Shown here piece by piece: positions 1 to 64,000 of a stretch of DNA of 64,000 nucleotides. Under the pieces are notes generated by a model. It saw only the letters and a list, made by a program, of their open reading frames with translations, had not been told where the DNA came from and searched no databases. Both the position numbers and the translations under genes were made by a program. Location of the stretch: the NCBI GenBank assembly GCA_947172415.1, contig OX359198.1, positions 7,148,401 to 7,212,400 of the forward strand. The letters are read 5' to 3'. The stretch is from Chondrosia reniformis (taxonomy: Eukaryota; Porifera; Demospongiae; Chondrillida; Chondrillidae). Within the stretch, counting starts at the first letter, position 1; each line of letters opens with the position of its first letter.

Positions 1-203
1 TATTGCGCAAATTTGCAAACTTTAAATTACTAAAACTAATCAGTTTTAAAAAGCAAAGCTAAATCTGCAAGCATTTATGAATACTAATACAGTGCTGTAG
101 TTCTAATTGTGCTTTAGTGGGTGATCTAATCTAATCTAATCTAATCGCCTCATCTCTTTTATATACATCTTTTTACATGCAGAAACTGACCTCTCCAGCA
201 AAA

Positions 204-3200
204 ATGGCGTCGTGTATTTGCTACCCGCGGCCGGGTGCTGGAAGGATATTGTATGCGAGGATTAGTAGTTCTGTGAGCTCGTGGAGGTTACTAATGAGGA
301 GCCTTTCAGACAAACAGGATTCTGAGGTTAGCGAGAGTATTCTGTTTTGAGGCGCCCGACGGAGCTGCTAGGTCATAATGTCTTTGTATCTTATGTACAT
401 ATCTTTCATATGCATTTCTATATACCAAGGTCTCTTTGTAGTGATAAGTATATTGAAAATAATTATAAATGTATCGCTTTGTTCGTTTTGTAATTCAATG
501 ACAACTGCACATGGCTGGCTTCCTCGTAGAGTGTTCTTCCTGGAAGAGGTTTGGTGCTTGGAGGGTATTCCAAGGAGGACGGTTCAGTGGAACTGACACC
601 AGTAGCTCAGAACTATGATTCCAGGGCTTGTGGTGGAAGCCTGACCAGTATGGTTAACAGGTTAGCTGGTGCACTGCTAACTGACCTCTTCTGGATCCAT
701 CACTCAGTTCCATGTATGAACATGTGAAGGGGAATAGAGTCAGTGGTACGCCTTATGAGGTCACTTGAAGAAGTAGTATTTCAATATGTCTGGGAATTCC
801 ACTATTACCACTAAACTAAGATTAACATTGAGAAAAATATGCATATTTTAATCAGACATACATAATTTTTCTAACATTACACATTTATCTCTAATCGTCT
901 CTGGTTGCATTCTCTGTCAAGATTTTGTCCAAAACTGAAAAAGGGTGATCATAGAGTGTTTTATGGTCTGGGGGACGAACACGTTGCCATAGCAATCGTG
1001 AATGTGGGCCCGAAGAAGCCAGATGCTCCACTAGAAGACCGTGATGAGTATCTGGAGTGTGTGCGAGCGGCTTCGGGAGGTACTTGGGTAGTCATGGTTA
1101 CCTGTATGTATTACGGCTGGTAATGTTTGGTTCTGTCTCCTGGTCATCCCCAGCTGGTGTGTTGGCTTTGGACAAGGTGGGAGTAAAGGACATTCAGGTG
1201 GAGGACTTTGGTCAGGCCACTGGTACGAATAGGATGAGTACTCGGCCATTTTGTTGTCCTCATGTGCTCATCTTCATCCACAGCTTCTGCAGAGGGTAGT
1301 GTGCTGTCCTCATTTCAGTTTGATAAACTTAAATCTGATCCCAGAGTTCCCATCACAATCAAACCATACAATGACAAGTAAGTATTGTAAGCAGACTGAT
1401 CATCACTGAGTATATATAGTGGGTATACTGAGGGTATACTGAGGGTATACTGAGGGTATACTGAGTATATACAGTGGGTATACTGAGGGTATACTGAGTA
1501 TATATAGTGGGTATACTGAGGGTATACTGAGAGATGAGGCATTTGTACAGTACAGTATATGTACATCCTGACTGGCCAGGACACGAGACGTATGTACGTG
1601 ATCCTGGGGGTGGGGCACTTGGCGTCTGTACGTGATCCTGGGGGTGGGGCACTTGGCGTCTGTACGTGATCCTGGGGGTGGGGCACTTGGCGTCTGTACG
1701 TGATCCTGGGGGTGGGGCACTTGGTGTCTGTACGTGATCCTGGGGGTGGGGCACTTGGCGTCTGTACGTGATCCTGGGGGTGGGGCACTTGGCGTCTGTA
1801 CGTGATCCTGGGGGTGGGGCATGGGGTGTATGTACAGAGATGGTTACTGTGTGTTTAGGAGTGAGGGATGGAACAAGGGTGTCACTCTGGCCAATGCACA
1901 AAACCTCTCAAGAACCCTCATGGAGACACCTTCTAATCTGATGACTCCTCGCATGTTTGCTGAAGCTGTCACTGCCCAGCTATCTGGACTATCAAACTTG
2001 AAGATATACCAGAGGTAGATCTGTTTACATAAAGTGGCCGTCTCAGTACCAATTGTAGAAATCTTTCAATAGATATGGCATTAAACATTCAAAATGCATT
2101 AAACCTGAACAAGTATATGCTGCCAATACGGGTAGTGGGGTCTATGGACAGGTATATGCTGCCAATACGGGTAGTGGGGTCTATGTCATATTATAGGAAT
2201 ATTCCTTCTATGAGAGTGACACATTTTTCTTGTTTGTGTGTGTGCGTTCACAGAGATAAGTTGTGGATTAAGAACCAGCAAATGGGTGCATTCCTCTCCG
2301 TTGCCAAAGGTTCCAGTGAAGAACCCATCTTCCTGGAGGCTCACTATCAGGGGACAGCCCCTGGGGAACCACCCTTGGTACTAGTTGGAAAAGGTATTAA
2401 CAGTCCCTCATGAGACCCGAATATCTGTCCCTATCCAATTTCCAATTTGGTTTCTCAATTCCAGGTGTGACCTTTGATTCAGGTGGTATTTCAATCAAAC
2501 CCTCTCCTGATATGGACAAAATGAGAGCAGACATGGGTGGGGCTGCCTGTGTAGTGTCTGCTCTGGTTGCTATAGCAACACTTGGCTTGCCAATCAATGT
2601 ATCAGTTGTAACACCTCTATGTGAGAATTTGCTCTCAGGAGAAGCTTATAAACCAGGAGATGTAGTGAAAGCCATGAATGGCAAAACTATTCAAGTAAGT
2701 ATTAAGTCTTTGTGAAGATACAGCCCTTATTTAGTCATTTAGTCATTCTTTATTACCTTATTTGGTCAATTTTATATTTCCATATTTAGTCATCTTATGC
2801 TTCAGTAATGTACGTACATATATACAATAAGCAAGACCTATGCATATGTGTGTGTGTACCTATCTAGTGCTATGTGTGTCCTTATGTATGCTTGTGTGTA
2901 GGTGGATAACACTGATGCGGAGGGACGTCTCCTTTTAGCTGACGCTCTCCACTACAGTCACACCTTCAGCCCACACACCATCATTGACCTGGCCACATTA
3001 ACGGGTGCCGTGGCTGTTGCCTTGGGAACGGGAGCAGCTGGAGTGTTCACTACTGATGACCAGCTGTGGAATGCATTACATCAGGTAGAGTGCAATCTTG
3101 TGCAGACGGGTAGTGTACACAAGTTGTGGTTATGTCATCCTGCTGTACAGGCATTAGGTAATGTGGGTGGTTAGCAATTTTACATGTAAAATGTGTGCCA

Positions 3201-3812
3201 TATATGTAACTAATAGGTACTCCTGGACCAAATCTTGGTCTGATCTATCTCATTCTCTTGTCATTCACAGTCAGGTCAGTTGTCGGGAGATAGATTGTGG
3301 CGGATGCCACTTTTTAAAGTATACTCAAAACAGATGAAGTCCAATATTGCTGACCTCAATAACATTGGCACTCCGTGGAGGTAAGCTTATTCTGTTTAGG
3401 ACCCTGAGGTGATCCCTGTAATTATGCTGAGCATGTTATACTATCCCCACCCCTCCCACAGATATGCAGGTGCTTGTACAGCAGCAGCCTTCCTCAGCGA
3501 GTTCGTGACAAGTAAAAAATGGGCACATATTGATATTGCTGGTGTCATGGAAACACAAGGGGAAATTCCCTACCTTCCTAAAGGCATGGCTGGTAAGTAC
3601 CTTCTATTTTACGACTTTTAATTTCATATAGCAACTGAGTCATACAATAAATTGTTTGTATTTGTTAATTATTATTTATAGTAAGTCATATCACTTAATG
3701 ATTCACTGTGTTATGAGTTAAATGCAGTTCATGTTACATGTATGTAGGGAGACCAACACGGACACTAATAGAATACTGCTGTTCACTGGCGTCATCGCAA
3801 AAGAAATTGTAA
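204..3812 (+). CDS. LAP3: Leucine aminopeptidase, peptidase family M17 (LAP3-like), complete, 12 exons
   Basis: Exons 204-326, 530-660, 922-1079, 1154-1222, 1293-1377, 1859-2014, 2254-2393, 2465-2694, 2902-3084, 3271-3380, 3462-3592 and 3748-3812 join in phase to 526 residues, close to the ~520 usual for animal LAP. All M17 metal and catalytic residues are visible: [10 protein letters not shown] and [14 protein letters not shown] (Lys, Asp, Lys, Asp; exon 8) and [14 protein letters not shown] (Asp, Glu, Arg; exon 9). [14 protein letters not shown] in exon 6 is also typical. The enzyme is a two-metal, normally hexameric exopeptidase that releases N-terminal residues, Leu by preference. The first ~35 residues are rich in Arg and Ser and lack acidic residues, so a mitochondrial presequence is possible (inference). 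The exon 1 start is the first ATG with a phase-compatible donor. Intron 5 is swollen by minisatellites. The family assignment is secure; exons 1 and 2 are the least certain part. Confidence 0.96.
1408..1821. repeat. Two minisatellites in LAP intron 5
   Basis: 1408-1531 holds short direct repeats built on GGGTATACTGA. 1593-1821 holds seven near-perfect copies of a 34-base GC-rich unit containing TACGTGATCCTGGGGGTGGG. Open frames run through the second block on the complementary strand only because the repeat lacks stops. The block lies between a good donor at 1378 and a good acceptor ending at 1858. Confidence 0.95.
2110..2186. repeat. Two-copy direct repeat in LAP intron 6
   Basis: A segment of about 36 bases containing TATATGCTGCCAATACGGGT occurs twice in tandem, within the intron between exons 6 and 7. 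Confidence 0.9.
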
Positions 3813-4633
3813 ACTTTGTTTTTCTAACTTCATTTATTTGCTAATGTACACTGATTTTGTTATATATTGTGTGTCCAGGACAGGGAAGGGTCAATTTGAT
3901 CATTTTGAGGTTTTATGCATTGCAGAATGACTACCCACTTGACAAGTTTAGTTTCAAACCAAATAATTGCATTAGATTGGGCCAAATATTGTGACTATTG
4001 GCCTCCATACAATTGAAAGAGATTTGTTGTTATAGTAACATCCCTAAATAATAATAATAATGTAAATGACTTACTGTAATAACCTTTTCCCAAACCGTGA
4101 CCCATTTGTACATAATATGTTTGTATATAGAGTGTAACAAATAACTAATGATGTAATTTGCCATATTGTTAATAACACTTTTGTACTTAAGCTCTTTCTT
4201 ATACAATTTTACTAAATGTTTATTGTAACAATGCATGCATATTGATATATGTAATTGCCAAAAAATGCATGCATTCACTGTACTATATAAAAGAATAATA
4301 GCAATGACTTAAGTGAAAGTATTGTTAATTCAAGATGTAAAATGTTAATAGGAAAGTCAATGTACGCAATATGTACATATATAGTATTAGTGAATGAATA
4401 CCTTTCAATTTAGAAGCGTATGTGTAAACTAAAAAGGGAAAGGTAAGAACACTTATATTAAGCACTGTCACTCCATGGCACCATCAAAAAGGGATAGTTC
4501 TAAATTTATATAATGATGTCATGCTTAATCGCTTTCCTCAGAAAGTGATGTCATAATTGTCTAGTCCTATACCTACATATGTAGAAAAGGTAAATTTATC
4601 ACATGTTATGTTGGTGAGGTGGATGGTGTATGG
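3813..4633. other. Intergenic, no gene seen
   Basis: AT-rich 3' flank of LAP and upstream region of the first cysteine-rich gene. The short open frames here, such as 4030-4278 on the complementary strand, have low-complexity composition and no splice or family support. A short ATA-type microsatellite sits near 4047-4060. Confidence 0.7.
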
Positions 4634-4641
4634 TATATAAA
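4634..4641 (+). promoter_or_regulatory. TATA-like element of first cysteine-rich gene
   Basis: TATATAAA lies 70-77 bases upstream of the start codon at 4711. The 41 bases just before the ATG are nearly identical to those before the second gene copy, which has its own TATA-like box, so the core promoter and leader were duplicated with the gene. Confidence 0.55.
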
Positions 4642-4710
4642 TGAAGGTTGCAGCTAGTTGTATCAGAAGTATAGAAGATCCTTATAAACCTCAGAATAAA
4701 AGAGACTGAG

Positions 4711-5943
4711 ATGAAGTTGATAATCAATGTGGTCACTGCTTGGCTGATTTGTGCTTCAGTTAGTGGACAGACAATCACAACCTCTCCTCCTTCCACCACA
4801 GACACTCAACCACCTGCTACTTCAAATGCCGCTACTTCAACCTCCGTCTGCCCTACCAGTGGACCATTGCCAGTACATATATAAGCATAAAGAGTATACA
4901 ATATGTATATGTATATTTAATTGTGTGCTTTTTTTTTCCAGAATTTCCCTGAGATTTTATCTAATCAATGTATTAGAAAGTCAGAAAAGTTTACTAATTA
5001 TTTAACCTGTTCAGGTGGGTTTAATATAACTCAGGAGATATTGTCTCCCTTAGTGGAGGATATTTCCAGAAATGCAATTAAAGTGTTCTCAGCATTGCAT
5101 TTAAGAATATGTAAGAAAGTCTGGTGCTTCAGAAGATTCGCAAATACTTATAAAGCTTGTCTGAATGATATATCACCATCAAATTCTCACCAGGTGAGTT
5201 GTCAGAAAATGGCTATATGTAAATACTTGCAATCTAGGTAGTCAACCTTTTCATAGAGAACATGTTGTGAATGTATTCAATCCAAGTATACTCTATATGC
5301 TTTACCTACTGTAGTTGCTTTCTGGTGCATTAAACTTCACTAGAGTATTCTCTTGTTCAAAGTATGGAAGGGGTAGAGATGACTTTTGTGCTGTTAGATT
5401 TCCTGAACTATTCTACCCTTCACCTGGATATGTATGTCAGAGCGTTACATGTGATTCAACTACATGTGTGATCATTACATGAGCACAATACACTATATAC
5501 AGTGTCTCTGATACAACATGCATAGATCCTCAAAGAACTAGCTTGCGCACAAGAAGAAAATTGTACTTGTGAATGTCGTGGAGTGAGTTTAAGCTTTCAT
5601 ATCAGATATAAAATAGTTTAAAATGTACAACTGTCATTAAATTGATGCAGAAAGTTCTGGAATATCTTATTAAATATGGCTGCTGCATGAACTATCTGGT
5701 GGAGGTTCTGTAAGTGTGAAGGCACCAACAGATTATGTAAACTCAACTCTGACATGGTAACTAATTGTTGTGTTTAGTCACGTGTATGCTGGCCCAGACT
5801 TTACAATCTATGAAAAGTGCAACATTAAGAAACCGAAAGACTGTCCCGTGGTTACCCCTTATGTGAGTGACCTTGTTAATTCTCATACATAAGTATATTA
5901 ATAGTCTTGTTTCCTCCTGTAGCCCCTTGATTATCTTTTCTAA
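4711..5943 (+). CDS. Secreted cysteine-rich protein, unrecognised family, copy 1 (7 exons)
   Basis: Exons 4711-4872, 4942-5193, 5315-5431, 5526-5582, 5651-5709, 5778-5862 and 5923-5943 join in phase to 250 residues. The N-terminus (MKLIINVVTAWLICASVSGQ) looks like a signal peptide. A Thr/Ser/Pro-rich stretch of ~35 residues, a likely O-glycosylated stalk, follows. Exon 2 is the conserved core with KSEKFTNYLTCSGGFN and RICKKVWCFRRFAN. Later exons add CSKYGRGRDDFCAVRFPELF, CTCECRG, a CC pair and a final two-cysteine segment. No known domain is recognised. The even cysteine spacing suggests a disulphide-bonded extracellular protein (inference). The next gene is a close paralogue in the same exon plan. 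The last seven-codon exon rests on matching donor and acceptor sites in both copies; without it the frame would end slightly further on. Confidence 0.82.
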
Positions 5944-6263
5944 GTCAGCTTGTTCAGATCATAGATGAACTGCTACCGTCTACTGTAAGGAAATTTATGA
6001 AATGAAAACAAACTCTTTAAGCATGAACAATAGCACATATACATTTACATAAAATATATATGTACGTATACATATTAAATACGTATATACAGATAATATA
6101 GCATTGTGCTCCTCAGGAGACATGATTGGGTGCATGATTGGGTGCATGAGGTAAAATTAGTCAAATGATGATGAAGGCTGATATGTGAGGCAATCATTAT
6201 TGGGTTCAAAGGTTAGGTTATGGTACATCCTAGGTTAATTGGTTTATCACTGCATGCATGATG
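5944..6263. other. Short intergenic spacer between the paralogues
   Basis: About 320 AT-rich bases with a small direct repeat (ATGATTGGGTGC, twice near 6122-6147). No coding signal was seen. It is expected to contain the end of the first gene and upstream control sites of the second. Confidence 0.6.
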
Positions 6264-6270
6264 TATAAAA
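6264..6270 (+). promoter_or_regulatory. TATA-like element of second cysteine-rich gene
   Basis: TATAAAA lies 89-95 bases upstream of the ATG at 6359. From about 6320 to the start codon the sequence matches the leader of the first copy almost base for base, while further upstream it diverges. Confidence 0.55.
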
Positions 6271-6358
6271 GACAAACAGTTTGACTAAAACTAAGGTGAT
6301 CAGGTGACACTCTTGGAGTAGAAGATCCTTATAAACCTCAGAATAAAAGAGACTGAAG

Positions 6359-7806
6359 ATGAAGTTGATAATCAATGTGGTCACTGCTTGGTTGATTTGT
6401 GCTTCAGTTAACGGACAGACAATCACAACCTCTCCTCCCTCCACCTCAGACACTCAACCAGTTTCAACTGGTCCTACTACTTCGCACTCCACTGGAAAAC
6501 CTAGTAGTGGTAGTGAAACAATTGTATGTGTAACTATGATATGCATATGCTCACGTTAATGCAGGTATTTATACTCTTTTCCAGATATTACCTAAAATTT
6601 TATCTGATAAATGTCTTAAAAAGTCTGAAAAGTTTGCTAATTATCTGACCTGTTCCGGTGGATTTAACCTAACTCGTGAGATATATTCTCATTTTGTGGA
6701 AGATATTACCAGAAATCCCAATGCAATAGCCTCAGCTATATTTCTGAGAATATGTAAGAAGGTCTGGTGTTTTAGGAGATTTGCAAACGTCTATGGTACA
6801 TGCATGAGGGACCTATTTGCTTTCAATGGTAGCAGTGCAGAAGTTTCTGATGCAGTGAGCAAAGCTTTCAAATAGGAGAATACTATTAGCTACAATTGCT
6901 GAAATGCTATAGTCTATATGATCTATATTGATAGCTAGAAAAATCAACTCATGCATGTATTTTACTTGTAAACTTAGTACATACTCAGTTACACATTAGT
7001 TATTACTTTATATGTTGTAGAGGCTTGCTGAAGTATTAAACTTCACTAGAGAATTCTCTTGTTCAAAGTATGGAAGTGGCAGAGATGACTTTTGTGCTGT
7101 TAGATTTCCTGAACTGCTCTACCCTTCACCTGGATATGTATGTCAGAGCGTTACATGTGACTCAACTACATGTGTGATCATTGCATGAGCACAATACACT
7201 ATATACAGTGTCTCTGATACAACATGCATAGATCCTCAAAGAACTAGCATGTGCACAAGAAGAAAATTGTACTTGTGAATGTCGTGGAGTGAGTTTAAGC
7301 TTTCTTTCATATCAGATATAAAATTTATGTATGTCATTAAATTTATGCAGAAAGTTCTGGAATATCTTATCAAATATGGCTGCTGCATGAACTATCTGGT
7401 GGAGGTTCTGTAAGTGTGAAGGCACCAACAGATTATGTAAATAATTTCTTCGTATTCCAAGATTGGGACCTTGAAGAGCATTTGCAGATGGTTCCAGTGA
7501 AGAAGATCCACAGGATTGAAATGTTTGATCATGAACTCAAGAAGAAGAACCAACTGCATCTCCAAATGCTCTTCAAGCTTAGGGTCCCATCCTTATCAAG
7601 GTTACTCAATTCTGACATGGTAACTAATTGTTGTGTTTAGTCACGTGTATGCTGGCCCAGACTTTACAATCTATGAAAAGTGCAACATTAAGAAACCGAA
7701 AGACTGTCCTGTGGTTGTCCCCTACGTGAGTGACCTTTAACCTTTACCTTTTATTTGACATGCATTACATTATGGCTGACCACCCTCTCTTTTGTAGCCA
7801 ATTTGA
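6359..7806 (+). CDS. Secreted cysteine-rich protein, unrecognised family, copy 2 (7 exons)
   Basis: Exons 6359-6523, 6585-6854, 7021-7137, 7232-7288, 7351-7409, 7641-7725 and 7798-7806 give 253 residues in the same exon plan as the gene upstream. The signal peptide, exons 3-6 and many intron bases are nearly identical between copies. The Thr/Ser stalk and the second half of exon 2 have diverged (for example FAFNGSSAEVSDA replaces the shorter end of copy 1), so the conserved cysteines appear more constrained than the stalk. The exon 2 donor (GCA then GTGAGC) is chosen because the frame otherwise reaches a stop 18 bases on. Intron 5 carries a 163-base insertion absent from copy 1. Function is unknown; secretion is inferred from the leader. 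Confidence 0.82.
7441..7603. mobile_element. Hairpin-type insertion in intron 5 of copy 2
   Basis: Copy 1 joins GATTATGTAA directly to ACTCAACTCTGACATGG. Copy 2 has 163 extra bases at that point. The insert has imperfect inverted ends: 7461-7490 contains TTGAAGAGCATTTGCAGATG, and its near reverse complement lies in 7552-7592, with ~60 bases between. This resembles a small non-autonomous (MITE-like) element. No clear target-site duplication was found. Confidence 0.65.
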
Positions 7807-8295
7807 TACCTACTCAACTTGTTTAGTGGATTAGAATCAATGAATGCTAAACATTTCACAACTTACAAAAGTTCAATTAACCTATTTAGTGTATACACGT
7901 ATACATTTTAGAGTAATTATTATTATAGTCAAAGTCTTCCATATTTCGATTCCAATAGTTAGCTATGCTAAACATCCAAAGTGTAGATTGCAAAGTTGCA
8001 AATCCTCACATATACCAACTAATTACTGAGCACTAATTAGATCAGTCTGAATCCATAATGTATCTCAGAGTCTAGTGGCTTCAGGTTGACTCAATTAGTA
8101 ACTCAATTGCGGTTCTCTTACCTCACCAGCAACCATGTACACATGCATAGTATATAGGTACACTGACACTGTATATAAAACAAGATTCCTTGCATGGGTG
8201 TCCATGATAATATCGATATATAGCTCCAACATACTGATATATCGATATATTTAATTGGATGGATTAGACGGGGATTTCCCTTTTACTTACATTCG
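7807..8295. other. Intergenic, no gene seen
   Basis: AT-rich spacer before the UPF0488-like gene. A short repeated motif (ATATCGATATAT and variants) lies near 8212-8250. The 61-codon open frame at 7844 has no family or splice support. Confidence 0.6.
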
Positions 8296-8969
8296 ATGCC
8301 GAAGGGAAGGAAATCAACTAAAGTTGTTCAGAAGAATGAAACTTTGGGTACAGACAGAAAGGAGGCAGTCTCTTCTGATAAAACCCAAGAATCAGGACAA
8401 AGTACATTAGCTACCTCACAAGTTATCTAGTAGTTACCAGACTTATCTTTCTATCTGCTTTGCCCGTAGCGCCATCAAATTTCGAGGAGGAGCTGTCATG
8501 GTGTATCGTCCAACTGGAGCTTGGACTTCAGAAGAAAGGCGCTACAAGGGAGCAGAAGGAACACAATCTTCAGATCATCAAGAAGCTGGAGAGTACCAAG
8601 GCACCGCTTGCAAAGAAGAGACAGGTAATGAGAAACACTTTCGGTGACTATAGGAGCCAGATGAAGGTCAACCCTCTTCCGAAGGCGAATCCTCCACGAC
8701 TTCTCGAGAGCACCAAACAAACTACTTCTGAATTGCCTGGAAAATATTACAAGACTTCAAAGTTAGCAAAATTTATACGTAACAAATTTATGTACTTATT
8801 CATATCTCTGTCGTTAACTAAGTATAAACTATTAATAAACTGTAGGTCAGGTGTCTCTGAGGAGGACCCAACTCGACAAGGGAAGAAGACTGTATCAACT
8901 GAACCACCTAAAGATTCGAACTCTAAAATTCAATTTAAATTTGATTTTGAAATCCAAAATCCAAGTTAA
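8296..8969 (+). CDS. UPF0488 (C8orf33-like) protein, 3 exons
   Basis: Exons 8296-8401, 8470-8761 and 8846-8969 join in phase to 173 residues. The start MPKGRKSTKVVQKN is strongly basic. The core in exon 2 has FEEELSWCIVQLELGLQ, then a KQ-rich helix, then LAKKRQVMRNTFGDYRSQMK. This matches my memory of the vertebrate C8orf33/UPF0488 pattern (an E-L-x-W-C-x-x-Q-L-E-L-G-L motif followed by K-R-Q-x-M-x-x-x-F-G-D-Y-R). The tail ends FKFDFEIQNPS. Function of the family is not established. The donor after AAA at 8401 is weak but is the choice that keeps phase. The gene is convergent with the M13 peptidase gene, 259 bases away. Confidence 0.82.
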
Positions 8970-9228
8970 TTGCTTTGGTAATGAACGTCATTTTTACCTT
9001 ATTTGCCATCTATTATTTTGACCATTACCATGCACTAGAGAATTGCTCCAGTGAATGGCATACAGCTGTACTCTCCACCAACCAACTTCAGCTAAGCTCT
9101 GTACACACAGCAACTACTATTGTCTTATAGTGTTCATGTAATTAAACATTACAATTACAAACTCTATAATGTCCAGCTTCACAGTTTGCCTAGAAAAGAA
9201 CATTTGATCAATTGAACAGTAAAACTGT

Positions 9229-10998
9229 CTACCACAGTTCACACTTCTGTGTTGGGTCGTACGTGTCTCCTGCTTTGCATTTGAAGGCTTCAGAAAACTC
9301 CACAGAATTTGACAGAGATCCTAGGATCCTTCAAACAGAGGATATACCCACGCGTCACACACAGACAAATATTATAATATAAAGGTTTACCTAATGGGGC
9401 CTGGGCTGTGGGGATCCGTCCGTGTACTAGTTTTAAGGTAGGACTTTGTGAACTTGGAGCACCACAACTAGAAAATACAACACACGCAAGCATAACTGAC
9501 TGGCATGGAGAGGGGATATTTCCCTATACATGACTTGAGTTCCCCTAGAGTTCATTTGAAACATGTTCAATAGGTATTTCCCCCAAATGTCCCCTGCAAA
9601 GTACAACTGACACATTGAAGTAACATGCATCATCTAAAGAGGTTCCTTTTCAACTTAACACTTGAGGATAGCCTTGCTGAGTGAGGATCCCATATATACA
9701 ACTTTATATATAAGTGACGAGAGATACGTAGGTATTCAGTTCTCACTTGTCCAAAGGCAATGAAAAACATTTGATCGTGAGTGTACTTGTCTGCAAAGTA
9801 GGGCAAATCATAATTGTTTCCTTTGCTCTTAGAGTCCAGATAGGCCTACAGTAAGCATTACAACACAAGTAACCACACACATTACAACATTATTGTGGAA
9901 GTACTTTACTCATTATATCGGGTACCTGGTAACTGGTGTGAATGCCTCCATTATCGGCAATATTCTCACCCAAGGTCAGTTGACCATTAATCTGTCAAAC
10001 ACATAACAAAGATCAAGATAACTGAGAGATCCATTCAGTCAACTAACTGACATATACTTTGCTTACAGCCACACCCATCAGACTATACTTACCTGGACAC
10101 CCATCAGACTATATTTGCTATATTGCTGCACATAACATTTAGTTCTGTTGTCAAAGGCTTCCTGTGATGCATTGGTCCACCATTTTCTGTAGTTGCCATG
10201 GAGATCATACTTCTGCCCTGTAGAATATTAAATAAAGTTCCAAATATGCCTCCTATACTGAAAGATAATAAATGTACTACTCATACCGGTATTATCAAAT
10301 CCATGAGTCAGTTCATGGCCTGCTACCACGCCAAAGGATCCCAAGAGGAAATAGCTATTGATATAAAGTTGGATTACCATTAAAGGATCACATGACCATC
10401 ACATGACCATCACATGACCATCATATGACCATCATATGACTGTATGGATGAACCTACTCTGGCCACTGTGGATGGAACACTGGAGGATGAAGGATTCCTT
10501 CCAGAAACACTAGAGAAGAAAACGAAACATTTTCAGAAACTGCTACAGAGTCTCTTGTTCACTAACCAAATTGGTTGAATGAGGGATCGTAGTAGGCATT
10601 GACAACAGTCGGAGGTAAGTCCCACCTGCAGCAGAATATGAGGAGAGGTGTGACATGTAACTACAGCTAAAAGGCTTGTGGTACTACTGACTGGCTCTTG
10701 TCAGTTGGAGCAAAGAAATGCACCAGACTGTTATTCAGTTGCAGCTTCCCAACCGCTAGAATATTGTTGAAGTACTCTGCTTCAGTAAAATTCAACTACA
10801 AACAATTCATAAACAATTTACATGAGAAATACACAATAAATTAAAGTGATAAATTAACCACAATTAACTACTGTCAAACACCGAGAAGACCAAAAGAGGC
10901 TGGAAACTGGCCACCAGTGCTCTGCCATTGAGCTATAATTACCACAGCAATATGCCATTTATGTCTCTCTAATGTTCAGTACAACTAAGTCCAACACC

Positions 10999-11052
<54 letters not shown>

Positions 11053-14000
11053 AGTCAACAACCACAGACATGCATCAATTGCTTCAATCATTCTAAACAC
11101 TTAAATGTTGCTCTAAAGCACTCACCTCTTTGTAAAGGGCATTCAAGTAACTGTCATTATGAATAAATGTTGGATAGGCAAGTTGTCGCGTTATAGCATT
11201 CACCTAAATAGGTATGTACATAGAGTTACAAGATGCACAACAATCTCTCATGTTGCTCAGAGAAGCACGCACCTTCTGAATACAAGCAGCCTTGGTCTTT
11301 GCATCCAACCATTTCTTAGCATTCAAACGCTCTTTAAAGGCCAGCAAAATATTATTCACAGTGCCGTTCAACTGTGAAACCAGGAAACAAATGTCAGCAA
11401 ATCATAATAATGGGAAATAATTTTAAACAATTAAAACAAGAAATCCTGTTGAGGTCAATGTCGTTGACATGGCAGTGCACTGACCCTCTGAATGGTGCCA
11501 TTGATGACTTGACTGTCTGTATAGAGCCTGGACACAGCAAACTGCATGCCACTGGTTACCACGGAAACACATGTTGGCACATGTGGGGAGCCTTCGACCT
11601 CCTCATAGAACTTATTTAGCACATTTCGGAAGGAGCTGCTCAGGAGAGGCAAGTACCTGTTGACTGTCATCCACTTGGCATAGTTGTTGAGGGTCCTGTA
11701 CGTATAGAGAGTACACCCTAGCAACCAATCTAGTGCACCCTAGCAACCAATCTAGTGCACCCTAGCAACCAATCTAGTACACCCTAGCAACCAATCTAGT
11801 GCACCCTAGCAACCAATCTAGTGCACCCTAGCAACCAATCTAGTGTACCCTAGCAACCAATCTAGTGCACCTCATTCTATCATATTAGATTATGAACCAA
11901 TCATATCACAGCCAAGTCAAAGTTCAACTAGAACTTTAACCTACTAATTGAACTTTTAAGGCTGCATCCCTGCTCAAATTGATAACATCTACTAGACCAG
12001 GGGGACCTACTCATTTTCAGTACTTGCAAGTATGGCAGAGAGGTTAGCGAGATATCCTGGGGTCTGCACTACAACTTCAGTGGTGTTTTTGATCACTGAA
12101 GCCTGAGGTGAACCAGTAGAGTTGAATTGGGTCTGGAAATAGGTCAGCCAATCAAACTGCAGAATCAAGAAGTGTAATAAGGGACAAAATGGCTGACTCT
12201 GCAGCAGTTACAGCTTTCATCCAATCTCATGCTTAGATGATAGGAATTTCTTCTAACTGTGTCTAACTTATCTTTGGGATGGTTCATCTCTTGAGTCTTT
12301 AGATGTTCAAAAGATGAACCATCTCAAGGATATTTCTTATTAATTCTCTAGTTTAATGTTAGCAGACGAAAGTGAGTAAAGTGGTTAAGGGAGTACCAAC
12401 TCACCTGATCAGAGATGGGATATGAATCTGAAAGGTTTTGGATGCTCATTCTGTTGTATGACAAAGAGATGTTGCTCAACATAGCCTCATCATAAAATAT
12501 CTGAGAGGCGGGTAAATAAACATGATTGCACAATCAATTGCAGTACTTACAGCTACTCACCTGAGCCAATTGGACCTCCAGGTCTACAACTGGTTTCATG
12601 GCTACACTAATTTGGGTTTTGTTAGCAACTTGGTCACTCAACAAGTAAATAATTTCAGTCATAAAATCTAACAAGAGCTCCCTAAACTGGAAGTTCAGAA
12701 ATATAATCTTTACACATGGAGGTCTACTAAACAAGTTGCGTTTAGGTACCTTAGTAATGTTGTATACTCTTGGAATTGGAATAGTCAGTCCACTCTGATA
12801 CACCTACGTACACACAGGAATAGTATAAAGGCTATATTAATCATTAAAACAGTATAATAGCTACTCTATACTAGAGGGACAAGACACTTACATAAATGGA
12901 TTGGAGTGTTGAATTGTAAGTGTCAGCTGCAACTCCAAATCCAAAGAAAGCTCTACTACCAAACAACTGGTCACGCCCCAACAGTTTAAAGTTCCATGGC
13001 GTTGCTGGAGTAATATTTGCCAGCTGCCACCCTCCCAAGTGCATTCTGAGGAGATTGGTCAGTGGAGCAGCACCTGAAAGTGGCAGGCAGCAGGAGACTG
13101 GTAGCTTCACAGTACAGTATAGCAACTCTAACACAAGTCATAGGACTCATGAAAGACCATCAAAGACTCCCAGGATCACTGATGAAGGGTAGAATTCCCA
13201 GAAGCAGCTGTATGGCCCAGTGGAGCAGAATAAGAAGATTATTCTTCTACTCTTGTATGATAGCTTTTTGGAATATAGTGTGCTTTGATTATGCATAAGA
13301 CATCTTAAAATTACATCAAGGATTGTGTGAAGATTATAATAGAAAGATCAGAGTTATTACAGTGTACAAATACGTATATGTACTGTACAGCTATTATGAA
13401 GAAGTACTTATCACTGCTGATTGAAAGGCTTACAAAAGCTGCATCTTGAGACTGTACAGACTATTGAAGTGATGCATATGTACAGACAGCGACTGCCACT
13501 CACTGCTGCTGGCTAGCATGCAGGGCTTACCCATGTTGTCTATAGCTGTCAGGTTGTTACAACTGTCGTATAATGTTTTAGCTTTCTGCAGTGCTGGAAT
13601 GAACGAGCTGTTCACTCCAGACAAGAGATCCTTAATGGCTAGCGTGTTTTCCGCAGCTATTTCTGTGAGCACTTGTGCTACACCTTCCTCTGCAGGTCAA
13701 ACAAGAGCAGCTGGTTAAAGTGGCACACTAGTGCTGTAGCAATACACTAGTGCTGTAGCAATACACTAGTGCTGTAGCAATACACTAGTACTGTAGCAAT
13801 ACACTAGTACTGTATTCAAGTACATACATAATTGGTTCATTATAAATACTCTAATCTCATCAAAGTGGCTATTTGATAATGCACCTTATCTACCCTGGAA
13901 ACCCAATGGCCTCCAATCCAATATCACATCAGAAAACGTATCATTTACCACAAACTAAATACTGGGTCATTGCAGTGTTCATAAACACATCCCACATACA

Positions 14001-14392
14001 GATGGGTACAGCCATGGGTGTACCTACCCACCTATATACTCTAGCGTGCTTCACTGACCTGGATCCAACGCGTGTTTCTTAACCCACTGTCCACAGGCAA
14101 AGTTGAAGAAGTCGTTACAAGGACTTTTCGTCTCATCCATCGATTTCAGAATTTCTGCAGAGAGCTCAAGGCATACTGGGGTCAGGCAGACAGTCCCGTT
14201 GCCCCCCGCCACAGGCGTGGAGACCTTCCTTTCCATCAAGTAAAAGGCAATAAACACGGCAGCCAAAGCTAACAAGCCGATTATGAAGATCGTTGCAACT
14301 ATGCCGTAATAGAAGCAACATTTTCTTCTGGATCGCTTTGAGCCAGCGCTGTTAACTGCAAGTAAGGGCGATTCTTCTTCACCGTACGCCAT
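9229..14392 (-). CDS. Neprilysin-like zinc metalloendopeptidase, family M13, complete, 19 exons
   Basis: Exons (5' to 3') 14392-14059, 13689-13531, 13073-12892, 12803-12750, 12686-12561, 12500-12405, 12156-12011, 11695-11485, 11371-11273, 11203-11126, 10795-10692, 10625-10567, 10509-10458, 10354-10287, 10217-10093, 9991-9926, 9845-9747, 9467-9391 and 9328-9229 join in phase to 744 residues, as in neprilysin (~750). A basic cytoplasmic head is followed by one membrane helix at about residues 28-50, so this is a type II ectoenzyme. The catalytic motif VAGHELTHGFD (~580) and GENIADNGG (~639) supply the zinc ligands; NAYYDPSFNQ is the usual substrate-site motif. The end KCELW matches the M13 C-x-x-W terminus. 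NEP versus ECE type cannot be decided by eye. The enzyme would cleave small peptides outside the cell. It is divergent from the ZFC3H1-like gene. Confidence 0.95.
10388..10440. repeat. Short tandem repeat in M13 gene intron
   Basis: Five copies of a ~10-base unit (CACATGACCAT, becoming CATATGACCAT) between two small exons. Confidence 0.85.
10998..11052. repeat. (GTA)n microsatellite in M13 gene intron
   Basis: About 18 uninterrupted GTA triplets, in the intron between the exons ending at 11126 and starting at 10795. The poly-valine open frame over it is an artefact of the repeat. Confidence 0.97.
11712..11872. repeat. 22-base minisatellite in M13 gene intron
   Basis: Seven copies of TAGTGCACCCTAGCAACCAA plus two bases, with few mismatches. 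It starts immediately upstream (in gene direction) of the acceptor of the exon whose upper edge is 11695, so it occupies the polypyrimidine and branch-site side of that intron. Confidence 0.95.
12240..12342. mobile_element. MITE-like hairpin, family 1, copy 1 (M13 gene intron)
   Basis: Inverted arms ATCTTTGGGATGGTTCATCT (12270-12289) and AGATGAACCATCTCAAGGAT (12312-12331) enclose a short loop. The arm and its flank (TTCTAACTGTG just outside) recur in the element at 26522-26702, so this is a dispersed family. No coding capacity. Confidence 0.7.
13150..13256 (+). repeat. Dispersed repeat, family 2, copy 1 (M13 gene intron)
   Basis: Shares AAAGACTCCCAGGATC, then GATGAAGGGT-GAATTCCCAGAA, then CCCAGTGGAG with segments at 16575-16745 and 28625-28722. 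All three lie in introns. It may be a short retroposon or degenerate transposon fragment; no tRNA-like promoter boxes were recognised. Confidence 0.7.
13725..13816. repeat. 19-base tandem repeat in M13 gene intron 1
   Basis: Five copies of ACACTAGTGCTGTAGCAAT, the last two with GTACTGT. It sits just upstream (gene direction) of the acceptor of the second M13 exon. Confidence 0.92.
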
Positions 14393-15529
14393 GGTCCGTC
14401 AATTAGCTAAACAAGCAAGATATGTCAGGTGATGTATATTTGCGCATCTAAGAAGACGACTATATTTGAACGTTTGCATTTTATCTCAGAAATTTGGTAG
14501 ACCTACCTTTAGCAGTAAAGGCTTCAATATAGAGGTAGGAATTTCCTTTCAACAAATACAATAGCTATTATAATGGAATATAAGCTTAGTTCTAGAATAG
14601 AGTGATCAATTAGTGATTGTGATTTTCACATTTTCAATTTCAACAATAAACAAGTAAACAATACTCTTGCTACATCTAACTGTGCAGTGAAAATGAGTTA
14701 CACATTATAGCACATCGATTTGAGCAAATTGAATAATTTCCTGAGTCGATAGTGTTTAACTCACCTTCAAATAATCGATGGATAATAGACGTAGAACGAG
14801 CAAAAATGTGCTACGGCGCACGTGAACGTAATTAGTAGTCTACATTACATCATATGTAGGTTCTAGGTAATTGGCTTTAAGATGGCGATGGCTACAATAA
14901 CAACTTAATTAACTGTTAACACCTAAGTAATCACACATGTTTTAAGGTGATTATAAAATGTCTAGGGGTTGGTTGATGGAAGTGCTGATGAATCTAGGGG
15001 TTGGTTGATGGAAGTGCTGATGGATCTAGGGGTTGGTTGATGGAAGTGCTGATGGATCTAGGGGTTGGAGGATGGAAGTGCTGATGGATCTAGGGGTTGG
15101 TTGATGGAAGTGCTGATGGATCTAGGGGTTGGAGGATGGAAGTGCTGATGCCCACCTAGTACCTGTCTCCAGAAGTTCGTCCAATTCATCAAACCGGAAG
15201 CATAAGGATTGTCTCTGCATATCCTTACTTTAATAAATAATTTGTGTGAAATGTTAGTCCATCTTCGCCCCAGTTTCGCAGTTAACGCATCTAGCAGCTG
15301 TTAATATTTTATGCATCTAACTCTTTTGTGGAAGGCGGGTTGGCCTCGTTGGTAGAACAACTTGATGCAACTGTAGCCAGCATCATAACAATCGGCTGCG
15401 ATCGCTTCTTGTTAGATCTGTGGAAAAACTTACAATGCAGGTGTTGTTCGGTAAATTATAAACACTCTATATCGGTAGCGGCCATATTTATTCATGATTG
15501 CGCAACTATGAAAAGGAAAAGAAATAGAA
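14393..15529. promoter_or_regulatory. Divergent promoter region between the M13 and ZFC3H1-like genes
   Basis: The two start codons face away from each other across about 1.14 kb, so both promoters must lie here or in untranslated exons here. No clear TATA box is seen for either gene. The middle is occupied by a minisatellite (14960-15150). The open frame at 15328-15540 overlaps the chosen ZFC3H1 start in another frame and has no support. Confidence 0.6.
14960..15150. repeat. 32-base minisatellite in the divergent promoter region
   Basis: Six copies of a 32-base unit containing TCTAGGGGTTGGTTGATGGA, two of them with GGAGGA in place of GGTTGA. It is the only repeat block of this kind in an intergenic promoter region here; the others lie in introns or exons. 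Confidence 0.95.
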
Positions 15530-18500
15530 ATGAGTCGTGATTCTAGGTTGAATTTGCCTTTCTCCAACGTTAGCGGACCTCCCTACCCAGGGATACCAGG
15601 GTCGAGGCAGTCCTCCAGCCATGGGTCCATCTATCCTGGATTGATAGGCGACCAGAAAGGAATCCTTAATCGACCGAACGTGGTCGACCGTTTGGGCCCT
15701 CCTGTGTTCGGACGAGGAAGAGTAGAGCAGCCTTTGAGAGACTTTAAAACATTTGGTTACCAAGGACGTATCCTTCTCAATTAATGCCAATACTTAAAGA
15801 GGCTTGCATGTCTTCCTGTGTTAGCCACAAGGCTTCTAAACCCCTCAATTGTCAACGTGGTAGTACACACTAACGATGGAGTTTATGAGAGAAGCGTGTT
15901 TGAAGGTTCAATACAACTACTTATTTTAGCATGCCATATGATAGTTTTTGCTAGCACCTGATGTTGACCTGTTAAAAGTCATTATTTAAGAAGCATGCAC
16001 TTCAGTGACTGAGGAATCAACTTTAATTCGCATTATTATTACTATTATATTATTATTACTATTGAGATTTTAGTTTTTTACTATATACGTTTACTCTGAC
16101 AATTTATGCGGGCATGTGTTTTTTATTGTAACTTGGGGACCCCCAGGTAGACCAGCCTGTGACTGATGGGGTATTCCTCTAAAAAAAATATTGATTTATT
16201 GATTGAATTGCACCAAGCCTGATGATTGTTCCCTTGACTGATTCTAGATCCAGCAACCTTCAAATCTCCCTATGCCCATCTCCCTGACCGCTTCCTCAAC
16301 CATCAGCGCCTGCAGAAGAAGCAGGAGCTGAATGAGTGGTTCCAAAACCCTCCTTCCTTGCAGACTAGAGGTACGTATGTTCGTATGCAGTAATGCAGCA
16401 CTTGCTTGTAACTATATGTCACATAGAAGGTACTTAAAGGGGGTATTACCACACTCACTGATTATGACTGATTCAAGTGATTCTTGTGTATATCAGAGTT
16501 GATTGTGATTGTGTATATCATATATAAGGCCCCTAGATTTAGCATAGAGAGCCAAGGATTCACAGAAGATCAAGAAAAAGAAAAAGACAAAGACTCCCAG
16601 GATCCTGATGAAGGGTGGAATTCCCAGAAACGGCTGTCTGACCCAGTGGAGAAGAAGATGAAAGAAGGGAAAAGTAGAAAAGAAGGAAGAAAAGACTCCT
16701 GTATCTTCATCCAAAGCTCTCTTCAGGTTTAGTTCCCCTATAGGCTCTTTTACAGAATAGGAATAGCATGTAGGAAATGGTATCTTAGATTTTTCTTGTG
16801 TATATCAGAGACACATTCTAAAAAGGCATTTTATAAGAGTAATTTCATACATATACTGTACAGCTACACTCTCTACTGATGTACAAGTCCCTGCATACAT
16901 ATGTACGTACCTGGCTCTATGTACATAGGGTGTCTAGGAGATAAGAGAAGTGAACCTTCAGATGATTCTGAGAATATCCGTTATGTGAAGAACTTCATCC
17001 AAGGGAGACTGTCTCCCGTTTCCTCGGTTTTGGAACGAACACAGAAGAACATTAATACTATCCAGGGAAGGTACAACCAGCCTGGCCCTCAACCAGTCAT
17101 CACCACCAACTGTGATCCTTCACTACCTGCTCCAACCCCCAGAAGACCATTGGCACATCCCACAATCAGCCATGCAGATCTGCAATCAAGAAACTCTACC
17201 AGCAACCTCACTCAAAGTCAGTCAGTAGTTGAGGATTCTCGCTACTCCGTAATAGCAAGCTTGCCATCCTTAATGACCACACCCACAGATCAAGAGGCTC
17301 CTCCTCCAACTATCACCACACCCATCCAACAGGGGACATACCCTTCATCACAGGTGAGGGAGGGGACAGCCAATGAGAGGTCCCAGATCCACTGCATGGA
17401 CAGGCCCAGATACTATGATGTTAGGCTACCAGCTGCTACCAGCAAGCTTGAAACATCCACTGAAGAACTGAACCAGAAAATGCTTGCAACAAGAGAGAAG
17501 GACGAGATGACTTCGGGACCCTCAGCCTCAAAGGTAGCAGAGAGAGTGAGTAGTTTGGTAAAGGAGGCACGATGTGAAGCTGATAAGCATCAGGCAACAC
17601 AAGCCGGCCAGACTCCCTCACAAGCCGGCCAGACTCCCTCACAAGCCAGCAAGACTCCCTCACAAGCCGGCCAGACTCCCTCACAAGCCAGCAAGACTCC
17701 CTCACAAGCCGGCCAGACTCCCTCACAAGCCGGCCAGACTCCCTCACAAGCCAGCAAGACTCCCTCGCAAGCCGTCAAGACTCCCTCACAAGCTGGCAAG
17801 ACTCCCTCACAAGCCGGCAAGACTCCCTCACAAGCAGGCCAGACTCCCTCACAAGCCGGCCAGACTCCCTCACAAACCCCTTTGCAGGTAGAGTTCAGTA
17901 ATGGCCTTGCTATTCCCGGGAGTCTGCCTAAACCATGCACTCAGCATCCAAAGCTATACCAAGCCATACAAAGGTGGTCAAGTGAGCAATGTTCAAAACT
18001 GCTCCATAGCCAAGCAGTAGCATCATTTTATTCGCAGGAGATCTCAATCCGAATGACTGTTTACTTGATGGAGTGGCTTATAAGACACAAAATGGACGAT
18101 GGTAACAATGTTTTACAAATTAAAGGATTGAGTGAGATTGAGAAGCTTTTGAAAATCAAGGGACTGAGTAATGTGCGTGCCAAGAAGGATATGGTTGCAC
18201 TGGCTAAATATGTTGCAAAAGTGTTTGCTAACGAAGAGTTCAAGAAGGTAATGCAGTGTCAAACTAAGTTAGAGGTCAGTACATACTCGGGCTCTCCACT
18301 AGAAGTGAATGAATTTATTAAAAAGATGGGATTTGTCTCACTGCGCTCAGAAAATGGAGAATATGCTGCTGTTCAACTGAATGGTCTCCATCATAAGGTG
18401 AATATGGCTATTGGCAATCTTAAGAAATGGGCTGATCCCAAATTAAGAGAATTGCCTGAAACACCAGCATTAGCTATAACTGTTACTGCGTTAAGTGAGA

Positions 18501-21500
18501 CACTGAAGCTGTTTTCAAAACTGAAGAACGTCATTGGAAGGAGCAGTGAATTTCATGGTTTACCATCAGCTGAAATTCTTCAGCCAACCACTCTCTCATC
18601 TTCCCAGACTCACAGGGAAGATTTACCTGCAAAGCCAAACAGTAGCAAGTTTAGTGAGGAGGATATCAGAAATCTAAGCAAGGCTGTCAAATGGGGACTT
18701 TCCCATGCGACCCGTTTGAAAAGGGATAAACCCAGTTCTTTTTTTCTAAAGCTTCAGAAATGGGCAGATAATGTTTTTGGGAATGTAAAAAAAGGAAGTT
18801 CTGCATGTAATCGTTATCATGCAAAGGAAATTGAAATTCGGACCTGTTTTAAACTTTTGAGGGATGTAGTTTTAAGATCGGCAACTGGGAATCGATTTAA
18901 AAGGAGTGACATTGGAGGACTTTGGAAAAAATTGTGGAATATAAGTAAAGAGGAGGTGAGACTGCTCTACCATATACTGCAGAGTAACATGGCAATTCAG
19001 GAGCTCTGTGACCTTGAAAAGGGACATACAGAGTTAGAATTGGAATCCATGTTTAAAACCTCTTACAAACGCAATGTTCCCACAAAGACTGTCCTTCAGT
19101 TGGTGGGATATGTTGAATTTAGAGCTGCAAATGGAGAGATTGAGGCCAAGAGAGTTTTGCAAAATTCTAGGTTAATCTTGAACTTAATTAACAAAGTCAA
19201 AGTAGGCAAAGCTTTGGTTCCAGAGTTGGAAGATTTTGCTCGACACCTTCTTCAACAGTACAATCAGCTGGAACAGCCAGACAAATCAGCTTTTGAGACT
19301 GTACAGAAATTGTCTTCTGTGGAGGATATACCAACAGACCTTGGCACTGCTGAAGGTGACATTCCTATTATAGAGGACCCTTCACAAGGAGAACAAAGTG
19401 ACAATGGTATTGTCACCAACCTGCCACAAAGTGCTGATCAGATTTGCCAACCACAAAAGGACAACCTTTTTTCAATAAAATCTAGCAGTAGGGGACACTC
19501 CCCTACCAGATCCAGCAACAGGGGACATTCCCCTACCAGATCCAGAAGCAGGGGACATTCCCCTAGCAGATCCAGCAGCAGGGGACATTCCCCTACCAGA
19601 TCCAGAAGCAGGGGACATTCCCCTACCAGATCCAGAAGCAGGAGACATTCCCCTACCAGATCCAGAAGCAAGGGACATTCCCCTACCAGATCCAGAAGCA
19701 GCCAATTGACAGCATCTGGAAACAGTGATAGTGAAATGTCCACTGATAACGATACCACGCCCACTGATTATGAAAGCGGTTGTCAGAGCAAGGGCACAGA
19801 TTCCACAGATGATCTCATCATTAAGAGAATGCAGGAGGATGACAAAAAGCTGCAGAAGTTGAAGACTAGACTTTTGCTTTCCATAGCTGAAAAGAGAACC
19901 TTACCAGTCCTACAGCATGCAAGCATGTCCAGAGATTCTTCCATCTCTGATGGAGGTGAAACTAAGCCAAAGAGCCTCGTATATCTGCAGGATACTATAG
20001 TTGATACAACTCTCCTATCTCCAACTACAAGTCTCTCTGACATTGATTGCAATTCTAAACAAGACTTAGGGAAACCCCTATTACCTAATATGGATATGGT
20101 CAGCGAAGATGAATCAGAGACTGTTGCAGTCAAAACCAATGAAGAAACCTCCAGTCTTTCACAAGCAAATCAGCCATCTTCTGAGGTCAGCCTCTCTGGG
20201 GGAGAACCCTCTTTGCCTCTACCTCAGGGAAATGGCAGTGAATCAGCCGAGCTGAGCAGTCTAGTGTGTGAGTCTGGGAATGTTGGACAAGGCTCCTATG
20301 AACCGGCACAAGTGAAAGTTGGATACTATGAGAGTGACATGGAGATATGCTCAGCAGATTCTGACCCTGTAACTCCCTCTCTTGAGGACACTTTGGATGA
20401 AACAGTTCTAGTCATTGACACACAAGAAATTGACACTTCTCAAACTGATAGTAGCCAATTGTTACTTCCTGGTGACCAAACAGTACTTCCTGTGTGTCGA
20501 CCAGTACTTCCTGACCACCAACCAGTACTTCCTGACCAACCAGTACTTCCTGACCACCAACCAGTACTTCCTGACCAACCAGTACTTCCTGACCAACCAA
20601 TACTTCCTGACCAAACAGTACTTCCTGACCAAACAGTACTTCCTGACCACCAACCAGTACTTCCTGACCACCAACCAGTACTTCCTGACCAACCAGTACT
20701 TCCTGACCAAACAGTACTTCCTGTCTGTCAACCATTACCACCCAGGAAGATGACCCAACAGTCTGTGACTGATGGATCAGTGCCAAGTCCCTCTGTAAAG
20801 GTCAGCCGCCATTTTATGCCATCTACACATTTGGTACTAAAAGGGTATAGTCTAAGTACATACATACGTATATATAAAGTCTAAGTACATACATATGTAT
20901 ATATAAAGTCTAAGTACATACATACGTATATATAAAGTCTAAGTACATACATACGTATATATAAAGTCTAAGTACATACGTACATATATATAAAGTCTAA
21001 GTACATACGTACGTATATATTAGCATGTCATATTTATGCACATGTACAAGAGAATTGATTTGGGGCCAGATAAATCAATTATCTCTATATACGTATATTA
21101 ATATCCATTCCCACTTCAGTTTGTAGTGAGTAAAAAGTCAGACTGGAGACAGAATAAGAGAAAATTTGTAATAGCTTTCAACAGAGACACAAGTGATGAT
21201 TCAGAGAGTGATGAGGCAGACGAGGAGACTGTGAAGAGCAAGTTGCCAAGGAAATCTCACAGTGCACCGCCAACATCACCTTTGAAGACTGCACAAAGTA
21301 AGAAGTACAGTACTTGTGGAGAGCTTCTTTATGGCTTCTTGCATGCTAATTCCATCAAGTAACCATGCTAGCTGAATTGAGGAACAAACTGGATTCGGTT
21401 GAAGTCTCTGAAATTTGTTCCTCAATTCAGTTAATGTGGTTAACTGATCAAATTAGCAAGTACAATACTTCTGGGTGATAACTGTTGCATATTCTGTTAC

Positions 21501-24500
21501 TTACTTCTTTGGTCAATCTCTGTTAGGAATTCAAGCTGCTAAAAAACAGATTGCCAAAACTAAACTCAACCAATGTCGGCAGCTCCTCCAAAGCAAAGAG
21601 AAGCACCTGGTCAAAATTAGGTAATTACCAAGATGGAGAGCATTAGGTGAAGTACTGACTCATTCCTCATTGTACCACACGTAGGTCTGACATTGATCAG
21701 GACAAGCAGCGATTGGGTCTGCTTGCCCAGCAGCTCACCAGCTGCACCAAGGAGATGGATGAATTGGAGAGAAAGGCACTTCTGTATCGGACACAGCTAA
21801 AACAAGCAGAAGAAGCCCTTGTTACTAAACGTGAGAGAAGGCAGCGACTTCAGAAGGAGGTACGTAGGTATACAGGAAGTTGTGCAGATATACCTACGTA
21901 TACGTACTTAGTTAGAGAAGACCTCATTTAATTCTAGAGCTTAATTTGCTGCTGATTATGTAATGCTAGGTGTATGCTATAGATGTGAGTACACCTGCTT
22001 CTCTTTGAGTGAGTACCTCGGGAAACATATTGTTCAGACCATAATACGTACATCAGACATTGAATAGGGCGGCCATTTTTTGGGGGCCATCCCTAGTTAA
22101 AGAGTGATCCCAGATTGTCTTGGGTACACTGCTATCTGTGTTGCTATGCTACAAACATTATGTACTGCAATAAACGTGTGATGTGATGTCTCCATCTCTA
22201 CATCTGTAAGGTGAAGAGCACCACTGGAAGTATGGCTAGTAGACTGAAGTACATGGAGAAAGCTAGAACTGAGATTAAGGGATTTAAGCTAGAGCTTGCC
22301 AAATACCAGAACCTCCTCAAAGCTCAGCCAAAAGCAATGGAACAGGTACTGCAGTGATGCAATGTTTTAGATTGATGATGCAACATTTTAAAATAACTAT
22401 ATGTCAGCACACTTGCATACCAAGTAGGGTCTGGGTATTACTTTCCTTAAACTGTGCAACGAGCAATTGGCTGTGACACTGGATATTGCAGCTTCTTGAT
22501 CATTTATATTTGTACATTTCCTGTCTGCAGGAGTTGTCTCCAAAAGGTCCACCCTCCTCTGGAGCCAGCAGGCTGCCACAAGGTAAAGGAAAACAGAGGA
22601 TTGGACAGTCATCAAAGCTTCCAAAACTTCCAAAAGTCTCTCTTTCGTCCAGTGCTGATAAGAAAACCACACCTATTCTCTCCTTTCTCCCTGCTGATGT
22701 CACACATGTGTGTAATACCAAAAAGACTACTACCACACCCTCTCACACCACCACACCCTCTCACACCACCACACCCTCTCACATCACCACACCCTCTCAC
22801 ATCACCACACCCTCTCACATCATCACACCCTCTCACACCACCACACCCTCTCACATCACCACACCCTCTCACACCACCACACCCTCTCACATCACCACAC
22901 CCTCTCACATCACCACACCCTCTCACATCACCACACCCTCTCACACCACCACACCCTCTCACATCACCACACCCTCTCACATCACTCCTCCTCCATATAA
23001 GCAGCCTCTTCTTTTTAAGAAGCCTTCAGATAAGAACCTTTCTTCAAATAAGCAGCCTCCTACAACTGAACAGCCTCTGGCAGCCAAACCCCCCTGTCCT
23101 CCATTATGCAATATGGATGATGGTACTGTGTCAGAGTTGACAGATGACTTTCCTGTGGTAAGTGTAACATCTGGTCAATGTACTACCAGTGGTAATATGT
23201 GCTTAGTAGGTTTACAGCCCGGGTTCACTTATCCCATTCCTTACCTGCTTCTGGAACAATCAGAGAAATTGCTAGAAATCCCAATAATACGCATAATATT
23301 AGCACATTCATCAATCCACAGTATTCAGTCTACCCAACTCTTCTTTGCTAGGGAGGTCCTATCTTTGTAGAGTCATCTTCCTCCATTGGGGAGGTCACTG
23401 TAGAAGTACCCAGCTATCCAGCACACTCTGAAGTGGAAGACATAAAGCCTGACCTCAATACCCTCACCAGCACCCTCAGCACCACTGTTCCATCGAGTAG
23501 TCACCTGACCCTAAAGGAAGCAGTGATTAAGTTGGTGAAGATTCCTATTGTGATGCCAGTCTCCGATCCCATGAAGAATGCACTACACTGGAGTCCAGAC
23601 AGTGAGGACACATGTTCCATTAGTTACTGTATCACCTGTGATGGTGCATGCAATGTCATTATATTGCTATTTGTTTAGTCGCTTACACGTTTCTTTTGTA
23701 GATATTACATCTATGACTGGGGGCACTCCTGAGGTGCTGGCGCAACCTTCTACTGAAGATGACACTGAGCTGCTGTTGCCACCTTCTACTGAGGAAGGCA
23801 CTAAGGTGCTGGCGCAACCTTCTACTGAAGATGACACTGAGCTGCTGTTGCCACCTTCTACTGAGGAAGGCACTAAGGTGCTGGCGCAACCTTCAGAAGA
23901 TGACACTGAGGTGCTGTCACCACCTTCTACTGAGGAAGGCACTAAGGTGCTGGCGCAACCTTCAGAAGATGGCACTGAGGTGCTGGCGCAACCTTCTACT
24001 AAAGATAGCACTGAGGTGCTGGCGCAACCTTCTACTGAAGATGGCACTGAGGTGCTGGCGCAACCTTCAGAAGATGACACTGAGGTGCTGTCACCACCTT
24101 CTACTGAGGAAGGCACTGAGGTGCTGGCGCAACCTTCAGAAGATGGCACTGAGGTGCTGGCGCAACCTTCTACTAAAGATAGCACTGAGGTGCTGGCGCA
24201 ACCTTCTACTGAAGATGGCACTGAGGTGCTGGCGCAACCTTCTACTGAAGATGGCACTGAGGTGCTGGCGCAACCTTCAGAAGATGGCACTGAGGTGCTG
24301 TTGCCACCTTCTACTGAGGAAGATACTGAAGTGCTAGTGTTGTCAGAAGGTCAAGCAGTGATTAGTGGCATTGCAGCTAAAGATGACATCATCACTGAAA
24401 CAGAAGTTGACTGGATGGAAACAGACACAAATACTCCTGTACCACAGCACCTGAGTGTGAACAGTGAGGTTAGTATAGCCTGACGCCACATATCTCTACC

Positions 24501-27500
24501 TGAGTATTAGTGAATGACTTGAGCCACTAGATAACATTTGACTGTTCTACCAAACTGGCAAAATGTGTAAAAGTGTAAATGAATGAAGAGCTACATGAGA
24601 CTGGTAGTGATAATTCACCAACCATTCTGGAGTAGAGATATCTTCATCAATCATATGCTCAGTACTGTTTGCTTTGCTGTAGGACATTCCTTTAAAGGAA
24701 GAGGTATCGTGTTGCAATGTGGATCTTAGCGGTATTCAAAGAGTTGTACGGCTGAGCAAAGCTAGTTGCTCACAACATTTGCCTGTTACACTCAGTGAAA
24801 GAATAGAGGAGCTCTTCAGAGAGAAACAGGTCCTCTTTTATATACGTAGTTGTCTTAATCAAGAGACTAGATTGTATATACGTATAGGTGTACGTATATA
24901 TGACATTGTGTTGTATAAGATGTGCACATGAGTACGTATATAGTCTAAACTTCCTACACCCTATCACCTACGTATGTAATAGTTTATTTGATTGGAAGAG
25001 AATAAACCTAGAGAACTTCAATTGAAGATAGAGATCCTTTTTCTTGCTCATATAAATACACTGCCAATGTAGTGCTTGCCAGTGTATGCGTTCATTCTAG
25101 TGCTTGTCCAACAGGTAAATCCTCTCTGGTCCCCGGACTCTGAGGACGAGAGTAGAGCAAAAAGGATTAAGAGTCAACCATTTGAAGAGTACAAGTCTCC
25201 CTTGGTCTGTATGAAGAGCTACCGACAAAGTCCAATGTACAATCAGCTTCATCCTGGTATGAGCCAGTCTCCAGCCTTGGACAGTCACATTGACCCCAAG
25301 AGGATTATCTGCAGGTTTGCAGTCAGTGGTGAATGTAGAGACACAAAATGTGAAAGGTAATCAGCTGTATCTTGTTTCTCTATCAGAGACCTACCTACTG
25401 CCACTCCCATCACATGGGTATGCCCCTCCCACTGCCCCTCCCACCACATGGGTATGCCCCTCCCACTGCCACTCCCACCACATGGGTATGCCCCTCCCAC
25501 TGCCACTCCCACCACATGGGTATGCCCCTCCCACTAACACTCCCACCACATGGGTATGCCCCTCCCACTGACACTCCCACTAAATTTGTGGAAAACCTAC
25601 ACATTATATTTGTGTTCATCTGTTACAGACAGCACTGGAAAGATATCTTTGCTGAAGGAGCCTCCAAAGATATCGAGGGAGATGCATCCACTGACTCTGA
25701 AGTGGAACAAGTGAATCAGCAATATGGCTCCAATGTACTGAAAATGATGCTCGGCAGATTAACCACTGCTAAGGACAGCGTCAGTGAGAAGTGAGCAAGG
25801 CAATACATACAGCACAAGTGTGCTGCACAGACACCTAGGGAATTTAAGGGACTTTCCCTCAGTCTACTCGTTGTCACCTGGTCTTATATGTACAGTGTAT
25901 GTGCTTCCTACATAAAGTATAACAAGAGTTTATAAATCTTTGTGTCATTGTAACACATGCATCGTTGGCCTGTTCCTTGTTGTACTCAGTCCCCATGAGA
26001 AGAGATATTTTGCTCCAACTACAATTATGAAGATTGCTGATCTTGAGAACTATTTGGAAAGGAATCCTTCAGATGTGACAACATGGCTAATGCTGACTGA
26101 TGCTATTCAACAGTCTTTTTCAAAGAGTGATAAGACTATACGCACAAGTGCAGCAATTAAAGGTATGCTATACCTACCTTGAATATTACCACTATATTGT
26201 TTATTTAGTAGTAAAGCAGTTCTTAGCTTAGTTGTGTACAGTCTAGTACAGCTCAGGTACAGGACTGCTGCTTGGTTGGGGGGTTCCCCTATGTGTCCCC
26301 ACAACCTGCATTGTTTATGCTTGTGTGATGATGTCACCTGTAGTCTTGGAGAAGGGCCTGGAAAGGAATCAATCATCACAGAGGCTGATTTGCAAGAAGT
26401 TGGAGCTAGTGAACACTTTGGGTCATTCTTCTACAGCAATGGAGAAGATTGTGATGGAAGCAATTAAGAACAGTGACAAAGAGGCATCCTCTGCATCATA
26501 CATCTTACAAGTAGGGATTTATTCTAACTGTGCCAAGCTTATCTTTGAGATGGTTCATCTTTGGAATCGGATGTTCTGACCCTGGGGTATTCTTCAGCAA
26601 TTGAAGAATATTCCCAATGTTGAAACAGCCCATTCTCAAGAACAAACTGTGTCTCTAGAAGTTCATACTGTAAGACTAAAGTTGAACCATCTCAAGGATC
26701 TTACCAGTACTTCACCTCTATAGAGTAGTGTTTTCATGTGTACAGTGTGTGTCTGTAGCAGGTACATTTACATGTATAACTGTGTTTAATATATTGCCAT
26801 TACCACACATAAAAATACAATGTCATATGTACGTACATGTAGACATACGTAATACGTATACGTAAATACATACGGACATAGACATAATACATGTATATAT
26901 AAGTACATAGGGAGGTATGCTGTTTATTAAGACAATGTTTCTTCTTATAGTATGTGTGGACTGCTAAGAAGTTTGCTTCAGATAGAGCTGATTCATTGTT
27001 TAGTTTTATACCAGATGTTATCAAGTGCAAGGTTAGTTGGCATAAATGAGAGGGAGAGGGGATAAAGAAGTTATATCTATGCAGCTAGACTAAAAAGATT
27101 AAGAGAACTTACAGAAAAAGTGAATAAATTTGCTGTTTTTATAGGATCCAAATGTGGCTTCTGCTGACATTCTTGAGCTGATCTTAGTAGCTATTCAAAT
27201 TGAACTTCAACTTGGAAAGATGGAAGAAGTATCAAAACGATATGCAGTAAGAGTCACTTTGCCTTCCATTGTGAAATTGTAAGCTGTCTCCTTGCAATGT
27301 CTCCCAGACCAGCATTCAGTAATTTGCCATGTATTTATCAAAATTTTACCTTTTAACATAACTCTACAACTACGTAGTTGTATTTGTACATACGTACATA
27401 CCTACTTATCCTACTACATATACGTACGTACGAAATAGTGTAACTGCTTCACAGTGTATTCTCTGCTGGCTTCCTGTAGTCTCTCTTGTGTGACTGTCAG

Positions 27501-30500
27501 GACTATTTGACCTTACAACACCAGGTTGTCCTGTGGCTCAGTTTTACAAGTCTGCAGCTCTTTGGCATGCTACCTTCCTCCCACTTCAGTCACGAGGGAG
27601 GCGTGACTGATACCGCACCACTGCGACTTATAAACAAGGTAAGCTGCAGTCTTTAGGTATCCCCAGAATACTCATATCTCTCATTAGTAGCTTTTCTTCA
27701 CTCCAAAGATGTCTTAGATTTATTTCAAGAGTGAATTAAGTGCAAATATTATTTCCTGTGTATATCTATACGTACGTATGCATCTCTTTATCAAGAAGGA
27801 TACTGACTCGTAAATTAATTGTTTGTAGGAGCCATTTATTATGACTTTCAATGTTTTCAAGAGTTCAGAGTTCAGAGCTCAAAAGTGCTTGGAGTTGCTA
27901 AGCGATGCACTGAGGATGACAGTCAGCAATATGCAGCAGCAATCTCCTCTACAACGACAACTTTCAGTTCTCCCCATTTGGTTCAATATTGCCTCTTTAC
28001 AAGTGGCAAGGAACAATATAAAGGTAAATAGGTTATGGCAGGATACACGTCTCCTCTCTTCCATTTTAAACTCCTTCTCCAAGTATTGTGTAACCTTTGT
28101 TCTATGTGACTTGTGGCATATGTTCAAAATGGCCGCCCATAGGCATCAGTTTTGAGCTTTATATACCTAGTCCTTCTGTTAATGACATAGGACTGCACAA
28201 TGGCACTCAAGATGGTGATGGAGGCCTTACAGGAATGTGGAGGCACAGATGGGTGTTTCCTTGTGTTGCAGTTCTTGACAGGCACCAACCCTTCAGGTTC
28301 AGCTGAGGTACATTCGGACATGATTAACTTTGATAAAGGCAAACACAAAATGTTAAATCACTATACAAGATATAGTTGAAACTTTCTGCTGTCAATTAGA
28401 GTACTGTATGTCTATACATACACGTAGGTATTAGACCAGTTGCTGGATACTGACCCACACCATCCTTTCCTGATTGCCATGGCAACAGCCTGCCAGTTGG
28501 ACATGCAGTGTAAAACTAAAGCATTACATCTTCTTGTTACAAGATTGACAGGTCAAGATGGAGTCACTGTTACAGCAATGAAATTAGCAGTTTTGATTCT
28601 TAGGTATGAATGTCTAAGTGTACATGCCAGAAACATCTGCCCGGCCCAGTGGAGAAGAAGAGAAGAAGAGAAGGAGAGAAATCTTGTATCCTCATCCAAA
28701 GCTCTCACTAGGATTAGTTACCTTAAATGGAATGATTCTGCACTCTATTGCCTTGTTGTGTGTGGTCTAGGAGGAAGCTCGGATTGTCGGTGTCAAGTTC
28801 AATACTAAGAAAGAACGTCATCGTCAGAGAAACAGTTCGCTGGCATTCTGGTTATTTGGGACATCTATGGCTAAACTATTGGTAAGTGAAACGGGTTGCC
28901 TAGGTTACATATGAACTATTATAGACTATTGTTTGACATAGAAGCACCTATCCAATGAGTTGCACTTTTCTAGAAAGTTAAAAATTAGCAACTTCACCTC
29001 TTATAATCCATCATTTATTTCCACAGTATTCTCTGTGAGCTAATTCCGCAAGATGTGCTAAGGACCAAGTGTCCTGGACTGTCTCCTCAATACTACAATC
29101 CGGAAGAGGTCTATGAAACAGCTATCCATTCCCAATCCAATAATTCAGATCTGAAACTGATTTGGAAAGAGTAAGCCTTTTTGCACATATATACATACAC
29201 ATATCACAACCCAGCCTTGATGTGCATACGTAGTAACAACGTATATGTATGTGTGTAATGTAGATATTTACGATTTCTGAAAGATAAGTTGTTCAGAGAG
29301 GAAGATAATCTCTTGGAGAATTTAAAGGTGAATATTTTTAGATTTGTTTGTGCTCAATCATTTTCTAAGTTTTTATTATGTGTTGTTTGGCTGTATAGAC
29401 TTACACTGATTCTGTTGGGAGATGCTTACAGGCAGTATCACATCAAACACAATCCAAAGCACTGAGTAGTGATATTTCGTTACAGGTAGACAATTATGAA
29501 TTTCATTCCAATGTGAGTTCATCACACATAGTTGCAGACTACATCATGTGACCTGCAATATGTATCATGTGACCTGCAATATGTATCATGTGACCTGCAA
29601 TATCCATCATGTGACCTGCAATATCCATCATGTGACCTGCAATATCCATCATGTGACCTGCAATATGTATCATGTGACATGCAATATGTATCATGTGACC
29701 TGCAATATGTATCATGTGACCTGCAATGTACTTTAATTTTTAATGCTTAGATTATTGATTGCTATGCTGACATGCTACCATCATCCGAAAGAGGTCAGGC
29801 ATATAAGTCCTTCCTTCACCTAACTCCAAAGAATGAATATATACTGTTGAAGTGAGCGGTATCATGCATGTCAACCATGAGTACTGCACTTTACAGTGTG
29901 TGATATTTAGATGTTCTTTACACAAAGTACGTACATCTATGTACATATAATGACTATTTTGTGACGGCTTCTTTGTGAATATTAGAGCTGTGAGTGCTTG
30001 TGAAGCTGACGGTGATTTGTTTGGGGCACAAGAACTGTTATCCTCCTACCTTCATGACAATCCATGCAGTGTAACTATTTGGAAGAGGTACATATGAATG
30101 GTTATAATCTAACCACAACTGTTTAAATTTTGATATAATCACACCACAACTGTTTATATTTTGATATAATCACACCACAACTGTTTAAATTATTTATCAT
30201 GCATCCTGCTTTATGACATTATTGTAATGTTCACTTCTGAGATGCTTACTTCCTGGGGAATTTACTTCCTGAGAAATTCACTTCCTGAGGCATTTGCTCA
30301 TGAAATGCTTGTGTCAATTGCTTTTGTTATGAATGAGGTATTATACTTTCTAGGACTATTGAACTTGAAAATAGAGTGAAAAACTTTAAAGAGGTACAGT
30401 TTTTAATATTTCTTGTATTCATTATATCATTTATAGTGTTCCTTTTCTTAGGTCAGGTGGCTTTACAAGAAAGCATTGGAACACTTTCCTTACCATAGCT

Positions 30501-30708
30501 CACTGTGGAAGCAAGTGAGAGCCAAACGTATTATATAGATTTCATTATAGTTTGCTAAAAATGTAGTTTCTGAATTATGACAAGCCATTTTAATTACTTA
30601 TGTACTCTTTTGTAGTATGCAACTTTTGAGGTTCAACAGCAGCACAATGAACAGGCAGAAGAGATAGTGGCTCAAGCCAAGAATTTTAAAATTGACATAG
30701 AACTGTAA
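15530..30708 (+). CDS. ZFC3H1: ZFC3H1-like nuclear zinc-finger/HAT-repeat protein, complete, 30 exons
   Basis: Exons 15530-15755, 16248-16370, 16938-20800, 21120-21297, 21527-21620, 21685-21859, 22211-22345, 22531-23157, 23352-23613, 23702-24468, 24683-24829, 25115-25356, 25629-25790, 25990-26162, 26344-26510, 26951-27031, 27145-27246, 27480-27638, 27829-28023, 28191-28307, 28428-28603, 28771-28881, 29027-29170, 29264-29327, 29399-29485, 29751-29851, 29986-30087, 30354-30393, 30452-30514 and 30616-30708 join in phase to 2,991 residues. Exons 5-7 are coiled-coil. FEEYKSPLVCMKSYR and the C-x7-C-x4-C-x3-H finger CRFAVSGECRDTKCERQH (exons 12-13) are the ZFC3H1 signature. The last ~650 residues are helical HAT/TPR-like (for example FPYHSSLWKQYATFE). 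In vertebrates ZFC3H1 bridges MTR4 and polyA-binding factors for nuclear RNA decay (PAXT); the same role is inferred. The length is ~1,000 above human, mostly from exon 3 and in-frame repeats. The exon 9/10 join is the weakest. Confidence 0.92.
16575..16745 (+). repeat. Dispersed repeat, family 2, copy 2 (ZFC3H1 intron 2)
   Basis: The fullest copy: AAAGACTCCCAGGATC, GAATTCCCAGAAACGGCT, CCCAGTGGAGAAGAAGA and TCATCCAAAGCTCTC. It has an open frame and a possible donor, but exon 2 joins exon 3 in phase without it, and the same sequence recurs in two other introns, so it is annotated as a repeat and not an exon. Confidence 0.7.
17594..17880 (+). repeat. In-frame 21-base repeat, seven-residue unit (exon 3)
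   Basis: About 14 copies encoding QAGQTPS or QASKTPS. The low-complexity, Ser/Thr-Pro-containing tract is likely disordered and has potential proline-directed phosphorylation sites. Copies alternate in an irregular pattern, as expected from replication slippage and unequal exchange. Confidence 0.97.
17960..19290 (+). other. Two diverged copies of an unrecognised helical domain within exon 3
   Basis: Residues ~458-648 and ~688-898 appear to be homologous. Paired landmarks: FYSQEISIRMTVYLMEWLIR with YHAKEIEIRTCFKLLRDVVL; IKGLSEIEKLLKIKGLSNV with IGGLWKKLWNISKEEVR; and MGFVSLRSENGEYAAVQLN with VGYVEFRAANGEIEAKRVLQ. Both copies look alpha-helical. I do not recognise the fold; a TFIIS-N-like helical bundle is one possibility. 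It is not part of the ZFC3H1 architecture I know. Confidence 0.65.
19484..19703 (+). repeat. In-frame 30-base repeat encoding an RS-type tract (exon 3)
   Basis: About seven copies of RGHSPTRSRS (variants RSSN, RSSS, RRHS, KGHS). Arg-Ser dipeptide tracts are typical of splicing and nuclear RNA-processing proteins, which fits a ZFC3H1-like role. Confidence 0.95.
20475..20735 (+). repeat. In-frame 18/21-base repeat encoding VLPDQP/VLPDHQP (exon 3)
   Basis: A run of about 13 units built on CCAGTACTTCCTGACCAA. Unit length shifts between six and seven residues without breaking the frame. It lies near the exon 3 donor at 20800. Confidence 0.95.
20850..21019. repeat. 29-base minisatellite in ZFC3H1 intron 3
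   Basis: About six copies of a unit containing GTCTAAGTACATACATACGT followed by ATATATAAA. It begins 49 bases after the donor of exon 3. Confidence 0.95.
21361..21441. mobile_element. Perfectly centred inverted repeat in ZFC3H1 intron 4 (MITE-like)
   Basis: 21361-21388 and 21414-21441 are 28-base inverted arms with 24 matching positions; the inner 17 bases, CTGAATTGAGGAACAAA and its complement, match exactly. The 25-base loop has no coding capacity. A transcript could fold into a long hairpin. Confidence 0.7.
22738..22985 (+). repeat. In-frame 18-base repeat encoding TTPSHI/TTPSHT (exon 8)
   Basis: About 14 copies of a six-residue unit, flanked by a Lys-rich segment and by KQPLLFKKPSDKN. 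Predicted to be disordered. Confidence 0.97.
23730..24320 (+). repeat. In-frame 33/36-base acidic repeat (exon 10)
   Basis: About 17 units of TEVLAQPSTEDG with 11-residue variants lacking one residue (PSEDG) and others with LLPPSTEEG or PSTKDS. A higher-order block (EDDTEVLSPPSTEEGT onward) recurs within the array. The tract is strongly acidic, unlike the basic RS tract in exon 3. Confidence 0.96.
25400..25585. repeat. 34-base minisatellite in ZFC3H1 intron 12
   Basis: Five copies containing CACATGGGTATGCCCCTCCC, spaced exactly 34 bases apart. It lies in the intron that interrupts the zinc-finger coding sequence. Confidence 0.95.
26522..26702. mobile_element. MITE-like hairpin, family 1, copy 2 (ZFC3H1 intron 15)
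   Basis: The left end TTCTAACTGTGCCAAGC then ATCTTTGAGATGGTTCATCT (26541-26560) matches the element at 12240-12342. The right arm GTTGAACCATCTCAAGGATC (26681-26700) is its inverted partner. The interior is longer than in copy 1 and non-coding. Confidence 0.7.
28625..28722 (+). repeat. Dispersed repeat, family 2, copy 3 (ZFC3H1 intron 21)
   Basis: Contains CAGAAACATCTGCCCGGCCC, AGTGGAGAAGAAGAG and TCATCCAAAGCTCTCACTAG, matching the right two thirds of the copy at 16575-16745. Lacks the left portion. Confidence 0.7.
29544..29732. repeat. 21-base minisatellite in ZFC3H1 intron 25
   Basis: Nine copies of CATGTGACCTGCAATATGTA plus one base, with ATATCCAT variants. Because 21 is a multiple of three, it leaves open frames in several registers; these are not exons, since exons 25 and 26 join in phase across it. 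It ends about 20 bases before the exon 26 acceptor. Confidence 0.95.
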
Positions 30709-31880
30709 ATTTTATCAATGTATGTATCTACGTGTGTTATGCCAGTGGAACTGTGATTTTGATAGCTATTTATTTGAAAGGCTCTCGTTTTGTTACATTT
30801 ATGATGGGTAATTAGTTGAATATATAAATATCATCAGAGGGTTGCATTATGAGAGGTTTATGTATATTGAAAGTTTAACAAATTGTATGACACAGACTGA
30901 TCGATTATGACACATGTACTTTAAGTCTCAAGAATTAATTAGGTTTACAAATATATTTATACTTAGTTGCATTGTCAGTGATATAAAAGAGGTTCAATTC
31001 AGTAATACAACTTCAAGAAATTCAAAATCAAGTACACTTATAAATTAGTTCAATTGCAAGTTTCACTGTCAAAATGCTGTGCAATCCAACACAAATAGAC
31101 AATGTCCAGTGTGTCAAGTTGTTGACTACATGAAGAAACTTCAGTTACTTGAATTGTCGTCAAATTAGATTCAAACTAAATACAGAATATAAGAACCAAA
31201 AGATAGATATTGTACAATGCAGGTTAACAAGTTTTAGCTACAAAATGTATTGCATACATATTTCCATGCAGTTCGCAATGACTAAACTTATAACTTATAT
31301 ATTTACAGCCAGCATGGTATATATATAGCACAAAATGGCTGCAGCCCATGGACAAGCTAACTCAAAATGGCTGCAAGCTTACAGCCTAGTGACACTAGGC
31401 TTGCATGAGCCAATTGGCTGCAAATCAAGATATCTATTTGATCCTATAACACAGGCTCAAAATGACAAAAACACTATACGTATATAAAGTGCTCCAAACT
31501 ATGCCACGGCCATCATAGAAGCCACATATATAGATTTACATTCTAGGAGGCCAAAGTTATATATATATAGCTAAAGTATGACTGAAAAAAATAAGGCCAA
31601 AGTTTTTCTTCTATAATATATTCAGGTTGCTGTATACTTACCACAAATAGAGAGACTATCATTTCTCCACTTAGCAATGTCATGCTGAGTTTTACTTTTA
31701 GTCCATCAGAAAGCTTGTCTTTTTCAGAAAGTAAGAGACCCTTTAATGAACTGCAGTGATATAGCCCAGAGAAAACAGAGAAAACAAATATGAAATTATA
31801 TAATTGTACAAGTAAAGTTTCAAGCACACAAATCTGGATCTGAACTCACTTAATAGTTCATCTTGGCTCTTTAGTTTGTA
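30709..31880. other. 3' flank of ZFC3H1-like gene; no gene seen
   Basis: AT-rich sequence. An open frame of 94 codons on the complementary strand (31827-31543) has phenylalanine- and leucine-rich composition but no recognisable domain or splice support. The motif CAAAATGGCTGCA recurs at 31331-31377 as a small direct repeat. Confidence 0.55.
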
Positions 31881-31889
31881 CTCCTCTTA

Positions 31890-32180
31890 GCATCAACTTT
31901 ACCATGGAAAAGTTGATCCCGGGGCACACCACGCGGAGGTGGGAGTACTTCGTGCCCCCCACTCCACCCAGTGATGCTCCACGTTCCCAGCTAGGAGGGG
32001 AGGAAGATGCGCGGGAACGGCTCGGCGTACCTAGCCGCCCTGTGACCAGTTACTAGATCAAGGTACAAATGCTACGTGTACAATGACCCGACCCTGGCGG
32101 ACCTCAAACCTTCTTCATTGAGAATCATGACACACCGGCGTAGCACCAGAGATCAGTGCGTCACTTTACCTCAAATCAGA
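31890..32180. other. GC-rich island 1, possible structured or spliced noncoding RNA
   Basis: A sharply GC-rich block in an AT-rich region (for example CGGGGCACACCACGCGGAGG and GAGGAAGATGCGCGGGAACG). No frame is open for a credible protein. Small inverted repeats are present (AGCATCAACTTTACCATGG with GAAAAGTTGAT). It does not match rRNA, tRNA, snRNA or SRP RNA patterns that I know. Confidence 0.45.
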
Positions 32181-33039
32181 CCTGCCTTCGTATGAGATAG
32201 GGACCACTAAAAGGAGTATAAAGGATATCATACTAAACAATGATAGAAGCATGTATAGATTGTAAGTCTGAATGTATTAAAAATATACTGGGATATAGCC
32301 AAAGTCAAAATAAGGACAAGATAGGCTATCCAATTCAAAATGACAGGTCTAGGATAGGACAGCTCAAAACAATATAATATATGGACAAAATAGACCATGC
32401 AGAGATAACCATGCAGCTAAACGTGACCAGGGGCTGCCAAGCTCATAGAACCACCAGTACAAGATGACAAGTCAATGTGGATGAAAATAAATGAAGTACA
32501 GTCCAGAACTGAAATGACTCCTCCTCCATGCAAAATGTAAAATCTGTAGAAATTAGGAAAATATAATGCAACTGAATAATATACATATATAAACTAGTCA
32601 AACCTTCAAAAGACGAAGATCTGTAGTGCAAGGCTGTCCGTTCAATTAAATTTCTGCTCTGAAGTGAATTCTCCTTTTAATAATTGATTAGTTTCTTCTG
32701 TTTTCCATTAAATTGATATATTTTCTTTATTATTTTCTTCTGAATTCTCCATTTAACAGTGGCCTTCTGTCTGCCATTTTTGTAATTTTACTCTTGCTAC
32801 TGGCATCATAAGTTGAATTTCAAAGTCTGCCATATTTCTTCCTTATTAAGCAAAATGCCAATTAAGCAAAATGCCAATCTTGCTGAATGTCTTGTCTTAA
32901 GACATTATGCAAAAATGCCAATCTGAATCTAAAGAGCCAATCTTGCTGAATGTCTTGAGCAAACGGCTCCAATGCAAAGAGCCAATCTTGCTGAAAGTCC
33001 TATAAGCTCAAGGTGGGAAGCTAAAAAACAGAACTGTTA

Positions 33040-33240
33040 CAGCATCAGCCATCTCAAAGTGGCGAGTCAAAAACAGAACAGCGACAGCCATCTCAAAGTG
33101 GCAAGTCAAAAAACAGAACGTGGACAGCCATCTCAAAGTGGCAAGTCAAAAAAACAAGTGAAAAACAGATCGTGGACAGCCATCTCAAAGTGGCAAGTCA
33201 GAACATGGACAGCCGTCTCAAAGTGGCAAGTCAAAAAATA
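33040..33240. repeat. Tandem repeat of ~30 bases
   Basis: Imperfect copies of ACAGCCATCTCAAAGTGGCA followed by AGTCAAAAA. The 89-codon open frame over it is repeat-derived (KVASQK-type periodicity) and is not called as a gene. Confidence 0.85.
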
Positions 33241-33440
33241 GTCTGGGACAGTCGTAGTTGCAAATCCACAGTAATAAATGGGTTATCCAGCTCAAATTAA
33301 GTCCAAGTAGAAGAATTTAAATAGGGTCCAAAAGATTGCCATTCCAAATGTTAAGCAGAACCTGTAGAATGTAGAAAAATGGTTTAATTAACTGAATAAT
33401 AAAACCCTGATAATTATCATACCTTATAGAAGATCCAGTT

Positions 33441-34420
33441 TGCTTGGTGTGTTTCTATTCTTATAAGTTAAAATTCTGGTCTGAAGTTAAAAATTGGGTT
33501 CTGAACTGTGATTTTAAAATTCTGAGTTTCCTGAAGTTAAAATTCCAGATGCATGTTTCTTTGCTGAAGTCAAAAAAATCCTTGCTCAAGTTGAAAAGTT
33601 AATTCTTTGAACAGTTAAAAAGTCTTCGCTGAAGTTAATCTTTGCTGAAGTTAAAATAAATCTCTGCTGAAGTTAAAAATTTCTTTGCTGAAGTTAAAAA
33701 AATTCTTTGCTAGTTAATTTTTCTTTTTTGCTGAAGTTAAATTTTTTGCTAAAGTTAAAAAGTTCCGTGTGAAGTGAAAACATTTCTTTGCTGCATGAAG
33801 TTAAAAAAATCTCTGTTGAAGTTATTTTTTTTCTTTGCTGAATTTCCTTTGCTGGTTGAAAATTTCCTTTGCTGAAGTTAAAAAAAAATGTTAAAATTCT
33901 TAGCTGAAGTTAAAATATTTCCTTTGCTTAAGTTAAAAAAAATGTTAAAAATTTTTGCTGAAGTTAAAATATTTCCTTTGCTGAACTTTCTTTGCTGAAG
34001 TTAAAAAATGTTGAATTCTTTGCTGAAGTTAAAAAATCCTTTGCTGAAGTTAAAAAATGTTATAAAAAAATTCTTAGCTGAAGTTAAAATATTTCCTTTG
34101 CTGAAGTTAAAAAAAAATGTTAAAATTCTTAGCTGAAGTTAAAATATTTCCTTTGCTGAAGTTAAAAAAATGTTAAAAAAATCTTTGCTGAAGTTAAAAT
34201 ATTTCCTTTGCTGAACTTTCTTTGCTGAAGTTAAAAAATCCTTTGCTGAAGTTAAAATATTTCCATTGCTGAACTTTCTTTAAATTTGCTGAAGTTAAAA
34301 AAATGCTGAAAAATTCTTTGCTGAAGTTAAAAAAAATGTTAAAAAATTCCTTTGCTGAAGTTAAAAAATGTCTTTGCTGAAGTTTAAAAATTCTTTTCTG
34401 AAGTTAAAGTTATATAACTA
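33441..34420. repeat. Degenerate AT-rich repeat field (CTTTGCTGAAGTTAAAA)
   Basis: About 1 kb made almost wholly of variants of CTTTGCTGAAGTTAAAA, with poly-A and poly-T length changes and irregular spacing. Well over 30 copies are visible. It lies between the two GC-rich islands. Confidence 0.9.
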
Positions 34421-34794
34421 AGTGTGAAAATACATTTATGAGATTAAGTTAATGCCAATTTTGCAGAATGCAACAATTTGAAATTAAAAATGCTAATTTC
34501 CACAAATCAGGAAAAATGCCAAAAAATTGAAAAATGCCAAAATCTTGATCTTGAAAAATACCAAAACTCTTGAAAAAATGCTAATCTTGAAAAAAGCCAT
34601 GCAATCTTAATCTTGAAAACTGCCATAAAAATGCCTTAACTCCACATACTAAAATACACATACAATCGCCCATATGCACAAAAAACTTACCTTCAACATA
34701 TATAAAAGCTAACCACGGCCAATTTCCACCAAAATCCTCAGAAACCAATGCAAACATATGCAAATCTCTGAAGTGTATGCAATGCAATTACCTT

Positions 34795-35135
34795 AAAACG
34801 GGCTGCCTAAAACAGGGACTCCGGTCAGAGCTTCTCTTCGCCGAGTCGGTGGGTACTGGTCCCACGCACTGCCTCCAGACCGTCAGCCTCGAGTCATCGG
34901 GAGAACCGGCCGGCCCCTCGGGGTTACGGTCGCGATTAATAGGGAGAAGATCCTCGGATCCTAGGCCATTTGTGAGGAAAATCATCCCCCTCAGAACGAA
35001 ACCTCAAGTCCTTTGGCAGTACATGGTCCCATGACCGAACTCCAAGCCATGGTATTCGCATCAAAATTCCCGGTGGCTGGTTAATGAACCGTTTACACCG
35101 GCGCTGGATGGAGCGGGGCCCGAAGGCCAAAGAAT
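34795..35135. other. GC-rich island 2, possible first exon of a noncoding RNA on the complementary strand
   Basis: A second GC-rich block (CTCGAGTCATCGGGAGAACC, GGCCGGCCCCTCGGGGTTAC, CACCGGCGCTGGATGGAGCG) with abrupt edges. On the complementary strand it ends with TTTTAAG then GTAATTG, a plausible splice donor. Two overlapping open frames of 64-65 codons there lack family resemblance. No standard structural RNA was recognised. Confidence 0.45.
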
Positions 35136-35139
35136 GAAA

Positions 35140-37426
35140 TTTGCTAGGGTCTATTTATAATAAACGTATTTTTTCGAACGATCTTCTGGTAGCAAGTTCG
35201 AGAACAATGGGTACGTGTAGTACATCCATTCAGCTATTCAACGAAGAATAGTCGAAACAGCTCAGTAAAACCTTCCTCAATAGAAGAACATCTGCAGGCG
35301 AAAGTCACAACAACTCAGCCACGAGCTTCTCTATTCTTCCGTGGTATACAGCTTTGTACCCAACAACATACAGTCAAATTAAGAAAATTATTATGTATTA
35401 CGAATATAGTCAATTACTAAAACAGCGCAAGTTACAAAATACTCTAACTCTTAGAATAACTATATGTTTAAAACATTTTAGTGCAGGCATCATTAGATTT
35501 AGCTAGCTTCGTACACCTGCTAAATAATCAAGCATGGCATTTAGACATTGAGATCTCATCACACTCATAATGGAAACCAGATAACTTGCGCGTTTATGTC
35601 GAATGAATTCAAAATTTTAATGTGTCTTATGCACTCATATATATAGCCTATTCAATGTATGTATAAGTATGTCAAATGTAAATCAGTTTCAATCTTATAT
35701 CTGGGTCTAAAGAATACCTACATGATCGCCGTGAGATACGCAGGCAATTAATAATTGGAATGCCATCTTTTTGGTATCTAAGGCAAAGCTTTATTAGTTA
35801 TAGAATGTTTATTCGAAGATTTGTCCCAGTTTATTAAATGCTGACAACGTTGATTGTTATTCCTTTATTGTGTAATGTTTGCCAGAGAAAATGGCAGCAG
35901 ATACATGGATCAGGACGAGATGATGCCCATGGGAATCGCTATATGGCACTGCTCTGTGAGATTACAACTTGTAAGTTTTTGGTGCATAGAAGTTTGAATT
36001 AGGTATTGTCTAAAGTTATACTAGTCTATAGGTACGTAACTTCATGAAGTTTAAGCTAAAACACACACTATAGTTTATGTGTGACAGGTCGATCAGACTA
36101 GCTAGTGGAAATATTAATTATGTACATGTTCTAATCGGTGAATGTTACCCTGGATGGTAGCAATGTTGTTTAGGTGTTGCCATGGTAGTTTGTACTTGTT
36201 AGGTAGTAGGAACTTATGGTTCATAAATGGTTGACAATTTTTATCAGATTAGAACCTTTTAAATTGCTTGGAGTTGTTATGTCACTCTAGGTCTCTATGA
36301 AAATAGACAGTACAGTCTAAAATATAAAGTATTGATAGATCCAGTCATGCAGTTGTGCATTCTGCTCATTTTTTCTTCTAAGAATCTTCTTCTTCTTCTT
36401 CTTCTTCTAAGAATCTTCTTCTTTTTCCAAGATTTCAATGCGCTCTACATTATTACACTATTGTATGGTGCATAGTACTCATTCCTACTGTAAGTAATTC
36501 ACTTCTCTAGAATGGTTTCCAACTGCATTGCATCAATTGTTTAATGTCAGTCTTTATCATAAACATTGTTTTAAGAAATTCCAAATGCTATATATTAATT
36601 TAATGTTTAGAATGTCTGTTTGTATTCTTATTGAGATGTACACTGTTAAAATATCACAATAAGCACATCTAGATGAGAATGTCTCACTTTATTTTAACAG
36701 TGATAGTGATTAGTGAACTTGGCTAGAATGTTCTAATTGAGATTGTTAATACTGTTCCAGACAATAACAAAGAGAACTGTATAGCAAGGTCATGTAAGTC
36801 AAACTCAAAACAAGTCATGCTATAGCAATCCTATTACAGCTCATGTATTGCCATATATGGCAACAGTGCATAAGCCAGCATTAGATAACAGCCGTACAAT
36901 CTTCTCCATAGAAAGTACTACTTTAGTCAAGTCAAACCAACACATCCACAACTTTCTTCATTCTCCTGTGACATGTACTTACATAAACAGTTAATTTATT
37001 ATGTTAGAATATGTATTTACTCCAGACCACAAAGTCTGTTTGTATTCACACATACTGCTACAGTAACTGGATTATAGACTATTTTGTAATTTGTTCATTT
37101 TGAAATTGCTCATCTAAGAAAACTCTCAAATTGACTACATGTACAAATTAGTATAATTAAATCTAAATTGACTTTGAAACTGACAAGAGTGCAAAGTATA
37201 ATTTAGTATATTTATCATCATACATTTACACACATGCATATGTGTATACATACGGATGGATTTGGATTATCACACATGTACGTAGAATTGTAAAACCATA
37301 ATAAGTATGATAGCAACAATACTTGTACATGTTACATCTTTCCCCATGCAGTTATATATATATACATACATACATACAGATTCACTGTATACATATATAT
37401 ACAGGCTAGTTTACAGTTGTCTCTCT
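35140..37426. other. Intergenic, no gene established
   Basis: AT-rich. A CTTCTT microsatellite at about 36385-36425 and a 13-base perfect inverted repeat (CACTGTTAAAATA at 36641-36653; its complement at 36690-36702) are visible. A possible short first exon at 35919-35970 (MDQDEMMPMGIAIW, then a good donor GTAAGT) has no recognisable continuation. Confidence 0.5.
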
Positions 37427-38434
37427 TTAGGTTGTACTAATAGGCTTCAGGACAGGAACAGCTCTAGGGGAGAATGAACATACAGAATGTTTGAAACAAA
37501 GAGATTCAAGTAAACATTGTAGTCTGTTGTGTAAACACAAAATTTGATATAAATATAAATATTTATGAACTGACTTTTCGGGAGAGGACTTGCACACCTT
37601 CCAAAAGAGTCCAAATAGGAGGAGTACCAGCAGTGCAGTCACAACTACCACAATTGGGACCACTACAGCCAGACCCAGCTCAGGGTTGCACTCAAAGAAG
37701 CCATTGCATGTGGCCTCAGTTGGAGTAGATATAGCAGCTGAAACTGTCTCTGAGAACTCTGTTAGACCTGCAGAGCTATTGCATCTCACCTATTATAGAG
37801 GAACGTCTATCTAAGTATAGTACACAGCATGTATACAAGTAAGCACAACCCAATTATACAAGTATATATAATAGATTTTAGATAGGCTATACAGATAAAC
37901 GATACATGCACATGCACTATTTGATCACTGATAGCCTTTTATATCATGGTTCCATTTCACTTTTAATTCCACGAACTCACTTGGAAAACATACAATCCAT
38001 CGTCATCAACTACGGCTAAGTATGTATTCTGATCTCTGGGCAACAGTACACTCTATTGAAATAGCAAATCAAAAGTGTAGAGAAGATAACACTTTATTAA
38101 TCTGAGGGAAGCATATAATGACGACTTACTGTTCTCTCTGGTTCTGGAGCACGGGCCTCCAATTCATTCATTGGAAGAGGAATTATACCCTACATGATGT
38201 ATTGAAGAATTATGTAGACATTATTACATGCACGGACTTTCAAAATACTTGTACATGATTTTTCTGATAAAATGACCAATATCCTAGCAGATCTCACATT
38301 AGAATCAAATTGAGTTTCTTGTCGGAAATAGACAAGTTCACATTCACGAGATATTCCCCGAGAATACTCCCAAGTCACTTCAAAGTGGCTAGTATTCACG
38401 GCTCTCACTTGAACATTAACTGGTGGCAATGGAA
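37427..38434 (-). other. FN3 domain, transmembrane helix and tail of the CCP receptor (4 exons)
   Basis: Exons 38434-38298, 38189-38130, 38052-37981 and 37789-37427 join in phase. One FN3 domain is spread over all four: PLPPVNVQVRAVNTSHFEVT, a loop with EARAPEPERT, NTYLAVVDDDGLYVFQ and VRCNSSAGLTEFSETV. A Thr-rich linker with two cysteines follows, then a hydrophobic helix of about 23 residues (VVVPIVVVVTALLVLLLFG) and KVCKSS as stop-transfer. The ~50-residue tail is cysteine- and tyrosine-rich (HKYLYLYQ) and has no recognised signalling motif. The donor at 38298 (GTGAGA) is chosen because it gives a complete FN3 fold and keeps phase 0. Confidence 0.82.
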
Positions 38435-41400
38435 CTGCAGCAAGTACAAGTAGATATACAAATGTGTGTAAAGCACCTCTAATGGATCCATGCAACATGA
38501 TCAAGGATTTATATACATGATTATATAAGTGTACCTGTACAGACTGGTGCTGCTCCACTCCATGTACCATTGGCTTGACATACCCTCACAGATGAACCAT
38601 TGATAATCTCATAGCCACTATCACACTGGTATTCGGCAGTGGAATTAAAGAGTGTTCTGTTAGTGAAGGCTGCAACAGCGTGGTCCACTTGCTGAGGGTA
38701 CCCACAGTCTATAACTATATCATATACGTACACGAATGGAATGGATCAACATACAGTACATGAACACACTACTGCAAGCAATAAACCTACTATCGCAATA
38801 TGGCGGCGGCCAGCTCCAATTTCCATTGGCCAGACATGTTATGAAACTTGGTCCCATCAGTTCATATCCTTCGCTACATACATAATAAGCTCTGGAAGGA
38901 TATGAGGTGTCTGTACTATTGCCAGATCTGTATCCATTATCAATTTCCGGTGAGGACCCACATTCAACAGCTAATTAAATCATGAGATATAGACAACAAT
39001 ATTAATTACTAACTCTGTAAAGTAAGTACATTCCATTGATGTATTTAAGCCTTACGTTGGCAATACGGCTCTTCTTCACTCCATTCTCCATCCTCTAAGC
39101 AAGATCTCAATGGTGGTCCTACTAGTGAATAGCCAAAATTGCAATCATACAGTGCTATTGACTTGAAGGTTGTGTCTGCACTGTGTAGAACTGTTCCATT
39201 GTCAGGAGTGTCAGGAATACCACAATCCACAACTGTTATTAATATACAAATATTTTAATCTACTGTATATGCAGTTAATATGCTGTATATGCTACTCACT
39301 TCTACATGCTGGTTCAGTTCCATTCCATTCTCCATTGACCTGACAATACCTCACATCAGATCCATTCAGTGCATATCCAAGATCACAGTAATATACGGCT
39401 ATTGAGTCAAACACTGTACCATAGCTGTACATCAGGTTGCCATTCTCGATGTCAGGAAGAGAATAGCAATCAATAACTATAAGATAATAATGAATAAGGC
39501 TCCTCATAATGGTTCTGAAATGCTATTCATTAAGAATAAAAAGTGTTCAGTTTTATATACTGCATTATCTACGTATATCAGGGCCTTGTGGTACATCTTG
39601 TCCCATAACTGTGGTAAGGTATGAGGCTCTAGTTTTGTATCACACCACATTGAGTCATTATCAGTATATTCAATGGGTTTATAGGCTTTCACTACATAAG
39701 CTATATATGTAAATAAGTGCTCAATTATTTGACAGATATCTACATACTTTCACAGGTGGGATTACGCCCACTCCAATAGCCATCTGAAAGACACCTCCTT
39801 TCAGAGGGGCCAACCAAGGTATACCCGACACTGCAGTTGTGTATCAGAATGGACTGATAAGTAGTGCTGTTAAGAACAAGGTCAGTGGAGCCATTGGCAA
39901 CCTCTACCTCTCCACAATCCACCACTAAAGAATAAACAAACATGATGCAACTGAACATGTGCAGCCTCAGATTCTTACCTTGACAGTGTGGAGGGTCTCC
40001 AACCCACTCCCCACCTTCCTGACAAGTCACTAAGGGGTGGTTCTTACTCAGGAAGTAGCCATCTTGACACTTGTATTTGGCCACTGAAAGGTACGTTGTG
40101 TTTCTACTAGTGTCAGCATATCCATTTTCAATCACTGGAGGACTGCCACAATCAATCACTACATTTATATTTACAGATAAGCATACAAGTATGTATGTAC
40201 GATCATACCACCTTACTATTGTAAGGACAAAATTTTCCAGTAAAAACATACAGACCCTCCTACATATTACATACCTTCACAAATTGGTTCCTCAAGACTC
40301 CATTCTCCTGAGGTCTGACATACTCTCTCAGATGGACCATTAAGGGTATATCCGCTGTTACACAAGTATTTGGCTATAGACTGATACTTATTTCCTGTGA
40401 CAATCATATCACCATCAGATATAGGCTCCAAGACCAGACATTGCACAGCTGCATGATTGGTGCATACAAAGGAAGTTCTTGAAGTACTTGCTCCATGATT
40501 CCTAAAGTGACATACCTTGACAGATTGGTGCAGGAGGGTCCCAAAATCCACATTCATCGCAAACTGATATGTTGGATCCAATAACCTGATGACCCTCATC
40601 ACATATGAAGGAGGCAATTGATTGGTAGTCTTGTCCACTGTATTCTATTCTTCCATTGGTCAGTCTATTAATGGCACCACATTTCACTCCTACCAAATAA
40701 GCAAGACCAAACCTATTAAATGGGACTGCAGCAAATCTGATGTTCATAAAATGTCCTCACTTCTGCACTCAGCCATTAATACACTCCAGTTTCCATCTGC
40801 TTGACAGGAGATGCTGTCATATCCAACTAAATCAAAACCTTCATTGCATGTGTATTTAGCTATACTCTTGTAAAATGTGTCTTCACTGGCATCAACTGTT
40901 CCATATACCAATTGAGGAGGACTTCCACAGTCTATAGCTGTTTCCAAGGAACAAGAATGATGCAATCATGTGAAGACTGCTACCCAACTGAGCTGCAACA
41001 TGCTCACCTGAACATTGAGGATCTCCACTGCTCCAAGAACCATTACTGAGACACACTCTTGTATCATTACTGTTCAGATAGAATCCAGTGTCACATGAAT
41101 ATGTTGCAACTGTCATAAAAGTGGTTTTGCCCGTATTGTAATAAATATTTCCATTTCCAATAGAACTGAGACCCTGACAGTCAATGACTGAATTATGTGT
41201 GGATCAAAATGACATCTTATTCATAGTGCTATAATGATATTCATACCTTCACATCTGGGTTCCTTTCCACTCCAACTGCCATCTGCCTCACACACGTGGT
41301 CAGCTTCCCCCACAAGGTAGTACCCTTCATCACAAGAGTACCTGACTTCAGAGCTGAACTCAGTACTACCTGATAACAACTCAGCACTTCCATTCATAAT

Positions 41401-44400
41401 GGTCCAGGGTTGACCACAATCAATTACTGCAATGACATATACGTATGTATAGGACAAGTGTACGTTTGTATCTTGTATTCCTTATCATAGATATGTAATG
41501 GTTATAGCCCAGAGGTGAATCTACATCCAAATATAACGTGAGCCCTAGATGGAGCCTAGGATAAGTGAGTGGAAGTCTTTTCTTCCTGTTGAACTACTCA
41601 CTCATGCAGGTTGGTGATGGTCCACTCCACTGCTCATCTTCCTGGCAAGTTACCAAGGGAATACCAACCAGCTGGTAGCCCTCATTGCAAATGTAGCGAG
41701 CAACTGATAGATAGGTTGTCCCTCTACTCACATCAAATATGCCATTCTCCACTGGTGGAGGACTGCTACAGTCAATAGCTATATACAAAATGACAAGATT
41801 GTGTCATCATATATGTAACTTGTGCAACAAACTCTTCTATAAACATAAACTTTTACTCACTTTGACATTGAGGTGCAGTTTCACTCCATCCACCAGTGTC
41901 CCCGCACACTCTAGTCCTGGATCCAATTAGTCCAAAGCCTGTATCACAAATATAGCTTGCAGTGGAGCCATAAACCAGTCCATTGGAATAGTGCACGTCG
42001 CCATTCACCACCGGAGCCTCCTCTCCACACCTCGCAACTGAATTAAGTGGCACTCATGACTCAACCTTTCTTCTGTAGCTACAAATACACTCACTTTCAC
42101 AGGCTGGTTCATCTCCACTCCATGTCCCATCCGCTAGACATGTCCTTGTTTGTGGTCCAACACGACTATACCCTTGTATGCATCTGTAGTGTGCAAACTT
42201 GCCCAGTGTGGTCCCGCGGAAGTGATCTATAATGGCACCCTCTATTGGAGCAGGCTCACCACAGTCAACCTCTGCAAAGAACAGTATGGAGAAAGAGGGA
42301 GTTACTTGTGCAATTCCTGTACAGGGCTATGGTATGTATGCTATGGATAATCAGATTATATACACTAAACCTATCCATCTGGGAGGCGATCAAAGTTTGC
42401 CACTTTCAATAGGACTTTGGTCCTCCAGCCATATATAATAATACCTTGGTTGGTTTAGTGTAATATATTCCACTGATTATTCATGGCAACTATTTATATG
42501 ACTTTACTGTTACAGTGAGAAGGGGCATATTAATCTAAAAGATCAGGATCTGCTATGTATATGTATGCATATACATATATACTTGAAACAAACCTTCACA
42601 GATTGGTACTTCACTATTCCATTGTCCATCAGCTCCACAAACAGCAAATGAATTGCCCCTCAAAATGTAGCCAGGATCACATGAGAACAGAGCCACTGAT
42701 TGGTATGTGGTACCATCACTCAGTTTAGTATCACCATTTGGCAGAGATGCAAGAATTCCACAGTCAACACCTAAATATTTTAACAATATTCACATTTTTA
42801 AAATAGTTAACAATATTCAAACCTTATCATCATGAATATAACACATATTCATAACATACCAACACATTGAGGTCCAGTCAATGACCAGGTACCATCCCTG
42901 GTACATGTTCTTGTTGCCCTGTTAGCATTGTCCAACTCATAGCCGCTGTCACATGAATAGGTTATGATAGATTGTAGAGTTGTTCCGCCACTTTCGTCAA
43001 TTCGCCCATTTTGAACTGGAGGTGGACTACCACAGTCAACCGCTGAAGGAGAAGAATTATTTGTCATCATTCATATCTGCTACTAATGACATGGAAGACT
43101 CACGATTACAGGCTGGTTCATTTCTGCTCCATTTGCCATTGCTCTGACATGTCCTCTCTTCAGCACCTTCTAAAATATAACCATCATCACAAGTATAGCT
43201 AGCTACAGCATTTAATAATGTTCCAAAAACAGTTGATGCTCGACCATTTTCAATGTCTTCCAAAGTGCCACAATCTATTACTAAGTGTGAATGGAAATAT
43301 TAAACTCTAATAGATTGCTGACAATTAAGACAATTTGCAATATATGTACACGCATACATATATACAATCCAAAGGTAATCGTGAAGTGCATGGGATTCTA
43401 CTAATTACAGAACCTTCACACCTTTAGAAGTATAAGACTTACCTTGACATTCAATTGTATCCACTCCTCCCCATTCTTGGTTTCGACCACACTGTGCCAG
43501 GTTGTTCTCAACAGGTTCATATCCTTCCACACAGGTATATAAAGCCACACTATAAATAAAATTACCTCTACTTGCGTCTACAGTAGCATTTGCTACCGCT
43601 GGAGGAGAACCACATTCAGTGACTAAAGTAGAGAGCAAAGATATTTTAACATTTTAAATGACAACAGTGAAACCTCTTCACTGACCTTCAGGAGTGCATA
43701 ATGGTACTGATCCACTCCATATACTGTTATCCTGACAGAGCCTTACAGAATCACCAGTAATTACAAATCCTGAATTACAATGGTACACTGCTATATCACC
43801 GAATTCAGTACCAGAGTATGACACATCACCCGTACCAACTGAGATACTACCTGGAATACCGCAATCCTTGACTACATAAAGAAAATAAACCATTGAAAAT
43901 TTTAAGGTATACGAATGTATCAATGAAAGTGCAGTGATTAGATTTTATAAAAATCTCAACAAATAATTGACTTACTAATACAAGATGGTACACTGCCATC
44001 TCCCCAAATGCCAATTGCAATGCATTGTCTATCTGGGTCCCCAAGCAAGGAATACCCGGTATCACAGAAATAGGTCACTCTATCACCAAACACAGTTCCA
44101 TCACTAAGACTGTAGCCTCCACTAGCAATACTTGTCGGAGCACCACAGTCAATCACTATACATACATACGTACATATTGTATATAATATATTTAAAATTC
44201 AACAATATTACTATACGTATACCACGTATACAAATTTATACAAATTTACATTTAGGCTTACTTTCACAAAAAGCATCATTTTCCTTCCATATTCCTATTG
44301 CTAGACACTGTCTTGCCAGTGTATCACCCACAATACGATATCCAACATTACATGAATAAGTAGCTATAGCTTCATATAATGCATCACCCATGTCCAAAAT

Positions 44401-47400
44401 CTGTCCATTCAGCAACAGTGGTGGAGTTCCACATGATACCTCTGTATGTTAGACAAGAGGTATTCTCAAAGGCCAAAGCACTCTTTATCTTTATCAACTC
44501 TTACTCACTCTGACAAGTTGGTTCTGAAGCACTCCAATCTCCAAAGGGTGCCGCTGTAGCACTGGAATTCTCCTCACACACTTGGACAGTCACAGATCCT
44601 CCCACAAACTCATATCCCTCATCACAAGTGTAGACGGCCGCCGATCCAAAGTTGGCATCATCTGTTAGCTCAACATCACCATTTGAAGGGGAACTTCTTG
44701 CTGGACAAGTTATTCCTACAAATACATGGGACAAGCTGGATATATAAACACCAATACAAATCAACATTTCACATATTTGCTATTATTATATTAAGAAAGG
44801 TATCCTTTGACTTGCCTAATGTAAAGGAAATTTCCCTGAATGAAAAGTATAAACCATTTGAAATAAATCTTAAAAGGCATTAATTTAAAAATAAGATAAT
44901 AGTCTTCTTAATTCTAGACATTTACTGGCAAAGGTGTCTCACTTGTACAGGTGGGTAGTGCACTCCATGAGGTATTACTCATGCAGGTAACAATAGTGTT
45001 GTCACTTGTCTGAAAGCCTTCTACACAGGTATATCTCAACTCATCTTCAAAGCTAGTTCCTCCAACAGCAATAACGGCATTATTCACCGAAGGTGGTATT
45101 CCACACTCCACACCTATTATTAAAAACAATAGAATATCTCCAGTCCTTTGAATAGATATCATCACAGGAATTTACCTTCACAGACCAAGTCACTTTCGCT
45201 CCACTGCCCATTTGCCAAACAAGTTCGACTTTGTAGCTCACCCTGAGCAGTATATCCACTATCACAAGTGTACGTAGCTGTCTGCCCAAAGCTTGTATTA
45301 CTGGGATTGTCTAACACTCCATTGACTACACCAGGAGCAGTTCCACAGTCCACAACTGTAAAAGAGACAGTAGAGTAACATTCTACCCTACTCGTGGCTA
45401 GAGAGCAGCAGTCAAACGGCATCTTCCTTTAAGACCCCAATAACACAGCATTCTACACTTCATTGAAACTAAGGGCTCATATATAAGATTCTATGGGCAT
45501 ACACCCTTTGACACTCACTCTGACAAGTTGGTTCTGAAGCAGTCCAATCTCCAAAGGGTGCTGCTGTAGCACTGGGATTCTCCTCACACACTTGGACAGT
45601 CACAGATCCTCCCACAAACTCATATCCCTCATCACAAGTGTAGACGGCCGCCGATCCAAAGTTGGCATCATCTGTTAGCTCAACATCACCATTTGAAGGG
45701 GAACCTCTTGCTGGGCAAGTTATTACTGCAGATAGAAAACAGCCAGCCTCTTACAGGTGCACTGCACATTGCTAGGATAATAATTATAATTCATTTAGTT
45801 TTTCTAGCTGGAATTGGCTCTCATCCTTCCTGATGAAAGGAGTCAACACATTTATCCATCTCCAAATTGGTTCTGTCTTGCCAATCAACTTACTCCGCTA
45901 CGGCTAGGGACTTTAATTAATGACTATTCTTACTGACTTACTGTCACAGGTGGGTTCTGAGTTGGTTGAGAACCAGTCTCCACTGTCATCACATGTTCTT
46001 GTTGCAACAGCAGTGGAAAGTCTGTAGCCGGTCTCACAGAAATACAATAACTGGCCATTAAAGTCGTTGCTGAGAATGGAGAAACCTCCATGGTCAATCT
46101 CATCAGGCAATACGCATGTGACGGCTGCAGAACGAGTAGAAAATCTCTCCATTAGTGTGCTATTGCTACCATTAATGCAGATTCTCACAAATCTACCCTC
46201 TTATCCTAATGGACCAAGCCATGGGACTTACCTTCACAGACCAAGTCACTTTCGCTCCACTGCCCATTTGCCAGACAAGTTCGACTTTGTAACTCACCCT
46301 GAGCAGTATATCCACTATCACAAGTGTACGTAGCTGTCTGCCCAAAGCTTGTATTACTGGGATTGTCTAACACTCCATTGACTACACCAGGAGCAGTTCC
46401 ACAGTCCACAACTGTAAAAGAGACAGTAGAGTAACATTCTACCCTACTCGTGGCTAGAGAGCAGCAGTCAAACGGTATCTTCCTTTAAGAACCCAATAAC
46501 AGAGACTTTTTCCAGCATTGTACAGTTCATTGAAAATAAGGGCTCATATATAAGATTCTATGGGCATACACCCTTTGACACTCACTCTGACAAGTTGGTT
46601 CTGAAGCAGTCCAATCTCCAAAGGGTGCCGCTGTAGCACTGGGATTCTCCTCACACACTTGGACAGTCACAGATCCTCCCACAAACTCATATCCCTCATC
46701 ACAAGTGTAGACGGCCGCCGATCCAAAGTTGGCATCATCTGTTAGCTCAACATCACCATTTGACGGGGGACCTCTTACTGGACAGGTTATTACTGCAGAA
46801 AGAAAACAGCCAGCCTCTTACAGGTGCACTGCACATTGCTAGGATAATAATTATAATTCATTTAGTTTTCAAAGTTCCTTCTAGCAGGAAACTGGCTCGA
46901 TCTCATCCTTCCTGATGAAAGGAGTCAACACATTTATCCATCTCCAAATTGGTTCTGTCTTGCCAATCAACTTACTCCGCTACGGCTAGGGACTTTAATT
47001 AATGACTATTCTTACTGACTTACTGTCACAGGTGGGTTCTGAGTTGGTTGAGAACCAGTCTCCACTGTCATCACATGTTCTTGTTGCAACAGCAGTGGAA
47101 AGTCTGTAGCCGGTCTCACAGAAATACAATAACTGGCCATTAAAGTCGTTGCTGAGAATGGAGAAACCTCCATGGTCAATCTCATCAGGCAATACGCATG
47201 TGACGGCTGCAGAACGAGTAGAAAATCTCTCCATTAGTGTGCTATTGCTACCATTAATGCAGATTCTCACAAATCTACCCTCTTATCCTAATGGACCAAG
47301 CCATGGGACTTACCTTCACAGACCAAGTCACTTTCGCTCCACTGCCCATTTGCCAGACAAGTTCGACTTTGTAGCTCACCCTGAGCAGTATATCCACTAT

Positions 47401-50400
47401 CACAAGTGTACGTAGCTGTCTGCCCAAAGCTTGTATTACTGGGATTGTCTAACACTCCATTGACTACACCAGGAGCAGTTCCACAGTCCACAACTGTAAA
47501 AGAGACAGTAGAGTAACATTCTACCCTACTCGTGGCTAGAGAGCAGCAGTCAAACGGTATCTTCCTTTAAGAACCCAATAACAGAGACTTTTTCCAGCAT
47601 TGTACAGTTCATTGAAAATAAGGGCTCATATATAAGATTCTATGGGCATACACCCTTTGACACTCACTCTGACAAGTTGGTTCTGAAGCAGTCCAATCTC
47701 CAAAGGGTGCCGCTGTAGCACTGGGATTCTCCTCACACACTTGGACAGTCACAGATCCTCCCACAAACTCATATCCCTCATCACAAGTGTAGACGGCCGC
47801 CGATCCAAAGTTGGCATCATCTGTTAGCTCAACATCACCATTTGACGGGGGACCTCTTACTGGACAGGTTATTACTGCAGAAAGAAAACAGCCAGCCTCT
47901 TACAGGTGCACTGCACATTGCTAGGATAATAATTATAATTCATTTAGTTTTCAAAGTTCCTTCTAGCAGGAAACTGGCTCGATCTCATCCTTCCTGATGA
48001 AAGGAGTCAACACATTTATCCATCTCCAAATTGGTTCTGTCTTGCCAATCAACTTACTCCGCTACGGCTAGGGACTTTAATTAATGACTATTCTTACTGA
48101 CTTACTGTCACAGGTGGGTTCTGAGTTGGTTGAGAACCAGTCTCCACTGTCATCACATGTTCTTGTTGCAACAGCAGTGGAAAGTCTGTAGCCGGTCTCA
48201 CAGAAATACAATAACTGGCCATTAAAGTCGTTGCTGAGAATGGAGAAACCTCCATGGTCAATCTCATCAGGCAATACGCATGTGACGGCTGCAGAACGAG
48301 TAGAAAATCTCTCCATTAGTGTGCTATTGCTACCATTAATGCAGATTCTCACAAATCTACCCTCTTATCCTAATGGACCAAGCCATGGGACTTACCTTCA
48401 CAGACCAAGTCACTTTCGCTCCACTGCCCATTTGCCAGACAAGTTCGACTTTGTAGCTCACCCTGAGCAGTATATCCACTATCACAAGTGTACGTAGCTG
48501 TCTGCCCAAAGCTTGTATTACTGGGATTGTCTAACACTCCATTGACTACACCAGGAGCAGTTCCACAGTCCACAACTGTAAAAGAGACAGTAGAGTAACA
48601 TTCTACCCTACTCGTTGCTAGAGAGCAGCAGTCAAACGGCATCTTCCTTTAAGACCCTAATAACACAGCATTCTACACTTCATTGAAACTAAGGGCTCAT
48701 ATATAAGATTCTATGGGCATACACCCTTGGACACTCACTCTGACAAGTTGGTTCTGAAGCAGTCCAATCTCCAAAGGGTGCCGCTGTAGCACTGGGATTC
48801 TCCTCACACACTTGGACAGTCACAGATCCTCCCACAAACTCATATCCCTCATCACAAGTGTAGACGGCCGCAGATCCAAAGTTGGCATCATCTGTTAGCT
48901 CAACATCACCATTTGAAGGGGAACCTCTTGCTGGACAAGTTATTACTGCAGATAGAAAACAGCCAGCCTCTTACAGGTGCACTGCACATTGCTAGGATAA
49001 TAATTATAATTCATTTAGTTTTTAAAAGTTCCTTCTAGCTGGAACTGGCTCTCATCCTTCCTGATGAAAGGAGTCAACACATTTATCCATCTCCAAATTG
49101 GTTCTGTCTTGCCAATCAACTTACTCCGCTACGGCTAGGGACTTTAGTTAATGACTATTCTTGTTGACTTACTGTCACAGGTGGGTACTGAGTCAGTTGA
49201 GAACCAGTCTCCACTGTCATCACATGTTCTTGTTGCAACAGCAGTGGAAAGTCTGTAGCCGGTCTCACAGAAATACAATAACTGGCCATTAAACTCGTTG
49301 TTGAGAATGGAGAAACCTCCATGGTCAATCTCATCAGGAAATATGCATGTGACGGCTGCAGAACGAGTAGAAACATCTCTCCATTAGTGTGATATTGCTA
49401 CCATTAACGCAGATTCTCACAAGTCTACCCTCTTATCCTAATGGACCGAGCCATGGGACTTACCTTCACAGACCAAGTCACTTTCGCTCCACTGCCCATT
49501 TGCCAGACAAGTTCGACTTTGTAGCTCACCCTGAGCAGTATATCCACTATCACAAGTGTACGTAGCTGTCTGCCCAAAGCTTGTATTACCGGGATTGTCT
49601 AACACTCCATTGACTACACCAGGAGCAGTTCCACAGTCCACAACTGTAAAAGAGACAGTAGAGTAACATTCTACCCTACTCGTTGCTAGAGAGCAGCAGT
49701 CAAACGGCATCTTCCTTTAAGACCCCAATAACACAGCATTCTACACTTCATTGAAACTAAGGGCTCATATATAAGATTCTATGGGCATACACCCTTTGAC
49801 ACTCACTCTGACAAGTTGGTTCTGAAGCAGTCCAATCTCCAAAGGGTGCTGCTGTAGCACTGGGATTCTCCTCACACACTTGGACAGTCACAGATCCTCC
49901 CACAAACTCATATCCCTCATCACAAGTGTAGACGGCCGCTGATCCAAAGTTGGCATCATCTGTTAGCTCAACATCACCATTTGAAGGGGAACCTCTTGCT
50001 GGGCAAGTTATTACTGCAGATAGAAAACAGCCAGCCTCTTACAGGTGCACTGCACATTGCTAGGATAAGAATTATAATTCATTTAGTTTTTCTAGCTGGA
50101 ATTGGCTCTCATCCTTCCTGATGAAAGGAGTCAACACATTTATCCATCTCCAAATTGGTTCTGTCTTGCCAATCAACTTACTCCGCTACGGCTAGGGACT
50201 TTAATTAATGACTATTCTTACTGACTTACTGTCACAGGTGGGTTCTGAGTTGGTTGAGAACCAGTCTCCACTGTCATCACATGTTCTTGTTGCAACAGCA
50301 GTGGAAAGTCTGTAGCCGGTCTCACAGAAATACAATAACTGGCCATTAAAGTCATTGCTGAGAATGGAGAAACCTCCATGGTCAATCTCATCAGGCAATA

Positions 50401-53400
50401 CGCATGTGACGGCTGCAGAACGAGTAGAAAATCTCTCCATTAGTGTGCTATTGCTACCATTAGCGCAGATTGTCACAAGTCTACCCTCTTATCCTAATGG
50501 ACCGAGCCATGGGACTTACCTTCACAGACCAAGTCACTTTCGCTCCACTGCCCATTTGCCAGACAAGTTCGACTTTGCAGCTCGCCCTGAGCAGTATATC
50601 CACTATTACAAGCGTACGTAGCTGTCTGCCCAAAGCTTGTATCACCGGGATTTACTAACATTCCGTTGACTACACCAGGAGCAGTTCCACAGTCCACAAC
50701 TGTAAAAGAGACAGTAGAGTAACATTCTACCCTACTCGTGGCTAGAGAGCAGCAGTCAAACGGCATCTTCCTTTAAGATCCCAAAAACATATACTTTTCC
50801 AATATTGTACACTTCTAAGGGCTCATATATAAGATTCTATGGGCATACACCCTTTGACACTCACTCTGACAAGTTGGTTCTGAGGCAGTCCAATCTCCAA
50901 AGGGTGCCGCTGTAGCACTGGGATTCTCCTCACACACTTGGACAGTCACAGATCCTCCCACAAACTCATATCCCTCATCACAAGTGTAGACGGCCGCCGA
51001 TCCAAAGTTGGCATCATCTGTTAGCTCAACATCACCATTTGAAGGGGAACCTCTTGCTGGACAAGTTATTACTGCAGATAGAAAACAGCCAGCCTCTTAC
51101 AGGTGCACTGCACATTGCTAGGATAAGAATTATAATTCATTTAGTTTTCAAAGTTCCTTCTAGCAGGAACTGGCTCTCATCCTTCCTGATGAAAGGAGTC
51201 AACACATTTATCCATCTCCAAATTGGTTCTATCTTGCCAATCAACTTACTCCGCTACGGCTAGGGACTTTAATTAATGACTATTCTTGTTGACTTACTGT
51301 CACAGGTGGGTACTGAGTCGGTTGAGAACCAGTCTCCACTGTCATCACATGTTCTTGTTGCAACAGAAGTGGAAAGTCTGTAGCCGGTCTCACAGAAATA
51401 CAATAACTGGCCATTAAACTCGTTGTTGAGAATGGAGAAACCTCCATGGTCAATCTCATCAGGCAATACGCATGCGACGGCTGCAGAACGAGTAGAAAAT
51501 CTCTCCATTAGTGTGCTATTGCTACCATTAACGCAGATTGTCACAAGTCTACCCTCTTATCCTAATGGACCCAAGCCATGGGACTTACCTTCACAGACCA
51601 AGTCACTTTCGCTCCACTGCCCATTTGCCAGACAAATTCGACTTTGTAGCTCACCCTGAGCAGTATATCCACTATCACAAGTGTACGTAGCTGTCTGCCC
51701 AAAGCTTGTATTACCGGGATTGTCTAACACTCCATTGACTACACCAGGAGCAGTTCCACAGTCCACAACTGTAAAAGAGACAGTAGAGTAACATTCTACC
51801 CTACTCGTTGCTAGAGAGCAGCAGTCAAACGGTATCTTCCTTTAAGATCCCAATAACATATACTTTTCCAATATTGTACACTTCTAAGGGCTCATATATA
51901 AGATTCTATGGGCATACACCCTTTGACACTCACTCTGACAAGTTGGTTCTGAGGCAGTCCAATCTCCAAAGGGTGCCGCTGTAGCACTGGGATTCTCCTC
52001 ACACACTTGGACAGTCACAGATCCTCCCACAAACTCATATCCCTCATCACAAGTGTAGACGGCCGCCGATCCAAAGTTGGCATCATCTGTTAGCTCAACA
52101 TCACCATTTGAAGGGGAACCTCTTGCTGGGCAAGTTATTACTGCAGATAGAAAACAGCCAGCCTCTTACAGGTGCACTGCACATTGCTAGGATAATAATT
52201 ATAATTCATTTAGTTTTTAAAAGTTCCTTCTAGCTGGAACTGGCTCTCATCCTTCCTGATGAAAGGAGTCAACACATTTATCCATCTCCAAATTGGTTCT
52301 GTCTTGCCAATCAACTTACTCCGCTATAGCTAGGGACTTTAGTTAATGACTATTCTTGTTGACTTACTGTCACAGGTGGGTACTGAGTCAGTTGAGAACC
52401 AGTCTCCACTGTCGTCACATGTTCTTGTTGCAACAGAAGTGGAAAGTCTGTAGCCGGTCTCACAGAAATACAATAACTGGCCATTAAACTCGTTGTTGAG
52501 AATGGAGAAACCTCCATGGTCAATCTCATCAGGCAATATGCATGTGACGGCTGCAGAACGAGTAGAAACATCTCTCCATTAGTGTGATATTGCTACCATT
52601 AACGCAGATTGTCACAAGTCTACCCTCTTATCCTAATGGACCAAGCCATGGGACTTACCTTCACAGACCAAGTCACTTTCGCTCCACTGCCCATTTGCCA
52701 GACAAGTTCGACTTTGTAGCTCACCCTGAGCAGTATATCCACTATCACAAGTGTACGTAGCTGTCTGCCCAAAGCTTGTATTACTGGGATTGTCTAACAC
52801 TCCATTGACTACACCAGGAGCAGTTCCACAGTCCACAACTGTAAAAGAGACAGTAGAGTAACATTCTACCCTACTCGTGGCTAGAGAGCAGCAGTCAAAC
52901 GGCATCTTCCTTTAAGACCCTAATAACACAGCATTCTACACTTCATTGAAAATAAGGGCTCATATATAAGATTCTATGGGCATACACCCTTGGACACTCA
53001 CTCTGACAAGTTGGTTCTGAAGCAGTCCAATCTCCAAAGGGTGCCGCTGTAGCACTGGGATTCTCCTCACACACTTGGACAGTCACAGATCCTCCCACAA
53101 ACTCATATCCCTCATCACAAGTGTAGACGGCCGCCGATCCAAAGTTGGCATCATCTGTTAGCTCAACATCACCATTTGAAGGGGAACCTCTTGCTGGACA
53201 AGTTATTACTGCAGATAGAAAACAGCCAGCCTCTTACAGGTGCACTGCACATTGCTAGGATAATAATTATAATTCATTTAGTTTTTAAAAGTTCCTTCTA
53301 GCTGGAACTGGCTCTCATCCTTCCTGATGAAAGGAGTCAACACATTTATCCATCTCCAAATTGGTTCTGTCTTGCCAATCAACTTACTCCGCTACGGCTA

Positions 53401-56400
53401 GGGACTTTAGTTAATGACTATTCTTGTTGACTTACTGTCACAGGTGGGTACTGAGTCAGTTGAGAACCAGTCTCCACTGTCATCACATGTTCTTGTTGCA
53501 ACAGCAGTGGAAAGTCTGTAGCCGGTCTCACAGAAATACAATAACTGGCCATTAAACTCGTTGTTGAGAATGGAGAAACCTCCATGGTCAATCTCATCAG
53601 GAAATATGCATGTGACGGCTGCAGAACGAGTAGAAACATCTCTCCATTAGTGTGATATTGCTACCATTAACGCAGATTCTCACAAGTCTACCCTCTTATC
53701 CTAATGGACCGAGCCATGGGACTTACCTTCACAGACCAAGTCACTTTCGCTCCACTGCCCATTTGCCAGACAAGTTCGACTTTGTAGCTCACCCTGAGCA
53801 GTATATCCACTATCACAAGTGTACGTAGCTGTCTGCCCAAAGCTTGTATTACCGGGATTGTCTAACACTCCATTGACTACACCAGGAGCAGTTCCACAGT
53901 CCACAACTGTAAAAGAGACAGTAGAGTAACATTCTACCCTACTCGTGGCTAGAGAGCAGCAGTCAAACGGTATCTTCCTTTAAGACCCCAATAACACAGC
54001 ATTCTACACTTCATTGAAACTAAGGGCTCATATATAAGATTCTATGGGCATACACCCTTTGACACTCACTCTGACAAGTTGGTTCTGAAGCAGTCCAATC
54101 TCCAAAGGGTGCCGCTGTAGCACTGGGATTCTCCTCACACACTTGGACAGTCACAGATCCTCCCACAAACTCATATCCCTCATCACAAGTGTAGACGGCC
54201 GCCGATCCAAAGTTGGCATCATCTGTTAGCTCAACATCACCATTTGACGGGGGACCTCTTACTGGACAGGTTATTACTGCAGAAAGAAAACAGCCAGCCT
54301 CTTACAGGTGCACTGCACATTGCTAGGATAATAATTATAATTCATTTAGTTTTCAAAGTTCCTTCTAGCAGGAAACTGGCTCGATCTCATCCTTCCTGAT
54401 GAAAGGAGTCAACACATTTATCCATCTCCAAATTGGTTCTGTCTTGCCAATCAACTTACTCCGCTACGGCTAGGGACTTTAATTAATGACTATTCTTACT
54501 GACTTACTGTCACAGGTGGGTTCTGAGTTGGTTGAGAACCAGTCTCCACTGTCATCACATGTTCTTGTTGCAACAGCAGTGGAAAGTCTGTAGCCGGTCT
54601 CACAGAAATACAATAACTGGCCATTAAAGTCATTGCTGAGAATGGAGAAACCTCCATGGTCAATCTCATCAGGCAATACGCATGTGACGGCTGCAGAACG
54701 AGTAGAAAATCTCTCCATTAGTGTGCTATTGCTACCATTAATGCAGATTCTCACAAATCTACCCTCTTATCCTAATGGACCAAGCCATGGGACTTACCTT
54801 CACAGACCAAGTCACTTTCGCTCCACTGCCCATTTGCCAGACAAGTTCGACTTTGTAACTCACCCTGAGCAGTATATCCACTATCACAAGTGTACGTAGC
54901 TGTCTGCCCAAAGCTTGTATTACTGGGATTGTCTAACACTCCATTGACTACACCAGGAGCAGTTCCACAGTCCACAACTGTAAAAGAGACAGTAGAGTAA
55001 CATTCTACCCTACTCGTGGCTAGAGAGCAGCAGTCAAACGGCATATTCCTTTAAGACCCTAATAACACAGCATTCTACACTTCATTGAAAATAAGGGCTC
55101 ATATATAAGATTCTATGGGTAAACACCCTTGGACACTCACTCTGACAAGTTGGTTCTGAAGCAGTCCAATCTCCAAAGGGTGCCGCTGTAGCACTGGGAT
55201 TCTCCTCACACACTTGGACAGTCACAGATCCTCCCACAAACTCATATCCCTCATCACAAGTGTAGACGGCCGCCGATCCAAAGTTGGCATCATCTGTTAG
55301 CTCAACATCACCATTTGAAGGGGAACCTCTTGCTGGACAAGTTATTACTGCAGATAGAAAACAGCCAGCCTCTTACAGGTGCACTGCACATTGCTAGGAT
55401 AATAATTATAATTCATTTAGTTTTTAAAAGTTCCTTCTAGCTGGAACTGGCTCTCATCCTTCCTGATGAAAGGAGTCAACACATTTATCCATCTCCAAAT
55501 TGGTTCTGTCTTGCCAATCAACTTACTCCGCTACGGCTAGGGACTTTAGTTAATGACTATTCTTGTTGACTTACTGTCACAGGTGGGTACTGAGTCAGTT
55601 GAGAACCAGTCTCCACTGTCATCACATGTTCTTGTTGCAACAGCAGTGGAAAGTCTGTAGCCGGTCTCACAGAAATACAATAACTGGCCATTAAACTCGT
55701 TGTTGAGAATGGAGAAACCTCCATGGTCAATCTCATCAGGAAATATGCATGTGACGGCTGCAGAACGAGTAGAAACATCTCTCCATTAGTGTGATATTAC
55801 TACCATTAACGCAGATTGTCACAAGTCTACCCTCTTATCCTAATGGACCGAGCCATGGGACTTACCTTCACAGACCAAGTCACTTTCGCTCCACTGCCCA
55901 TTTGCCAGACAAGTTCGACTTTGTAGCTCACCCTGAGCAGTATATCCACTATCACAAGTGTACGTAGCTGTCTGCCCAAAGCTTGTATTACCGGGATTGT
56001 CTAACACTCCATTGACTACACCAGGAGCAGTTCCACAGTCCACAACTGTAAAAGAGACAGTAGAGTAACATTCTACCCTACTCGTTGCTAGAGAGCAGCA
56101 GTCAAACGGTATCTTCCTTTAAGACCCCAATAACACAGCATTCTACACTTCATTGAAACTAAGGGCTCATATATAAGATTCTATGGGCATACACCCTTTG
56201 ACACTCACTCTGACAAGTTGGTTCTGAGGCAGTCCAATCCCCAAAGGGTGCCGCTGTAGCACTGGGATTCTCCTCACACACTTGGACAGTCACAGATCCT
56301 CCCACAAACTCATATCCCTCATCACAAGTGTAGACGGCCGCTGATCCAAAGTTGGCATCATCTGTTAGCTCAACATCACCATTTGAAGGGGAACCTCTTG

Positions 56401-59400
56401 CTGGGCAAGTTATTACTGCAGATAGAAAACAGCCAGCCTCTTACAGGTGCACTGCACATTGCTAGGATAAGAATTATAATTCATTTAGTTTTTCTAGCTG
56501 GAATTGGCTCTCATCCTTCCTGATGAAAGGAGTCAACACATTTATCCATCTCCAAATTGGTTCTGTCTTGCCAATCAACTTACTCCGCTACGGCTAGGGA
56601 CTTTAATTAATGACTATTCTTACTGACTTACTGTCACAGGTGGGTTCTGAGTTGGTTGAGAACCAGTCTCCACTGTCATCACATGTTCTTGTTGCAACAG
56701 CAGTGGAAAGTCTGTAGCCGGTCTCACAGAAATACAATAACTGGCCATTAAAGTCATTGCTGAGAATGGAGAAACCTCCATGGTCAATCTCATCAGGCAA
56801 TACGCATGTGACGGCTGCAGAACGAGTAGAAAATCTCTCCATTAGTGTGCTATTGCTACCATTAGCGCAGATTGTCACAAGTCTACCCTCTTATCCTAAT
56901 GGACCGAGCCATGGGACTTACCTTCACAGACCAAGTCACTTTCGCTCCACTGCCCATTTGCCAGACAAGTTCGACTTTGCAGCTCGCCCTGAGCAGTATA
57001 TCCACTATTACAAGCGTACGTAGCTGTCTGCCCAAAGCTTGTATCACCGGGATTTACTAACATTCCGTTGACTACACCAGGAGCAGTTCCACAGTCCACA
57101 ACTGTAAAAGAGACAGTAGAGTAACATTCTACCCTACTCGTGGCTAGAGAGCAGCAGTCAAACGGCATCTTCCTTTAAGAACCCAATAACAGAGACTTTT
57201 TCCAGCATTGTACAGTTCATTGAAAATAAGGGCTCATATATAAGATTCTATGCGCATACACCCTTTGACACTCACTCTGACAAGTTGGTTCTGAGGCAGT
57301 CCAATCCCCAAAGGGTGCCGCTGTAGCACTGGGATTCTCCTCACACACTTGGACAGTCACAGATCCTCCCACAAACTCATATCCCTCATCACAAGTGTAG
57401 ACGGCCGCCGATCCAAAGTTGGCATCATCTGTTAGCTCAACATCACCATTTGACGGGGTACCTCTTACTGGACAGGTTATTACTGCAGAAAGAAAACAGC
57501 CAGCCTCCTATAGGTGCACTGCACATTGCTAGGATGATAATTATAATTCATTTAGTTTTCAAAGTTTCTTCTAGCAGGAAACTGGCTCGATCTCATCCTT
57601 CCTGATGAAAGGAGTCAACACATTTATCCATCTCCAAATTGGTTCTGTCTTGCCAATCAACTTACTCCGCTACGGCTAGGGACTTTAATTAATGACTATT
57701 CTTACTGACTTACTGTCACAGGTGGGTTCTGAGTTGGTTGAGAACCAGTCTCCACTGTCATCACATGTTCTTGTTGCAACAGCAGTGGAAAGTCTGTAGC
57801 CGGTCTCACAGAAATACAATAACTGGCCATTAAAGTCGTTGCTGAGAATGGAGAAACCTCCATGGTCAATCTCATCAGGCAATACGCATGTGACGGCTGC
57901 AGAACGAGTAGAAAATCTCTCCATTAGTGTGCTATTGCTACCATTAATGCAGATTCTCACAAATCTACCCTCTTATCCTAATGGACCAAGCCATGGGACT
58001 TACCTTCACAGACCAAGTCACTTTCGCTCCACTGCCCATTTGCCAGACAAGTTCGACTTTGTAACTCACCCTGAGCAGTATATCCACTATCACAAGTGTA
58101 CGTAGCTGTCTGCCCAAAGCTTGTATTACTGGGATTTACTAACATTCCGTTGACTACACCAGGAGCAGTTCCACAGTCCACAACTGTAAAAGAGACAGTA
58201 GAGTAACATTCTACCCTACTCGTGGCTAGAGAGCAGCAGTCAAACGGTATCTTCCTTTAAGAACCCAATAACAGAGACTTTTTCCAGCATTGTACAGTTC
58301 ATTGAAAATAAGGGCTCATATATAAGATTCTATGGGCATACACCCTTTGACACTCACTCTGACAAGTTGGTTCTGAAGCAGTCCAATCTCCAAAGGGTGC
58401 CGCTGTAGCACTGGGATTCTCCTCACACACTTGGACAGTCACAGATCCTCCCACAAACTCATATCCCTCATCACAAGTGTAGACGGCCGCCGATCCAAAG
58501 TTGGCATCATCTGTTAGCTCAACATCACCATTTGACGGGGGACCTCTTACTGGACAGGTTATTACTGCAGAAAGAAAACAGCCAGCCTCTTACAGGTGCA
58601 CTGCACATTGCTAGGATAATAATTATAATTCATTTAGTTTTCAAAGTTCCTTCTAGCAGGAAACTGGCTCGATCTCATCCTTCCTGATGAAAGGAGTCAA
58701 CACATTTATCCATCTCCAAATTGGTTCTGTCTTGCCAATCAACTTACTCCGCTACGGCTAGGGACTTTAATTAATGACTATTCTTACTGACTTACTGTCA
58801 CAGGTGGGTTCTGAGTTGGTTGAGAACCAGTCTCCACTGTCATCACATGTTCTTGTTGCAACAGCAGTGGAAAGTCTGTAGCCGGTCTCACAGAAATACA
58901 ATAACTGGCCATTAAAGTCATTGCTGAGAATGGAGAAACCTCCATGGTCAATCTCATCAGGCAATACGCATGTGACGGCTGCAGAACGAGTAGAAAATCT
59001 CTCCATTAGTGTGCTATTGCTACCATTAATGCAGATTCTCACAAATCTACCCTCTTATCCTAATGGACCAAGCCATGGGACTTACCTTCACAGACCAAGT
59101 CACTTTCGCTCCACTGCCCATTTGCCAGACAAGTTCGACTTTGCAGCTCGCCCTGAGCAGTATATCCACTATTACAAGCGTACGTAGCTGTCTGCCCAAA
59201 GCTTGTATCACCGGGATTTACTAACATTCCGTTGACTACACCAGGAGCAGTTCCACAGTCCACAACTGTAAAAGAGACAGTAGAGTAACATTCTACCCTA
59301 CTCGTGGCTAGAGAGCAGCAGTCAAACGGTATCTTCCTTTAAGAACCCAATAACAGAGACTTTTTCCAGCATTGTACAGTTCATTGAAAATAAGGGCTCA

Positions 59401-62400
59401 TATATAAGATTCTATGGGCATACACCCTTTGACACTCACTCTGACAAGTTGGTTCTGAAGCAGTCCAATCTCCAAAGGGTGCCGCTGTAGCACTGGGATT
59501 CTCCTCACACACTTGGACAGTCACAGATCCTCCCACAAACTCATATCCCTCATCACAAGTGTAGACGGCCGCCGATCCAAAGTTGGCATCATCTGTTAGC
59601 TCAACATCACCATTTGACGGGGGACCTCTTACTGGACAGGTTATTACTGCAGAAAGAAAACAGCCAGCCTCTTACAGGTGCACTGCACATTGCTAGGATA
59701 ATAATTAAAATTCATTTAGTTTTCAAAGTTCCTTCTAGCAGGAAACTGGCTCGATCTCATCCTTCCTGATGAAAGGAGTCAACACATTTATCCATCTCCA
59801 AATTGGTTCTGTCTTGCCAATCAACTTACTCCGCTACGGCTAGGGACTTTAATTAATGACTATTCTTACTGACTTACTGTCACAGGTGGGTTCTGAGTTG
59901 GTTGAGAACCAGTCTCCACTGTCATCACATGTTCTTGTTGCAACAGCAGTGGAAAGTCTGTAGCCGGTCTCACAGAAATACAATAACTGGCCATTAAAGT
60001 CATTGCTGAGAATGGAGAAACCTCCATGGTCAATCTCATCAGGCAATACGCATGTGACGGCTGCAGAACGAGTAGAAAATCTCTCCATTAGTGTGCTATT
60101 GCTACCATTAATGCAGATTCTCACAAATCTACCCTCTTATCCTAATGGACCAAGCCATGGGACTTACCTTCACAGACCAAGTCACTTTCGCTCCACTGCC
60201 CATTTGCCAGACAAGTTCGACTTTGCAGCTCGCCCTGAGCAGTATATCCACTATTACAAGTGTACGTAGCTGTCTGCCCAAAGCTTGTATCACCGGGATT
60301 TACTAACATTCCGTTGACTACACCAGGAGCAGTTCCACAGTCCACAACTGTAAAAGAGACAGTAGAGTAACATTCTACCCTACTCGTGGCTAGAGAGCAG
60401 CAGTCAAACGGCATCTTCCTTTAAGAACCCAATAACAGAGACTTTTTCCAGCATTGTACAGTTCATTGAAAATAAGGGCTCATATATAAGATTCTATGCG
60501 CATACACCCTTTGACACTCACTCTGACAAGTTGGTTCTGAAGCAGTCCAATCTCCAAAGGGTGCCGCTGTAGCACTGGGATTCTCCTCACACACTTGGAC
60601 AGTCACAGATCCTCCCACAAACTCATATCCCTCATCACAAGTGTAGACGGCCGCCGATCCAAAGTTGGCATCATCTGTTAGCTCAACATCACCATTTGAC
60701 GGGGTACCTCTTACTGGACAGGTTATTACTGCAGAAAGAAAACAGCCAGCCTCCTATAGGTGCACTGCACATTGCTAGGATGATAATTATAATTCATTTA
60801 GTTTTCAAAGTTTCTTCTAGCAGGAAACTGGCTCGATCTCATCCTTCCTGATGAAAGGAGTCAACACATTTATCCATCTCCAAATTGGTTCTGTCTTGCC
60901 AATCAACTTACTCCGCTACGGCTAGGGACTTTAATTAATGACTATTCTTACTGACTTACTGTCACAGGTGGGTTCTGAGTTGGTTGAGAACCAGTCTCCA
61001 CTGTCATCACATGTTCTTGTTGCAACAGCAGTGGAAAGTCTGTAGCCGGTCTCACAGAAATACAATAACTGGCCATTAAAGTCGTTGCTGAGAATGGAGA
61101 AACCTCCATGGTCAATCTCATCAGGCAATACGCATGTGACGGCTGCAGAACGAGTAGAAAATCTCTCCATTAGTGTGCTATTGCTACCATTAATGCAGAT
61201 TCTCACAAATCTACCCTCTTATCCTAATGGACCAAGCCATGGGACTTACCTTCACATACCAAGTCACTTTCGCTCCATTGCCCATTTGCCAGACAAGTTC
61301 GACTTTGCAGCTCGCCCTGAGCAGTATATCCACTATTACAAGCGTACGTAGCTGTCTGCCCAAAGCTTGTATCACCGGGATTTACTAACATTCCGTTGAC
61401 TACACCAGGAGCAGTTCCACAGTCCACAACTGTAAAAGAGACAGTAGAGTAACATTCTACCCTACTCGTGGCTAGAGAGCAGCAGTCAAACGGCATCTTC
61501 CTTTAAGAACCCAATAACAGAGACTTTTTCCAGCATTGTACAGTTCATTGAAAATAAGGGCTCATATATAAGATTCTATGCGCATACACCCTTTGACACT
61601 CACTCTGACAAGTTGGTTCTGAAGCAGTCCAATCTCCAAAGGGTGCCGCTGTAGCACTGGGATTCTCCTCACACACTTGGACAGTCACAGATCCTCCCAC
61701 AAACTCATATCCCTCATCACAAGTGTAGACGGCCGCCGATCCAAAGTTGGCATCATCTGTTAGCTCAACATCACCATTTGACGGGGTACCTCTTACTGGA
61801 CAGGTTATTACTGCAGAAAGAAAACAGCCAGCCTCTTATAGGTGCACTGCACATTGCTAGGATAATAATTATAATTTATTTAGTTTTCAAAGTTTCTTCT
61901 AGCAGGAAACTGGCTCGATCTCATCCTTCCTGATGAAAGGAGTCAACACATTTATCCATCTCCAAATTGGTTCTGTCTTGCCAATCAACTTACTCCGCTA
62001 CGGCTAGGGACTTTAATTAATGACTATTCTTACTGACTTACTGTCACAGGTGGGTTCTGAGTTGGTTGAGAACCAGTCTCCACTGTCATCACATGTTCTT
62101 GTTGCAACAGCAGTGGAAAGTCTGTAGCCGGTCTCACAGAAATACAATAACTGGCCATTAAAGTCATTGCTGAGAATGGAGAAACCTCCATGGTCAATCT
62201 CATCAGGCAATACGCATGTGACGGCTGCAGAACGAGTAGAAAATCTCTCCATTAGTGTGCTATTGCTACCATTAATGCAGATTCTCACAAATCTACCCTC
62301 TTATCCTAATGGACCAAGCCATGGGACTTACCTTCACAGACCAAGTCACTTTCGCTCCACTGCCCATTTGCCAGACAAGTTCGACTTTGCAGCTCGCCCT

Positions 62401-63974
62401 GAGCAGTATATCCACTATTACAAGCGTACGTAGCTGTCTGCCCAAAGCTTGTATCACCGGGATTTACTAACATTCCGTTGACTACACCAGGAGCAGTTCC
62501 ACAGTCCACAACTGTAAAAGAGACAGTAGAGTAACATTCTACCCTACTCGTGGCTAGAGAGCAGCAGTCAAACGGCATCTTCCTTTAAGAACCCAATAAC
62601 AGAGACTTTTTCCAGCATTGTACAGTTCATTGAAAATAAGGGCTCATATATAAGATTCTATGCGCATACACCCTTTGACACTCACTCTGACAAGTTGGTT
62701 CTGAAGCAGTCCAATCTCCAAAGGGTGCCGCTGTAGCACTGGGATTCTCCTCACACACTTGGACAGTCACAGATCCTCCCACAAACTCATATCCCTCATC
62801 ACAAGTGTAGACGGCCGCCGATCCAAAGTTGGCATCATCTGTTAGCTCAACATCACCATTTGACGGGGGACCTCTTACTGGACAGGTTATTACTGCAGAA
62901 AGAAAACAGCCAGCCTCTTATAGGTGCACTGCACATTGCTAGGATAATAATTATAATTTATTTAGTTTTCAAAGTTTCTTCTAGCAGGAATCTGGCTCGA
63001 TCTCATCCTTCCTGATGAAAGGAGTCAACACATTTATCCATCTCCAAATTGGTTCTGTCTTGCCAATCAACTTACTCCGCTACGGCTAGGGACTTTAATT
63101 AATGACTATTCTTACTGACTTACTGTCACAGGTGGGTTCTGAGTTGGTTGAGAACCAGTCTCCACTGTCATCACATGTTCTTGTTGCAACAGCAGTGGAA
63201 AGTCTGTAGCCGGTCTCACAGAAATACAATAACTGGCCATTAAAGTCATTGCTGAGAATGGAGAAACCTCCATGGTCAATCTCATCAGGCAATACGCATG
63301 TGACGGCTGCAGAACGAGTAGAAAATCTCTCCATTAGTGTGCTATTGCTACCATTAATGCAGATTCTCACAAATCTACCCTCTTATCCTAATGGACCGAG
63401 CCATGGGACTTACCTTCACAGACCAAGTCACTTTCGCTCCACTGCCCATTTGCCAGACAAGTTCGACTTTGCAGCTCGCCCTGAGCAGTATATCCACTAT
63501 TACAAGCGTACGTAGCTGTCTGCCCAAAGCTTGTATCACCGGGATTTACTAACATTCCGTTGACTACACCAGGAGCAGTTCCACAGTCCACAACTGTAAA
63601 AGAGACAGTAGAGTAACATTCTACCCTACTCGTGGCTAGAGAGCAGCAGTCAAACGGCATCTTCCTTTAAGAACCCAATAACAGAGACTTTTTCCAGCAT
63701 TGTACAGTTCATTGAAAATAAGGGCTCATATATAAGATTCTATGCGCATACACCCTTTGACACTCACTCTGACAAGTTGGTTCTGAAGCAGTCCAATCTC
63801 CAAAGGGTGCCGCTGTAGCACTGGGATTCTCCTCACACACTTGGACAGTCACAGATCCTCCCACAAACTCATATCCCTCATCACAAGTGTAGACGGCCGC
63901 CGATCCAAAGTTGGCATCATCTGTTAGCTCAACATCACCATTTGACGGGGGACCTCTTACTGGACAGGTTATTA
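37427..63974 (-). CDS. Giant CCP/Sushi-domain type I membrane receptor, 5' end outside window (at least 80 exons)
   Basis: Read from right to left, 76 exons each encode one CCP domain (four cysteines, with a D-C-G start, Y-x-C-D-x-G-Y middle and W-S end). Four exons follow for an FN3 domain, a membrane helix and a tail. Every CCP exon is phase 1-1, so any number can be gained or lost without a frameshift. The order toward the C-terminus is: high-identity A-B-C array (44509 to the window edge), then 21 diverged CCP exons (38535-44441), FN3, helix and stop at 37427. CCP domains serve in protein binding, adhesion and complement regulation; a cell-surface recognition or adhesion role is inferred. 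The signal peptide is not in the window. I see no gap, stop or terminator that would split this into two genes. Assembly errors in the array are possible. Confidence 0.92.
38535..44441 (-). other. 21 diverged single-exon CCP domains
   Basis: Exons start (lower coordinate) at 38535, 38791, 39056, 39300, 39748, 39979, 40275, 40516, 40761, 41008, 41247, 41602, 41861, 42095, 42594, 42860, 43104, 43443, 43686, 43976 and 44262, each 174-186 bases. All have the CCP cysteine pattern. They are far more diverged from one another than the array units to the right, and their introns are unrelated, so this block is older. Several contain N-x-S/T glycosylation sites (for example NGTWSG, NGEWNGT, NGSWSS). 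The longest gaps between exons (39477-39747, 41427-41601, 42272-42593) hold no further coding sequence that I can see. Confidence 0.92.
44943..45113 (-). other. Divergent CCP exon occupying the B position of the terminal unit
   Basis: Lies between an A exon (45176) and a C exon (44509), exactly where B should be, but encodes a different CCP (ECGIPPSVNNAVIAVGG, then YTCVEGFQTSDNT). 171 bases, phase 1-1, intact. Either a replacement of B or the ancestral arrangement. Confidence 0.88.
45176..63593 (-). other. Array exon class A (18 copies, 180 bases)
   Basis: Lower coordinates 45176, 46232, 47314, 48396, 49464, 50520, 51589, 52659, 53727, 54798, 55866, 56922, 58004, 59086, 60168, 61250, 62332 and 63414. 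Core DCGTAPGVVNG then SFGQTATY, ending QWSESDLVCEG. Subtypes: A1 with VLDNPSNTS (45176-48396, 52659, 54798); A2 with VLDNPGNTS (49464, 51589, 53727, 55866); A3 with MLVNPGDTS and usually YACNSGY (50520, 56922, 59086, 61250-63414). The copy at 58004 (MLVNPSNTS with YTCDSGY) is an A1/A3 hybrid and 60168 (MLVNPGDTS with YTCNSGY) is a variant. All are open and intact. Confidence 0.95.
45942..63306 (-). other. Array exon class B (17 copies, 183 bases)
   Basis: Lower coordinates 45942, 47024, 48106, 49173, 50230, 51298, 52368, 53436, 54508, 55575, 56632, 57714, 58796, 59878, 60960, 62042 and 63124. Core PDEIDHGGFSILSNDFNGQL, then YFCETGYRLSTAVATRTCDD. Two subtypes: B1 (SNDF, STNSEPT) and B2 (NNEF, STDSVPT; at 49173, 51298, 52368, 53436 and 55575). 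B2 copies at 51298 and 52368 have SVATRT. In the copies at 49173, 53436 and 55575 Leu before PDEID is replaced by Phe. The segment lacks the usual D-C-G start (TCVLPDE instead) but keeps four cysteines. Confidence 0.93.
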
Positions 63975-64000
63975 CTGCAGAAAGAAAACAGCCAGCCTCT

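Follow-up and report, generated by a model that had tools for sequence, protein, structure and literature searches.

In the kidney sponge Chondrosia reniformis, one receptor frame carries 19, 12, 8, 8, 0 and 0 copies of a three-CCP unit at a shared site close to the first CCP in six paralogous loci of a single genome, and this natural series of unit numbers is a new result. The array of 19 units belongs to the locus labelled chr10, on a chromosome of 7,657,449 bases, and most of it lies in the window, the whole stretch of 64,000 nucleotides that was analysed. The reading that we prefer, at a probability of about 0.6, is that of a CR1-like giant type I receptor, whose N-terminal three-CCP module is gained or lost whole and acts multivalently. 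The series shows how symmetrical exons allow a receptor to change its length by whole blocks, and the same site has been amplified with two different three-CCP units. To our knowledge, sponges have no adaptive immunity, and these loci may be used for asking how they distinguish symbionts, or self from others.

The array spans 20.2 kb, overruns the window by 675 bases and comprises 19 units with 57 CCP exons (Table 1). A search for the exon patterns and their borders found 19 C, 18 B and 19 A exons, all 56 of them with AG/GT borders and a length divisible by 3, and confirmed the 18 complete units and one partial unit that the earlier note had described in the window. The interpretation given in that note as a whole is partly supported. 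Its order A-B-C holds along the plus strand, whereas the coding order, 5' to 3' on the minus strand, is C-B-A. The exons of 180 (C), 183 (B) and 207 bp (A) make up 570 bp, or 190 aa, per unit, and each exon of the example unit scores above the Pfam Sushi cut-off. The constant unit proposed before was found in 18 of the 19 cases, with a length of 1056-1082 bp and 190 added residues each, but not at the left edge of the window, where the unit has a distinct middle CCP (B', a 171-bp exon), a spacing of 1010 bp and 186 added residues. The chr3 arrays have a middle CCP with which B' shares about 75% identity. The array is absent from the list of Tandem Repeats Finder, in which the longest period is 500.

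Table 1. Features of the chr10 receptor gene (positions in the window unless prefixed L010).
Feature	Position	Strand	Exons or basis
C-B-A CCP exon array, in-window part	44509..64000	-	5' end outside the window at L010:675
Final C exon of the array, beyond the window	L010:496-675		
A exon of the partial unit	63768-63974		
Example unit	62686..63593	-	C 63414-63593, B 63124-63306, A 62686-62892
3'-edge unit	44509..45355	-	C 45176-45355, B' 44943-45113, A 44509-44715
Stalk, 21 diverse single-exon CCPs	38535..44441	-	own CCP profile >20 bits and exon borders
FN3-like domain, three exons, runs into the next exon	37981..38434	-	38298-38434, 38130-38189, 37981-38052
Exon with end of FN3-like domain and hydrophobic membrane helix	37575..37789	-	helix by eye
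Last coding exon, end of short predicted cytoplasmic tail	37427..37463	-	gene model

The gene model joins 85 exons in a single open frame of 5,114 residues. A signal peptide is followed by 79 CCP exons and a weak FN3-like domain, then by a hydrophobic membrane helix with a short tail, which bears out the proposal of a giant receptor gene. The signal peptide was judged by hydropathy only, and the membrane helix by eye and hydropathy, without a TM program. The upstream end of the gene, a search for which had been suggested earlier, was found with the signal-peptide exon at 66.5 kb on the extended scale. The FN3-like exons (137, 60 and 72 bp) have identical lengths in the chr1 paralog, and the region is 77% identical between the two genes without gaps. 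The Pfam fn3 profile does not reach its cut-off of 25 bits here (16.0 bits, E 0.015), though its positions 2-81 of 84 align; the domain is matched marginally by chains that we take to be FN3-containing. The exon with the membrane helix matches seven genomic loci at 84-100% identity. Upstream of the receptor gene lies a DIP2-like gene (read by eye), one piece of which was identified as AMP-binding in Pfam (E 7.6e-9). The continuation of the receptor gene to CCP exons at 159-179 kb (extended scale) was rejected, given this intervening gene and the position of the signal-peptide exon, and our own CCP profile detected no CCP above 20 bits between 65.9 and 159.2 kb on the same scale.

The introns of the array are about as conserved as the exons, as had been claimed: among 18 units the mean pairwise differences are 2.4%, 2.8% and 3.1% in the three introns, and 3.2%, 2.0% and 1.8% in the C, B and A exons, respectively. 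The recent amplification by whole units is also seen in individual copies, since units 16 and 17 do not differ at all and units 8-9-10 match units 14-15-16 at 99.6, 99.3 and 99.4%. At this six-unit offset, these 3 consecutive pairs out of 12 reach 99.3-99.6%, while the remaining 9 match at 94.7-98.6%. Exact repeats reach up to 1,241 bp in the array and up to 234 bp (a short minisatellite, shifted by 39 bp) in one 20-kb stretch outside it on this chromosome, so the repetitiveness of the array is not due to chance. The pN/pS ratios in chr10 are 0.19 for A, 0.41 for C and 0.75 for B; therefore, the array is under some constraint, which is weak in the B exon. Diversifying selection was also considered, and the data do not demonstrate it. 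The overall pN/pS is below 1 for every exon type in both chr10 and chr1, but pN exceeds pS in several windows of 12 codons, including 3 of the 9 windows in the C exon of chr10, two of them with pS of zero; the number of sites behind these values is small, and no significance test was applied to them.

The six loci carry the same stalk CCP. Two of them contain C-B-A units, two contain C''-B'-A units and two splice directly past the site. Whole units have turned over between these paralogs of one genome, and the number of in-frame CCP blocks varies among them without a change of frame, in agreement with the frame-neutral behaviour predicted in the earlier note. The A exons are 98.0% identical within chr10, 93.0% within chr1, 84.8% between chr1 and chr10, and 79.4% between chr10 and chr3. 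The C exons of chr1 resemble one another (86.0%) scarcely more than they resemble those of chr10 (84.0%). The units of chr3a and chr3b do not separate by locus (97.7% identity between, 98.3 and 97.5% within), and chr3b has its own two-unit duplication, exact over 1,856 bp. In the two paralogs without units, the final part of the intron at the site matches the intron after the chr3a array (0/500 shuffles as good); its start does not match the intron before that array (228/500 shuffles as good), and against the chr3b intron 2/500 shuffles are as good. It is favoured, but not proven, that the zero-unit state would have arisen by deletion of an array like that of chr3a; the main reason is that the arrays of the chr10 and chr1 genes, which are more distant, end in A. 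Just one side of the zero-unit intron agrees with such a deletion. Look-alike candidates for the signal-peptide exon are present in chr3a, chr3b and chr3e (scores 28-29) without a consensus phase-1 donor; no clear match to this exon was found in the paralogs, and chr3d and chr1 have no similar candidate (scores 18-20).

With CCP exons of phase 1-1, as in the gene model, any unit number keeps the frame, and units would most likely be gained and lost by misaligned recombination inside introns. Multivalency might be the most likely use of the array, with one copy of a binding surface per unit, the 21-CCP stalk holding the units off the membrane, and the unit number setting avidity and reach. The shortness of the tail points to a role in adhesion or capture, or to a partner that would transmit the signal.

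A possible, though not a likely, alternative is that the array merely sets length, placing the conserved N-terminal first CCP far from the cell, and that the units bind nothing. Such a spacer would fit the 66-74% identity of the first CCP in comparisons of chr10 with the four chr3 genes, as well as the retention of the first CCP and stalk in both unit-free paralogs, but it would need neither the conservation of the A exon nor the clustering of variable residues in C, where four of the seven columns that vary in chr10 fall at columns 13-20, the stretch that is also most variable in chr1. It is rather doubtful that the array is a recognition region variable in length and sequence, in which individuals differ in unit numbers and mosaics and recombination drives an individual-specific surface code for symbionts or self. 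The generation of many isoforms of one gene by skipping or choosing in-frame units is improbable: each unit could be skipped without a change of frame, but the choice among near-identical units would add little beyond length, and all borders look constitutive by consensus.

Gross inflation of the array in the assembly is unlikely, because its longest exact repeat is 1.24 kb, and a mean HiFi read length of about 12.9 kb can be calculated from the genome note. The array does exceed the mean read and contains two identical units, but a true number of units far from 19 is very improbable, considering that the primary QV is 69.8, that a shift of 1,082 bp with at most 10 mismatches is sustained over at most 2,729 bp, that the 214 kb examined contain a single N run (194001-199000), and that further arrays of 12, 8 and 8 units were assembled elsewhere. 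A decaying, functionless array, which recent near-identical copies might conceal and which has a parallel in a chr3 stalk fragment whose CCP is broken (C3:1630204-1630890), is scarcely credible and was rejected in view of the single open frame across 85 exons and of pN/pS values that stay below 1 for each of the three exon types.

Among known systems, the multiadhesive protein of Geodia cydonium and the SRCRs of Halichondria panicea combine CCP and FN3 modules (PMC10855680, PMC8242945), and CCP and FN3-like modules also occur together here. No SRCR exon was identified among the 85 exons of the model, which encode signal peptide, CCP, FN3-like, membrane and tail parts (Pfam on selected exons), and the assignment to SRCR-type or aggregation receptors of sponges was rejected on this ground; the tandem unit array is likewise not described in the cited excerpts on those proteins. 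Botryllus fester, described as a polymorphic allorecognition membrane receptor that has a single Ig domain, a single sushi domain and three passes through the membrane (PMC12065747), is also an invertebrate membrane receptor of the sushi type, whereas the model has 79 CCPs, one predicted helix and no Ig exon. The kringle IV type 2 repeat of LPA, of about 5.5 kb, is highly variable in copy number between people (PMC12123407) and similarly forms a tandem array, but of kringles in a plasma protein, with another fold and function.

The principle of the CR1-like receptor that we prefer resembles the length alleles of human CR1 and DMBT1, where repeat number affects binding. DMBT1 with 8 instead of 13 SRCR domains is reported to bind fewer bacteria (PMC5435793); it shares with the sponge gene the variation of repeat number in a large repeat protein, and differs in being secreted and built of SRCR domains rather than of CCPs with a predicted membrane helix. 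Human CR1 has a tandem multi-CCP block, alleles differ in the number of blocks, and, according to the cited excerpt, extra blocks add C3b/C4b sites (PMC6121509). By analogy, the array may act like CR1 or DMBT1, a likeness that does not imply family membership. Like CR1 (CD35), the sponge protein is predicted to be a type I membrane protein built from CCPs in tandem, with a repeated multi-CCP block, and it has the long tandem CCP ectodomain on a membrane protein that is typical of the regulators of complement activation (79 CCP exons and a hydrophobic helix). Its unit has three CCPs, not the seven of the long homologous region of CR1, its CCPs number 79 against 30 in the common CR1, an FN3-like domain lies beside the membrane, and the variation in block number observed here is among paralogs of one genome. 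When the exact 190-aa unit was compared with solved structures, the best matches were chains of CR1, CR2 and factor H.

Frame-neutral exon modules, recently homogenised arrays and a unit number that differs at one site among paralogs characterise the giant receptor gene of chr10 and its family. The chr10 gene has three CCP exons that recur in tandem on the minus strand: C of 180 bp, B of 183 bp and A of 207 bp. C is present in 19 copies, B in 18 and A in 19, each copy with a length divisible by three and AG/GT borders. The array ends 675 bases past the window edge. An earlier note had described CCP exons of constant length in every unit, which holds for 18 of the 19; the 3'-most unit carries an alternative middle CCP, B' (171 bp). 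Its claim that introns are as conserved as exons is borne out, the mean pairwise difference across 18 units being 2.4-3.1% in introns vs 1.8-3.2% in exons. Units 16 and 17 do not differ at all. Compared six units apart, units 8 and 14, 9 and 15, and 10 and 16 show 99.6, 99.3 and 99.4% identity, against 94.7-98.6% in the remaining nine pairs, a signature of multi-unit exchange. The intron separating the array from the first CCP contains about 800 bp that resemble a small DNA transposon, with inverted repeats of 28 bp on either side that agree at 25 of 28 positions (L010:847-1645, in the stretch directly right of the window).

Features of the chr10 gene (window scale, extended beyond 64000) and array sites read in the six genes that carry the stalk CCP
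Feature	Position	Strand	Units	Remarks
Signal-peptide exon	66587-66524	minus		MRSMPFWWTSLLLILQIEAAS; upstream of first CCP
First CCP	65935-65744	minus		5' of array
C-B-A array	64675-44509	minus		
Stalk	44441-38535	minus		21 diverse CCP exons; 3' of array
chr10 array site			19	C-B-A
chr1 array site			12	C-B-A
chr3a array site			8	C''-B'-A; first C'' and B' divergent
chr3b array site			8	C''-B'-A; first unit without A
chr3d array site			0	first common stalk CCP 200 bp after first CCP
chr3e array site			0	first common stalk CCP 200 bp after first CCP

The longest exact repeat in the array is 1,241 bp, and with up to 10 mismatches tolerated the repeat at a 1,082-bp shift reaches at most 2,729 bp; the mean HiFi read length, computed from the totals in the genome note, is about 12.9 kb, and the primary QV is given there as 69.8 (PMC12181767). 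Gross inflation of the 19-unit array by the assembly is unlikely, and the true chr10 unit number may lie a few above or below 19. In the assembly examined, of 117,379,552 bases in 15 contigs, the window covers 7148401-7212400 of contig C10 (7,657,449 bases); the genome note reports 117.37 Mb in 14 chromosomes and a mitochondrion (PMC12181767). Within the 214 kb examined the sole run of N lies at 194001-199000.

The upstream end of the gene, for which the earlier note had proposed a search, was located in the form of the first CCP and the signal-peptide exon; on the same strand, further upstream, lies a DIP2-like gene. The stalk is followed by an FN3-like domain, a hydrophobic-helix exon and a short tail. 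The 85 exons joined comprise 15,345 bases over 29.2 kb and read through in a single open frame that encodes 5,114 residues. GT-AG introns (84 of 84) and phase 1-1 CCP exons reflect the criteria by which exon borders were selected, while the single open frame is an unimposed outcome. Comparative support for the model comes from the chr1 paralog, which has kept the three FN3 exons at the same lengths (137, 60 and 72 bp) and, ungapped, with 77% identity. The assignment of this domain to FN3 is weak (Pfam E 0.015, below the cut-off; structure matches marginal), and the signal peptide and membrane helix were assigned from hydropathy and by eye. Of the CCP exons, C, B, A, B' and the first CCP were scanned with Pfam Sushi, and all five scored above the cut-off; the remaining CCP exons were identified, in a partly circular manner, by a profile made from CCPs of the same region, and an independent Pfam search matched at least eight places in the chr10 stalk (among the best 150 of 576 candidates).

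The stalk CCP at 41602-41778, used as a query, has at least six strong copies of 68-100% identity (among the best 150 of 481 candidates scored): chr3 has four of them, and chr10 (the gene itself) and chr1 have one each. All six of these genes also have the membrane exon (84-100% identity), and a seventh copy, 90% identical, lies on contig C3 (C3:1699936; L037:2936-3145) with the stalk marker absent nearby. In the chr3 genes, 5 (3a), 5 (3b), 11 (3d) and 9 (3e) stalk CCPs were read, the 3' ends being taken from search matches only. The first CCP of chr10 is 66-74% identical to those of the four chr3 genes; that of chr1 reaches only 45%, and an extra CCP sits between it and the array. Since the chr10 exon following the array is 53-56% like C'', and chr10 B' up to 75% like chr3 B', both module sets were probably present early on.

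A-exon identity within loci is 98.0% in chr10 (171 pairs), 93.0% in chr1 (66), 98.3% in chr3a (28) and 97.5% in chr3b (21), and between loci 84.8% for chr10-chr1 and 79.4% for chr10-chr3; chr3a and chr3b are not separated from each other (97.7% between loci). The A tree sets the 19 exons of chr10 apart with a support of 0.907, the 15 chr3 exons with 1.000 and 11 of the 12 chr1 exons with 0.977, the twelfth, at the 3' edge, falling outside the chr1 group. The split of the 18 chr10 B exons is supported at 1.000, that of the chr10 C exons at only 0.664, and C exons within chr1 (86.0%) are barely more alike than between chr1 and chr10 (84.0%). Over about 1.2 kb each, stalk DNA is 98.4% identical between chr3a and chr3b and 95.6% between chr3d and chr3a, with 8, 8 and 0 units in chr3a, chr3b and chr3d, and chr3b has its own recent two-unit duplication, in which 1,856 bp repeat exactly when shifted by 1,949 bp. 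Thus, whole-unit gain or loss has happened repeatedly within the family; for the zero-unit state of chr3d and chr3e, deletion is favoured though not proven.

The pN/pS values of C, B and A are 0.41, 0.75 and 0.19 in chr10 (0.43, 0.75 and 0.15 when calculated on 18 units) and 0.71, 0.78 and 0.37 in chr1. Four of the seven variable columns of the chr10 C exon fall in columns 13-20, the most variable stretch in chr1 as well and presumably the hypervariable loop of CCPs. An N-glycosylation sequon is found in this stretch in 11 of 19 chr10 units and is absent from units 1-6, 8 and 14.

The gene probably encodes an extended, multivalent receptor at the cell surface, in which the number of units would set avidity and reach, by analogy with CR1, described as gaining C3b/C4b sites with extra blocks (PMC6121509), and DMBT1, for which bacterial binding is described as scaling with domain number (PMC5435793). 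If there is a core common to the units, the conserved A exon is the strongest candidate for it, and the C loop is the one for a part that can be tuned. An expandable in-frame array of CCP blocks is known in CR1, and the chr10 family is of the same kind. Among the matches listed in a literature search, no title or abstract opening reported an array of CCP exons from any sponge. As far as checked, what is new is its occurrence in a sponge, the unit of three CCPs, the array size and the 19/12/8/8/0/0 series.

Other CCP loci were also observed. In genes on chr12 a single C-like exon, sharing 64-73% identity with C, is repeated in tandem (L027; L028 and L029) with a period of 496 bp; four of five steps in chr12a are near this length, and the spacing in chr12b is irregular. 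A fragment beside the chr3b gene carries three CCPs of the stalk type, of which one is broken (L030:4204-4890). At 159-179 kb of the extended scale (L019-L022), the same strand has two further groups of dissimilar CCP exons, with 43 CCP matches and no near-identical array in them; distant membrane-exon matches lie at C10:7306750 and C10:7319286. The window also contains a minisatellite with a 36-bp unit in about 17 copies (23729-24335) and a minisatellite field of GCTGAAGTTAAA-rich repeats (33558-34408).
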